From assembly GCA_021234155.1 (NCBI GenBank), contig JAJEKV010000049.1:8466036-8530035 (forward strand): a stretch of 64,000 nt of DNA, in the 5' to 3' direction. The position numbers and the translations under genes are program-made. The stretch comes from Isoetes taiwanensis (lineage: Eukaryota > Streptophyta > Lycopodiopsida > Isoetales > Isoetaceae). Position 1 is the first letter of the stretch. The number at the start of each line of letters is the position of its first letter. Under the pieces are notes generated by a model. It worked only from the letters and a program-made list of their open reading frames with translations. It ran no database searches and was not told the origin of the DNA. This document shows, piece by piece, positions 1 through 64,000 of this stretch.

Positions 1-94
1 TGAGCCATAGAAGATCGCATTGCAATAGGGCAACAGGACAAGTGGATGATGAAAGTCTAGCAAATGCTACTGAATGGCCTCTAATAGACTAGTC

Positions 95-600
95 TCATTT
101 GGAGCAATGAATGAAAATAGACCAGTCTAAAGGTTCAAAAGTAATATCTTGCCAGCTTAGTATCAATGCCTCAAAAATACGTAAAAATGAAATGAAAGAT
201 GGAGTAATCGAGGTGGTTTTTGACAGGTCTATAAAGGACGCAAATGGGGAAGCAAAACATATGATAATGGAGTGCACATGGGTAGGGAGCAAAGGTAGGT
301 GAGAGCAAGAAGTAGGTGTATGACAAATACTAGATTGACGAAACAAAGGGGGTAGAGGCGAGGAAACGGGAGAAGGTAAGTTGACAAATTGGTGGAAAAA
401 AGCAATGGCAGAAAGGAGAGAGAATGAAGAGAACTGATTTATTTTGGAGGAATGCAAAAAAGGCATCGATAATAATAGGAGATGGAGGAAGATAAGGAAT
501 AGACATCGAAGAGCACTAGGTGCAAAGCGATGAAAGATAGCAGAATAAGCATGAAATGTAACTGGCGAGCGAGAAGGCAGGAGTACCAAAGGTGGAAAAA
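95..600 (-). pseudogene. Tyrosine recombinase relic of a DIRS/PAT-like retrotransposon
   Basis: Read on the minus strand, the segment starting near 574 gives SRSPVTFHAYSAIFHRF. This parallels SRAPSTLTAYFAMFRRF in the recombinase at 26.4-26.95 kb. After a frame change, YLPPSPIIIDAFFAFL parallels YLPASPFVVAAFFAAL of that same copy. Near 95-180 the stretch LILSWQDITFEP resembles the LxWxDI box of tyrosine recombinases. The frame is interrupted, so it is a dead fragment. Its strand is opposite to the RNase H relic at 967-1280, the reverse of the same-strand order in the 25-33 kb element. This is either an inversion or a different element layout. Identification rests on homology to the other copy in this window. 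Confidence 0.6.
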
Positions 601-966
601 TATAGGTGCAATTAACTGGAAGGCACCAACCAAAATACGATTGAAAAAAACAAAAAGACGCAGGGTAAGTAATATTGCTAAAAAAGATAACAAATTTAAG
701 GTAAAACAACAAATCTACTATCCTCCTAATAATCAAAGAAAAATATACAACACCTATTAAGGTAAAACTTGTACTCTTGCATAACACCATCTCATACACC
801 ACAACACTACATTCAACAAGGCGTGTGCAAAAGTGATGTGCTTTTGGAATAGACATAAACCCAATTAAATGAATGATGGTTTTGTTCGTTTAGCTTTTGA
901 ACCTACAATGAACATGACGTTAGACTTATTAGATTTTCTTAGAAAACTAGAGAAAGCATTTTAACA
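601..966. other. No gene seen
   Basis: An AT-rich stretch with only short frames. It lies between the recombinase relic and the RNase H relic and may be decayed sequence of the same element. Confidence 0.4.
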
Positions 967-1280
967 CCTGTTTTGCTTATGCTCATCGTATTCCTTCGAA
1001 CACGTTCACTTATGACTGGCACATATTCAATAACTATTTTCCTCCACCACCTTTAGTTCCTCAAGTTTTGGCACGTGCCACACCATGCCATGCCTGAATC
1101 ATCCTTATTGTTTTATTTTGGTCTTTCGTTTCCTGGTGGCCTCTTCTATAGCTTGGAATGTCTTGGGCTCCCTTTGTATACGATTCTATGTTCTTTGATG
1201 AGCTTTCTCATGCCATTCTTCCTCATCTTGTTGTTTCTTTTGCCAGTTGTCGTCGAGATGTTATAGTCTTTGGCTGGCAG
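967..1280 (+). pseudogene. DIRS/PAT-like RNase H-distal fragment
   Basis: Plus-strand reading gives CFAYAHRIPSNTFTYDWHIF, then FNNYFPPPP, and WWPLL further on. The intact-looking copy at 26.9-27.7 kb has FAYPHRIPPDAFTYDWHLF, FNNFCFPPP and WWPLL in the same order. After a frame change, FFDELSHAILPHLVVSF and CRRDV match FFDAFSLALLPHMSASF and CRRHV of that copy. A stop codon and frameshifts break it. This block follows the RNase H domain in YR retrotransposons, so the fragment represents only the end of the RT/RNase H polyprotein. Confidence 0.75.
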
Positions 1281-1599
1281 ATCTAGAGGGATGGCCTCCA
1301 TACTCAATGTGGCCCAAACCAGTCAAGACGACTACCAAGAAGTATAAGGCAGACAAAAAACCTTCAAACTGAAGCACGATATTGAATACGAGAAGAAAAA
1401 TGCAGCGTACAAGATATATCTCCCCCGATGGATAAAGTATATAATTATTGGTATTGGAAGCAAAGCGTGCCGAAGTTTATCAAGAGTGGCAGATCCTGAT
1501 CAAATATCAAGACCCCAGCACCTCGACCAGCTTCATTGAAGAGGGCCCATCACGGGCCGAATTCCAAGCATAATCGAGCTTTTAAAGAGACCGACACTT
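1281..1599 (+). other. Lysine-rich decayed stretch before the H3 relic
   Basis: No open gene. A short reading PKPVKTTTKKYKADKK just after 1300 resembles a basic histone-type linker and may be the eroded tail of the H3-like pseudogene that follows. Confidence 0.35.
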
Positions 1600-1835
1600 T
1601 CAACGATGCACGAACTTGTTGATTCGAAAAGCCCCCTTCAAACTCTTACTTCGGAAGGTCATGCAAGATTTTAAGATGGATTATTGGGTCACATATATGA
1701 TGATGAGGAGTTGCTAAGAAGCGGTCAAAGCAGAGCTGACCCAATTATTTGAGGAGGCCAATCTATGCCAAAAGGGTGATTTTTATGCCAAAGGACATGA
1801 ACTTGGCTCTAAGAATAAGGAAAGTGAAGACCATA
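1600..1835 (+). pseudogene. Degenerate histone H3-like sequence
   Basis: From about 1616 the plus strand reads LLIRKAPFKLLLRKVMQDFK. This follows the H3 alpha-1 to alpha-2 stretch, where canonical H3 has [20 protein letters not shown]. After an in-frame stop it continues EAVKAELTQLFEEANLC (H3: EAAEAYLVGLFEDTNLC). A frameshift then gives KRVIFMPKDMNLALRIR (H3: [17 protein letters not shown]). One stop and at least one frameshift make it a pseudogene. It is more diverged than the H3 domain at 36267-36563. It lies among retrotransposon relics rather than in a histone gene setting, which suggests it was carried there by an element. Confidence 0.8.
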
Positions 1836-2487
1836 GGAAATTTTTAGTTAATTTTGTTCATGTTATATTATGTAGAACCTTATTGTCTTAATATAAAGTT
1901 AAGTTTTGGCATCTTAAAATGATAAAATGCGTGAAAATTGAACCACTCCGTTCACTCTATGCAAAAAGGGTTTCCTAGAGTCTCGAAAAGATCTTTGGCA
2001 CGAAGTAACCCGAGTCGGCATGTAGTTAACATAAAAGTAAAAGAAAAATGTTAAGTGTTAACAACCCAGTCATGCATCCTAGCATTTCAAATTATCTAGA
2101 ATCGAAGCAATAATTGATTGGCTAGCGTTGAAGAATGTCTCCGAAGTAAGTGCCATGAACCTACGCGAAAACAAGAGAAATACGTGGAAAATACGAAAGA
2201 AATGCGCAAGAAATATGCCAAGAATGGCAAAGAATCTAATATATAATGGAGAAACAAAAATACAATGGTCTGAAGACAAGCAGAAACACAAGCAAATAAT
2301 GTCTAGAAGGCTCAAGACTGGCGTTGAACCAGAATATCCATGCTAACATCGAAGACCCATTTATATACTGGAAAAGGGGCCTCTTTTCTACATGAATGCA
2401 TATGGGATATATGCGCCAAGTTCTTAAATGTTCTAGAACCTCCTGGATATCAATATGTATGAAGGATAATGCAAAATAATCTCCTCA
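1836..2487. other. No gene seen
   Basis: AT-rich sequence with short overlapping frames on both strands and no recognisable motif. Confidence 0.4.
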
Positions 2488-2557
2488 ATATGTAAGTGAA
2501 GTTTGGCAAAGGTGCTTGGCTTGCAACTAAAAGGTTGCGAGTTCAAATCCCACCTCA
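2488..2557 (+). repeat. tRNA-like SINE head
   Basis: The stretch TTTGGCAAAGGTGC resembles a polymerase III A box. GCGAGTTCAAATCCC resembles a B box about 30 bases on, and gcaac/gttgc could form the anticodon stem. There is no complete acceptor stem, so it is a tRNA-derived SINE head or tRNA relic, not a working tRNA gene. An AT-rich tail with repeated 'at' steps follows. Confidence 0.45.
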
Positions 2558-2559
2558 TG

Positions 2560-3254
2560 AACTAACTTTTTGCATTTGTGTGATGACTATCTTTTGTACA
2601 TATATATAATACTTGTATGATACGAATACTCGTATGGTCATCATACCATCCCCCCCCCCCCTTACGGTAGCGACGAGTCCTCGGAGCTGGAGCCGGAGTA
2701 CTCAAACTGAACTTATCTGGGTAACATTGGTGAAAATTCGCAATTGTATCAGGCGCATTAGTCAGATTCTCAGCAGGTTCTCATGTTCTATCACTTAATA
2801 AGTAACCATTCCAATTGACAAAGTAATACAAGCACCAACGCAGAAACTTGGAGTCCAAAATCTCGTGAACCTCGAACTCCTCATGATCATCCATTTCCAC
2901 TGGTGGTAACTCCACCTCATGCAACTAACTTTTTGCATCCATGTGACGACTATCTTTTGTACATATATATAATACTTGTATGATACAAATACCCATATGG
3001 GCCTCACACGCCCTCCCCGCCTCTTATGGTGGCGACGAATCCTCGGAGCTGGAGCCGGGGTACTCAAACTGGGCTTATCTGGGTAACATCGGTGAAAACT
3101 CGCAATTTTATCAGGCGCAGTAGTCAAATTCTCAGCAGGTTTCTAGGTTCTATCACTTAATGAGTACTATCCTAATCGACAAAGTAAAACTTGGAGTCCC
3201 AAATCTCGTGAACCTCGAACTCCTCATGATCATCCATTTCCACTGGTGGAGGTG
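2560..3254. repeat. Tandem duplication of a chromovirus 3' segment
   Basis: Two direct copies of roughly 330-370 bp can be aligned by eye (about 2560-2905 and 2927-3250). Both hold the block from 'ctaactttttgcat' through 'gtacatatatataatacttg', then 'ctcggagctggagccgg', and end in 'catgatcatccatttccactgg'. They differ by scattered substitutions and by a C-homopolymer near 2650. The unit covers the end of a gypsy integrase/chromodomain and flanking sequence. Confidence 0.85.
2690..3250 (-). pseudogene. Chromodomain end of a Ty3/gypsy chromovirus (two eroded copies)
   Basis: On the minus strand the right copy reads VHEIWDSK and then YFVD; in another frame it reads APDKIASFHRCYPDKPS. This is the order seen at the C-terminus of chromovirus integrases: chromodomain VxEILDSK, YxVxWxGY, then a helix ending FHxRYPDKPS. 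The left copy repeats it with further decay. Frames are broken. It continues the integrase relic at 3524-4512. Confidence 0.65.
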
Positions 3255-3523
3255 GCGGAGGAATGTGATCCAGGAAAGGATTAACTGTGTAAGGCTCCAA
3301 GAGCAAAACATGAAATACTAGATGGAAACGAGCAACTGGAAGGAGCTGGAGCCAGAATGCTATATCATTGATCTGGGCCGAGATCTAGTAAGGACCGAGG
3401 CAGCGATAATCAAGCTTGTTACAGGGACGTGAGGTAGAAAGGTCCCTACGGAGAAGCTAGACAAGGTCATCAATATGAAACCTGCCGATGTAAATCGGCA
3501 TAATGCTAGTAGCGCTCTTGTGC

Positions 3524-4512
3524 CTAGAGAAGATGGTGCTGAGGATCTAATTGATGGGGTTTCTCAAATGGGGACTCAGAACTAGGATTTATAGAGGCAC
3601 TGCCAACCACATCAAAGGACCAATGAGGATATTGGTTAGAATTCAGAAAGAATGGAGTATGTCCAGTGGAAGCATAGACTGAGTTATTATAGGTAAACTC
3701 GGTTAGTAGAAGATAATCAAACCAATCGTCCTGCTGATAATTGACAAAACATCTCAAATATTGTTCCACAGTCTGATTCGTACATTCCTCTTGCCCATTA
3801 CTTTCTGGATGATGGCTGACTGTCAGTGAGCATTCAATATACAATAACTCCAAAAGCCGCTTCCAAAAACCTATAACGAATTGGAATCCACGATTGCTGA
3901 CAATATTGTATGGCAGTCCATGAAGTCTGACTACTTCACGAAGGAAAATATCAGTTGTTCCTTCATTGGTGATGTTGACATCGTAGGGAATAAAATGAGC
4001 AATCTTAGAGAAATGATCAACACCAACCATGATGGCATCATGTCCCCGAGAGAGTGGCAGCTCCTAAATAAAGTCCATATAAATAATCTTTCAAGGATCA
4101 TCCGAAATAGAGTGGTTGTCATGAGGAATATGTCTCGGAACCTTCACTCGATAGCAGATATCATAGAATCAAATAAAAACTTTGACAGAGCGACGAAGCC
4201 CGGGCCACCAATACTTTCGACTAATAAGTTCAAGAGTCTTGGCTACTCCAAAATGTCTAGCCATAGGTGAATTATACAAGCCTAAAGAACCTGAAATCGA
4301 GAAGCACCGTGTGGAACATACAGAAGCCCATCGCGGAACAGAATTCCATCTCGAATCTCAAAACAATCATAGTTCGACCGCATTTGCCGAGAAGATGATG
4401 CTGAACCAAGATGCGAAAATACATCTTGAGCCAACAGAACAGAGGACAGAGATGCCTGAACAGACCCCAACAAGGCGGTATCATGAGGCCTCTCGAACAA
4501 ACTGGTGGCCAT
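3524..4512 (-). pseudogene. Ty3/gypsy integrase relic
   Basis: The minus-strand frame ending at 3524 (168 residues) reads VDHFSKIAHFIPY, then GLPYNIVSNRGFQF, then SHHPESNGQEECTNQTVEQYLR and FTYNNSVYASTGHTPF. These are the order and spacing of a gypsy integrase core. The second catalytic Asp (normally SDRGSQF) is Asn here, so the core would be inactive. Upstream, 4282-4512 carries the spacer before the zinc finger (LFRDGLLYVP). Several frame breaks separate the blocks. Confidence 0.82.
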
Positions 4513-4787
4513 AAGCTGGAACCGATCAGGCCCTATGATAACCTGTGATTACTGATCAAAGATGGGATCATCCGGCATGGGCTCAAGATAGGAGCATCGA
4601 GACAAGGCATCAGGCTCCCCTTGGAGAGGTCCAGGATGGTACTTGCTCACGAAATCAATGCAGGATAATATTTGAGTATGCCACCGGGTCTGCGACGGTT
4701 GAGCACTCCAGCAGACTGAAAATATTCCAGATTTCGATGATCCGTATAGATTGTTACCTTATGAAGAGATCCTTCCAGAAAACGTCT

Positions 4788-5420
4788 TCATTCCTCGAAA
4801 GAATCAACTACAGCTAACAACTCTTTGTTATAAATAGGATAATTAATTTCAGCAGCCTGGAACTTTTGCGAGTGATAGGCGATTGGATGTAGCTCATAAT
4901 CATCCCCCTTCTGTGATAGGATACTGTCAAGAGCAAAATTAGAAATATCAGCTTCGACAACAAAGGGGCATGAAAGGTCTGCATGAGCAAGAACTGGTGC
5001 CATCGTAAAAGCATATTTCAGACTAACGAAGGCAGCTTCTGCTTCGACACTCCATTCAAATGGCACACCCTTTGCCGTGAGGCAGTTTGGCATATAACCC
5101 ATGTTCACGAAGCTTCTGGAGAACTTGTCGAACATGCCTCTCATGATCTTCAAAAGCCTTAGGATAAATAAGAATGCCATCCAAATAGATGATAACAAAG
5201 ATGTCTAAGAACTCCCGGAAGATATCATTGGCCATATGCTGCTAATACTACTGGGGCGTTGGTAAGCCCAAACGGCATAACTGTGTACTCGAAATGGCCA
5301 TATCGAGTACGAAATGTTGTTAATGGCAATTGATCGAAAGCAGGGACTTGGAGTCGAGTGCCTCGACCAGTAGAGAGGACCGTTGTTGGGATAATACTGT
5401 CTTGAGATTCTATGATCATT
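4788..5420 (-). pseudogene. Ty3/gypsy reverse transcriptase and RNase H relic
   Basis: Minus-strand 5419-5225 reads [19 protein letters not shown], the RT finger/palm block of gypsy elements. 5198-4788 gives [30 protein letters not shown] and INYPIYNKELLAVV, the RNase H connection and active-site region. The catalytic YxDD segment is missing between them, so there is an internal deletion. Together with the integrase and chromodomain pieces it forms one minus-strand, 5'-truncated chromovirus relic from about 5420 down to 2690. Confidence 0.87.
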
Positions 5421-5579
5421 TTTGTTGTATCTATTCAATGCCTTTTTTATCCTAAATTTCCACAAGGACAATAATTGATAAATGATCAGCATGTCCATTG
5501 TTGAAATACCGAGGAACAGAACAATTAACCCTTTTGCGTGATTGATTGTATTGTTGTTACAACAATTGCACTCAAACTT

Positions 5580-5995
5580 TGTGACGCTGCCCGAACCTAT
5601 ACAATGCTCCCATCATATAAATACAGAAAATTCCCCTTCCATGGCGACTCCATCACCACAGAAAGGCCCTTTGTCTGACTCGAACCACTTGTGATGGGCA
5701 AGTATCCGGGTAAAAGATACAGAGGTGTCATTCGTCCCATGCTTGCTATGGAAATCCTATATAGCGGAATCGTACATACATATTAGCACCTGGCAACAAT
5801 ATAAATAAATAATATGCCACCACGAAGGCTGGCTCATCCATCATCAATATGAGCAACAACATATATAATACCAACATAATATAAGAAATGCACCATAAAT
5901 GAGGATTCTACCCCAGGCTCAGACTCAAGGGGGTCAACTAACAGTCAGGGCCTCCAGATCACAACAGATGGAATCATGACAATGGCGTTGGCTGG
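5580..5995 (-). repeat. Partial LTR related to the gypsy LTR family
   Basis: It begins TGTGACGCTGCCCGAACC and shares long stretches with 44248-44625: the 'ccatggcgactccatcaccacagaaaggccc' block, 'atgccacc.cgaag', and 'tcagactcaagggggtcaact'. It is more distantly related to the LTRs at 7584 and 38302. It ends at a LINE tail near 5996, so only the start of the LTR (plus-strand view) is present. Confidence 0.75.
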
Positions 5996-6031
5996 CATAG
6001 AATAGAATAGAATAGAATAGAATAGAATAGA
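5996..6031 (-). repeat. Pentanucleotide tail, (AGAAT)n
   Basis: About seven copies of agaat on the plus strand. They abut the 3' side of the minus-strand LINE relic, so they are most simply the target-primed tail of that LINE insertion into the LTR fragment. Confidence 0.85.
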
Positions 6032-7128
6032 TTTTTTATCGTCCACGGAGACCAATTGGCCTATGGGACCCAAACAAAAAGAGAACAACAAGCGTATTAC
6101 TGTCAGGATTAAAAAATCCCCGCCCCGAAGGGTTTTCAAAGGAAAAACCTTAGCAGTAATAAGTATGCTGGCACGCTGTACAATTGTATAGGACAGTTCA
6201 ATACTGTTCCGGAGGACACAACTGAGTCCATGCATCCATAACCTCCTGGAGGTATGACCCCAACAAACCCATTGAAGCCGTATTGAATAACTCATGCAAT
6301 GGGGCAAATGTTGGGCAGATCTAGAGGGCATGACATTCATCCTCAATGGCGCCTTGGTGGCAACACTGGCAAAGCCTTTCCTCTCGTGCTTCCCGAGCCC
6401 AACGTCCTGTCTCAATGCGGAGACAGTGTGCACTCGTGCGAATGGAAGCTATAAGTCTACGCTTCTTCATGGGTAAATGGGTGTACAAGTACTGGTGTGG
6501 GCCTCTCGTGAGGCTAGGATTGACTTGCTGCTGATAGTGTGCCAGCTTAACGTGCGTCAGAGCATCTGCATCCAGAGCTTGCGAAGGAAAGTAGCATCTA
6601 GGTACAGCTTAAGTGCTTTGTGATCTTTCTTTGTCCGTACTTATATGCATCTGTTTGCCTGTACACGCCAGGGTGAGAACCACTAAGCTTGCTTGTCCTT
6701 CCAGCAGGCTTTCAAGCATTGAGGACCCATCGCCATGGCCAAAGCAAGGTTGGGAAAACGTGTATCACCCATAGAGACCACCTTCTGGAAGTAAATGATA
6801 TGGCATTCCAATGCAGCCCATTGAAGGGGTAGAAAACCTGTCTCCTGAAGTAGGATCTGGTATGGAACTGTGGACTTTACCCCAAGGGCTCGTGCCAAGA
6901 AGGCTTTCTGCACCTGCTTGGATAGTAACCTTCGAAATTACGACATAATCCCGTGGGAGGATCATAGTTTATGTACACGACTGAAGTACCATAAGGCACT
7001 AAAGGAATGGTTGAAGTAGCTGGGGACCCTATCAAAATGTAGACAGCATATAGAATTCCAACATAGAGTTGGTCATTGTCCAGTTGGGAAGTCCGTGGCT
7101 CAGCCATATCATAAAGGTACATAGGCAA
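6032..7128 (-). pseudogene. LINE ORF2 C-terminal relic
   Basis: The minus strand of 6683-7128 reads STVPYQILLQETGFLPLQW, then IIYFQKVVSMGDTRFPNLAL, typical of the region after RT in plant LINEs. Further on, shifted frames give ALRIETGRW and CQCCHQGAIEDECHAL, the terminal CxxC...H zinc-finger region found at the end of ORF2. Multiple frameshifts are present and RT and endonuclease are absent, so this is a 5'-truncated dead copy. The pentanucleotide tail at 5996-6031 marks its 3' end. Confidence 0.72.
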
Positions 7129-7148
7129 TGGGTTTTGTTTTAAGGAAC

Positions 7149-7385
7149 TAGTCTGGGTGTTTGGTCTAGTGGTAACACACTAGTTCTTGCAACTATAGGT
7201 CTCGAGTTCGAGACTGCCCAGAATCGCACTATGAATTGTTGGGTGTCAAAACCCATAGACGCAATATAAAGTGGTTGGGGGCAGGGCCCAACTGAGCAAT
7301 GTAGTGTGGTGTGTAGTCACATGTCCAGTTGGATGCTGCTTAGTGGCGTGACGTTAAAATACTATCTATATATCTATCTACCTAC
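7149..7385 (+). mobile_element. tRNA-derived SINE
   Basis: TTTGGTCTAGTGGTAACAC matches a polymerase III A box of the tRNA-Gln/Glu type. CTCGAGTTCGAGACTGC is a B box, and flanking TCTGGG/CCCAGA could pair as an acceptor stem. A non-tRNA body of about 170 bp and a short tail of tatctatc repeats follow. The imperfect cloverleaf and repeat tail argue for a SINE rather than a functional tRNA. Confidence 0.62.
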
Positions 7386-7514
7386 CAAGGTTACACTTTA
7401 GCTAAGTTAGAGCATAGCTCTAATATTGTGGGATGAGTATGTGTATCATGTACGTACTATGGACCATATGTTAAACATCTTGGAGAGGTAATCTATGCAG
7501 TGATACGGGGAGAG
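7386..7514. other. No gene seen; outermost flank of the nest
   Basis: Short sequence with no recognisable coding content, ending at the left target duplication of the retroposon. Confidence 0.5.
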
Positions 7515-7583
7515 AAGGACGAGTGTGGAACTTTTATGGAGGAGGATGGACGTTTCTTGGCGCACTGCTCCGCCTGCGGCTAG
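7515..7583 (+). mobile_element. 5' piece of the split poly(A) retroposon
   Basis: Starts with the 12-bp sequence AAGGACGAGTGT (7515-7526), which recurs directly after a poly(A) tract at 41011-41022. The 57 bases from 7527 to the gypsy insertion point are the surviving 5' part of the retroposon. The gypsy target duplication gctag is 7579-7583. Confidence 0.72.
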
Positions 7584-9226
7584 TGTGACGCTCCCTGAAC
7601 ATATACGACCCTCGGCCGTATACATACGGGGACTTTCCCCTCCCATGGCAACCAACTTGCCATAAGCAGGGCCCTCCGTCTAACTCGGGCCGTCTATAAT
7701 AAGACGCTCAAGTGAAGGACACAGAGGGGTCATTCGGACCACGCCTTCAATGGGCGCCTACGTCGCGGAAACGTGAATACAAGGGTTAGCACACAGCATA
7801 AATCACATATAAATAACCACCACGAAGGGTGGCACATCCATCCAAATACCAACGGCAAAGAATATGCATCTAAACCTAAGAAAACACCCCAAACCCCAGG
7901 TTCTACCCCCGTTCCGACTCCTGTGAGGATAGACTGACGGCTCGGCCACAAGAGATCAGCAGACAGAGGTATAACCTGGCATTGGCTGGTATAGAACATC
8001 GGCTAGGGTGGTCCACTCCATCCGTCCCTCCTGTGTGCACACTTTGCAGATGGGTCAATTCACGCTATGGCGTCGCTATAGCCTTCCCGGAGACGCAGGC
8101 TCGGGGGCATCACCCCTCGCCGAGCCTACTCCGGGGTTCATGAAGTCCCTGGCCCGATGAGGCAGGTCGTGAAGCGCCCCTTCCGAATCACAAGGGCTCC
8201 ATGGGTGAGCTAGAGAATACGCGGCCGCATCAGCGACCCCCGCATCCGTGCAGACTTACTCACCCTAAATCTACTCAAAGTGCAAGGTGCCCCATACGGG
8301 TCACACCTCTACACCTGGGAGTGTCGGACCCATACCCGCCCTCGTGGCCGGCGGCTATCGCCCTAGCTCACTTTGTAGGAGTCTCGGGGAGCCTTTTATG
8401 TTCGTGCAAGACCCCACCTCCACTTCACCACTTGTGTTCCTTGTCCGGTGCTAAGCCACATTACCATAGCATCTATGACCCTAGTGGGCTCTTGTGCACA
8501 GCCGCATCTAATCGGGTAATACTGGGGCTCTATCTAGGAGCATACTACAATAAATGGGCTCGAGAGGTCTCTATCCCCTTAATTCCCCCATTTCCGAATA
8601 ATACTAGGCAAAGAACCATCAATCCATCCTTTGAAAACAATCCCGGAATCAAAATATAAAGAGAACTTGCTTACCTTTACAATCAAGGGTTAGTTCCCTC
8701 ACAGTATAACACGTAGAGAACGGACAACCAACCCAACATGTGCCCAACAGGGCGCTATCCTAGAATTCACAACTACACTAGCCACCCACCACCAGGCCAT
8801 TGGACCCGACCTGTATCGCTGGGGATTTCCATCTTCTCGGTCCCCGTGTTACCGTCACAAGGGTGGCGTCCAACCGCCAAGGTGGCCTGGGTTCGTCACG
8901 GTCACGGGGTGGCGCTCCACCGCTCTTGGTGAATAGTGGTCGATACGGGGTGGTGATCCACCTTATTGGTCTCAATTAGCATTACCATGTTAGCCAATCG
9001 ATGGTGGCCACGTGGCGCCTTCCCAAGCCATAATTAACTTAATTATGCCTTTTTAATATGAGTTCCTTAATTATAGGTTATTATCATTAATAATTAAATT
9101 AGCATAGCTAATTTAATCCCTTTTAAGTCAACCCCCTAGGTTACCATACCCCATGGTGGCATATCTGTACTGGGTGACGTGTCAATATATTTATACGTAT
9201 ATCGTATAAATACTTGGAACGTGTCA
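7584..9226 (-). repeat. 3' LTR of the composite gypsy element
   Basis: Begins TGTGACGCTCCCTGAAC exactly as the LTR at 38302 and runs parallel to it to 'gtataaatacttgga'. It contains an AT-rich block (about 9030-9120) and the sequence 'ctcggccgtatacatacggg'. Frames inside it are not genes. The middle part (about 8040-8945) differs from the other LTR much more than the two ends do. The terminal bases (gtgtca) abut the truncated integrase with no polypurine tract. Confidence 0.93.
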
Positions 9227-12200
9227 AAGGCGGTGTCAAAGGCGGTGTCGGTGGTACGGCATGGCAAGAAATGAGCCATTTTCGACAATTTGTCGACGAC
9301 CACCATTAGTGCATCATATCCACGGAGAGTTCGTGGAAGGCCCACAATAAAGTCCATGGTTATGACTTCCCACTTTGCGTTGGGCACATCCAGAGGTTGC
9401 AACTCTCCTGGAACTCTTAATTGCTCGGCCTTGGTTTGCTGACACACCTGACACTGCTTAATGTATCTAGCAATATCCTTCTTCATCGAAGGCCAAAAAT
9501 AACTAGAGCGGATCTTAAAGTAGGTCTTCATAAACCCTGCATGACCCGCTATAGGGCTGTTGTGTGTGTCATGGAGGATTAACTTACGCACTCCGGAAGT
9601 ATGAGGTACACACAACTTATCCTTGTGATACAACAAGTTGCCCTCTTTCTTATATAAACAGAAAGCTTCGCGTTCTTTATCTGTGCATGCCTCCTTATTC
9701 AGACTACTCCAAATTTCACAGAACTCAGGATCCGTAGCCAAGGTCTGTTGTATCTGTTTCCCAAACTCACTGGTGAGGGTAGAAATTGCATTACAATGGG
9801 TTCGCGTTACCAAGGGATGGCGTGACAATGCATCCGCAACCACATTGTGCTTGCCATGCTTATACATGATCTCAAAATCATATTCTTCGAGAAATTCCAT
9901 CCATCTCCTCTGACGGAGGTTGAGATTCGGTTGGGTGGATAAATAACGGAGACTTTGGTGATCCGTGTCCAACTGGAATCTTCTACCAAGGAGGTAGTGT
10001 CTCCATATTCGCAAGGCGCGAACAACAGCTAACAATTCCTGATCATGGGTAGGATATCGTTGTTCGGTCTCGTTCATCTTCTTTGAATCATAGGCAATAA
10101 CCCTTCCCTCCTGCATTAGGACTCCACCAGTGGCAATTCGACTGGCATCTGTGGCCTCTAGTTTATCCTTGTCAGGATCGGGCAATGTGAGAACGGGTGC
10201 TGACGTTAAGGCATCTTTAAGCTGCTGGAAACTTCCTTGAACCTTAGTCTTCCAGTGCTCCATCCAATCCTTCACCTTCTCATGCTTGGTAAGATTTGTA
10301 AGAGGTGCTGCAATCCTTGCAAAGTCCTTTACAAATTTTCGATAGTATCCTGCTAATCCCAAGAAACTTCGGACTTCGGAGACATTTCCTGGAATAGGCC
10401 ATTCCCTTACAGCCTCTATCTTTGCCGGATCTGTAGCAATTCCCTCTGCAGAAATGATATGGCCCAAATAATCAACCTTTGGAGTGGCAAACTTGCACTT
10501 AGAGAACTTGGCAAAAAGCTGATGACGTCTTAACTTTTGTAGAGCCAATTTAAGATGTTTCTCATGCTCCTCTAGAGTCTTACTGTAGATGAGAATGTCG
10601 TCAAAGAAAATGACAACAAAATCATCCAGGTATTGTCGGAAAACATCATTCATTAACCGCATAAACGTTGCGGGGGCATTAGTCAATCCGAAAGGCATAA
10701 CAGTAAACTCATAATGCCCATATCTAGTGCGAAAAGCAGATTTATGAATGTCATCCTCTTTAATCCTTATCTGATGATATCCGGAGCGAAGATCAATCTT
10801 TGAAAAATACTTGGCCCCTTGCAACTGATCCATTAGATCATCTGCCCTCGGCAAAGCATAGCTATTCTTGATGGTGTGCTTGTTAAGTTGCCGATAGTCA
10901 ATACACATTCTCAAGGAGCTGTCCTTTTTCTTTACAAAAAGAATAGGGGCGCCAAAGGGCGAAACGCTAGGTCGAATAAAACCTAGGTTTAGTAGCTCTT
11001 GAAGTTGCTTCTTAAGCTCTGCCAACTCTGGGGGACTCATACGGTACGGGGCCTTGCTGGTAGGCTTAGTACCTGGCTCTAGAGCTATCTCACATTCTAC
11101 CCCTCTAAAAGGAGGAAGCTTCTGGATCTCGTCTGGGAAAAGATCGCTAAATTCGTGGAGAATACTGGCAATCCCCCGTGGCAAGGTGTTAATTACTTGG
11201 TTTTGCTTAGCATCTGACTCAATGGAAGCAAGTCTGATAACACAGAGGAGCTTTTGCTTGCGTATAGCTTTATCTAACTGTCGGATGGACATAGACTGCA
11301 TGATAGGGTTGAATGGTTCACCTTTGATAGTTACGCGGGCTCCATTGGCTGCGTTGAAGGTAACTTCTCTCTTCTTGCAGTCTATGTTGGCTTTTGCAGA
11401 TGCCAAGAATTCCATTCCAACAATGAGGTCGTATTTGCCAATATCCATTAACTCGGCACCCATAGCAACTGGTGCGCCTGGCAACTGCATCTTAAGATTG
11501 ATGCGACGACCATGAGTATGTCTAACCTTACCACTGGCTAAAGTGACAGGCCTCGGCCATGACCTTAGGGTTTCCAGTTGTAGGACCTGGGCCATTCTAG
11601 GAGAAGCAAAATTATGGGTACTCCCCGTATCCATAAGAATTACGAAAGGCTTACTGTCTACTTGGCCTATGGTGGAAATGACAGCAGGCTGACTTTCAGC
11701 ATTGCCAGTTTCTATAGCTGCAAGGATATGAGACGCACCGTGAATGTACTCGGGAGCGTCCTCATCAGCAGGTAATGTTGACTCAATATCGTCCCAATCG
11801 AGGTCGGCCATGGCCAGCTGGGCAGTCTGGGTAACATATGGACAATTCTGCATGAAGTGTCCAGGCCTCATACACCTGTAGCATGCCTTATCTCGGCGAA
11901 GCTGTTCTCTGGCCTCTTTAGGAATGGACTGTAAGAGGTTTCGAACTTCCTTACCAGCATTGTTCTGCTTATCTGGCGTGCTAAAAGCGACTTTCTTCTC
12001 CTGGCGACCGTAAGAGTTCTGCTGAGAGGGCCCCGGACTTGGAGAGCGGGGTTTGTAAGGTGTGGACGGCCGTGGCTGCGAGTAAGGAGCAGGACGCAGA
12101 TACTGATTCCTTGGTGTGTCCTCCTCGAGGCTCAATGCTTTAGCCTCGGCCTCTGCAACTGATTTCGGGTCTATGGCCTTAACCATCCGTTTGATTGATG

Positions 12201-12264
12201 GTGCCAATCCCTCAATATAACCTTCCACTGCCCTTTTCTCATTCATACCAAGTACATACAGCCT
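9136..12264 (-). CDS. Ty3/gypsy gag C-terminus and pol polyprotein, integrase truncated
   Basis: One open frame of over 1,000 residues. Visible in order: a gag remainder; CCHC knuckle [14 protein letters not shown] (residues 122-135); protease [13 protein letters not shown] (DTGS at 206); RT with YRQLNK (451-456), PFGLTNAP and FFDD (547-550); RNase H with ATDAS and HDQELLAVV; integrase HHCC finger HDTHN..GHAG..CQVCQQ (892-937); and the first core Asp in TMDFI. After FLPC the frame repeats TAFDT and runs into the LTR at about residue 1009, so the second Asp and Glu are lost. The start chosen is the MULE target duplication, because the frame continues in phase into gag at 19257. The protein would process itself and reverse transcribe but not integrate. 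Confidence 0.96.
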
Positions 12265-12333
12265 GAGTGTAATTTTTTTTATGTTTTTTCAAAAGATGTT
12301 TTCATGTTTTTTTGTGAGTAATATTCGAATATG
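12265..12333 (+). repeat. Left terminal inverted repeat of the MULE
   Basis: Runs of T with ATG steps (aatttttttta, gttttttcaaaagatg, ttttcatg) ending in 'agtaatattc'. It aligns with the complement of 19180-19248 through 'tttttcaaa.catgttttt' and 'aatattc'. The similarity is imperfect but collinear. Confidence 0.8.
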
Positions 12334-12527
12334 CTTTCAGGTGGAAGTGATAGTTTTGGTTATATTGTTGAAAAACAACTCGGATTGGTGCAACCTTTTG
12401 TATTTCTTATAACAACCCAATGTAACCTTTAATACCAATCTATTCAATACAACTATCACGTAGAAAGAATTTTACAATACTTCTCATTGTCATTTACTAA
12501 TACTGAATGCAACATTATCTGTAATTT

Positions 12528-13037
12528 TCAATCATCTCCCAAAAGCATTGCCAATGTAGCATCTGTTAACACTGCTTGAATCACCTCCTTGTTGTGTTTC
12601 GGATTATGACCCAACACCTTGTTGTAGACATAACACATGTGCTTGCATAGCAGGAATCTACCCTTCGTCTCATGTTTCAGAAATTCAGGACAATTGCATT
12701 TCGGGTTTGTGCTCACCTCAATCTTGTATGTGTTCGTATCCCTTCTAAGGTCATAAATCACATGCTTTCCCCGACTGATAGTATGTTTACTAATTACCTC
12801 TGCTTCCATGTCAAAACTACGCTCCAGGTTCACATCTTCATCATTGCTTAATCTAGCCCTTTTATTGACACGTCTTCCATTTCTAACTCTGATAGTGCTA
12901 CTGTCTGAAGGTACATTTGAAGAAGTTTCAGTGGAATACTGCCCACATGTGGAAGACAACCCTCTCACTTCAAAGCCACTACTCATTAACACTTGTAATT
13001 CATCATCCTTTATGTTGACTCCAATGGCGATCGCCAA
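12528..13037 (-). CDS. MULE transposase C-terminal part with SWIM zinc finger
   Basis: 169 residues on the minus strand. Near residues 110-135 the pattern NPKCNCPEF...LLCKHMCYVYN matches the CxCx(n)CxH SWIM finger found C-terminal to MULE (MuDR/FAR1) transposases. It is in a different phase from 13051-14055, and a T-rich tract ending CTAACAG lies between them, so the two are joined by a short intron or separated by a frameshift. It binds DNA or protein in relatives; here it presumably completes the transposase. Confidence 0.75.
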   Translation of the reverse strand: MAIAIGVNIKDDELQVLMSSGFEVRGLSSTCGQYSTETSSNVPSDSSTIRVRNGRRVNKRARLSNDEDVNLERSFDMEAEVISKHTISRGKHVIYDLRRDTNTYKIEVSTNPKCNCPEFLKHETKGRFLLCKHMCYVYNKVLGHNPKHNKEVIQAVLTDATLAMLLGDD

Positions 13038-13050
13038 TCATACGGGTCTG

Positions 13051-14055
13051 TTAGGAACACAAACAATACTTAACTGATACCATGTGTCTTTGAACATTGG
13101 TTGAACAAAACCACATCATTTGTTCTTGCTCCCCATTTCGATGTTTTCTGATTCCATAGAATGATGGAGCAACAGTGGATTTGTTCCCCACGTTAATGCG
13201 TGTTTGGCATTTGCGACCAGTCTTGGATACTCTACCCATACATTTCACGTCACTGCCTGCAATTGTCCTCCGTAATGCCCAACTAGCCTGATGGATATCT
13301 ACTTCTATCACTCTAAGTTGTGGATGATCAAAGTCTATTGTCCTTCTCGCGAGTCGACCATTCGCTGACGTGACATAGTGCAGATATACCTTATGCGGTC
13401 GATGACTTCCTGCTTCAGAGTTACCAATCGTGGGTGTCTTCCTCAAAACGGTTCGGTTATTACCACCGCTTCCTGGATTGTATTCTGGCATTCCACTCCT
13501 GGAAACTTGTTCATTAACAGCACTGACTCCTTGCATAGGGCTTATTTTGGAGCCAACACTTCTTTCCAATCTTCCCAGCAGGTTTGAAACATTAGGTCCT
13601 GTTCCCAAATGTCTTCCCTCCAACCATGCCTTGTATCTAGAGCTTTGCAAGAGTGCTTCTGTCATGTCAAACACGCACGCATCATATAAACTCATTGTCT
13701 TTCGGTATCCTCTAGCTGCAAGCCAGCTTCCATGCCTAGATTCTGACAGGTTAGTGTGTGGGACGTGTATGGCACTGGCTATATCCATTCCTGCTAGCAT
13801 GTAATTTCCCCACCTGCTCACCCTCTGATGCCACCAGCTCAACCACGAAGCTAAGGATTTGATGTCCACATCGTCTGCTTTTCCAGGCCACCAATCTATA
13901 ATTCTGTGATAGATATCCTCTGCAATTTCAATGGTCTCTGCATTCCTCCATTTTCTACACAGGTCCAAATGTTCATAGCGAAAGGCCTCATATATGTATT
14001 TATTCGTATGACAGTAGTTAATCGCTCGAAATGAAATTGACAGAACGCTCTCCAC
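13051..14055 (-). CDS. MULE transposase, central part
   Basis: 334 residues without recognisable domains except the pattern TNLSESRHGSWLAARG, which resembles the conserved NxxESxHxxxxxxR stretch C-terminal to the DDE core in MULE-type transposases. It runs directly into the SWIM-finger frame. The N-terminal DDE part is not found in an open frame upstream, where repeats begin, so the transposase is probably truncated or the element is non-autonomous. The assignment depends mainly on the SWIM finger and the 9-bp target duplication. Confidence 0.68.
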   Translation of the reverse strand: MESVLSISFRAINYCHTNKYIYEAFRYEHLDLCRKWRNAETIEIAEDIYHRIIDWWPGKADDVDIKSLASWLSWWHQRVSRWGNYMLAGMDIASAIHVPHTNLSESRHGSWLAARGYRKTMSLYDACVFDMTEALLQSSRYKAWLEGRHLGTGPNVSNLLGRLERSVGSKISPMQGVSAVNEQVSRSGMPEYNPGSGGNNRTVLRKTPTIGNSEAGSHRPHKVYLHYVTSANGRLARRTIDFDHPQLRVIEVDIHQASWALRRTIAGSDVKCMGRVSKTGRKCQTRINVGNKSTVAPSFYGIRKHRNGEQEQMMWFCSTNVQRHMVSVKYCLCS

Positions 14056-14085
14056 CTACTATCTCCCGACCATTATCAGTACACA

Positions 14086-15556
14086 TCTCGCGACCGCCGT
14101 CCAATTAGCTTGGGCTTCATCGCCATGAATTTTCTGAATTCAAATTTTCAAATCCTTTGCTTATCATGACCTTATTTAGTTTTTCCCAAAACAATCTCTG
14201 TGCAATGTAATCCTCTGTTTTCATGTCGCACAAGGCAATGGTTTGCAGGGATCGTATTCTACAAAAAATGATTTTGTCACTTCATGTCTAAAAGAAAGAC
14301 ACTGCAAAAAATGACCTTTGGGAAAACAACTTACCTAGGATCATAGACGTGACAACCCAATGTTGTCCAAGTGGGAATACGCTTGACATGATCGAAATGT
14401 ACCCAACTATGTTCCAGATCCCCTCCTGGACGCATCCTGTTCCAGATCCCCTCCTGGACGCATCCTGTTCCAGAGTTGTTGATGCTGCTAAGGGGGCGGC
14501 GCCGTCCCCTTCAAGTATGTGATTGAACAAAGCTCCTCTTCACTTTGTTCAAGTTCCCTTCAAGTCTTTGTTGAAGCATTACACCATGTATTCAGTTTGC
14601 TATCTTTGATAGCTTATGAGCTTTTGCCATTGTTCTACAATGGCAAATAAGAACCTTTGCTCTGAACAATACTTGTAGTAGATGCTTTGTTGATCAGTAC
14701 TTCTAGTTCTTGCTTTGTAGAAGCTCCAAATTCAGCTTCGGAATGCTATAAAATTCATGTCTATAAAATGTCTTGCTGGCTCTGTTTGATGCTGGGAAGG
14801 GGGCGGCGCCGCCCCCATTCATGCTGCAAAAATTATGTTAAACACTGCCACATCTTATGAGCTTCTGCCATTACTCTATAATGGCAAAATAGAAGCTTTG
14901 CTCTCAGAAGCTTCGCTCAAATGGCTTGTTTTTTTTGCAAAGTTTAGGTTTATATATTTGTTCAATTCCCTAGAAGTATGCCTGTTGAACCTCTTCTGTA
15001 AATTATGATAATCCATCACTGTTGATGCTGCTAAGGGGGCGGAGCCGTCCCCTTCAATATGTGATTGAACAAAGCAGAGTTTCACCTTGTTCAAGTTCCC
15101 TTCAAGTTTTTGTTCAAGCATAACTTTGTATTCCATTTGCGATCTTTGATAGCTTATGATCTTTTGCCATTGTTCTACAATGGCAAATAAGAAGCTTTGC
15201 TCTGAACAATACTTCTAGTTGATCAACACTTCTAGTTCTTGCTTTGTAGAAGCTCCATAATCTGCTTTGGAAGGGGGTAAAATTTCTGTCTATAGCATTT
15301 CTTGCTGGCTCTGTTTGATCAAAATTTTTGATGAACACTACCACATCTTATCGGCTTTGCAAGGCTTAGAATTATATGTCATTTTTTTGCAATGCCACTG
15401 TTTTGGCTGGCTCTGTTTGATTTTTGGCTGACTCTGTTTGATGCTGGGAAGGGGGCGGCGCCGCCCCCTTCCCTGTTGCAAATTTTACTTTATGCTGCAA
15501 ATTTTAGCATATAATCAACTGATGCTTATAGTGTTAAAGTTTTTCATAATTTTATA
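14086..15556. promoter_or_regulatory. Bidirectional intergenic region of the MULE with tandem repeats and GC hairpins
   Basis: Lies between the divergent transposase and accessory genes. A block of about 300 bp containing 'cttttgccattgttctacaatggcaaataag' occurs near 14612 and 15165, with a third partial copy near 14860. GC-rich inverted repeats centred on GGCGGCGCCG occur four times: 14486-14514, 14794-14820, 15028-15056 and 15446-15473. The last is a perfect palindrome with 14-bp arms. A 31-bp unit beginning 'gttccagatcccctcctgg' is doubled at 14412-14475. No coding frame is convincing. The region probably holds both promoters. Confidence 0.8.
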
Positions 15557-18500
15557 GTGTCCCTGATATGTTTGCTATTGTGTCTTCGCAGTTACACTTA
15601 TGGTATGGTGGTAGAAACGAGAAGCAGTCATCCCGATTTGCAGCCTACTAGATTGGTAACTCCAAAAAGAAAACCTAGAGGGCGGAAATTGGCAATGACA
15701 ACTGATGTTAGTGGGGAAGTAGTTACTGTAGCAGAGTTGACTAACAATGAAGGTAATGTGTCGGAAAGAATAGCAAGTAGTGAAATGGAATTGGGTGGCA
15801 GTTCAGAAAATGTTCATGAAGAGAAGGCAGAAATTAGTGATGATGAAAAAGGAGAGGCAACCCCAAATAGTGTTAATAAGAAGAAGGGAAAGAAGTCAGA
15901 TTCGAATGAAGATGATCTAGGTGATCTTTCGGCTGAATTTACTGTTGAGGTTATATCGGAGACATTAGATGGTTTGGCATTAAAAAGGGGCACTGAGCCA
16001 CCATTGATACCATTATGTCGTATAAAAATAAATGAAGAAGTTCGCAAAGTTGGTTCCCGTGCACAAGTGTTGAGAGAAACTTTCGGGCAGGAGATGGATA
16101 TGTAAAATCGAAGGGAAATTTTATTTTGTCCATGGCAACAGCAAAGGGAGATGTAATTCCGGTTACCGATGAGGACATCGATGGTTGGGACCCTTACTGG
16201 CAAGAAGTAAATAAGGCATTTGAAGAGTCCCTATTGAACAATCCAGATTGGTCAGATCTACAAGGCATTATGTTTCTCTGTTGGGACGGAAATCATCGAA
16301 CAGAAGCTTGGATGAATGAAATCAAGGCCACATACAAAAACACATCAAGTCGAAGCATATTTACATTTAGTGCTGATTTTATTGTCATTGATGAGCCAAA
16401 TGAGACAACTTTGATTGCTTTAAATGAAACGAATAAACTTGTAAGTGATCTTTTTTTTTCATAAATTTATCATGTTGTTGCATGTTATTACAACTCACTT
16501 TCACCATTGCAAACTAGATTAAACGAGATTGGGGTTGTGCGAACAAGTCTTCAAGATACTCTTATGATAGTGCATAGGGTTGCTACTGCTAAACCCGATA
16601 AATACATGAAAGATCTATCTCCTGTAGAGTTGAAGGCACAAAGAACAAGGGAAATGATTGGTTCAAATGAGCCTTGGTACCCTCTCACACGGTTGGCCTA
16701 CACTAAGATTTTATACAATGTAAGTTTGACATTAATTTGCGCTATTATCTTTCCAATGTAATGTTCAAATTCAATACTTATTTGTTTGTTTTAAATTGCA
16801 TGGATGAAGGCTTCAATGAATAAGGACATTGAAGATTACATTAAGTCTAACCATGAAAACATCTCCAATGTTGAGGTATTGAAGGCCAATGCAGAAAAAG
16901 AAGTACGCAGAAAATGGACGAAAAAAATGCAGAAGTACTTAGCCATTGTGAATCCTAGTTTGGGGAATGTCTGGTTACGCCATGTTACAACCAAGGATTT
17001 GGAATCCAAGGGAGTCAATGTGACCCTTGAGAAGCTTTTGTTCATGGTCAGGTCTAAAGTGCAGAACAATGTCAGAGACAATTGGATAAAGACTATGACC
17101 AAGACTTCTCGATTTGGTACTTACCAAAAAATCCCTACCAAAGGACAAGAGTTTCAGTACTTGGATCAAAAAAGAAACATGGTTAGAGCATCTCTTGTTT
17201 AGAACCTGTGAGTTGGTGAATGGGGCCATTGAGCAACATAATTTACAGTTGCTAATACCTCGTGATTGTGATGTTGAGACATGGTTCAGAACGTTCAAAG
17301 CTAAGAATCGGGTTCAAATGTTTAAACATTGGGAGAAACACATGTCTTCTTCAGGGCATGTTTAAAAGCATTTGAAATTCAAAGGACGGGCATCGCCAGA
17401 GCTTACAGGTGTATTTCAAATACTTGGTACATATTAAGTGCATGGAATCCTTGCATCCCCGATACATATTTGGGTGTCTCAAACAAACAAAGGATCAGAT
17501 TTATAGTCCAAAGGGAAATCTTGATCGAGTTGGTGGCATGCATAAATGGGAAAGGGAGAATTGTCCTTGGTGGTTGGACTTCCCCATTGGCTCTTATCCT
17601 GAAGAAGAGGAGGAGGATTATAATAAAATTAGAGGGGTCCAGAAAAGGAAGGTAGATGAAGTTGATGAACTTGGTGATGCTGATAGGAGAAAAAGAAGTA
17701 AGAAAGGAAAGCCAACAGTGTCCGATTTAAAAGTTGTTGAAGTTTCTGATAAAGAAGAAGAAGACACTTTGGAAGATTACCACACGCCACCCCGCATGCC
17801 AAAGGCCGGTATTGCACTAATTCCAAGAGAATCTAATAGTGAATTTCGTGTCATTGAGGCTGATGTTTGTAAGGTTTCACGAGCCATCTCCACAGGCGGA
17901 CATGAGGTTTTCACGTCTATGAGAAACTTGGGAAAAGAAGTTAAGAAAAAATCAGTGTATAGCAGGAATGGGAAAGTGAGAGATTGGGGTGCAAACATGG
18001 TTCTCATTGATCTACCCACCAATGAACCTACAAAAAAAGACATGAATGAAACACCCCACTGGAACAAACTTGATTCACATTTGATAGATGGATGCTTCAC
18101 TTTGGGTGAGCTTTGCTTGGACGATAGTGGATGGTTGGTGTGCATTGGCGACTCGAGTTCGAGAAAAGCAATTGACATAGCCGCTTAAAAAAAGAACCTT
18201 GAAATAGGAAGAACCTACATCATGATAGGAGATGCACCATTCGGGCCTTTCCACAAAGATAAGTATGGTACTATTTCTAGGATGGCCTTGAAAGTATGCC
18301 TATACAAACGAAGTTGGAACAAATCCATCATTCAAATCAGATGACGTGTTTAATAAACACGAGTTGAATCACAACTCTGAATTGTTGAGGCATTACTTAG
18401 GGTCAAGTGACAGATTCAAAACTGCTACTCATGAGTCCATGCGGCATAACTTGGAGAAGAGCACTCACTTCAATGAATTCTTGCTTCAGCTCTTATGTGA

Positions 18501-18741
18501 ACCTGGTGACTATGTTGTTGATCTTCTAACAGGCATAGGATCTATGGTTGAGGTATGTGCACTTAGAGGTCTGCATTGTTTTTTGCAATCGGATATTGAC
18601 GTTGACATTTGTGATGTGATCAAAACACATCGCATGTCCATGTTCAAGAAACCTTCAGCTGAAAGAAGTTCTACTGACCTCCTGGATTTGGATGAAGAAG
18701 CTGATATTGAAGTGGATGTGCTTGAAGAGCCAGCTGATTAG
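15557..18741 (+). pseudogene. MULE accessory gene: ParB-like domain plus DNA methyltransferase-like domain
   Basis: A likely start is ATG 15605, after a T-rich tract ending TTCGCAG. The first exon gives an acidic/basic region and then LIPLCRIKINEEVRKVGSRAQ. A frameshift near 16090 leads to FLCWDGNHRTEAWMNEI, which resembles the DGNHRxxAW signature of ParB/sulfiredoxin-type folds. GTAAGT at 16441 and 16721 look like intron donors. After 17400 the frame reads MHKWERENCPWW, then RDWGANMVLIDLPTNEP. The second is where N4/N6 methylases have (D/N/S)PP(Y/F); here it is DLPT. DDSGWLVCIG follows. After a stop/shift at 18188, GDYVVDLLTGIGSMVEVCAL and LQSDID resemble the AdoMet-binding FxGxG motif and its acidic partner. 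The order IV then I is that of beta-class methylases. The catalytic motif is degenerate and the frame is broken. Confidence 0.65.
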
Positions 18742-19179
18742 TTAGTGAGCCACAACTTCTACCTTTTGTCTTAATTATTCTCATGTCGATATCTTGATGT
18801 AGTGTGTTTGTCCCTGTGGTTGCGGTTTCCTGCCAAGATATATCTTTGAAGCAAAATGCATCTTTTATGTCTTTACTACCAAGTATTGAAAAGCAACAAA
18901 AAAGAAGACGGCGATGTCTTTACGTAGACGATGAGGCACTTGAGAATACATGACCTACATTATGTTTTCTCGAGTAATTTTGTTGACATTAAAGTATAAC
19001 AATCTTTCTACTTCAAGTCCTTATATCTACTTCAAGTCATATTTTCTTGTCATATCTACTTCAAGTCCTTATATGTATATCTGTTTTGATGTTTGTCTTT
19101 TATGCATACAAAGTATATTTTTGAAGTTGGTTCGTTTTTGAATCCCAATTACCAATTAAGTTTATCCAATGCATGCAAG
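18742..19179. other. 3' flank of the accessory gene, no gene
   Basis: AT-rich sequence with several copies of 'tctacttcaagtc' near 19008-19066 and no coding frame. It probably contains the accessory gene's 3' untranslated region. Confidence 0.5.
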
Positions 19180-19248
19180 GAATATTATAGAATATTCCAT
19201 AAAAACCCCAAAAACATGATTTGAAAAAACCTAAAAAAAAATCCTCCC
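19180..19248 (-). repeat. Right terminal inverted repeat of the MULE
   Basis: Complementary to the left end over its A-rich tract (ttgaaaaaacctaaaaaaaa) and bounded by the duplicated atacagcct. Confidence 0.8.
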
Positions 19249-19975
19249 ATACAGCCTCAAGTGCATAAACTCATCCGTGTAAGCCTGCACGGACATACTC
19301 TTCTGCTCCAACCTGTAGAAAGTCTGGATCTGTTGGCATTTGTGTGCACGGGGCACATAATGCGACTTGAAGGCCTTGGCAAACTTTCTGAAGTTGCATC
19401 TACTCCTGTCCAGATGTTTGGCTCTGGCATAGCCCTTCCACCAAATATGGGCAGCTCCGGTAAGGTTTGTGGTGGCAACCTTTCCTGTATCCTTTTTTGT
19501 CATGCCATAAGACCTTCCGAACTCCTTCATTTCATCCAACCAGGATTCGGCATTCAATCCGCCTCTAGATTTCCCATCAAACTGGGCCAATTTTCTATTC
19601 TTCCATATACTAGTTATAGCCGTATCAACCGTTTTGCGGTACTCCTTATCTCGGCGCCTTGTATGGTCACCAGATGATGCGGACGATTCAGTTGACACTG
19701 AAGTGGCAGATTTTGAAGAGGTGGCACTGTCTCTGGAGGAGCTCCGTCGGGCCTCTTTCGCGCAGGTAGAGGGCTGGTTTGTGGTGGGGACGGCTGCTGC
19801 GTAGGTGGGCTAGACGGCAACGGAGGTAATTCCGGTCCGTCCTCCTGTACCTGCTGGGGGGGGGTTGGCATGCAGCACATAGGTCTGTAACTCGCCTAGC
19901 TGTCTTTTCATCAACATCAATTCTTGTTCGGGTGTTAACCGACTGGCGTTCGAGGGTGTCTACCAAGCGGCGTTG
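19231..19975 (-). pseudogene. Ty3/gypsy gag, N-terminal part
   Basis: The frame at 19698-19249 reads WKNRKLAQFDGKSRGG, AESWLDEMKEFGRSYGM, GAAHIWWKGYARA and FKSHYVPRAHKCQQI, then TDEFMHLRLY. This is a Retrotrans_gag capsid region. Further upstream, other frames give LTPEQELMLMKRQLGELQTY and a proline-rich linker. A run of G at about 19857-19866 and a stop near 19808 imply small frameshifts. The last residues, LRLY, are repeated at the start of the pol frame (12256-12264) because the MULE duplicated those nine bases. Confidence 0.9.
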
Positions 19976-20246
19976 CGTGCGCCGTCTATATTAAACATAA
20001 GACGATATAAGCAGAATTGCAGTAACATTAAGTCTCACAGAAATCCGTTTTTAGGTAATGTCGAGAAACAACATGAACACGGAAAACGACGAAAGATTTA
20101 AATTATAGGCGAAGTAACGGTTACATCGAAAGCTTCACACTGACAGTAGTTATAAACTTATAGTTATATAATACATACATGGACCTGATACAGGCCATTT
20201 CCTTAGTCATACTGAAGCATAAGAACACAAAACTGGAAGATCTGGC
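19976..20246. other. Spacer between ORF-D and gag
   Basis: No open frame of note; AT-rich and intron-like in composition. Confidence 0.5.
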
Positions 20247-20726
20247 TTAGGGGTTGGCAAAGGGATACATGACGGAATAGCGCACACTCTCACGCACGGC
20301 TCTGACGAGCTTGTAACGGGCCCAAGCCTGGATGATAACGGGTTGATAATCCCAAGTGGGGCTAATGATGAGAAGGTTGAAAAGCCTCTGTAGTGCGTAG
20401 AAGATTTGCCAGAGGTGGTCATTGGCATCTTCGAAAGCTTCATGTCTGGACATATTCCAGTAATCCCATGTGCGGCAGAGGGTCCACTTCAGATCATCAA
20501 AGGCCCGTTCCCGGAGGATGGTAACTATCTCCATGCCCTTGTCTGGATCATAAGGTTCTTCTGGTTCTGCAGGTTCCTCCATCTCATTGTCACTTTCTCG
20601 TTCTGGATACTCGCCGTATCTTTGGCCGTAATCTTGTTCAGGAGGTCCCTGGTCATCCCTCAATATCTGTTCTGTAATCCTCTCTTCGTACTCCTCTAGT
20701 GTTTCTTCTGCAAAACGGCGGAATGA
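20247..20726 (-). CDS. Gypsy accessory ORF-D, unknown (possible histone-fold pattern)
   Basis: 138 residues from an ATG at 20663. The frame is open further up to about 20713, just after TTTTGCAG on the minus strand, which looks like a splice acceptor. The N-terminal third is acidic (MEEPAEPEEPYDPD). The rest is predicted helical by eye: RERAFDDLKWTLCRTWDYW, HEAFEDANDHLWQIFYAL, then YKLVRAVRESVRYS. The short-long-short helix spacing is compatible with a histone fold (H2B-like at best), but no residue signature proves it. It lies on the same strand as gag, 0.27 kb upstream of it. Could also be a capsid-related protein. Confidence 0.45.
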   Translation of the reverse strand, partial: SFRRFAEETLEEYEERITEQILRDDQGPPEQDYGQRYGEYPERESDNEMEEPAEPEEPYDPDKGMEIVTILRERAFDDLKWTLCRTWDYWNMSRHEAFEDANDHLWQIFYALQRLFNLLIISPTWDYQPVIIQAWARYKLVRAVRESVRYSVMYPFANP

Positions 20727-20882
20727 GTATATAGTACCAACTATATATCATGGAAGAGAATTATTCAAATTTATATTGGCATTATGTATTGAATTGATAC
20801 AATAAACAGTAATCACATCACGAGTGATAACCATGGTTTAAAACAACAGTGATTTCAAATGCAAAATACATAACACAATAAT

Positions 20883-21413
20883 CTAGGAGCTGGGTCCCTC
20901 GTCTTCGTCCATTGGCTGAGGAGGTGGACGGTAACGCATCAAAGTGGCGCTAGGGCTAGCAGAGAGGGCGGCTCGAGCTGCTGCCTCAGGTGGTAAGCAA
21001 GTAGCCAGAGGTGCCGCCACAAGGAGGCGCATGTTAGCGCAGCCCGCCACGTCCCCCAACGCTGCTATAGCCAAATCTCTACGGACCAAAGTAATGGTGG
21101 TGACGTGATAGTCAATCTTCTTATGGCCCGCTGAAGTGGATATGGCTCGGAGCGCCCACCAAGAAGCTTCAGAAGAAGGCCCTAAGTTCTTGGAGAAAAA
21201 TAGCACCTCTCCTTGGTGGAAGGCTGAGAGAAATAATCGGGCCACATGGTTGCCCATTGCCCTAACCTGAGGGTCGGTGGAGGTCTCCGCTTCTTTCTCC
21301 AAGTTGGTGGGGAGCTTCTCCTCCTCTTCTTCTTCCCTCTCATCCCTAAGGCTGACCTTGGTGTCCCAAAGGTCTTCCTCGTCTTGATCCACCTCTCCCA
21401 TAGTGATTTGCAA
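20883..21413 (-). CDS. Gypsy accessory ORF-C, unknown (possible histone-fold pattern)
   Basis: 176 residues. An acidic, Glu-rich N-terminus (about 1-45) is followed by MGNHVARLFLSAFHQGE, EASWWALRAISTSAG and TTITLVRRDLAIAALGD, with a Pro/Ala-rich tail ending in acidic residues. The third block has the shape of the histone loop-2/alpha-3 strand-and-helix (H2A: TRIVPRHIQLAVRND). The spacing to the second block also fits, but identity is weak. It is uninterrupted and starts 45 bases after ORF-B ends, so the accessory ORFs form a tight same-strand series. Confidence 0.45.
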   Translation of the reverse strand: MQITMGEVDQDEEDLWDTKVSLRDEREEEEEEKLPTNLEKEAETSTDPQVRAMGNHVARLFLSAFHQGEVLFFSKNLGPSSEASWWALRAISTSAGHKKIDYHVTTITLVRRDLAIAALGDVAGCANMRLLVAAPLATCLPPEAAARAALSASPSATLMRYRPPPQPMDEDEGPSS

Positions 21414-21458
21414 AGGCGGATCCGAGAGAAGAGACCGTGTCAGGTCCGCAAACTGCTC

Positions 21459-21818
21459 TTATGGAGGCTGGGGTGTGTCAGTTAGTAAGAACTGACGAAG
21501 TGACAGAAGAGTCTCAACGGGCTCTTGCTCTTCGGGCCGATATGCCAATAGGCTCTCTACTTGTGTAGGTTGCACAACCGGTGTGGTGAAGTCGATGAAG
21601 TCATCTTGGCAATACTCCGCAAGATCATAGAGAATCTCTATTTTCTTGCGGCGGACCCCAGTAAGAACGCGGTAGGCCCACATGATATCCTCAAAGATCA
21701 GGTACTCTTGGTCATTCAAGAGTACTGCAGGGAGAAGGTTTAGCCCTTCGAGCTTAAGGGCTTTCTGTCGGCTGGCAGGGGCTTCTGTAGCAAGTTCCTT
21801 CCATCTTACAAAATCCTG
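21459..21818 (-). pseudogene. Gypsy accessory ORF-B, 3' part (split by the copia element)
   Basis: The minus-strand frame continues from the copia target duplication: FVRWKELATEAP, then LLNDQEYLIFEDIMWAYRV, RRKKIEILYDLAEYCQ, ending in FLLTDTPQPP. It joins in phase with 35565-36094 when the copia element and one tcctg are removed, giving a protein of about 290 residues from the start at 36021. No family recognised. Confidence 0.75.
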
Positions 21819-22446
21819 TGTTAGATTAATGAACCCTTAGATAATTCCAATAGCAAGGATGAGACAAACACATGTAAAGTTTAACTCTCCATTCTAGACA
21901 ATAAAATATGTCTTAGTCTTTAAGTACAATAGAATCTAGCACCAAGGAAGCCAAGTTGTGGTCACTAATTCCTTTGTGCACTTATGAACTTCACACAAAA
22001 TCTAAATCAAGTTATGATCAATCAACCAAGCTAGTATGGCCATATTCCGGCATTCCTAGATCTTGATCCGCCTGATTGTCCACACCTTCCTCTGTAGATT
22101 GTGCGTCCCCTTATACTGGAAAGTCTACCGACTTGCCTAAAGATACGGAGTAGATAGGTCTTGCCGTCCATAAATTTAGGTTTCCCAAAATATCCGTTGA
22201 CTTTGACTTCCAAAACCCTAAACCTGCGGGCTGGGGGTATCTGACGTTTTCTGGCGGGTGTAGCAACGTCCGGGTAGTACCAGCCCACCAACCTAATTTT
22301 TTCAAGTATTGACTTCATACTTCCTTATTGACCTACTGCCACTGCTTCTCATAGATCAATATTGCATATGACTTCATGGACCTGCACAATCTTATCATGC
22401 AACATTGTTAAACAATGCATATAATATAACCTGACATATCTTCACA
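21819..22446 (-). repeat. 3' LTR of the copia element
   Basis: Plus-strand view starts TGTTAGATTAATGAACCC and ends 'gacatatcttcaca' (TG...CA). The purine-rich stretch complementary to 22447-22456 (GAAGGAGGA on the minus strand) is the polypurine tract next to it. Confidence 0.96.
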
Positions 22447-22453
22447 TCCTCCT

Positions 22454-23820
22454 TCATGTTATATTTATATGCATTATTTTGCCTTTCAGATAATTAAACC
22501 TCCGTTCTGCCAGTGACTTTGTAAGTATATCTGCTAGTTGCTCTTCTGTTCTTAAATATAACATACTTACCAATTTCTTTCTGACAGCATCTCTAATAAA
22601 GTGCATTTCTAGTTCTATATGTTTAGTTGGATTTTTTGACAATGCTATACAACTTGTACTGTCTGACCAAACTTTTGTAGCCAATGGTTGCTCAAACCCT
22701 AGCTCTATAATCAGTCTTCTTTCCCAAACGATCTCTTTTGAGCATAAAGTGGCAGCAGCATATTCTGCCTCTGCACTAGACATGGCTATGGCAGATTGTT
22801 TTTTGCATTTCCAGGATACGGGTGCACCTCCTAACATGACTAGATATCCTGAAGTTGATTTTCTGGTATCTACATCCCCTCCCCAATCTGCATCACAAAA
22901 ACCTTCAAGAATTAAATTATCTGTAGTGTATTTAATTCCTTCTTCAATAGTTCCCTTTAAATATCTTAGGACTCTTTTTGCAGCAGTCCAATGATCTCTA
23001 CCAGGATCAGTATTATATCTACTTAAGATATTAACACTATGTGCAATATCAGGCCTTGTGCAATTGGCCACATATGCTAAGCATCCAATTAATGATCTGT
23101 ATGGTACTGCTTGCATCTCCTCTCTTTCAATTTCATCTTTTGGACACATGCTCTCAGACAATTTACAACTAGGTACTGCAGGAGTTTTGCAAGCTTTACA
23201 ATCTTGCATATTAAATTTCTTCAACATGTCTAGAATTTGTTTCTTTTGAGTAAGCATTATTATGCCTTCTGCTCTATTTCTGCTCATTTCAACTCCTAGG
23301 AAGTTCTTCAACTCACCTAAGTCAGTCATTTCAAATCTTTGTCTTAGCAATTCCTTGCACATATTCAAGCAAGTTGTCCCTTTTGCTACCATAATATTAT
23401 CATCAACATACAATGCTATGATACACCATTCTTCCCCATGCTGGAATTTATACAGATTTCCATCATTATCTAATTTAATAAATTCATGCTCTCGTAGAAA
23501 CCCATCCATACACTTATACCATTCACGAGGAGACTGTTTCAACCCATATACTGCTCTATTGAGCTTCCAAACTTTGTCAATTCCCTGCTCAAACTCGAGC
23601 CCGCTTCATAAAGATTTCTTCTTCTAAGGTTGCATTCAAAAATGCGCCTTTTTACATCCATATGATGTACTTCTAAATCACAAGCATTTGCAATTGCCAA
23701 TAACATCCTAATGCTATTCATTTTCACTAATGGAGAGAAGGTTTCATCAAAGTCCCCGACCTTTTTCTGAGAACCCTTGGGCAAACAATCGGCTTTGTAT
23801 CTAGGTGTCTTCCCATCCAC
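22454..23820 (-). CDS. Copia reverse transcriptase and RNase H
   Basis: The main frame is 22454-23542 (362 residues), with the RT active site LYVDDNIMVA, then LTQKKQILDMLKKF, ADWGGDVDTRKSTSGY, MSSAEAEYAAA and the terminal LADILTKSL of copia RNase H. The N-terminal RT part is in another phase at 23539-23820 (DETFSPLVKMNSIRMLLA, corresponding to the YxxTFSPVxxxxSIR motif). One frameshift near 23540-23600 separates the two. Retrotransposon replication enzyme; inactive without repair of the shift. Confidence 0.95.
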
Positions 23821-24592
23821 ACCTTTTTTTTATTCTAATAGCCACTTGTTACCTACAATATTTTTCCCACAAGGTCTATCAACAAGCTCATATGTTTTAG
23901 TATTATGAAATGAATCCATCTCCTCATTCATAGCGTTTATCCATTTACCTTTCTCTCTTGAGTTTAATACATCTTCATATGTATTTGGGATTTCGGATCT
24001 AAGTGGGCTAAAATCTCAAATACACTATCCAATTCACCTTCTATATTCTGAATTCTTTTACTCTTACCTCGAGTTGTTCGACCATGGACTAAGGGATCAA
24101 TTTTTATATTTGCTTGTTGCGCCTTCTCTACTTCAAGAGCTCTTTTCTTCTTTTTGAGGTAAGTCAACAATAGTTACTGTGCTCGGATGGCTCAAATTGA
24201 ACTCGGATTTGGCAAATGCACTTCTTCAATCACCTCCTCCTTCATTAATGTTCTCCTCCGCACCACCGATTTGATTTGCTGATCATCTAATATATCATCA
24301 TCATTATCAATCATTTTGATATTAGTCATATCATTTTCAAGATTATCTCGATTAATTATGCTTTCAAAGAACCTCCTTCTCGCTTTATTCTCCTTGATCA
24401 GCACTTTATAAACCCCGAGATTCATCAAAGGTTACATCTCTACTTACCACAATTTTTCTAGTGCTTGGATTATATAACCTAAATGCCTTAGATTGTTTGT
24501 CATATCCAACTAGATATGTAATCATGGCTCATCTAATTTCTTCCCAGCTCTTCAGAATATGAGTGTATGCTAAGCACCCATATATTCTTAGC
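23821..24592 (-). pseudogene. Copia linker between integrase and RT, frame-broken
   Basis: Short minus-strand frames include RTTRGKSKRIQN, GVYKVLIKENKARRRF and acidic NDDDILDDQ stretches, typical of the poorly conserved region after copia integrase. Several frameshifts are present. No independent gene. Confidence 0.6.
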
Positions 24593-25016
24593 TTATTGTA
24601 CTCTATTGTTTTCCCCTGACCAAAGCATATCGGGATTGCCCCTTGTATACTTTACGGATGGCGGACTATTTTGAATCATGGCATTTGCTTGAACCGCCTC
24701 TTCCCATAGAAAATTTGGAAGCCCTGAGAATTTCAGCATACTTCTCACTGCATTGAGAAGAGTTCTATTCTTTCTTTCTGCAACTCCATTCTGTTGAGGT
24801 GAATATCTACATGTAAGTTGTCGTCTTATTCCCTTAAGTTTACAATATTGTTTAAACTCTCCTGACATAAATTCTCCACCCCTGTCAGACCTCAAACACT
24901 TGATTTTTCTGCCAGTTTCTGTCTCAACTTCATTTACATATTGTTTGAATACTTCCATTGCCTTATGTTTTGTCTTCAAGCAATATATGTGAGTATGTCT
25001 GCTAAAGTCGTCAATT
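24593..25016 (-). pseudogene. Copia integrase, C-terminal half of the core
   Basis: Reads IDDFSRHTHIYCLKTKHKAM, then IKCLRSDRGGEFMS (second Asp), QLTCRYSPQQNGVAERKNRT (catalytic Glu) and LLNAVRSMLKF. The first codons (ATT GAC GAC) continue the half at 33182-33723, which ends in RYFMTL at the PAT insertion. The catalytic residues are preserved, but the gene is split by 8.2 kb. Confidence 0.93.
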
Positions 25017-25048
25017 CTGGGAAGGGACTCGCAATAGACACAAAACCG
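25017..25048 (-). repeat. Split direct repeat, left end (copy A1)
   Basis: The 28 bases gaagggactcgcaatagaca plus caaaaccg at 25021-25048 are identical to 25908-25935. The left end of the element lies just before them. Confidence 0.9.
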
Positions 25049-25769
25049 GCCCGATAGATAGGCTTGTCATTCATCACAGCAGCAGTATACAATGGTATGA
25101 AGAATATAGAGGGATAGCCGACCATAGGAACAATATCGGACTACCACACAAACAGAACATGCGCATAGGCAAGATAGAAGGATAATAGCGACAACTTCTC
25201 ATCGGGATGAAAAACCCCGCCCTTTCGGGTTTTCGAGGAAAACCCTAATGAGAAACGGTCGCCAATAGCCTTAAATGTGTTGCCTGGAGAACAAGAGGGT
25301 TGATGGCAAACGCGAATTAAGCAGGACCCCCGAAGACGGCGAAACCGCAGAGGTGGGAGGTGGAGAAGTGCAGGAATTGGGCCGTGGGTGAGAAGAAAAG
25401 AACCGGACCCCCGAAAACGACGAAAGCCTGCAAGCACCACAAAAACCCCTAAAAACACCCGTGAAAAGGTTAGAAAAACAACATGCCTAGCGCCGAGAAA
25501 CCATCCCGTATCAAGAAGGTGCCAAATATGAGCAGAAAAGAACACAACAAAAAGAAATAGCATCACCCCTAAGGTGGAAAGCATCACCCAACGGGTGGAA
25601 AACAATATGTGGAAACATGCAGCATCACCCGCAGATGGAAAAGAATGCGGCAAAATGCCGATGAAAAGAAACCATGATAAGAAGAACACTCAAAGGTGGA
25701 AAACAATAATATTGCATGAACAACAAATGTAAACAAAAAAAGACGCAGACCCCACATAACAGGGTGGGA
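25049..25769. other. Non-coding end segment between A1 and the internal B1A2 repeat
   Basis: About 720 bp with biased composition and open frames on the minus strand that show no motif. In split-direct-repeat elements this position is terminal non-coding sequence. Confidence 0.5.
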
Positions 25770-25935
25770 AGGGAGGGAAGCAACGGAAATAGAAGAAGGA
25801 GCTGCTGTGAGAAGACGCCGATAACCGAGCCGAAAGAGGAACGGTCCCCGAGATAGAAAGCCCTTCCTCGTATCGTCGATCCGATGGCTCCTGGATCGAT
25901 GCTTCTCGAAGGGACTCGCAATAGACACAAAACCG
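25770..25935 (-). repeat. Internal junction repeat B1A2
   Basis: 25770-25903 parallels 33046-33181 (shared 'gaagcaacggaaatagaaga', 'aggagctgctgtgagaagac', 'gccgaaagaggaacggtcc', 'gtcgatccgatggct'). It is followed after a few bases by the 28-bp copy of the left end. The fused order equals what a circularised element would show at its junction. Confidence 0.92.
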
Positions 25936-25959
25936 CCGACTACCGCAGAACTTCCTTAA

Positions 25960-26950
25960 CTATAAGCCGAAATCACCGAAACCTCCAAGTGTTGAGTAGG
26001 GTCGCGGGCTAACGAGCGAGAATGAGAAGAAGAAGAGCCAACGACCGGAACGCCAAGCAAAGATCATGTGGAACGCCACAAACTGCTTTACAATACCGTA
26101 GGCCGCGACGAGCGCGTAATGTGTACCATACCGAGAGGGATCCAAGCCGATAGCGCGAAGGCAATCCGTCCACCATACACGGGCAGTTGGATAGGATAAA
26201 GGACGCAATGAGGAAGGGGAAGAACTAAAAGCGCCCGCCGCTGACGCGAGGATCGAGGAGATGGTAAGAACCGTAGAAATCGGGGCTGGAGGATAGTGAC
26301 CGGCAGTTACGACGGCAAGCGGCTAAGGAAATCGTGATGGTCAGCGAAAGCAAGTTGGTCACGCTTTAGAACGGGCGAATAAGAACATCAACGTGAGATA
26401 AGGAAAAAGAAAGATCACGCCAATTGAGAGCCAGGCTCCTGGAATGCGAAAAAGCGCAAAGGAAAGCACGACGAGATACGGGCGCTGGGCCAACGAGGAA
26501 AAGGAGCCGAGGGATGCTGCGGCGGAGAACGATAGAACGCATATGCCGAGGCGAGAGGAAGAAAGGTACGAGGAGGGCGGCCCGACGAAAAGAGGACCGA
26601 CGAGCCAAAGATGGTAAAGGTAAAACTAAGGAGAGGGAAGGTTGAAAATTTGATGGAAAAGGAGATGGTCACCGAGGTCGGGCAAATCCATGAGGGCTTA
26701 CATCTGAGGGTGATGAAGAGCGGCAAAAAATGCGGCAACGACAAAGGGAGAAGCAGGAAGATAAGAAACAGTATGTAAACGGCACCAAATAACAAACCGG
26801 CGGAACATAGCAAAATAAGCCGTAAGAGTAGAGGGAGCGCGAGAGGAAAAGACCAGAGGCAAAGTCGAAAGGAACAAGGGGACCTCCTGAGGAGTGAGTA
26901 AGCGAAAAATAGCTGCCAAAAACAACATAAAACCATGTTAACTTCATTCA
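25960..26950 (-). pseudogene. Tyrosine recombinase of the PAT-like element
   Basis: Minus strand: 26928-26698 gives SRAPSTLTAYFAMFRRFVIW and ASPFVVAAFFAAL, an N-terminal SAM-like core-binding domain. About 26.4 kb gives LNWRDLSFSL, the LxWxD box. 26208-25960 gives YPTARVWWTDCLRAIGLD and SRYGTHYALV, then WRSGRWLFF, which follows the HxLR...GxW region with the catalytic Arg. That Arg box is disturbed by a frameshift (HYALV instead of HSLR). The frames shift several times, so the enzyme is dead in this copy. It starts where the RNase H frame ends. Confidence 0.82.
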
Positions 26951-27726
26951 AATTGACAACGAAAAACATAAAGAGCTACATGACGCCGACACCCAATAAA
27001 CGAGGCCGACATATGAGGTAATAAAGCCAATGAAAATGCATCAAAAAACATAACATCCTTAATAAAAGATGCCCATGCCGCTCCCGTCCAGAGTAAGGGC
27101 CACCAAGGTGCAGAAGGCCAATGAAGAACCACGAGCGTAATACGAGCACGACACGCGGCCGCATGATGCAAAACGCGAGGAACGACTGAGGGCGGCGGAA
27201 AACAAAAATTGTTAAAGAGGTGCCAATCATAAGTAAAAGCATCAGGGGGAATGCGATGTGGATATGCGAACCGAGTATTATAAACGGGAAGCTTGTGGTT
27301 AAGGGGAGAAGCAAAACGATCAACATGATGGGGGCCCCACAAAGAGTCAATATAGCGAAAACACCACGGGGCAAGTGCAAACTCATCAGATTGAGGAAGG
27401 CGAGAAAGATAATCAGCCCACTCGTTTTGGGAGCGCGGAATCCACACAGGTTCTAAGGAGATGAAAAAATGAAAACAAAGGAGGAAGATTTCCAAGGTGA
27501 GAAAATGAATATCGGGCGAAGAAGAACCCCCTTTCGGGAGAATGGTTGCAACATTTAAATTATCGCCACGAACAGTGACGAGACGGGTATGGAGGAAAGG
27601 CAAGGCCGAGCGCAAAACCTGATAGAAAGCCAAGAGTTCGCGCCAAGTGGAAGAACGAGAAAGGTCCGACTCGGAAAAAAGGCCAACAAAATCCGGGGTC
27701 CGACCCGGGAGAAGGAGCCAAACCAA
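26944..27726 (-). CDS. RNase H and distal domain of the PAT-like element
   Basis: 260 residues: SSTWRELLAFYQVLRSA and VTVRGDNLNVATILPKGGSS, then WIPRSQNEWADYLSRLP (RNase H), then DSLWGPHHVDRFASPLNHKL, DAFTYDWHLFNNF and LHWPSAPWWPLLW. The WGPHxVDRFAS and AFTxDW blocks follow RNase H in DIRS/PAT elements and are not found in LTR elements. This is the best preserved frame of the element. It overlaps the recombinase start by a few bases. Confidence 0.88.
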   Translation of the reverse strand: MVWLLLPGRTPDFVGLFSESDLSRSSTWRELLAFYQVLRSALPFLHTRLVTVRGDNLNVATILPKGGSSSPDIHFLTLEIFLLCFHFFISLEPVWIPRSQNEWADYLSRLPQSDEFALAPWCFRYIDSLWGPHHVDRFASPLNHKLPVYNTRFAYPHRIPPDAFTYDWHLFNNFCFPPPSVVPRVLHHAAACRARITLVVLHWPSAPWWPLLWTGAAWASFIKDVMFFDAFSLALLPHMSASFIGCRRHVALYVFRCQFE

Positions 27727-28330
27727 AAAAGAATCCGGCCGAAACCAAGGACGGCGGAAGGACGCGCGGCTGAGGAAATAGGGGCTTAAAACTCAAAGAA
27801 GAGGCGATAGATTCCCATAACACAATTTCCATACCAACCAAAGAGGACAAAGAAATAGGAGCATCCCAAGGAGAAGGTCAAAGAAGACGATAGGAAAAGA
27901 AGGTTAAAGCGAAACAAGGGAACCAAAACAATGCGAAGGATTGGAGAAAACCCAAGAAGCTGCAAGGTGACGGGATGTAAGACGAGAGGAGGAAAGAAGG
28001 GAAGAGGAAAGGCGAAAAAACTTGGCAATTTCCTGAAGAAAGGCAAATAATCATAGATACATCAAGGAGAAAACCAAGGAAAATAACGGCGTGACAAACA
28101 CGCATTTACATTTAGGCCAAAGAATGAGAAACCCGCAGATTGCAAATCGGAAATGATGCGATATTGAAGAGAACAAGGGTCATCTTTGGCCGAAGTTAAA
28201 CGAAAAATCATCCATATAAGGAGTGCAACGGATAATCGGGCGGCAAATGGCGGACTAGTGGGCGATTAATTTGGTGAAGACCAAGGGAGGCAAGACCAAA
28301 AGGAAGCATGGTGAAGACAAAAATTGGTAC
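27727..28330 (-). pseudogene. Reverse transcriptase of the PAT-like element, frame-broken
   Basis: Minus-strand readings across frames give FTMLPFGLAS, then FTKL, then a YMDD box (YMDDFSF) and FLGFLLDVSMIICLSS, the order of DIRS-type RT (PFGL, FTK, YxDD, LGF). At least two frameshifts and internal stops are present. Continuous with the RNase H frame downstream. Confidence 0.72.
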
Positions 28331-29350
28331 TCAAACCCAAAACCCAAAAAGTGTGATGAGGAGGCCGATAGGAACATGATGGTAAACGGATTCAGATCTA
28401 AGGTAAAGAGAAAATCCCGGGTTGAAGGATAGCCAAAGCATCGAGGAGGAAAAAAAGAAGAAACGGAAAAGAGGAGTTAAGATAGCGCCAAAAATCAAAC
28501 GGAACTTATGGTCGCTTTGGGCAATGAAGAAAGGGGAAGAGGGAACCGCAAGACCAAGACGCGAAAAGGTCCCGGATGGCGCGAAGGAAAAGGAATATGC
28601 AAGGATAGAAAGAAAGGTTGGGGCAAAAAAAATGGTTGAGGTGGAGGACCCTGGCCCAAAGAGCATAGCCAACCGATCCAAGACAATACCGGGAGGATTG
28701 GCGTAAATAGAGAAAAAGGTAACCCATAAGCAAGAAGACTTAAAACTCAAGGTAGCATAATAGAATGTGGAGCCAATCGGATCAAAGGGAAGATGGGGCA
28801 AAGAAGAGGAAAAAACTTGACAATCGTTAAAATAGGAAAATAATATCCTTTATTAATGATCAAAAGGAAATACAACACATAGTGAAAATCAATAAAACCC
28901 TCACGAAGACCAATGTGGAGGCGTAGCGGGGAGGGGGGAAGGCGAATGTGGTGAAGAGGACAAAGCCATTAAAGGAAGGGTGAGGGGGATGAGACCAAAA
29001 GTGGAGGAGCATGGTGAAGACAAAAAAACAATACTCAAACCGAAAACCCAAAAAGTTGATGAAGAAGAGGAAAAAGGGCGATGATCGGAACATGATGGTA
29101 ACCGGGCGAATTTCCCGATGCGAGATCTAAGAAAAGTAAAGGAGAAAAATTGCAAAGGTTGAAGGATAAAGAACAAAGCATCTCCTCCGTCCGCCAAACG
29201 CTTACCTTCTTCCAAAGAACGAAAAATCGATCTGAAATACCCCCAAAATAGAGGCGCCAGAATCCATCGAAACCTGGGGTCCAAATCAAACTCACTTATG
29301 GAGTCACCCGGGCCAAAAGGCAGTCGAGCCCCGCCACAAGTCTTGGTCAA
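28331..29350 (-). pseudogene. RT N-terminal region, partly duplicated
   Basis: Two related blocks carry the same RT stretch: near 29280-28990 (SGNSPGYHHVPI..., FGFSVEYCFFVFTML) and near 28390-28280 (YHHVPI..., then FVFTMLPFGL). Nucleotide parallels include 'catggtgaagacaaaaa' and 'gaacatgatggtaa' in both. A partial duplication of RT cannot belong to a functional polyprotein, so this copy is rearranged. Confidence 0.65.
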
Positions 29351-30289
29351 AAACCGGGTCCGGTCAGATAACCATCGATGACCGAGGCCTCAAGGGTGGC
29401 GAAGCCTCACCGTAATTAACGCACGAGAAAAGGAGCAACAATGGAAGAGAAAAGAAGAGAAAAAGAGGGGCCAAAAAGAAAAAGAAAAGAAAAGAAAAGG
29501 AGCAAGAAAGGCCTGGAGACCAAAAGGAGAAAATAGCATAAACCAATAAAAACAACATGAGGAGAAACCAATCGGGTCCCAAGAACTGCTCAGCGAGGAA
29601 CCGCCCAGCAAAGACGAGCGAAGCAAGAAAAGCAAAAACTAAAACCCAACTCGAAAAAAACTGGCTATAAAGAACAAAAATAATGGAAAGAAGAACCCGC
29701 CCCGCCTACCAGAGGAAAACAAATCGCAAAAAATGAAAACCAGCCTACGAACGAAGTCGGGTCCCGCCCACCGGTGATCACTAAACAACAATGTGAAGAA
29801 AAGAAAGGAAAAGAAAAGAAAAAAAAAGAAAAAAAACCCAAGAAACAATAAGATGAAACCAATAAAAAAAAACATGAGAAGAAAGAAAAAACCAGACAAT
29901 AAAAACTAAAACCCAAGAAATGTCTATAAAGCCTAAAGAAGAAAAGAAAATGCAAAATGAATAAAAGCATCCCGCGAGTGAAAGGCACTGGAGAAAAATA
30001 GTAAAGAACAACAATAAGATGAAGAGGAAAAAAAACAATATAGAAAAAGAAAGAGAAAAGAAACAAAAAGCATCCGGCATTAGTAAAGCGTCATAGAGAG
30101 CAGCACGAAAAACACAATATAGAAAAGAAAGAGAAGGGAAACACGGTACGACAGAGTAGAATAACAATGGCGATTGCAAGAAACCCACAACGTAAACCAA
30201 AAAACGAAAAGAAAAACACGGCCAAAACCATAAACCGAAAACATAATCCAAATAGCCCAACAACCGTAGAGTAGTGCAGAGCAACGAGA
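29351..30289. other. Extremely purine-rich strand, low complexity
   Basis: The plus strand is dominated by AAAG/GAAAA runs. The long open frames on the minus strand (Phe/Leu/Ser rich) are a composition effect. Short duplicated blocks ('aaaccaataaaaa', 'acatgagaag') recur. Corresponds to the 5' half of the PAT-like element. Confidence 0.65.
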
Positions 30290-30840
30290 AAAAGACAGGG
30301 GAAAAGAGAAAAACCGAAACCACCATGGGAAAACACCAACATTACCAGATGAGGCTACATAGAAAAAACCCACATGGGCAAGTCATGAAAAACGGAGACG
30401 TAAAAAAGTATCCTGAACCCAAGCAAGAACCCCCGACAAAGCCCTTAGTGACATCGAGATCCCAAAGAAAACACAATTGCCAAGGAGAAAAATCCGAAAC
30501 CATGCTGGGAGAACACGAAATCTAGAAGAGCATGCCACATATAAAAGACCCAATCAAAAGATATAAAAGGAATAGATAAAAAGATATACCCAATGCACAA
30601 TGCCACCACAAAATCCCCTAGGTGCAACGATATCCAATAAAAAACCACAATTGCAAAGGAAAAAAATCCGAAACCACTATGGGAAAATACAAAAGTGAGA
30701 AATCAAGGCACGTATAAAGAATCCATGGGCATGGGCAATTAGAACGAAAAACGTAAAAAGATCATAAGAAAGGATACCCATAACCAAATGAGAACCATAT
30801 GACAAAAAACCTTAAATGCCGTATACAGAATACCAACAAT
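30290..30840. repeat. About 180-bp tandem repeats inside the PAT-like element
   Basis: The phrase AAACCGAAACCACCATGGGA / AAATCCGAAACCATGCTGGG / AAATCCGAAACCACTATGGG recurs at about 30309, 30489 and 30666, a spacing near 180 bp. Other shared words include 'acacaattgccaaggagaaa' versus 'ccacaattgcaaaggaaaaa'. Copies are diverged. Confidence 0.72.
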
Positions 30841-31034
30841 AAATGAAACGGGAACCCCCAACATGGCACAAAGAAAAGCACATAAAACCCATATGAAAAT
30901 TGCATTATGCGCATGTTAAAGGTGCAAAAAACATGAAAAAGACAAATGTTTTATTCAAGATTATTCATCCAAAGGTGTCAACATCTAGAAAAGGCCAAAA
31001 ACTGAGCAAAACCGTGGTCCCGAGGCAAGGACAA

Positions 31035-31613
31035 TCACGCAATGATTCCCAACGAGATCGCCGGATAAGTGGGAAGAAACTGCGGGGGGTACTCCGTCAT
31101 AATGAGAAAAAATTCACGCAACTGAATCGGGCGCAAAGATGTAAAACCCCAAAGCAAAATGACGTCCCCCAAGAAACGAGCACGAGCGGGGTCGAGAAGC
31201 TTATAGGAGCGAAAAACTCGACGGACAGAAGGAGAAAAAGCGGCATAGAGACGAAGCGCCCGGAAGAACTCAGCAGGCCAGTCAACGTCCGCCCGTGCAA
31301 CCTGTAATGCATTGCTAGCGGAGGGATGCAAAGCATGCAAATGAGAGGTATAAAGGTGGTGAGTAGTCATCGGAATCTCAGGAGGTGCAAACGGAGGGAA
31401 AAATCCAAGAGGGAACATCTGAGTGGAGCAAAGGGGGCAAGGGAACGGCATCGGAGGCCGAAAAGAAACAACCAAGGAACGGAAACGATAGGGGAAACAA
31501 AATCCGGTGGAAAAGGAGCAATGGCAGAAGAGATTAAAAAGGGAACGAACAGGAACAAGAAGAAAAAACGAACGGCCAGAAACCTCATGCAAGCAGGATG
31601 AAAAGAGAAGCAT
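31035..31613 (-). CDS. Open frame in the gag position of the PAT-like element, unrecognised
   Basis: 192 residues on the coding strand, upstream of RT. The second half has mixed composition (RADVDWPAEFFRALRLYAAF, VRRVFRSYKLLDPARARFLG), unlike the surrounding low-complexity frames. It could be a gag or capsid-like ORF by position only. No zinc knuckle or other motif is clear. Confidence 0.3.
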   Translation of the reverse strand: MLLFSSCLHEVSGRSFFLLVPVRSLFNLFCHCSFSTGFCFPYRFRSLVVSFRPPMPFPCPLCSTQMFPLGFFPPFAPPEIPMTTHHLYTSHLHALHPSASNALQVARADVDWPAEFFRALRLYAAFSPSVRRVFRSYKLLDPARARFLGDVILLWGFTSLRPIQLREFFLIMTEYPPQFLPTYPAISLGIIA

Positions 31614-32454
31614 GGATCAGAAAAATGGGCGGCCCAAATCAAGTAAAAATAGCTGGCCTCAGGAAAAGAGAGCCCAAAATTACAGCAGAGGAGCGGTGGG
31701 TAGCGAAGGAAACAAAGCGTAGATAGGGCCAGAGGTCTGAGATCGGCCAAGCAGAAGCAAAGAAACCAGCATCTATCGGCATGCCAAAGGGTATCAATCG
31801 GTTACCAAGGAGGAAAGCGGCTATCAAGGAGGGAAGCGGCGAGAGAGACAAGCAGAGATTGGGCGGAAAAGGAACCAGAAGGAAGAAAAACAGAGACAGA
31901 GAGGGGAAACGGAAGCTAAGGAGCAGCAAGACAAGCCAAGCTTGGCGAAGAAAGCTGAAATCACGAGGCAATCAGAGAGAGAACCTGGCAAGGCCGAACA
32001 GCATATGGGAGCAATGCGGGGAGGCAAACGAAAAGCCAAAAAGACCAATGGCAGGATCTGCGGACAGTCTCAAGCCACAGAAAAGAATTAAAGAGAAGGG
32101 AAACCGTACCCAATAAAGGATGAACAAGGCGAAACAGCAGAATGAACAGACCCGATGGAGCAAAAACCGAGCAAAAGACCCAACAAAGAGCAAATCGCAA
32201 GCAAATCGAATCAACACAGCAAGGCAGAAAACCGAGATCACGCTAAATCATGAGGACACCCAAACCGTAAACATGGCACAAAAATAGAGCAGCCGATGCC
32301 AAGGAAACAACCTCCACACAAACGGAAAACAACAAACAAAGAACATGCGAATACAGGGAACAGTAAAACAAAGAAAACTTACAGAATCCAGGCGAATCAA
32401 CCCGCGAATAGCGCAACAAGCGGAAAAAAGAGAACAAAGAAATCCACGCGAGCA

Positions 32455-32607
32455 ATGGTGATAAAACAAGTGAATACATCAACAATAGAACAAAGAAATC
32501 GACGGGAATCATGGAGCTTCTGCATGCAAGCAATGGTGATAGAACAAGTGAATACATCAACAATAGAACAAAGAAATCGATAGGAATCATGGAGCTTCCG
32601 CATGCAA
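32455..32607. repeat. Two-copy tandem repeat of about 76 bp
   Basis: The unit beginning 'ggtgataaaacaagtgaata' and ending with 'gcttctgcatgcaagcaa' is repeated immediately with few changes. Confidence 0.88.
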
Positions 32608-33045
32608 ATACCGCAACAAAGTGGGCGAACAAAGAAAACGTTAGAATAAAAAAAAATTGACCCGAGTAACAGAGAAAATTGCAGACATAATGAGTAGGAT
32701 GCAACATGCGAATACCGCACAAGCGGAAAATCATAGAACAAGGAAGCTAGAAGATGACCGATGATCCCACAGGCGAAGATATCAACAATAAACCAAAAGA
32801 AATCGTCAAGAAGCATGGTGATTGACATATAATTACTTCCACAAGCCGTGCGAACACGGAAAACAACAGAGCAAAGAAATCTACGAGAATACACGTGAGA
32901 TATTCCAAACATAACAAGTAGAAGAGGAGGAGACGAGGGCGTACCTTCCAAAGAAGGGTAAGCAAGCTCGCGAGGAAGATGCCGAGAGTGAGGACGTGGA
33001 GATAGGAACCGAGGGAGAAGCCCAAAAAGAATTCCATTAGTCGAA

Positions 33046-33181
33046 GAAGGGAAGGAAGCAACGGAAATAGAAGAAGGAGCTGCTGTGAGAAGACGCCGAT
33101 AACTGAGCCGAAAGAGGAACGGTCCTGATATAGGAGCTCGTCCCTTCCCAGAATGTCGATCCGATGGCTCGGATCGATGCT
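33046..33181 (-). repeat. Split direct repeat, right end (copy B2)
   Basis: Parallels 25770-25903 for about 130 bp and ends at the copia integrase junction. Confidence 0.92.
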
Positions 33182-33723
33182 ATTAAGGTCATGAAATATC
33201 TCTTTCCAGATAGCCCTGTTATATTCATTGGTCCACACAAATCAGTGTGAACTAAATCCAGCAAACCTTGTGCTCTTTTGTTAGATCTTTTAAAGGCTAG
33301 TCGATTATGTTTGCCAAGTGCACATCCTACACATATAGTTTTTCCAGATTGATTCAGATCTGCTTCTATGAATCCTTTCTTACATAATAACTCAATGACT
33401 TTGGAGTTTGCATGACCAAGCCTTCCATGCCATATATCAACTGATGGCATAGTTACAAGATTCAAACAGGTTGGTTCACAATGTATGTTATCAAGACCAA
33501 ATAGATTCCCAATTCTTCTGCCAATAAACTTCACTTTATTTTCATATAACACATTACATTGCAATCTTTCAAACACAACCTTATAGCCAAGATCTACTAA
33601 CTGCGCAATGGAAATTAAATTCCTTACAAGACCGGGCACACACATAATACTTTTTCCAAGATAACTTTCTTCCCTTGCAAAATCAAACAACTCAAGCATT
33701 CCACTATCTTTAATTTGCTTCAA
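33182..33723 (-). pseudogene. Copia pre-integrase/zinc finger and N-terminal half of integrase
   Basis: Reads GKSIMCVPGLVRNLISIAQL, IWHGRLGHANSKVIELLCKK, CVGCALGKHNRLAFKRS (the HHCC finger), then LLDLVHTDLCGPM with the first catalytic Asp and GKRYFMTL, where the PAT-like element begins. Continues in phase at 25016. Confidence 0.94.
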
Positions 33724-34903
33724 CTCTCCATTCCCGAATCATACATGTCCTTTTTGCTCCCCTTTGCAATTTTTCAACAATCTTGAGCTTGAAGCTCTTG
33801 ATTTCTCAGCTCTGAATCTAAAATGAGAACATTCTTGTTATGAGATTTTTCCTTTGAAAAACAATTGGTTGAGATATTTACCTCTATATCTTCATCTAGT
33901 TCTTCCTCCTCGATTCTTTAACCACATTCAAGCTAGGACTATTTCTTCCTCCTCTCAAGCTCTTGCCCTCAAAATATTTCTTATCTTTTCCTTTATTTCT
34001 TTTTGGACTTGGACACTTGTTTGCCATGTGACCCTTTCCTTCCACAGTTATAACGGACTATTTCTTTATCTTGCTTGGGACAATTTATCTTCAAATGTCC
34101 ATAATCGTTACATTTAAAGCATGGACCTATCTTCCCTTTATCATAAGATTTCTTACCTTTTTACCAAAGATACAAAGACTTCGCCTCATCATCATCAAGC
34201 ATCCTTTCCTTGCTCAAACTCTCATGCGAATCATCTTAATGGCATGCTCCTTGGACACGGCAACATTCCTCAACAGAGTAGCAAGTTGTGCATTGTGAGA
34301 TCTGACTCTAGAAATAGCTAATAATTGGTAGTCATCATTAAGAACAACCCCTGCACCTTCAAGGTCAGCAATAATAGACTCAAATTTCTCTAAAAATTGC
34401 GTAATATTGTCTCTTTCATAGAGCTTTAACTTTCTTAGCTGTTTTTCCAAAACAACTATTTGAGATGATGATTTAATCTCATAATTTTCAATCATATACT
34501 TCCACATGTCTGCTGGAGATTTGCCTCTTAATTTTAACTTAATCACAGTACCAACCTTGCTGCTGATTATTGATTGAGCTTCCATAATTTTTGTTTTCTC
34601 ATCAGCACTTGTCCTCAGGGTGGTACCTCCACCAACACTTGCACTAGCAGCTCCTCCTGTACCTGGAGATCCAGCCTGTGCACCACCTGCAACAGAGCTA
34701 GCACTAGCAGTAGGTCCTCCTGTACGATCACCACTAGAATCCCCAGTGCCTGCTGCTGTACCAGCTGTATTTACATCACATAAATACCATAGATTTTCAA
34801 ATTCCAATACCTCCTTTATACTTTGCTTCCATAACTGAAAGCCACTATCTCCTTTAAATATCTCAATGGAATTAAGGAGATTTGCTCCAAAGCGTGTTGA
34901 CAT
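33724..34903 (-). pseudogene. Copia gag and degenerate nucleocapsid region
   Basis: 34903-34214 (229 residues): NLLNSIEIFKGDSGFQLWKQ, a Gly/Ala/Thr-rich insert, SADEKTKIMEAQSIISSKVG, LRGKSPADMWKYMIENYEIK and LEKQLRKLKLYERDNITQFL. This is the UBN2/Retrotran_gag type of copia capsid. Below 34210 the minus strand has CFKCNDYGHLKI-like and further Cys/His remnants in broken frames, consistent with zinc knuckles and protease lost to frameshifts. Confidence 0.88.
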
Positions 34904-34920
34904 CCTGCACCTGGAATTTT

Positions 34921-34935
34921 AAGGCTCTGATACCA
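34921..34935 (-). promoter_or_regulatory. Copia primer-binding site (initiator Met tRNA)
   Basis: The complement reads TGGTATCAGAGCCTT, matching the 3' end of plant initiator tRNA-Met, one base from the LTR end. Confidence 0.95.
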
Positions 34936-34936
34936 A

Positions 34937-35564
34937 TGTTAGATTAATGAACCCTTAGATAATTCCAATAGCAAGGATGAGACAAACACATGTAAAGTTT
35001 AACTCTCCATTCTAGACAATAAAATATGTCTTAGTCTTTAAGTACAATAGAATCTAGCACCAAGGAAGCCAAGTTGTGGTCACTAATTCCTTTGTGCACT
35101 TATGAACTTCACACAAAATCTAAATCAAGTTATGATCAATCAACCAAGCTAGTATGGCCATATTCCGGCATTCCTAGATCTTAATCCGCCTTATTGTCCA
35201 CACCTTCCTCTGTAGATTGTGCGTCCCCTTATACTGGAAAGTCTATCGACTTGCCTAAAGATACGGAGTAGATAGGTCTTGCCGTCCATAAATTTAGGTT
35301 TCCCAAAATATCCGTTGACTTTGACTTCCAAAACCCTAAACCTGCGGGCTGGGGGTATCTGACGTTTTCTGGCGGGTGTAGCAACGTCCGGGTAGTACCA
35401 GCCCACCAACCTAATTTTTTCAAGTATTGACTTCATACTTCCTTATTGACCTACTGCCACTGCTTCTCATAGATCAATATTGCATATGACTTCATGGACC
35501 TGCACAATCTTATCATGCAACATTGTTAAACAATGCATATAATATAACCTGACATATCTTCACA
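34937..35564 (-). repeat. 5' LTR of the copia element
   Basis: 628 bp, nearly identical to 21819-22446. The visible differences are near 35183, 35191 and 35247. Confidence 0.96.
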
Positions 35565-36094
35565 TCCTGCTCATTGACGACTTCGTCATCTTCTGGGTCA
35601 GGAGGTAGAGGCGTAGAAGAATGCTCAGCAGGAATCTCCTCATCCTCTATGTACTGGTCCATAATGATGGCCAGTGCAAATCGGGCCTCAAAACAAGTTT
35701 CCCGATCTATTGTAGCAATAGGGAGGTCGGTCCCTCGCCGTCGGATGCCTTTGATGACGTTGCGGGCATGCTCATCACCCCCTAACATCTGGTGCAGGGT
35801 GTGAAAGTCAAGATAGAGCTGCTCATCGTCTTCATTGCAAATGCATGCAGGTACAATCTCCTCACAATAGAACTGAAGGAAAGCAGCATAATCTGGATGG
35901 GCCTGCATGTTGGAGATAAGATCTACCTGCTGAAGCAGGTAGGGGTGAAGAAGATCAAAGGGAACCGCAGGGTCCCAATGCTCTCCGTCCAAATACCACT
36001 GCTGCAGGGTTGGGCGAGCCATGAGGGGTGAAGGCGCAAAGGAGGAGGAAGAAGGCGCAGAAGCAAGAAGGGAAAATGAACCCCTAATGGCCAA
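35565..36094 (-). pseudogene. Gypsy accessory ORF-B, 5' part (split by the copia element)
   Basis: The frame opens at 36094, with a plausible start at 36021 (MARPTLQQWYLDGEHWDP). It reads YAAFLQFYCEEIVPACICN, ARNVIKGIRRRGTDLPIATI, then ETCFEARFALAIIMDQYIED and an acidic PPDPEDDEVVNEQD at the copia junction. The RRG..I..ET...F.L..I.D spacing loosely recalls histone H4 (RRGGVKRISGLIYEET), but this may be chance. It follows ORF-A by about 240 bp of AT-rich spacer. No family identified. Confidence 0.55.
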
Positions 36095-36263
36095 AAAGGG
36101 GTTTTATACTTTTTGGCACGTTTCCCGAAATTATTATTAAAAAGACTTATTTACTTAATAATAATTTCCAAAAAAAATATTTTTATATTCACAACCCCAA
36201 AAATGGGACTAGTACATGGATAAATTACAAAAATTGTACAACAGAAAGGAAACGGTCGCCTAA
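36095..36263. other. AT-rich spacer between ORF-A and ORF-B
   Basis: Rich in ttatta/aataat; intron- or UTR-like; no frame. Confidence 0.5.
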
Positions 36264-37592
36264 TCATCTAAAATCCCCTCGGATCCTTCGTGCCAAGTGA
36301 AGGTCCTTGGGCATAATAGTAACCCTCTTTGCGTGTATGGCGCAAAGGTTGGCGTCGCTCAAGAGTTCAATAAGATAAGCCTCGGCAGCCTCCTGTAGGG
36401 CGAGAACCGCAAAAGCTTGAAATCTTAAGTCGGTTTTGAAGTCTTGGGCGATCTCCCGCACAAGTCGCTGGAAGGGAAGCCGGCGGATCAATGGCTCGGT
36501 AGTCTTCTGATACTTACGTATCTCTCGAAGAGCTACCGTGCCAGGTCGATACCTATGGGGCTTCCGCGGCTTGAGGGTCGCCTTAAGCGACGGAATGGAT
36601 TTGCCGTCTGTCAAAGGATGCTTTGTGCGCTCAACGATCTGCTCCCTTCTCTGAGCCGATGTCTTCTTGGCGATTGTTGCATCCTGCTGCAGTCGGGTCT
36701 TATAGTGCACCCCACTCTTAACAGGTCTGGACTTCGTTCTCTTCAATCTCCGGTTACCCCGCTCGTTCGTCTGCTGTGGGTCTGCCGATTGGTTAACGTC
36801 GACAGGGTTTTCCTGGGGGTTAACGTTCTGAGCCGCACCTAGGTCCTGCTGGCCAGCATCAAGATTCTGCTGCTGCTCCACCTGCTGGTAATCCGGCTGA
36901 TCCCCCTGCTCATTCTCGCTCTGGTGGCTATGGAGGTCCTCCCCTTCCTTTTGGAGCCGCTCTCGCTCTTCGGCCCGGGCCTCTCTCTCCAGACGCACTT
37001 GTGTGCGCCGGGCAATTTCAGTATGGTACCGGTCCGGTCGTGCCCGCATATCTTCTTGGATGGATTCTAGGTGGCATTGGCTAAACCGTGGCGGAACATT
37101 TTAAAAAATGAAGCTGTTAAGGCCTTCATTCCAAGAAAAGGTAGGAAGGTTAAAGTATTCTTGGTATGTGAGTATACGACCCTTTCCCAAATAATAGAAG
37201 CGGTCCATCCTTATGTCCGGTGGAGCACTGGCTATCTGGTGCAAGTCTTCCACTCTCGCAAGATGCATGATCCTCTGGGCTTCATTCCGACTAAGCTCTG
37301 CAGGGTCGTCATCTGGTCCTGGCGAGGGATAAAACTTAACCACAGCCCATGCACGGTCCGGCTGCTCCACGAGAGTGTAGTCCTGACCAGCTTCATTCAA
37401 CTTGAGGAGGAAACGCTAGTTGAAGTGGAAGATAGGGTAGGGGACTCTTCGGCCCTCGACAAAGTGCTTGACGAAAAGATTAAGAATGGTATCTATCATC
37501 GGGTCCTCGTCAGCAAGATGCTCAACTAGCGCGGCAAACAACTGAAATATGTTCAGCTTCTTCAAGTCCACGGTTAGCTTAAAGCGCGGCAT
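36264..37592 (-). pseudogene. Gypsy accessory ORF-A with C-terminal histone H3 domain
   Basis: A single minus-strand frame of 442 codons from MPRFKLTVDLKKLNIFQLF at 37592, with two in-frame stops (TAG at 37416, TAA at 37101). Residues 1 to about 200 are of unknown family. A charged, Gln-rich segment follows ([20 protein letters not shown]), then a basic linker ([15 protein letters not shown]). The last 99 residues (36267-36563) are a histone H3 globular domain: [80 protein letters not shown]. The usual H3 tail (ARTKQT, ARKS) is absent. It is the first ORF after the primer site, on the same strand as gag-pol. It may be a chromatin mimic or tether; that role is inferred. Confidence 0.9.
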
Positions 37593-38287
37593 GGTTGTAC
37601 TTAGCAAAGAACAGCAAGGAAGGAGGAAGGTGAGGCGCTCAGGCAAGGGTGGACGGCACTCAAGAGTAAATAAGGGCGCTGAGGCGTAGGGCAGATGCAA
37701 GGGAGGCGTGGAGGTCAGCTATGGCGAGTTTGGAGCTTAAGTCCGGCGGCTATGGCAGAAAAGGGTGCTCAGAGAAAACACACGCCCAAAAATATATTTC
37801 AAAATTCAAATTTTAACTTTTAACTTTTTATTAAAATTTTCAAAAAAATATTAATTTTTTTTAAAAAAAATTTAAACGGGCGCGTATAAAAATACCGCGA
37901 CCGTATGGGGCGCTGCGTTGCTTATACGGCTTTTATTTTTGAAAAGAAACACCTCTGAGTAAGGCAGCGCCCCTTTCCATTTTTCGGCGGCCTGTTGTCT
38001 TTTTGACCTCGGGAGACGTGCCCCCTAGGGTATTTGAGAGGTGCCCGATCCATTGGAGCCGTTTTCGCCTTCATCCGAGCTACCTACAAAAAGTTATAGC
38101 TCCTCGAAACTTGGGCCTTCCAGTCGGCCCAGACTTCGCAAGGAATTGCAGTCTATTACATTAACCTAGCACTAAATCAAACATCAAAGACTTAAACACT
38201 CACTCTTGCTTAACTCTCTCTCTCCTAACTACCGAACTAGCGAGTTAGGGTTTGGTCAGTGCTATGATTTCGAGTAACCGAAATCAC
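37593..38287 (-). other. Leader of the gypsy element
   Basis: Untranslated region between the primer site and ORF-A. It holds a strongly AT-rich tract (37795-37880). An upstream in-frame ATG at 37700 could extend ORF-A by 36 residues. Confidence 0.6.
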
Positions 38288-38300
38288 GGCTCTGATACCA
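38288..38300 (-). promoter_or_regulatory. Gypsy primer-binding site (initiator Met tRNA)
   Basis: The complement is TGGTATCAGAGCC, one base from the LTR end at 38302. It fixes the element's orientation as minus. Confidence 0.96.
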
Positions 38301-38301
38301 C

Positions 38302-39939
38302 TGTGACGCTCCCTGAACATATACGACCCTCGGCCGTATACATACGGGGACTTTCCCCTCCCATGGCAACCAACTTGCCATAAGCAGGGCCCTCCGTCTA
38401 ACTCGGGCCGTCTATAATAAGACGCTCAAGTGAAGGACACAGAGGGGTCATTCGGCCCACGCCTTCAATGGGCGCCTACGTCGCGGAAACGTGAATACAA
38501 GGGTTAGCACACAACATAAATCACATATAAATAACCACCACGAAGGGTGGCACATCCATCCAAATACCAACGGCAAAGAATATGCATCTAAACCTAAGAA
38601 AACACCCCAAACCCCAGGTTCTACCCCGGTTCCGACTCCTGTGAGGATAGACTGACGGCTCGGCCACAAGAGATCAGCAGACAGAGGTATAACCTGGCGT
38701 TGGCTGGTATAGAACATCGGCTAGGGTGGTCCACTCCATCCGCCCCTCCTGTGCACACTTTGCAGATGGGTCAATTCACGCTATGGCGTCGCTATAGCCT
38801 TCCGGAGACGCAGGCTCGAGGCATCACCCTGCTGAGCCTACTCCATGGTTCATGAAGTCCCGGTCCGATGAGGCAGGTCAGGGAAGCGTCCCCTTCCAGA
38901 ATCACAGTGGCTCCATGGGTGAGCTAGAGAATACGTGCCGCATCAGCGACCCCCGCATCCGTACCCGACTTACTCACCCTAAATCTACTCAAAGTGCAAG
39001 GTGCCCCATACGGGTCACACCTCTACACCCAGGGAGTGTCAGACCCATACCCGGCCCTCTATGTGACCGGCTATCAGGTCTAGCTCACTATAGGAGTCTC
39101 AGGAGCCTTTTATGTTCGTGCAAGACCCCACCTCCACTTCACCACTGTGTTCCTTGTCTGGTGCTAAGCCAGTACCATAGCATCTATGACCCGGTGGGCT
39201 CTTGTGCACAGGCCGCATCTAACGGGTAATACAGGGCTCTATCTAGGAGCATACTACAATAAATGGGCTCAGAGGTCTCTATCCCCCCTTAATTCCCCCA
39301 TTTCCAGAATAATACTAGGCAAAGAACCATCAATCCATCCTTTGAAAACAATCCCAGAATCAAAATATAAAGAGAACGAACTTACCTTTACAATCAAGGG
39401 TTAGTTCCTACGAGTATAACACAGAGAGAACAGACAACCAACCCAACATGTGCCCAAAAGGGGCGCTATCCTAGAATTCACAACTACACTAGCCACCCAC
39501 CTGTGTTTCTGCTGGACCCGTTATCGTTGGGGATTTCCATCTTCTCGGTCCGGGTGTTCAGCTCTGGTCACAAGGGTGGCGTCCAACTGCTCAAGGTGGC
39601 GCTCAGTTCTGGTCACAGGGGTGGCGCTCCACTGCTCTTGGTGAATAGTGGCTGATACGGGGGTGGTGATCCACCTTATTGGTCTCAATTAGCATTACCA
39701 TGTTAGCCAATCGATGGTGGCCACGTGGCGCCTTCCCAAGCCATAATTAACTTAATTATGCCTTTTTAATATGAGTTCCTTAATTATAGGTTATTATCAT
39801 TAATAATTAAATTAGCATAGCTAATTTAATCCCTTTTAAGTCAACCCCCTAGGTTACCATACCCCATGGTGGCGTATCTGTACTGGGTGACGTGTCAATA
39901 TATTTATATGTATACCGTATAAATACTTGGAATGTCACA
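38302..39939 (-). repeat. 5' LTR of the composite gypsy element
   Basis: 1,638 bp bounded by TGTGAC...GTCACA. Parallel to 7584-9226; the first 450 and last 280 bases are almost identical, the middle less so. It drives the minus-strand transcript. Confidence 0.96.
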
Positions 39940-40980
39940 GCTAGGGCGGCAACAGGGGAAGGAGGCCGCCCTCCCATCCCCTCTTTCCGGCACTGCTGCA
40001 GACCTTCTTGTAAACCAGATAGTACAATCCGGTGCTAGTGGGGTTTGCCGATGTGTCAGAAGATTTTCTTCCTCAAAGAAATTGCTGATTTGATTCTGGA
40101 GCAGCTTCAAGGCGGTCTTGTGGATTTGGCCTGGCAAGCCACTAACGTGGTATTCTGCTCTCAATCTTTTTTAAGAATGATGATTTGTTAAGCAAATCAC
40201 ACTGAAAGGGCGCATAGTCTATAAGGTGGGGCAGAATTGAAGCCGAATTCATAAAGATAGCAGTTTTGGGTCTGTTTGGCAGTCTTTTTAGTTGGATCTT
40301 CTATCCATTTGGCTTTTTCCTCTCCTCTTGCTCTTTCTTGCTAGCGGAAAGACTAGGGATGTTTTCTTGAAAGGATCAGAGTAAACTCTTGATCTTAAAT
40401 TTACAGTTCTAAAACAGGATGTTAGATTACTTGAGATTGTCGAGCTAGGGATTTGAATGTTTCCAGAAAGACGCTTCCATATCATCCAGATATCATAAGC
40501 CAGAATTAGGGAGAGTTCTGGTGGCTGGGCTGTGTGTCTAGCATATACAGGTTGGCTGACTAGAGCATCCCGACAATGCAGCATCTTACTTAATCCCTCA
40601 TTTGGTTGTAAAGCTGTTGATTTTGTTCACAGATTGAAGCATATTCGCTTCCCTAAGCAGTGCGGGAGACTGTTCAGGTTACTTCACATCTTCGTTCTAT
40701 TCATTTCTATTTCTGCAAGAGGTTTTTTGGAGCATTCAGGATTGTCTGCAGTTTATGGAAAATGGGGATCGATTCCTGTAGTATTCTATTCAACTGAGAA
40801 GATGTTGATACTGTAGTATTAGTTAGATGAAGAAGAAGTTGAGAGAGACTCATGAGTACTGTAAATGCAGATATAATTCAGATCCATGTGGGATCCTATA
40901 CGCTTAAATTATATCTGATCCATGAGGGATCTTTGTATTGTAATTCTTCCAATCTGATCAATACAAAAAGTTCTTACCTT

Positions 40981-41014
<34 letters not shown>

Positions 41015-41022
41015 ACGAGTGT
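39940..41022 (+). mobile_element. 3' piece of the split retroposon with poly(A) tail
   Basis: Begins with the gypsy target duplication gctag (39940-39944), ends with about 29 A (40982-41010) and then AAGGACGAGTGT, the same 12 bp as at 7515. It is therefore a target-primed retroposon of about 1.1 kb. The minus strand of 40584-40288 has AYDIWMIWKRLSGNIQIP, reminiscent of the tryptophan-rich C-terminus of LINE ORF2. Because the poly(A) is on the plus strand, the body may be inverted (twin priming), or the resemblance is accidental. Confidence 0.8.
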
Positions 41023-43800
41023 ACCCCAAATTTACCAATGAAGGGTCTGGAGTATGTCTGGAATGTGCAAACAACAATCAATCTGTTGCATGCTAAGGTA
41101 GTATGATGTAGTTGGCACTTGAAATAAATGTCAATGGGCAATAGAATAAAGCTCAAGATGATGGGATTGAATAGTACAATAGTACAATTCCTGGTTGGGT
41201 GACGAATAATAGTTATCTGTTGTAAGTCAAATGTGGTTATGGAGACACGAAAGGGTAGATATCTAACATGATGCCTGCTTGGATGAGGAAGAGTCAAAGT
41301 CAATGGGTTATGCAGAGTTATAATTGTAAACGTCTAGGGCTAGAACATCAATGCAAGCCGGGGTGGCAGGAAATTAACTATTTGGGGAATACCAGACATG
41401 GAGGTTTAGATAGATTAGAAAACGCAAGGCTGGTGCCGTGATGACTCTAGGTAACTTACAAATCTCACAAAGGCTCACTCCCTAAATCAAAACATGACTA
41501 TGGCTTATGGAGATATGCCAAGTCATTTGTAATGCCAGCATAGCAGCATGACGTCAACACAGAGGGACGCAACATCTAACAGTTCTAAGGTGGATAACGA
41601 CGGTAAATGATAACCCCCAATGATAGGCGGGTTAAAAAGATACAGGGAAATTTAAAGACATAACTGCAATCTTTAAGGCATAGATTATTGTAAGTGGGTT
41701 TAAAGCCAACAAGAGGGTTAAAAGATATATGAAGGAGTAAATGAGTCGGTGACCCTATAGAGGACGACTCACAACCAAATGAAACGTAGAGAACATATTA
41801 AAGAAGAAGTTGAAAATAAAGGACTACGATTCATAATGGGTAGGCCTCCTGGTTGGGAGGGTTACTACCTGCACAACTTTGGGGATGAGTTACATAATGT
41901 AAGGGTAACAGTGACGCTCAAGAGGTTCACTCTCGAAAATAGGGCATGACTACTTGTGATGGCACAACAATGGCATGACATCAGCATAGAAGAACGTAAG
42001 AAATAACAATTCAAAAATCTATGGGGATGCTAAAGCATAGGGTTCCAATGATATGCGGGGTAAAAGGCATAGAGAAATGTGAGCGCCTAACTGTAACCTT
42101 GGAATATAGACTTATGGATCATTCAACATATAGTGGTAATTTAGAAGATAACAAGAGGGTGAAAGAAGATCTGAAAGGTTAGATTATGTGGTGATCCTAT
42201 GGATGAAGAATTTATATATGTTATATTAAGCGTACGGCGATGAGCAGCGTTGGGAATAAGAAGCAACACGTTTCAAGGCCAGGATAAAGGAGATCGATGA
42301 TAATCGCGGACGTTAGCAAAGAAGAAGACGAAATTAATGGACTATTATTCATTGCATGTGGGCTACCGGGTTGAAATTCAACAAGGGGGTTTGAAAAACT
42401 GACGAAGACTTAATACGTGCCTTAGAGATAAAAAGATTTCAATTTCTAGATAACATGGCGAACAATAATTTTACAAGGAGCCTAAGAGTAGAATGAGTCG
42501 TTGTAGAAGGGTGCCTGATTGGTACTAACATTTAAGACTATTGTTCTAACTTTCCCGAGATATGTAGGTTATTCTTTAAATTTAGTGACCCTAAGATGGT
42601 TGGAAGGAGTTTTTCCTAATCAAATTTATAGCTATTCTTGAAGGTGTTGATGAGTCAAGAATGGTGGCATACCTTTAAGTGTTAGAGTTGAAAATCTTGA
42701 AAAGGGGTTCGACCATCGCAAGTTGACAGGCATGTGATGCAATTATATAACCATTGTGATATAGGCGGTGAAGAGTGGTACAAACTGATACCAAAGTTTA
42801 TGCTCTAGATAGATTTGAGTGAGGTGTTGACATGGGTGTGGGAGTTTGAACTCAAGCAATCACTATGTTTACAGAGTATGTCGTGACCTGGGAAAGGTTT
42901 TTTCTTTCTTTTTCTTTTTTTTGTTTTGTATAAACGGAGCATGAACATAAAGAAAAGTAGTGAAGGGTGATGGTACAATTTACAAACCCAAGCCTTAGAG
43001 GGTTGCTGCATGGCAGTGTCTAGTTGGTTGGGTCAAGAGAGGTCTATTCTCTGAGAAGTAAGGCGAGTCAAGGCTTAGAGACTAAAAGAAACAGCATTAG
43101 GTATGGTTGGTTCTATAGTGCTATTTAGCTCCTGACATGTGAAGTCGAATAAAATAGCATTTAAAGTAGATGGAAGTACTAGATACTAAATGAAGGCAGG
43201 GTTGAAAGTTTTTGCTAGCAAGGCATCTACTAGAGAAAAAATATTTAAACATCAGTACTAGAGAATTTCGTACTTCTATGATATTGCTGCGAACGAACGT
43301 TTATCAAAGGGGAGAGAGGATTAGGGTCCAACTTAAGAGATTCTATCTCGCTCAGAAGAGTCGTCGTCCATCTCGTATCGACAAAGTGCAATACTATGGT
43401 CGGGGAACCCATTTGCTGAGGCCAATAATGACCTTTGGGGTGAGTGCACCATGCCACGGTTGCACAAGTCCGACGGAGTTGTTGCGACCACAGCATGGGT
43501 TTACGGAATGCGGTTCTATTTTAAATAGAAAACGGGGCCACTATAAATAGAAGAAAACTAGTACATCCTTTGAAAAAAGAACTTAGTCCATTAATAAAGG
43601 GGTTGGCTTTTGGCACAGGAGGTCAGGGGTTCATACCACAATATAGTCGTTTTTTTTTTTTGTAAAAGAGTTGTTGTCTAGAGAAATAAAGCACTAGATA
43701 TGTATACCAAATATATAAAACATATATAGCACATTAAGGAAGGTTGGCATGGTGGTAAGGACTTAGGGTTGGAATGGGAAGTAGTTCAAAACGGAGGGGA
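41023..43800. other. No confident gene; decayed retrotransposon-like sequence
   Basis: Long stretch without a usable frame. It carries diverged internal repeats (41440-42200), A-box/B-box-like fragments near 43603-43650 and 43745-43790, and a poly(T) stretch at 43655. The plus-strand frame 43212-43550 shows no known motif. Confidence 0.5.
41440..42200. repeat. Diverged direct repeat, period about 440-460 bp
   Basis: Shared words in order: 'catgactat' / 'catgactac', 'agcatgacgtcaacacagag' / 'ggcatgacatcagcatagaa', 'caatgataggcgggttaaaa' / 'caatgatatgcggggtaaaa', 'aacaagagggttaaaagata' / 'aacaagagggtgaaagaaga'. Confidence 0.75.
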
Positions 43801-44247
43801 AAAAAGACTTTACCTTCTTCTTTTTTTCCCCTGGCACCTTGGACGTTCCAAATTGAATTTAAAACCTGCAATATGTCGTCGGCGCTGATTTTGGCTGAGC
43901 CAAATTGACAATGCTAACATTTCGTCCAAGAGTTTCCCTAAACTAAAAAAAGTGTTCCCGACGCGATGGAACAAAAAACGCCTCAATCCGAGTTTCCTAG
44001 AGAAAGTTATGGCCTCCGAAAAAAAGGGACCACATTCTACCGAAACCTGACATAACCTCACCTTAATATCTTAAAATTTTTCTTCCTAACTACCTCATTC
44101 CTCACATACGTAGACCAACAATCATCCTACCTATGAGTTTGGAGTAACTTTCCTACATTAGAGGTCCTTACTATCTAAACGATCTAATGGGTTAGAACAT
44201 GGCTAGTGCTATGATCTGCTCTACCAAAATCATGGCTCTGATACCAT
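43801..44247 (-). repeat. Leader and primer site of a second gypsy element
   Basis: 44234-44246 is the complement of TGGTATCAGAGCC, as in the composite element. The preceding sequence resembles its leader ('gagtt.cta', 'gctatgat.t', 'accgaaatca'). Only the 5' portion of this element is here. Confidence 0.75.
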
Positions 44248-44625
44248 TGTGACGCTCCCCGAATCTATCCGATGCTCCAACGTATAAATATGGGAAATTT
44301 CCCTCCCATGGCGACTCCATCACCACAGAAAGGCCCTCTGCCTGACTCAGACCACTTGTGATGGGCAAGTGTCTGGGTGAAGGACACGGAGTTGTCATTT
44401 GTCCCACGCCTGCTATGGGAATCCTATATAGCAGAAGCGTACATACATGTTAGCACCTAGCAACAATACAAATAAATAACATGCCACCACCACGAAGGGT
44501 GGCTCATCCATCATCAATACGAGCAACAAGATAATACCAACATAACATAGGAAATGCACCATAAATGAGGATTCTACCCCGGGCTCAGACTCAAGGGGGT
44601 CAACTGACAGTCCGAGCTTCCTCCA
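44248..44625 (-). repeat. Partial LTR of the second gypsy element
   Basis: TGTGACGCTCCCCGAATC start, closely related to 5580-5995 and less to 38302-39939. It stops after 'gtcaactgacagtccgagc', so the LTR is truncated. Confidence 0.8.
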
Positions 44626-44734
44626 GCTGTTCGTCTCCATCCAATATTTCATGTTTCACTATTGGAGCTTTAGACAATTAATCCTTTCCCAAATCGCATT
44701 CCTCTGCTGCCACCATCAGCGGAAATTGACGACA

Positions 44735-44930
44735 AGAGTTCGAGGTTCGAGAGATTTTGGACTCCAAGTTTTTGCGTCGGCGATTGTATTACTTTGTCAA
44801 TTGGGAAGGTTATTCACTAAGTGAACATAAAAATCCGCTGAGAATCTGATTAATGCTCCTAATAAAATTGCGGAGTTTCATCGATGTTACTTGGTAAGCC
44901 AAGTTCAAATACCCCGGCTCTAGTGCGTCA
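44735..44930 (+). pseudogene. Chromodomain relic, plus strand
   Basis: Reads REILDSKFLRRRLYYFVNWE then GYSLSEH, a recognisable chromovirus chromodomain, followed by broken frames ending 'aagccaagttcaaataccccgg'. It is the reverse orientation of the related block at 2690-3250 and opposite to the adjacent pol relic, so an inversion or junction lies near 44930. Confidence 0.78.
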
Positions 44931-44934
44931 ACAA

Positions 44935-46170
44935 CCACATTTAATTTGCCTGGCTTATAGACTATCTTGAAGATACTCTTCGAGGAATTCCATCCAGCGT
45001 CTTTGCCTCAAATTGAGGAGTAGTTGCGTGAAAATTTATTGCTCTGATGGTTAGTATCTAACTGAAATTTCCTACCAAGCAAATAGTGCCTCCAAATACG
45101 AAGAGTTCTTACAACAGCTAGAAGTTCTTGATTATGCGTTGTATGACTTTGTTCAGCGTCATTCATCTTCTTAGGATCATAGGCTACCGCCCTTCCTTCT
45201 TACATAAGAACTCCACCTGTTGCTAGCTTACTTGCATCAGTTGCTACTAGCTTATCCTTGCTTGGATCTGGTAGGATGAGCACCGGTGTTGTTCTCTAGC
45301 CAACCCAATCTTTTACTTTCTTATTCTTAGTGAGGTCCGACAAAGGGGACCTTAAATCAATCTTGGAAAAGAGCTTTGCTCCTTGGAGCTGGTCCATTAG
45401 ATCATCTGCTCTTGGCAATGCATATTTGTTCTTTATCGTTCGCTTGTTGAGCTGACGATAATCAATGCACATCCTTAGACTTCCATCTTTCTTCTTGACA
45501 AAGAGGATGGATGCATCAAAAGGTGATACACCTAGCCTAATGAACCCAAGCTCTAATAATTCTTGCAGTTGCTTCTTGAGCTCAACCAGCTCAGGTGTGC
45601 TCATCCTATAGGGGACTTTGCTAATTGGTTTTGCATCTGGTGTAAGAGTGATTTCGCATTCCACACCTCTATAAGGCGGTAATTCTCGGATTTCATCTGG
45701 AAATAAGTCATGAAATTCTTTAATTAACTTGGAACTTGCCCTAGATAATTGTTTCAAATTTTCATTCTCCTTCTTATTCTTTTGGTTTGGGTCTATGGCT
45801 TCTAGCCTAAGGATATAATCAACCTCATCTTTGCTGATGCATTTACGCAATTGCTTTAATGACATGCACTGCATTGTTGAGGCAATTTTCTTACCTTGGA
45901 CCAAAAAATGTTTGCCGCTGGATGCCATGATTCATATCTCATGTTTATCACAATCGATCATTGCTTTAGCTGGCTTTAAGAATTGCATGCCGACTATGAG
46001 ATAATATTTTCCAATATCCATGACTTCAGCCCCCATGTTTAGATTTGCCCCACTCAATGTTATATCAAAGTTCACTCTTTTGCCTTTTGTACGGCGAATT
46101 GCCTCACTTGCCATGCTCAATCCAAAGATCAAGCACAAGATATTGATAGGTGCCAATGCCATGTCCATAT
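44935..46170 (-). pseudogene. Third Ty3/gypsy pol relic
   Basis: 46168-45932: protease-distal part (MGAEVMDIGKYYLIVGMQFL). 45928-45296: RT ([49 protein letters not shown]). The RT then jumps to [16 protein letters not shown], losing the whole PFGLTNAP-to-YxDD segment. 45290-44950: RNase H remnants ([37 protein letters not shown]) in broken frames. It is close to the pol of the composite element. Confidence 0.9.
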
Positions 46171-46327
46171 CTTAAAACACTCAGTAAGCTTAATTTCATT
46201 TGAAAAGCCATTTGACAATGTTTGGGCAAGGGAACTAGCTTTGGCAAGAAAATTTTGTGTTGGTCCATCTTGTCATGAATCAATACAAATATCTATCAGG
46301 TTGCATTTGCAAAAATGTTCTCCATTG

Positions 46328-46328
<1 letters not shown>
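46171..46328. other. Unassigned sequence before the poly(T) tract
   Basis: No motif seen. Confidence 0.4.
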
Positions 46329-46361
<33 letters not shown>

Positions 46362-46900
46362 AGGCAAGGTGACACCATGAAGGTGCCATTTTTATATTAT
46401 CAGAATAAAAGAGTACATGCATCAACAATATGGGAAGTTACTACAGGAGCATACCTCAACATCTTCGCTTCCCATAAGCTATGCTTATTCAGAACTCCTT
46501 AAGAGTTAGATTGGAAATATTTTAGCAAATCAGATAGCCCTGTTATGGCTTGGTAAAATTAAGCACAAAAACTTTCACAAATAACAGAAAATATACCAGA
46601 TAAAGAGACATGTTTTTGTAGAAAAGCATGCCACACTGATCCAAAGAGCTGCCACTGCTCACTGACCTCTACGATCCGCGTCCGACACTAAGAGGGATCC
46701 TGATGCAATGCTGCATTGTTGGGAAAATACGGTCATCCTCAAGTTGGCTAGGCTTAGAACAAGCCCAGCCGCCAAACTCCTCTCTAAAGTCCGGCGCATA
46801 ATATATCTCCGCATTTGGATGTCCCTAGCTCGGCATTATCATCACAATCCCTTCCTGTAAATCCAATCTGTCAAAGAACTAACCTGAATATAACAAACTT
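46329..46900 (-). mobile_element. Minus-strand retroposon ending in poly(A)
   Basis: A run of over 30 T at 46329-46361 is a poly(A) tail on the minus strand, so a retroposon extends to higher coordinates. The minus-strand reading WQLFGSVWHAFLQKH near 46650 looks LINE-like but is too short to be sure. No flanking duplication was found by eye. Confidence 0.45.
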
Positions 46901-47768
46901 GAGGCGCCCATAGAATTCTCAAGATTGCAAAACTGTAATATAGTTGGCTACATGCCATCTTTTTCTTCTCAATTGCAATTGATGCAAGTGTATCCTTCAA
47001 TTGAAATATAGATGCCATAAATCTAGAAGATATGTAGAAATGTCACCAAGAGTTGCTGCCCTGACCATCAGACTACCTTTCTTCAGCCTAAATCGAGTAG
47101 AAACAAAGAAAGCACAATAAGAGGAGAAGCTTGGTACCTGCAGCCATTCAATACACAGTTAGCTTGATGAAGGTAACTAAGCAAGGGCCAAAAGGTACAA
47201 TAAGCTTCTCGGTTTATCACCTTTCACTTATTGTACCTTCTTTGCCCAACATAAATAAAAGCTAGAAGAAAGGTCATTTGAGCATAATGTTACACGTATC
47301 TCTGTAAATTGCCAACTGCATCTAAAATAAAGCAAAATGTTCACATCTAATCACTTTTACCAGTCTGCTTATTGTACATGTGTTAAATAAAACTAAGTAC
47401 AGAATGTTATTCAACAAGTAGAAACATGTGTATTTAATCAAGAAACCTTGCAAATGCATATCTAAAAGAAACCAAACCTGGTATTCTTCTGTTTCAGGAC
47501 TAGAATTGATATCAGAGTTGAGGATCCCTTTCTGGCAAGATCTTTTTGCCAAGAACCAGCCATATCATTGAATCAAAAGCCACAAATGTAGAAATCTCCT
47601 TATGCACATCGCAAAGCAGAGCCCTACTTTAATATTGTTGAAGCCAATATGACCCTTCATATAAAGGCAAGAAGGGTTATACAGATCGTTGTACAGCAAC
47701 AGCAATATCCTGGCATAAACAATGCAACATTGCACTTTGAGAACGAGATTTATTGCAAAACACACACA
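46901..47768. other. No gene seen
   Basis: Contains an imperfect inverted repeat near 47190-47250 ('aaaggtacaataagcttctc' and 'cttattgtaccttctttgcc'). The 57-70 residue frames here look like chance. Confidence 0.45.
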
Positions 47769-48244
47769 TCAGCAAAGTGAGCTTTCCATAATCTGTTGAA
47801 GCATGATTTGAGAACTAAATTGGCCTCCTGTGGCTTGTAGAATTGCATTTACTTCTTTCAAGTACACCTTCTGGATATAATATTGTGGCAACGCTCTATG
47901 GACTACACTGACACTATGCTCATTCAGTATGGATGTATGGGGCATAGATTGAGATATATATCTCACAAAGCTTTTAAAGACTGTGATGGCTCTCAAAGCG
48001 GTTGCTCTAGGTTTCAAAGTGGAATGCATTGCCATGAGTGAATACCTTAGATCCTCTTCTAATATGCTTCCAGTATCTGTAAAATGAAGTTTTGCTCATG
48101 CCAAGCATCCATTTTAATGCTCTCGTAGATACCCTCTGGCCCTTTACTTGATATTGCAAAATCCCTGTCACATCGTCCAAGCAGTAATATATTCTTTGTT
48201 TGAGTCTCATAGCCAATTGGTCTCCCGCAGATAATAAAAATCAA
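47769..48244 (-). pseudogene. Family T transposase-like protein, N-terminal fragment
   Basis: Readings RALKWMLGMSKTSFYRYWKH, SKVFTHGNAF, then SMPHTSILNEHSVSVVHRAL and YLKEVNAILQATGGQ. They match the layout in 52781-53068 (LKAWHRAYGIPMSTFYKWLR, EHGNMGTKKPR) and 60099-61211 (CEKAWNLGLGIS, SMPHRS). Frames shift once between the two blocks. The role is unknown; several copies in the window mean it belongs to a mobile element. Confidence 0.62.
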
Positions 48245-48464
48245 ATCAATTCAATTCAATTTAATCATCATAGTAAAAATTTCCTAACAATGAGTAGATA
48301 AAGTTAATCCTATCCTTTTGAAGTTGCCCAATGTACTGAGACCTTCAACTAGGTCATCCACACTATACTGAATTAAACACTATTTCATTATATATGGACA
48401 ATACTTGAATTTTTGGACCATTTTCTGAATTCTTACATCGATGAGGTTTTTCTCACCTTAATTA
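48245..48464. other. AT-rich spacer
   Basis: No coding features. Confidence 0.4.
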
Positions 48465-49581
48465 CCATCCTCAAGACATGATGAATAAGCTTCAGCTGCG
48501 TGCGCTGGATTAATGGTGGGAAGCTTCTTCTTGTTGGATGGAGTCCAAACAAAGTCGATGGCCTCTATGTCAATGCAATCGCACCATATTGACCTCCATC
48601 TCTTCTTTCATCAGTTGACATAATTAGCCGGATACACCTGGTTCCTCACTGGTACTGGCTCCCACCAAGTCACTTGGATGGTCTTAAAGTCCTCCTTCTT
48701 GTCGTCCATCTGAGGCCCTTCAATAGTATACCCCATCCAGATGGGAAATAAGGCATCATCTAAGTGTATTAAAAACCTTTCTACAGGTCTTTGAATGGAT
48801 TAAAGTCTGGTATGGGTTTATCTTTCCAATGACCCACATAAGCAGGTGCTATGCTTGCAAACGGTCCCAATACTACAATTGCATCTGGACGATCATCAAG
48901 CACCTGACTAGTTTGTGGCCAAAAGTCTTCGTAGCCTCCCTCAATGTGACCAAGCTCCTGCAAGAGCCGCATCCAATACTCAATAGTGGAGATAAATGTG
49001 TTGAATAATTAGCCTGCCTAGGGTTGCCCTTATTAGTGATAGATATTGAAACCTGGAGGATATGCTTGTAGATACGATTGCGCAGTTGGCCCAAGTCTTT
49101 AAGTGACTCCTTGGGAGGTAACAATTTAGAGTTCCCTTGTGGTACCAATGGCCTCCTATCTAGTCCTTCTTCCACATTCGAATTCCTTCTGCTAGTAGCC
49201 ACTTCAGGAAGCTAGATCCAGCTTTGTGGTACATGACTGGCCACTACAATTCTTAGCAAATTTGAATGCCAAAGGGCTGGTGTAGCCCGTCAATCTGTCA
49301 TCACTATCAGGAATGTAGCCCTCGATGAACCCTTTCCAATCTGGCACTTTGTCAACAATATATGGCACTGGTGCCTTGAGATTGCATTTAAGTTACTCAT
49401 ATAAAAGTTCAGGCATGGTCAACACCTCAGCTTTCTTCAATGATGATGACAAATTCTCGAACAAAGCATCAATATCCTCATGCGTGTGGTCAGTCATCAT
49501 GAACCCCAATTCAATCTCCTCAAATGCGTCTAGATACACAATGTAGAAGCATGATTTCATTAATTGGATAAAATAACGCAA
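48465..49581 (-). pseudogene. Family T transposase-like protein, C-terminal fragment
   Basis: 49581-49393: FEEIELGFMMTDHTHEDIDAL, the GFMMxxHTHxDIDALF box also present in the 50.8-53.1 kb copy. 48972-48781: ASIAPAYVGHWKDKPIPDFN (other copy: DASATYVGPAKDKPKNAVEI). Down to 48470: MGYTIEGPQ and WWEPVPVRNQVY. Frames are interrupted. It ends with a tail (SSCLEDGN) near 48465. Confidence 0.65.
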
Positions 49582-49826
49582 TTTTGAGAATTTTCAGCAC
49601 ACCTTATTTGCTCAAGCACGAATACTTTCACCTAGTTCTCGAGCCCAACAAACATGAGGTAATTAACATACACATATACATACAAATTTTGTGTTATACT
49701 TGTACGTGTACATGACACTCGTAGAAGGTCAATAATGGCCCTACATTGTACACCAATAATTCACATCAATAATTTTACTTCACTATAAAAATGGCTTGAC
49801 GAGGGGGTAGAGGCCATTCATCTTCC
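49582..49826 (+). promoter_or_regulatory. TATA-type promoter block, first copy
   Basis: 'caccaataattcacatcaat' and 'acttcactataaaaatgg' about 50 bases before ATG 49827. The same block recurs at 50375-50400 before the second small ORF. Confidence 0.55.
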
Positions 49827-50036
49827 ATGGCTTCCTTGATGCCTCGTCCAGAGCACATCCGCTCTTTCAAGTGTTACTTGAGCTACAACGATCTGGCGAA
49901 TCGCGCTAGAAATGGCGTTAAGCTTGATCCATGGCTCTTATCTAAAAGCGATGGACCTGCTAGTGCTTGCAGGGAAGCTCACTGCGTGTTAAAGTCCATA
50001 TTTACTGGCTTCCTGATCAGGAGATCTATGAGCTAA
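49827..50036 (+). CDS. Small ORF of a duplicated pair, unknown
   Basis: 69 residues (MASLMPRPEHIRSFKCYLSY, LANRARNGVKLDPWLLSKSD). A related 52-residue ORF at 50436 shares H.....KC.(L/M)S..DL, LDP.L..K and AC, and both follow the same TATA-containing block at similar distance. The conservation of promoter and frame suggests a real small gene or an element ORF, but no family is recognised. Located between two fragments of family T. Confidence 0.45.
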   Translation: MASLMPRPEHIRSFKCYLSYNDLANRARNGVKLDPWLLSKSDGPASACREAHCVLKSIFTGFLIRRSMS

Positions 50037-50435
50037 ATGGCATCACGAGCTTTGATGTTGATGACGAGTGAATCTGCACCTGCTAATAATGTAATAATGA
50101 CATGGGTACCTAATAACTAAGTAAGGATGTAATAGCATTCGATTAAGGATGTAATATCAATGCACCTTAACCGAAAGTATATTGTAACGATGTGCTATCC
50201 CACCTCCACTTTTTCTCGCAAGGCGTCCATTGAATTCAATCATAGCTAAATTCGTCAAGCAAACATGTTTTCAAACATACGCATAGTAGTGTGAAATATG
50301 TATTATTCTTGTACGTATACAACAGTCTGATACACGTTCAATAATGGTGGTGAAGTATACCCCAATAATTCACCTCAATCATTCCACTTCACTATAAAGG
50401 CTTCTCACTTCGGGGCTAAATTTCATTCATCCCCC
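50037..50435 (+). promoter_or_regulatory. 3' flank of the first small ORF and second TATA block
   Basis: 'aataattcacctcaatcatt' and 'acttcactataaaggcttc' (about 50375-50410) repeat the promoter block at 49755-49800. The rest is AT-rich with no frame. Confidence 0.55.
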
Positions 50436-50594
50436 ATGGATTTTTCGCCTTCTTCAGTTCACCACATTGAGGCGATCAAGTGCTCAATGAGCCACTCAGA
50501 TCTTGTTGGTTGCCTGGACAGGCATCTTCTTCTTGATCCCTACCTGCGAAGAAAAGCTTTGGGCGAGATTCACGCCTGCTGCCAATTCGTGTGA
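50436..50594 (+). CDS. Second small ORF of the pair, unknown
   Basis: 52 residues from ATG 50436: MDFSPSSVHHIEAIKCSMSH, LDRHLLLDPYLRRKALGE, ending CCQFV. Related to 49827-50036; the following sequence ('gcgcatgagctatgag') also parallels the first copy beyond the stop. It may be a shortened form. Confidence 0.42.
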   Translation: MDFSPSSVHHIEAIKCSMSHSDLVGCLDRHLLLDPYLRRKALGEIHACCQFV

Positions 50595-50814
50595 TGATCC
50601 ATCCGATTTGGCTTTCTCGGCGCATGAGCTATGAGATATCGGGGATCACTACTACGGATCCCTAAGATGAATGAATCAATTGCTTCAACATGTTATAGTG
50701 TAAGAGCTCTTGTGTTAAGATGAAAAATGCAAGACGTAATGAATAATAAATAGTCTATTGTAGTGATGTTATGGATAATAAAAAGTGTGAGATGCTTTAA
50801 TGTACCTGTAAGAC
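50595..50814. other. AT-rich intergenic stretch
   Basis: 3' flank shared by the small ORF (plus) and the family T protein (minus); several aataa words; no frame. Confidence 0.45.
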
Positions 50815-53068
50815 TCAAGTTTCATCTCCATCATCAGATGCCTCTTTAGCAAGCAATTCCTGCAGCTGGATTCCTACAATAGGAGGTATCACAACCAATA
50901 ATGGCTTCGATTCCACAAACCAAGCATAGTCTATCGTTTTGAGAGGCTGATAACGTGGTCTGTCATTAGGATTCGGCCTCCACTTTTTATGCCAGCAGTC
51001 CCGATACTGTTGAGCGTACGGGGTGCCTTTCCTAGCCACAGGCTCCCACCAAGAAACAAAAACCTCGTTATAATGAGGGGCAGTGGGATCTTGTATTGGA
51101 TCCTCTTCCGCATACGCTACCCATGTAGGACATGCATCTGCTGGTCTTACAAGAAGAAACATACCTTTATGTACATCTTGGTATGGGTCAAATATCTCCA
51201 CTGCATTCTTGGGTTTATCCTTAGCAGGTCCAACATAGGTAGCCGAGGCGTCAAATGGATCGACTCTGAATAGATTCAGGCTCTTGAAGCACAACTTGCC
51301 TTGTTTGAGGCCAGAAGTTCTGAATTTCTGGATTGCCCGGGGGTACTTCACCTAGCACACGCATCACTTCGCACCAGTAGTCCATGACCTCGTTCATGTA
51401 GGTATTGAGACCACGAGTTCACACCAGCCCCGAGATGTTAGCCCAATGCATCATGTACTTCGCAATGGACGACCTCAATGCTCCTATGTCTTTGAGGCAT
51501 GCATATGGCTCCGACAGGTCTTGGGCGAGCCAATTGGTATTTTTGGCAAACCATTGTCATCTGCTTTCCACATCCGAATACCCTTTTCTGGCAACCATTC
51601 TCTATGACCAGGTCTCATCTTGTAATACATTAATGGCCACCCTTCATTCATGCAGAACTTGAATAATAAGGGCTCCAAGTGACCAACCAAACGGTCCTTC
51701 TTATCGTGAATGTAACCTTTATGAACCCCTTCCAATCGAACCTCGAACAAGGTATGGTGTCGGTGCCTTGCTACACACTCTAAGAGTTGCATTAGTTCCG
51801 AATAGTTAGAGCATCCGACTGCGCATTAACGTTGAATAGTTACCGAAGAGCGCATCAATGTCATCATGAGTGTGGCCTACCATCATGAAGCCAACCTGTA
51901 TTTGATCAAAAACACCCAACCACACAAGATAGGATAGATAAGAGAAGAGATATCTGTTCTTGTTCTCGCCTTGTAGATTGTCTAGTCAAAGTAGAGCCGA
52001 GCTAACCTCTTAACTTGGCTTGGCCGCTTAGGAGGTGCTACAAAGTCTACCCCAGTGCAATTGTTTTTTTTTGTCCTCAACCCCGCACTGTTTAGTAGTG
52101 CGGTTCCCCACATGCCCTCAGGCCGAGATTCTTCTCTCAAATGGCCCCAATTGTCTTCGGAAGTGTCCTCTAGTGTTTTGATAGCATGATTCAAGGAACC
52201 AACATGAAAATTTGAATCATCCTTCCAAAGGTCGAGTGAGAAATGTCCTAAGGCACCCGTGCCATGGCCATGCATCAGTGCACCAGTCACGCTAACTTTC
52301 AAGCGTTCACCTCTCCATACCGATTTCGCTAATTTCTCCAGTCTTGGAATCATAGTCTTGTTTTGGTCCATCTTATCATGTATGATAGTGAGCGCCTGTT
52401 CCGGTGATCGGTGGGACAAAGCTCTCCATGACCAGTACAAGCTCCTACAAGAGATCTGGGCTGTCATGTGTTCCTTCCTTTCCATCTGCAATTCTCTTCT
52501 CTCCCGTGGATCTCTGGTTTTAGCCATTTTCTCTTTTATTACAATACAAGTATTGCACTTGGAAAAAGCTGTCCTCTTTGCTATTTCAACCTCTGGGTGA
52601 TTTTGCTTCCACCCACGTGAGAATGAAGAATGTGAGATGTGCTTGCCCGTCATCTCCATCACATTGGCGTCCACCTCTTGAAGAATGTCCTTTTTAGTTA
52701 GGACAGAGGGGAGCCTCTTGACATTCTCTCTCACCCCTTCAGTAGTGATTTTCGACCCAGGGCATCGTCTCTCAAGATTCTCATCTATGTACATAGAGTA
52801 TGGCCTTCCCTAAAAGAGTGTGAGGCCTCGGCTTTTTCGTGCCCATGTTACCATGCTCAAGCAACTCGCGACCAGCAAGGAAAAGTCTTAGCCACTTATA
52901 GAATGTGGACATTGGAATACCATAGGCTCTATGCCATGCTTTTAAGCAAACCTCCTTATTATTTAGCATTAGCTTCTCGCACCAGCCGTTACAGGAATGC
53001 ATCGCGTCTAACATGTTGAAAACAAATGTGGTCCCACTCAAGCTCGCAAGTTCCAAAGAGAACCTCAC
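50815..53068 (-). pseudogene. Family T transposase-like protein, nearly full-length, frame-broken
   Basis: Four minus-strand blocks in order. 53068-52781 has LDAMHSCNGWCEKLMLNNKE, VCLKAWHRAYGIPMSTFYKW and EHGNMGTKKPRPHT. 52794-51982 has FSKCNTCIVIKEKM, then LTIIHDKMDQNKTMIPRLEK, VTGALMHGHGTGALGHFSLD and LWKDDSNFHVGSLNHAIKTL. About 51900-51484 has GFMMVGHTHDDIDALFG and YYKMRPGHREWLPEKGIRMW. 51351-50815 has DASATYVGPAKDKPKN, VSWWEPVARKGTPYAQQY and PPIVGIQLQELL. IHDKMD and the DDSN segment are candidate catalytic acidic sites. The overall order recalls DUF7869-type proteins, which I believe to be transposon-derived, but I could not check. Frameshifts or introns separate the blocks. Confidence 0.7.
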
Positions 53069-53099
53069 GATACACGCAATCTCTACTGTTGAGAAGTTT

Positions 53100-53910
53100 G
53101 CGCAAAGATCTTCGCATGCGCAGAGCGAAAGACTTGAAGTCCGAAATGGAAGTTGCTTTTTTTTTTTCTCTCGACTTTAGTGGCCACGGGGAGGTGAACG
53201 TGGGGTCCGTTCACCATTGTGTAATGCCCTCTTTGTTGCCTTTTCAGCTCAATTTGCATGGCATAGGGTTCGCTTCAACGACCGGGCCTTTTCGCAGTCT
53301 TTATGAGTGTTGACACAGCAACATTGTCTACTAACACCAAAGCAATCGGCCACCTCACCAGGTCGTGCAACTGTGGCATTTCAGCACATGCTTGGCATCA
53401 CATGGTCGGCCTATCCGGCATAGGGAATGTCTTCATTATGGTTCTTTGCCAAGTAGTCTTCTCCCAATCTCATGTCACCGAATGTACCGGATTAGGGTCA
53501 ATGAAGATGATCACCCCAAGGGCATACAGGAATGTTGCGGCTAGCCATGGAGTAGTGTGCAACTTTTCTCTACTAGCTCGTCCCTTGAAATGCCTCGGCG
53601 GTTATTCACGGAAGGGCTTTCTCCTTTGCAACCCAAGCCAATCAATTTTTCTTCCGTTAGCTATCCCTTTACTGGCCAAAAATGGCAAACCAATGCTTCC
53701 AATTCCGCCGAGAATAACTTCCATAGACACTACACACGCCAACGCTATCTCTAAGCAAGGGCAAGTTGTGGTGCTTGTCGGCATGTACTTTTTCCTCGCC
53801 CACTTTGACTCCATGGAACAAGATGGACTTGAGGCAGCCATGTCTCGCAAGCACAATGGACGTTATTGCTCAGAGAAAACGCCACCGCGATGTCACAGAG
53901 CACTTTCACG
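53100..53910 (-). pseudogene. Possible methyltransferase-like coding relic upstream of family T protein
   Basis: Across stops, one minus-strand frame reads TTPWLAATFLYALGVIIFID, PNPVHS, KTFPMPDRPTM, EMPQLHDLVRWPIALVLVDN and YAMQIELKRQQRGHYTMVNG. IIFIDPNP sits where the IFVDM and VLIDLP segments sit in the two methyltransferase-like genes of this window. There are too many stops to be certain. The 203-residue plus-strand frame over the same bases shows no motif. Confidence 0.3.
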
Positions 53911-54297
53911 TTAGCCAGACAGACCAAGCTTAAGCAAGGACATGGTTAGCAGGATCGCGACCGCGATCTCCTTCAGCAAGCAGATACACTTGTCTAGATT
54001 GTACGTGCCTAGAGCAAGCAGCTAACATAGTCTCCTACATCAAGCATATACCATAGTCTATTTTATACGTACCTGTCTAGATTATGCTGCGCAAAATCGC
54101 CTTCGCGATCCGGACGAGCACTAGCTGTGTCGTAGGGACGACCTAGGGAAGAAGTAGATGAATCAATAACCCTTGATGGGTCTAGAATATGTTCGGAAAG
54201 ATCGCCTTCCCGATCCTGATGACTGCTAGCTGTGCCTCAAGGATCACCTGTATCAGTGGAAGATGAATGACATCAACGCCTACCAAATTAGAATGGG

Positions 54298-54615
54298 ATT
54301 TCATCTGCCAGACAAAAAAAGTGTGCATGCGGCAGATTTAACTGAAAATACAGTCTAATGAATGAACTTGCCTGTCTTTGGCCTTCAATGAATTCTACAT
54401 CGTCAAATATTCTTGGATGCTTTGAAATTCAGCCAAGCATCCACCAGACACAAAATGCTTTCATGCTTTCAAAGCATCCAAGCATCTACCAGACAAAAAA
54501 AAGGGTGCATGCGGCAGATTTAACTGAAAACACAGTTTAATCAATGAACTTGCCTGTCTTTGGCCTTCAATGAATTCTACAATGTGAATTATGCTTGGAT
54601 GCTTTGAAATTCATC
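54298..54615. repeat. Tandem direct repeat, period about 190 bp
   Basis: 'ccagacaaaaaaa', 'gtgcatgcggcagatttaac', 'atgaacttgcctgtctttgg' and 'ccttcaatgaattctac' occur in both 54308-54401 and 54491-54582. The spacer has an inverted pair 'ggatgctttgaa' / 'ttcaaagcatcc'. Confidence 0.88.
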
Positions 54616-54930
54616 GAAGCGCCATTGTAATCCAACATAGCGCCTTCAAATTAACTTTCGTACTCGAACAACTTCTTCCCAAGCTTTGCAACAATGAAAT
54701 TGTGTGAGGGTCTTACCGCATTTGAAATGGATTTGAATTTCAAATGGGGTAAGACGGGCGGGACCTTCTTATGACCTAATGCGCCTGTCCCTATCCAATT
54801 TAAACTCACATGCCGTGGGTGATTTGCTGTCCTTTCCAACTGCCCCACAGTCACTCTCACAAAAATTCTCACGTGTGACCGTCCCGTACGTTGCTAAGCT
54901 GGGGGTTGCTTTTAGGGGTAATGGGGGAAT

Positions 54931-55020
54931 ATGCCGCCCGTCATAATGACGCCGCCCGTCATAATGGCGCCCGTCATAAGGATGGCGCCCGTCATAATGG
55001 CGCCCGTCATAATGGCGATG
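54931..55020. repeat. Minisatellite, unit cgcccgtcataatgg
   Basis: About five to six head-to-tail copies of a 14-15 bp unit with small indels. Confidence 0.9.
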
Positions 55021-55845
55021 TCTATAAAAAGAGTGGCGTTCATTTTTCTGATTAGCCTCGCCGAAAAAATTCTAGCTCCCGTAAATTTCAAAGCGCCATC
55101 GGAAAATTTCTAGCGCCACCATGTCTCACAGGGCGCCCTCGAGAGAAGGTAATTTCCGCGATTTTTTATAGCATAGGTATCTCTATAGCTTCGGCCATGT
55201 CTTTTTAGGATAGGTAGATGGTCGCTACGATCGCGGTCGCGATAGTTGTGACCATGACCTTTGCTATTTTCTGGAAGGTTGTGCTCAAGACAATCGCGGC
55301 CGCGATAGTGGCGAGCGATTTATATAAAACGTAATACTACCGTCGTGTCGAAGAATGCGGCCGCTTTCTTGCCAAAGATAATGGTCACGTAACACCCTTT
55401 ATTAGTTTGCAACTGTTGAACCAGATCGCACCACGATCCTTACCAACACTTCTTCCAATACTTGTGCATCTAACTTTGTTCAATTGTTTCCGGCCCTCGA
55501 ACTATTCCGGCGAATGTAGAACCAATCGTAATTGTTACTCCCGATAGAAGCGGAAGTGGTGTGTTGAAATCGCATTGCAAAACCTCATGTCACCGGAGAC
55601 CTTGAAAGGACTTGTGTTTGTTCTTTAGGAATGGGAAGGGTCCGTAAGATTACGAAAGCAGCTAGGTATAGTAATTGCTATGTGGGAAGGCACCAAAAAT
55701 AATGTAATGGATGCAATAATTTGCGCCAGCCAGAAGATACTCAAGGGCTGCGCTTTGTCGAGCACGCTTTGAGATGGCGCGTAATTATGATCCATCCATT
55801 GGCGATTGCCGCAAAGTCAACAAAGCCGCAAGCGGCAAGGGATGG

Positions 55846-58800
55846 CTACCGCTTTAAGGGATTTGGTCGGATATTGCCGTCCCCATGATTCCTTAAGTTT
55901 GTCGGGTATAAAGTGCAACAGGATATACTTGTTGGATTTAGCATGTGCGAAAAAGGCCTTTCAAATTTCGATAAGAAACCTCCTTCGGCCGCTTTGAAGG
56001 CTACTAAAGACAACAAACCGCCTTCAAGGATGGACACCAACCGCTCGCTCGGTGGTCGTTTCCAAGAAGAGATCCGTGGCCCCTTTGTGCTATTGGCGAA
56101 CCATCCACTACAAAGGATATTTGTATTGCCCATAGAGGCAAATGTTGTTCCGTCGCCAAGAATCGCTATAGCCCCCTCGAAAATGTTGGTTGTTCTGCAA
56201 GAAGTTGACCCTTCAGCTCCCGGCCATGCTTTTGAATGCCCCCCTGCAGAATCTGGCTGCATTAGAAGGACAAATCCATCAAAGAGGATCCCGCCATTCA
56301 GGATAAAGATTCCAAAGGCGCCCACGGATGACAGTGCGCAACCTTCGACGTCTTCTACTCCTTCCTCGTCCACTAGACCAGCACCTACCAGCCACTTATT
56401 GCCCTGGAGAACTGATCCCCAAATGCCAGAAGATTTGAAGTTTAATCCAGATGAAGAAAAGAAACTGGCACAGGAGACAGCATCCAAGCTCGAGGAGTTC
56501 AAAAGATATTATCCAATGGGTGTAAACTGGTTCCAAAGAGTCAGCATTTTTGATTGCGAACCAGCTCCCGCTAATATGACACATAGAGTCCGGTCAAATG
56601 ACCATGTACAGACACTGATAAAAAGCTTCAAGAAATACCCGACAGAAGTTCTTACACCGGCCGATCTCGTTCCATATGATCCTTTAACAAGGTCTGTTAC
56701 ATCATATTTATTTCTTTCTTCTCATATTGGTTACATATATAAATATGCTCGAGCGGATCGCGGTCGCGATCTTCGTGAACAATTTATTGGACTAACTAGT
56801 GTATCACTTGGTCGAGCCCAGAAGAATTGGCAAACAAAAAATTTTATATTATTTCTGGTAATCACGATTTTTGCCGCGCTTTTATGCATAATACGCGTGG
56901 GCAATGTCGAGCAAAGGTTGGAATTTGGCGAAAAGCATATTTAAAAGAAGAAGTCGTGTATTAAATGGTAACCTCTCCAACAAAGAATACATTCGAGATT
57001 TCCATACAAAGGTAACGACGCCATCGCAGATACAAAGATACAAAGAACCACCGATTGAGAAGCTCCAACAACTAAGAAACCAAAGACAAGGAATTCGGAT
57101 GTCCTCCACAAGGGCCAACAGAACCGCAGCGACATCCACCGAAGGTATGTTATTCGTTTTGCTTTGTCGGAAAATCGCCGTCAGCGATCCTAACCAGCAC
57201 TTCTGTGCAGGATTTTGTGGAGGTGGCTACCACAACTCTGAAGGTTAAGGAACTGAAGGATGAGAAGCAGTTCCTATTTATGCAAGAATCTGCCTGGTCT
57301 AAACTCGTAGAAGTTGTCAACAATTGGGCAAGCCAAAAGCTCACTGATGATGAGGGGGAATTACCAGATAAACCTTCAAAAGAAATCTTCAACAAGACAT
57401 TCCTGAGAAACCTACGAGGAATGAACAATGCTGAGGTAAGCCAGTTGATGGACGAAATCTTACAGGGCAAGGTTTTTTTGAAAGTGCACCAGGGGTATAC
57501 AGGACGTTTTAATTGCAGTCAGAGGGCTCTAGACATCAGAACACTTTCACTCATGCATCGTGAAGTGTTATCATACGCCAATTCTATGTCAGAGAAGATG
57601 TACAATAATTTTGAAGAGTTGGCTTCATGTTTTCCGTGAGTCGTCTGAAAGCAACGTCTCACGGATATTGCGCATACCTGATTTCAATACGTCAAAGCAA
57701 ACTATAATAAAGAGGCAGTTCAAGGTAATCTGCCTGCAGTTTTTTTGGAAGCTATTTTTGCTATAATGAGGCCAGATGAGGCCCGGAAAATGAAAGAGAA
57801 GCAAAACATCGTGCAGCACGTAACAAAAAGTGGCATCCTTGTGTCCGCATCGGTCGAAAAATGCCGGTTTGATTTTTGTAGACATGCGTAGTTTTCCACC
57901 ACCCAATGTGAAAAAATACACGATTTTTTTTAGCGAGTTGCGGGCATGACACATGCAAAAGTGTACCATATTGTCATGTTTCTCGACGGCAGCATTTGCC
58001 AAACCGCTTTGTACAGTCTTAGCCGATACAAGGTAGCTCCCATGTTTCCCTAGGGGCTTATGAAGAGAAAGGTTGGGAGAGCAAAAAATATAAAAGAATT
58101 CCAAAAGATTATGTCACCATGTGACAAGAAATAGAGTGATGTTCGGTGTCTGCCCGCTAAACCCAACTTGAGCTGCGACTCACTCAAGTCACTAAAGCAC
58201 CACAAAAGCACTCCTCTTCCAAAATATCCAAACCGGCGAAAGAAGTAGATGCAAAACAAAAAGAAAGTATTTGGAGTTCTTTACGTGTAAACCCAAATTC
58301 TCATGGGCAGCTATGGAAGGCGACTTCGTGCTCAAGAGCCGGCAAAACCTCTTATGTCTATTACATAGTGAAGGAGCTGGTACCATTAGAAGGTTGCGTT
58401 TTTGGATTTCTTCTCAGCGGAAGTGCCTCAAGGGTAGCGTTGATGCAAGGAAAAACGGAGTGTGGCTTTTGAGTTTGATCGACAAGGTATGCCGCTTTCC
58501 TTTAGATCTTTCTTCGAGATTCTAGAGAAAATGGCAAGGCCCGACATGGAAGAGGAAGGTGAAGAGCAAGATGAGCAACGGAAGAACAAGGTTCCGGACA
58601 AGCCCGATATTAATATAACACAGGAACGGATCTCAAAGAACATGGAAATGTATACTAGAAGGCCCGGATCAGAAAAGCTTCAAGAAAGGATCAAGGAGAC
58701 CCGAACCGATAGAGCGGACCGAGAAGGCACAAAGCAAAACTTGATCCAACTTTCGGAAGCTTGAAGCCCCGAACAAGAACTTCGACACCATAATGCCATC

Positions 58801-58850
58801 GCTATCCAAGCAACCGGACAAGCCCCTTCCTAACTTTGAGTATGTGGGCA
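55846..58850 (+). pseudogene. Second ParB-like/DNA methyltransferase-like gene
   Basis: Main exon 55913-56692: Pro/Lys-rich N-terminus, then FKRYYPMGVNWFQRVSIFD, MTHRVRSNDHVQTLIKSFKK and TEVLTPADLVPYDP, which suggest a ParB N-terminal-like segment (Rxxxxxxxx..LxxS). An intron at 57145-57210 (GTATGT...TGTGCAG) leads to DFVEVATTTLKVKELKDEKQ, then LVEVVNNWASQKLTDDEGEL and FLRNLRGMNNAEVSQLMDEI. Near 57860 GLIFVDMRSFPPPNVKKYTI occupies the place of a (D/N)PP(Y/F) motif but reads VDMRS. At 58380-58460 LEGCVFGFLLSGSASRVALM then KTECGF, followed by the frame EFDRQGM, closely fits the GxVxDxFxGSGSxxxAL...CxGxExD AdoMet motif. Frameshifts break it. It sits divergent from the family T copy at 59.9-61.2 kb. 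Its layout parallels the MULE accessory gene. Confidence 0.62.
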
Positions 58851-59855
58851 CTTCGAAGCCGCCCTCGGGAAGGGGAGAACTCCCCCACCCTTCACCTAAA
58901 GGCGTAAGCCGGTACCCGCGAATGAATATTCTCGAGCTATTGCGATGAATTGTTTAATAGCCAAGATATGTCGAGGCGTGTTCGAAACGCAAAGACGGGC
59001 AATGGATGTTGACATCCCGCATAAAAAGCGGATATACAGAAATGGACCCCGTCACGCACCATTGCTATTGGAAAGGAGCATATTGCAAGAATAGCCGCCA
59101 ACATGGTATTGATCCGTAGACCTGTATTTGAGACTCGCTGATGTAGCTTCGCCTTTGTCCGAAAGCATTTTGTAAACACTTTTTGTTATAACATTTTCAC
59201 CCATTTTCATGTTCAATAATGAAGTTATGCTTTTGAGTTCGGTATGTGTTAAACTTTTGTTCACTATGCTTTTGAGCTATCTCAACTTTGAATTGGATAA
59301 ACAAAGTAGTCTGAGAGATCGCGGTCGCGATTCTGTACACCAGTTATACAACCCCCAGATGGTAATTTGACCACGATGCACACAATGTGCTTATTGTATT
59401 ATGCCTTCACTTGTTCTCGCGAGAATCGCAATGGCGATCCTTACGACCACTCGTGATGATGCTCAAACCCCTCCGTTACTGTCATGACAGATTTGGGCTA
59501 CATGCCTGGTGTCAAATTATGGCGCGTGTTATTTTTTCAAGCTGAACTTAGTATTATTGACGCTTTGTTTTGGTTGAGAGGAATCATTTCTTACCATCCC
59601 CGGGGTGACCACGACCTATTTCGTTGTCAAACGAGAAAACGAAATTTCTCTAATTAATGAAACCATGCTTGTAGGACAAATATGAGAATACGTACCAATT
59701 CTTGATCTGTCCAGATGCATTGTCGAGTTGTAGAAGGAGTGTTATCGGGAGGGGCTTGAAGGATGGGTTGTCTGGTGTTGGCATATGCTCCATGAGACTC
59801 CAAAAGTCAATGACAACTTTGCCCAAAGTGTGGAGGTGTCCCTTAATACAACAAT
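58851..59855. other. 3' flank and intergenic region
   Basis: Short readings such as GQWMLTSRIKSGYTEMDP and THHCYWKGAYCKNSRQHGID near 58995-59110 suggest the last exon(s) of the preceding gene. Beyond 59200 nothing coding is seen apart from two palindromes. Confidence 0.45.
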
Positions 59856-61211
59856 CTACTCCGGTACTCCAGGCTCAGGGTTGATTAGATGACCACCACT
59901 ATAATCATGCACCATCTCAAGCCTTTTCAAAACACTATTTCTTGAACCAACATCGAAATTAGAGTCATCTGGCCAGAGGTCCAAAGAGAAATTCCCATAC
60001 GCACCCTTGTCATGCCCATGTATGATAGCACCTGCTAGAGTTGTCTTCAACTTATCCAACGTCCAAAAGAGACTTCATTGATTGCTGTAGTTTCGGCATC
60101 ATTGTCTTTGCTTGGTCCATCTTGTCGTGAATGATACACACCGCAACAGCTTCGTGCGAATAACTTCACATGTTTCATATATGGAGAATAGTATTTCCCT
60201 TGCAATATAATTTAAGGGTCCTGAATCTACCCTCCCATAAACGTTTTCTTTTTTGTACACATGTGACATGTGTACATACATTTGTTGATATGTACTAATA
60301 GATATACAAGCCTTCAATAAATAAATAAAAAAAGGTATTTCTCTTGCAATTGTGACATCCCAGAAACTGCGCCATGTCTTGATAAATCCAGGGTAGGAGA
60401 CCTGCTTTCCTGTCAATGCTTCAACATCTACATTTACTTCCTCAAGAATGCAGGTTTTCAAAAACATTGCAAGCAGTTTCCTTACATTCTTGCAAATATC
60501 ATCCTCATTCCCCCGACTGCGGTGTGGCATGGATTCACAGTTTTCTTTCACAAACATGGAGAAAACAGCTTTAGAGGCTAATGAGGCCCGAGGTTTCATT
60601 ATGCCAGAGTTCCCTTGTTCAGCGTTACGGGCACCCTCTCAGTATTGGGCCTTCCATTTCAGATTTCGTGACTTTGATATCCCGAGACCCAAGTTCCAGG
60701 CCTTCTCACACACAATTTTGCCATTCAACACCAGCCTTTGGACATGACGGCATTTCATGTTATTCCCAACCATGTCGTAGACGTAAATGACCTGATCAGA
60801 GGATTTCATGGAATAGAAGTCCTTCCTCAAGTTGATCACGTCTCTTCGTGAAAAATTCTCGTAGCACCTCAATTTGCAGCATAACATCTTTCGATACTTT
60901 AGGACGGACTCATTTCTGGTAAGCTGATCCACTATAGGGGCCCTGAATATCCTTCTGGGCTGATGGCTATGCATTGTGTATTTGCGCTTCTCATAGTTCG
61001 GATGCTTTTTCAGCTCCGAACTGTCAATGCTAGATAATGGTTCATCAGGCTTTTTGATTCTTTGACTCGAGATTTTAGAGACTTTGACATTGTTCACCAC
61101 AACATATTCATTGCTCCATCTCACCAACATGCCATGCCTTAGATGATAGAGGCAACCCATACAATGAAGATTCACATCAGCAGAGAGGGGGAAGCTCTCC
61201 GTGACAGTCAC
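59856..61211 (-). pseudogene. Family T transposase-like protein, truncated copy
   Basis: 61211-60639: MGCLYHLRHGMLVRWSNEYV, YENFSRRDVINLRKDFYSM, then HVQRLVLNGKIVCEKAWNLG (compare LMLNNKEVCLKAWHRAYGIP). 60599-60099: ENCESMPHRS and LEEVNVDVEALTGKQVSYPG (compare LQEVDANVMEMTGKHISHSS). 60059-59856: LAGAIIHGHDKGAYGNFSLD, LWPDDSNFDVGSRNSVLKRL. The GFMM/HTHEDID and C-terminal parts are missing. It extends the N-terminal end known from the other copies. Several frameshifts. Confidence 0.7.
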
Positions 61212-61964
61212 GAATGAACTTCAGCCCCAAGTACTGGTCGCATGTGGCATCTTTGGGATCAGTGAAGGAGATAAACCCCTCGCTTGCAAGAATTGCACTG
61301 CATGAATGCCAAATCTCATAGAAAATGTCGATCAATTTTTTATATCTGAACCCCTTGCTGGCACACCAACACTATTGCCCCACTATTGCCGCACTTTGAT
61401 TGTGTGGCATCCTTATATATTACAGGTGATGCACAAGCATTTTCCTCCACACGCCTTCTCTTCGAAGTTGCTAATGTGGCAGTCGTGAACACTGCCATAA
61501 AGATATATGATAGCCATATTGTTTGTAGAAAAAAAGAGGCCTTCATATGGAATAGTGTGGCCGAAAATTAAATTGGATTGAATTTAACTGAATGGTGTTT
61601 ATTTATATTACATGAATGCAAGCAAATTGAGACATTGCCATTTATCTTTGGTTCGAGCGTATATTTATCTAACTGGAATTGAACAATTGAATGACATTTG
61701 TCATTCATGCTCTTCTTAGGTTACCGTCATATTAATGTATTCAACTTTTATTTTTCTTTCCTTATCGGTTTTTTTCTCAACTTTCAATTCTGACCATTGA
61801 TGGGTAGCATATTCGTGGCATTGTGCCAGATCCATGGCCACTAACATTTTGCCAAGAAAAACACATGCCATTTCCTATGGTACATTTAAAAATTTTAAAA
61901 CGTGGTCTCACAATCGATCAAGCCTGAGGTAAGAAAACAAAAAAATTTGGATAAATTGCCAAGA
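61212..61964. other. No confident gene
   Basis: Short frames only. The 61306-61571 stretch may be further 5' sequence of the family T copy. Confidence 0.4.
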
Positions 61965-62036
61965 ACCTGGGCTGGAGGAATCGAACTCGAGGCCATTCGG
62001 CCTCACCAGAACCCCTAAACCACTTAGAAATATGGC
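61965..62036 (-). repeat. tRNA-like element
   Basis: On the minus strand TAAGTGGTTTAGGGG resembles an A box and CGAGTTCGATTCCTCC is a B box, spaced as in a tRNA. The acceptor stem does not pair well, so it is a tRNA-derived SINE head or relic. Confidence 0.5.
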
Positions 62037-62828
62037 TCCTCCTTACAGTCACAATTCCTTTGCCTCATGGGATAACCCTGGAATGCTTCTGCTTCCATTC
62101 GCATCTTCACACTATCAGAGAAGCTTCCAAACTGCCGCTATCAGAAACTATGTGATGTGACCGGACTCTCAAACAACCTTTAAACCTGTCTTTAAATACA
62201 GATTGAACCGGTCTGTGCAGCTTGCATCTGTGCAGAAATCAAATCGCTAGCCCTCAACAACGAGTCCAATCGCCAGCCCTCAACAAGCCACCCTTGTATC
62301 GTCCTCATAGCAACCGGATTCAACCGGATTCAGCCCTCATAGCAACCGGATTCGCCATCTGCCCATGCCGCAGACAACAACAATAATGCCGCAGACAACC
62401 GGATTCAACCGGATTCAGCCCTCATAGCAACCGGATTCAACCTGATTCAGCCCTCATAGCAACTGGATTCAGCCATCTGCCCATGCCGCAGACAACAACA
62501 ATAATGGCATGCCATCCACACGTATCTGCCCAACAGACATGCCCATGTGCCTTCTATCCTCGTACCATGCCTAAAAACTGCCAAGAAAACACATGCCCAC
62601 AGCCCAATTTGGAACATCTACCTTTCTGGAGCAGCCAACAAGCATGAGGCCAACAAGCAGCTCAAATCATCTAAAAAATACACTAACTACGTTTTCGCAT
62701 ACAATACAAGGGCAAAATCGGGAAAACCATGCCAGAAATAATTGGAACATTATGGAGGTTATTTCGTGTCTCTTGTTTTGACGGAGCACATTTGCCTAGT
62801 AAAAGAATTAGAACAACAAAACAAATGC
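62037..62828. repeat. Non-coding 3' flank with a tandem repeat at 62230-62500
   Basis: 'ccctcatagcaaccggattc' occurs three or more times between 62330 and 62470 with 'gccatctgcccatgccgcag' and 'acaacaacaataatg' duplicated. The stretch also serves as the 3' flank of the ARM gene; no gene seen. Confidence 0.75.
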
Positions 62829-64000
62829 CTACTTGCTTAGAAGCCCGAGGCCACGGGTAATGAGATCCTCTATCGGTTCTGTGCTTCGCTCTTTCCAGAG
62901 GACATGCTGCTCTTTTCCCCTCTGTCGGACCAGCTCGATGCAGAAATTCTCTGACCCAGAAATTGTCTTTATCAGGTTCTTCAGCTTCTCTTCTATCCTC
63001 ATTCCATGCATTAAATTCACATCTTTTTGCATTAGGGTCACTGCTAGAGCTACGGCATGGCGCCTTAAGCATGGGACTGCATCTGGCCTTGTATCAGGCA
63101 ACCGTTCTAGCACTTTTTTGTGTTGCATAATTTTTTTGAGCTCATCCTGTCCAAAACAAGGTGCTAAGCATGTGAGAATATGTAATGCTGATTCTTGTTC
63201 CATTTCTGAGATCTCAACCATCATTGTCAAAGATTTATCAAATGCTGATGAAAGGGCTTCTTGATGTTTCTTCATGTCAATATGCCTAAGGACAGTTGTG
63301 ATTGTGAGTATTTTAGCAGAGCGCCTTCTTATCTTCATGTCTTTATCTGACAACGGATTTATAAACTTACTAAGATTATTTTCGTCATATCCTGGCATGT
63401 TCCCTAGAATCCTGCACCAATTTTTATTCCTCCTATGAGGTTGAGACAGAATATACAGTGCATCTCCTGCATATTGCCTTACTTTGTGTGAATTTTTCAC
63501 TCTCTTTTCAAATTCAGATTGAACCATTTCGTCGGCATCTTTTGCAAAATATAAGTTGCACAAAGTTGGAATTATGTAACCAGTGCTTCCTATTTTATCT
63601 CTTTCCTTTGCATCCATGGCCAAGCTTGTTAGTATACAAATTGCGAGCTTCTTCAGAGAAAGATCCACTTCATTTCTTACCATGCTACAAAGATTTTCCA
63701 TGGCATATTTTGAGATCTGTTTCTTGTGCTCTGTTTCAGCCAGCTTGTTGAGTAACTGCAATGCCTTTTTCTTTTTTTCAAACGGTTCACCATGGCTTTC
63801 TTCTAGATATTCTGAAAGCCTTTTTGTCAAGTTATGAACAAAGCCTATTTTTAATATATTCCTTGGATTCTTAGCCATGTCATTTAACATCCTTAAGCCC
63901 TGTAAGGAGAGTTCCTCTTGCCTACTAGATTGACTCCCATGGCTTTCACAGGTTTGTTTGCAAGTCAGTGAAAATATTGCTTCAAATGCTCCAGGGATAG
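62829..64000 (-). CDS. ARM-repeat protein, C-terminal part, runs off the window
   Basis: An open minus-strand frame continues without a stop to the window edge; the ATG at 63890 is internal and the true start lies beyond 64000. At least 389 residues, almost entirely helical pairs in repeats of about 40: FEKKKKALQLLNKLAETEHK, LSLKKLAICILTSLAMDAKE, SHKVRQYAGDALYILSQPH, MKIRRRSAKILTITTVLRHI, LRRHAVALAVTLMQKDVNLM. This is the look of an ARM/HEAT superhelix, a protein-protein scaffold. No catalytic domain (U-box, kinase) is visible in this part. Intact over 1.17 kb with normal codon use, unlike all neighbours, so it is probably a host gene or a recent copy. Confidence 0.8.
   Translation of the reverse strand, partial: IPGAFEAIFSLTCKQTCESHGSQSSRQEELSLQGLRMLNDMAKNPRNILKIGFVHNLTKRLSEYLEESHGEPFEKKKKALQLLNKLAETEHKKQISKYAMENLCSMVRNEVDLSLKKLAICILTSLAMDAKERDKIGSTGYIIPTLCNLYFAKDADEMVQSEFEKRVKNSHKVRQYAGDALYILSQPHRRNKNWCRILGNMPGYDENNLSKFINPLSDKDMKIRRRSAKILTITTVLRHIDMKKHQEALSSAFDKSLTMMVEISEMEQESALHILTCLAPCFGQDELKKIMQHKKVLERLPDTRPDAVPCLRRHAVALAVTLMQKDVNLMHGMRIEEKLKNLIKTISGSENFCIELVRQRGKEQHVLWKERSTEPIEDLITRGLGLLSK

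Follow-up and report, generated by a model that had tools for sequence, protein, structure and literature searches.

The analysed window is a 64,000-nucleotide stretch of the Isoetes taiwanensis genome (assembly GCA_021234155.1, contig JAJEKV010000049.1, forward-strand positions 8,466,036 to 8,530,035). On its minus strand lies a whole LTR retrotransposon with nested insertions (7584..39939), flanked on both sides by the 5-bp TSD GCTAG (7579-7583 and 39940-39944). The 5′ LTR (38302..39939) and the 3′ LTR (7584..9229) form a minus-strand repeat pair with 92.8% identity (K2P divergence 0.061 over 1619 sites), and a primer binding site (PBS; TGGTATCAGAGCC, 38288..38300, minus strand) adjoins the 5′ LTR. 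The first ORF of the element, ORF1 (36264..37592), starts 708 nt from the PBS, and gag and pol follow it on the same strand. An initial annotation of this DNA had placed a histone H3-encoding ORF between the PBS and gag of a TSD-bounded gypsy element, in the element’s own orientation, and the repeats, TSD and gene order in the window bear this out.

ORF1 is the remnant of a 442-codon frame on the minus strand. It begins with an N-terminal domain of ~200 residues (36993..37592), continues with a linker rich in Gln and then a basic stretch, and ends in a histone H3 core formed by residues 344-442 (36267..36563), equivalent to H3 37-135. These final 99 codons (36563-36267) are intact, match the Pfam Histone family (PF00125) with an E-value of 2.9e-42, and have an H3.3 chain (7ux9) as their best match in the PDB (E 7.1e-51). 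The initial annotation was right that this frame ends in a 99-residue H3 core, and that the three parts upstream of the core replace the usual H3 tail. It was wrong to treat the frame as open, and it did not notice that it lies on the minus strand: the N-terminal domain is interrupted twice, by the stop codons TAG (37418-37416, codon 59) and TAA (37103-37101, codon 164), and the open part of ORF1 consists of the last 261 codons from an ATG.

We found no convincing relative of the N-terminal domain in Pfam or the PDB, so any role assigned to it is a guess. NCBIfam searches with three ORFs gave a sub-threshold archaeal-histone match in L015, a chance-level pilin-accessory match in L049, and nothing in L028, and one scan of viral contigs with the window’s 261-residue frame returned no relative. 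An AlphaFold prediction for these 261 residues alone reached a pLDDT of 53, with a histone-fold-like spacing of helices at a confidence too low for use.

Downstream of ORF1, the start of a second extra ORF with no Pfam match (ORF2; 35516..36067, minus strand) is severed by a younger Ty1/copia insertion (21819..35564, minus strand), which has the TSD TCCTG at 21814-21818 and 35565-35569 and an LTR repeat with 99.4% identity. A BLAST comparison of eight sister copies with the window found this insertion missing in six, and the remaining two could not be aligned across the site. The copia element is itself seemingly interrupted at 25768-33181, with a flanking repeat (25768-25903 / 33046-33181) of 87% identity. 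A second insertion (about 12264-19248) lies between the N-terminal part of gag (Retrotrans_gag, Ty3_capsid; 19234..19698, minus strand) and a minus-strand frame encoding the C-terminal part of gag, protease, RT, RNase H and the integrase zinc-binding domain (9139..12246). It contains ORFs and a ~300-bp repeat pair (14477-14790 / 15020-15319), and is missing in sister copy L012, which spans this inner insertion site. A Pfam search of the window’s pol frame gave no integrase-core match. With two in-frame stops in ORF1, the nested copia element, the second insertion and no integrase-core match, the window copy of the element is dead.

Two further sets of features lie in the window around the element. 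A minus-strand pair of LTR-like repeats (44234-44621 / 5579-5955) has a PBS at 44234, 86.8% identity between its members and ~72% similarity to the H3-element LTR over 315 columns; judging by these repeats, the H3 element may be nested in an older related element. A second, heavily decayed H3 core lies at 1490-1820 (plus strand). A stretch of 59 residues, interrupted by a stop, retains 37-46% identity, and another 20 follow in a different frame; at position 107 this core carries A, as the element cores do. It sits shortly after a frame of the form HRIP..TFTYDWH (960-1260, plus strand), which is similar to a frame of the form HRIP..AFTYDWH at 26944-27726 (minus strand), and both frames look like DIRS-type fragments.

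Chromovirus features of the element

In L012, gag, protease and RT share a single 850-codon frame, which is the next long frame after ORF1 and separate from it. ORF2 was not seen in this copy; in L023 it lies downstream of ORF1 (L023:1814-3273) as two overlapping frames, also with no Pfam match. L053, the continuation of L012, encodes an integrase core that Pfam scores below its cut-off. It also encodes an SH3-like domain and a chromodomain (PF00385, E 3.2e-8) whose best solved match is yeast Chd1, and which was read in this one copy only. Comparing this chromodomain by eye with HP1, we take two of its three cage residues to be missing, since the first and third are not aromatic. The order PR-RT-RH-IN is seen both in the window, without the integrase core, and in L012/L053. 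In the description given by a survey of chromoviruses and other LTR elements, chromodomains mark chromoviruses (PMC6317226). On the strength of the integrase chromodomain in one sister copy we assign the H3-bearing element to the chromoviruses, which sharpens its earlier classification as gypsy.

The element shares with plant chromoviruses its LTRs, a tRNA-type PBS, the gag-PR-RT-RH-IN order and a C-terminal chromodomain, and differs from them in adding a pre-gag ORF that ends in histone H3. The word “histone” occurs once in the main text of the survey, with reference to H3K9 (PMC6317226). The same text defines an eORF-5′F as a forward ORF of about 250 codons or more upstream of the polyprotein (PMC6317226), and ORF1, which precedes gag-pol in L012, is such an ORF, like those of the Ogre, Retand and Athila elements. 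As the survey describes them, however, these extra ORFs are highly heterogeneous, with plant mobile domain, Transposase_28 and Athila ORF-1 as prominent domains (PMC6317226); by that description, the H3 element differs in keeping one histone domain across deep clades, and in being a chromovirus.

Copies across the genome

We searched the whole assembly (1.658 Gb, 1110 contigs) with PF00125. The best 150 of 8705 first-look candidates, which are not to be equated with copy numbers, comprise 135 element-type and 15 host-type H3 matches as assigned by score and coverage. The element-type matches are spread over 70 contigs; open frames of at least 390-400 aa are found in 38 of the 135, and frames shorter than 200 aa in 42. 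We read 45 copies, namely the window copy and 44 picked by H3 score from the 135, and confirmed an element-type H3 in every one. The first-fetched set of 20 copies has an H3-core ORF throughout, and the exact PBS is found in 11 of its 14 copies with an unbroken ORF1, 678-725 nt ahead of the start codon. Sister copies are collinear with the window element (eight compared by BLAST). L028 was too divergent for this comparison; it shows LTR similarity upstream of ORF1, and the exact PBS was not found in it.

Searches that started from other parts of the element led back to the H3. At least 27 of the best 40 LTR matches could be tied to an H3 on the correct strand: 25 were linked by script (9 as 5′ LTR and 16 as 3′ LTR), and two are the LTR pair of the C1035 element, in which a decayed H3 was read (L058). 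A search with the clade A N-terminal domain (clades are described below), with no H3 in the query, found an H3 103-462 nt downstream in at least 85 of the best 150 of 2856 candidates. Stop-free matches with an open frame of at least 400 aa account for 41 of these 150, and 37 of the 41 have a listed H3 downstream. Five of the remaining 65 matches were fetched, and all five contain an H3 core, frameshifted in three. Wherever the sequence beyond the N-terminal domain permitted a judgement (85 + 5 of 150 matches), no copy lacked an H3. Clade C is also large: in a search with its N-terminal domain, 72 of the best 150 of 3442 candidates are stop-free with frames of at least 400 aa, counted by openness alone. 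The surroundings of ORF1 (LTR and PBS) were read in clade A, and clade C is known from ORFs alone.

The H3 domain is part of a retrotransposon, in many copies. The initial annotation had proposed this from a single copy, holding that the H3 belongs to the element and is no passenger in its flank, and the 45 copies read and the position of ORF1 in other family members agree with it. It had also named two observations that would speak against its proposal, copies lacking the H3 and a chimeric assembly join. The former did not turn up among the judgeable copies. As to the latter, the probability that assembly has joined a host H3 gene to an LTR element is negligible: none of the copies read offers evidence of such a join, and the element-type H3s on 70 contigs come from copies that differ from one another yet share element-specific residues.

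Some or all ORF1 genes might instead have been domesticated and now serve as host H3 variants. The very strong constraint described below and the many unbroken frames would fit such a history. The published Isoetes repeat library was, as its description states, purged of repeats matching plant proteins (PMC8566536), from which we infer that H3-bearing families may have dropped out of the library and their ORFs been left among predicted genes; ORF1s might thus be annotated as genes. But copies lie between an LTR and gag, and 42 of the 135 frames are shorter than 200 aa, as in a mobile family, and we consider domestication very unlikely.

Origin, residues and selection of the H3 core

Unbroken ORF1s of 400-459 aa occur in 18 of the 45 copies and fall into three clades: clade A contains 13 copies of the window type, clade B contains L028 and L050, and clade C contains L049, L051 and L052. 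The N-terminal domain is present in all 18, with an internal gap in L051, and a basic region can be recognised ahead of the core in each of the three clades; the frame of L016 continues beyond the H3 end. Between clades, the N-terminal domain is 29-34% identical and the H3 core 80-87%. In a DNA tree restricted to this genome’s H3s and rooted arbitrarily, the 42 element cores fall in a single clade, separate from the eight host H3 genes (support 99/97), and clades A, B and C are each supported. The tree excluded L026 and L046, whose core pattern was unmatched, and L032, which is short; the residue table of 43 cores excluded L026 and L046. The single clade and the shared substitutions contradict independent recent captures of host H3 genes, and the element H3s are probably of one origin.

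Full-length element cores share 81-88 of 98 core residues with host H3, a canonical plant H3 / H3.3 sequence, and align to it gap-free. In this they lack the hallmarks of CENH3, a divergent core and a longer loop 1. Element-specific changes relative to the host fall at 86-89, at 101-107 (102, 105 and 107 among them) and at the C-terminus. T107A, a change of S87 to F or H, and a change of E105 to S or G are found in all 43 cores, and positions 86, 87, 102, 105 and 107 are changed in nearly all of them. We take the 86-89 and 101-107 regions to include the sites that discriminate H3.1 from H3.3 and to lie near the H3-H3′ bundle, so that normal deposition could be impaired. A further change, L60P near the start of alpha-1, is found in 35 of the 43. 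At 54 positions, the 43 cores are invariant and identical to the host. These include C110, H113, R116, D123, L126 and R129, presumably positions of the H3-H3′ bundle, and R52, K56, R69, R72, R83 and T118, which we take to be DNA-contact positions.

The canonical tail (ARTKQTARKS...) was not found in any of the 18 unbroken ORFs, where 300-350 residues replace it; position 36 is R in 15 of them, Q in one and K in two. We looked for relics of the tail (STGGK and ARKS motifs before the core) by local alignment against 1000 shuffles per copy, and rejected them (p 0.04-0.76 in 18 copies). The basic region of two clade C copies, L049 and L051, contains the motif VARKSG, possibly a K9/K27-like site.

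We estimated omega by the Nei-Gojobori method for the 18 unbroken ORFs and two of the eight host H3 loci. In clade A (78 non-independent pairs among 13 copies), the median omega is 0.039 for the H3 core, 0.132 for the N-terminal domain, 0.144 for the basic region and 0.192 for the linker. For the H3 core, the single pair of clade B gives 0.033 and the three of clade C give 0.034. Constraint is weaker outside the core: the basic region of the clade B pair, at 0.65, goes against the trend, and between clades, where most dS values are saturated, the finite omega values for these other regions are 0.2-0.6 (0.23-0.57). Comparison of the window copy with L012 gave 0.022 for the H3 core, 0.059 for gag-PR-RT and 0.188 for the N-terminal domain. 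Because the copies of the main sample were selected on H3 score, the core might look more constrained than it is; however, clade A shows about 45% synonymous differences against 3% replacement differences, which picking by protein score alone hardly explains. When four copies found by their N-terminal domain (L054-L057) were paired with one another and with the window copy, omega was 0-0.126 in the six pairs with finite dS, and the other four of the 10 pairs were saturated; these copies agree with the main sample, and L058 was excluded from the set as too decayed. By these values, far below an omega of 1, purifying selection acts strongly on the H3 core. A tree of the H3 domain and a dN/dS comparison among copies had both been proposed in the initial annotation, and both came out in its favor.

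The same values bear on the idea that the H3 is a functionless host retrocopy that one element picked up and that then spread with it by hitch-hiking. LTR elements are described as capturing host genes (PMC6431247), but we consider a mere passenger highly improbable here: synonymous sites between clades are mostly saturated while the core is still 80-87% identical, the six finite-dS pairs not chosen by H3 score have low omega, and long open frames persist in 38/135 H3, 41/150 clade A and 72/150 clade C matches.

Possible roles of an element-borne H3

Two features make real use as an H3 the best explanation in our view: the constraint on the core, which exceeds that on gag-PR-RT in the one comparison made, and the fixed DNA-contact and tetramer positions. 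We propose, with a confidence that we would put at even, that a chromovirus lineage captured a host H3 once, and that ORF1 enters nucleosomes, displays an element domain there and serves the element. The capture would have happened long ago, with the H3 core becoming fused to the C-terminus of an element-specific ORF1 protein. This protein would pair with host H4 and be incorporated into nucleosomes, and its large element-specific domain would protrude where the H3 tail usually exits. Anchored in chromatin, the domain would most likely dock the pre-integration complex or RNA, alongside the chromodomain integrase; perhaps it would also create nucleosomes without the silencing marks at K4/K9/K27. 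Incorporation, tethering and anti-silencing had been suggested as possible roles in the initial annotation too. In its fullest form, the proposal is that a retrotransposon lineage builds its own tail-swapped H3 into nucleosomes and so makes element-controlled chromatin that guides integration and dodges silencing, which we hold to be a serious possibility just short of an even chance.

Loss of the tail might be the point of the fusion. The element’s unintegrated or new DNA would then be packed in nucleosomes that cannot be methylated at K9/K27, and would escape heterochromatin. This agrees with the replacement of the tail in all 18 unbroken ORFs, with the predominance of R at position 36 (R 15, Q 1, K 2), and with a core more constrained than gag-PR-RT in one comparison. 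The VARKSG motif of L049 and L051 could, however, mimic K9/K27, and the integrase chromodomain, read in one copy, may mean attraction to marked chromatin. Taken by itself we find this explanation rather unlikely, but among uses of the protein we think that chromatin docking of element complexes would be the likeliest and anti-silencing its close rival.

We give a similarly low probability to a use outside the nucleosome, with the H3 core binding H4, a histone chaperone or an importin as a handle in nuclear entry or in RNA/cDNA packaging in particles. ORF1 is separate from gag-pol, a basic region precedes the core in all clades, and changes at 86, 87, 102, 105 and 107 recur in nearly all 43 cores, all of which would suit such a handle. 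Against it stands the invariance of what we take to be the DNA-contact positions in the 43 cores, which goes beyond the obvious needs of chaperone or importin binding alone.

Histones are carried by other mobile or viral genomes as well. A bracovirus encodes H4. Melbournevirus and Medusavirus, both large DNA viruses, are described as encoding histones, and the latter has the full set of four core histones (PMC11500106). The element resembles them in being a mobile genome with its own histone, and differs in that an LTR retrotransposon carries a single H3, joined to an orphan domain. We found no description of a retrotransposon-encoded histone in literature judged by titles and abstract openings, with few subscription papers and without TE databases (Repbase). 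Extra 5′ ORFs, captured genes in LTR elements and giant-virus histones are known, and H3 is the unusual cargo gene here.

Retrotransposons read histone marks via chromodomains; if our proposal is true, one that brings its own histone would affect chromatin directly. The family would offer a natural experiment, in which a tail-less H3 evolving outside the host shows which core residues cannot change. It would also be a test case for transposons that escape silencing through a changed substrate, not through enzymes.
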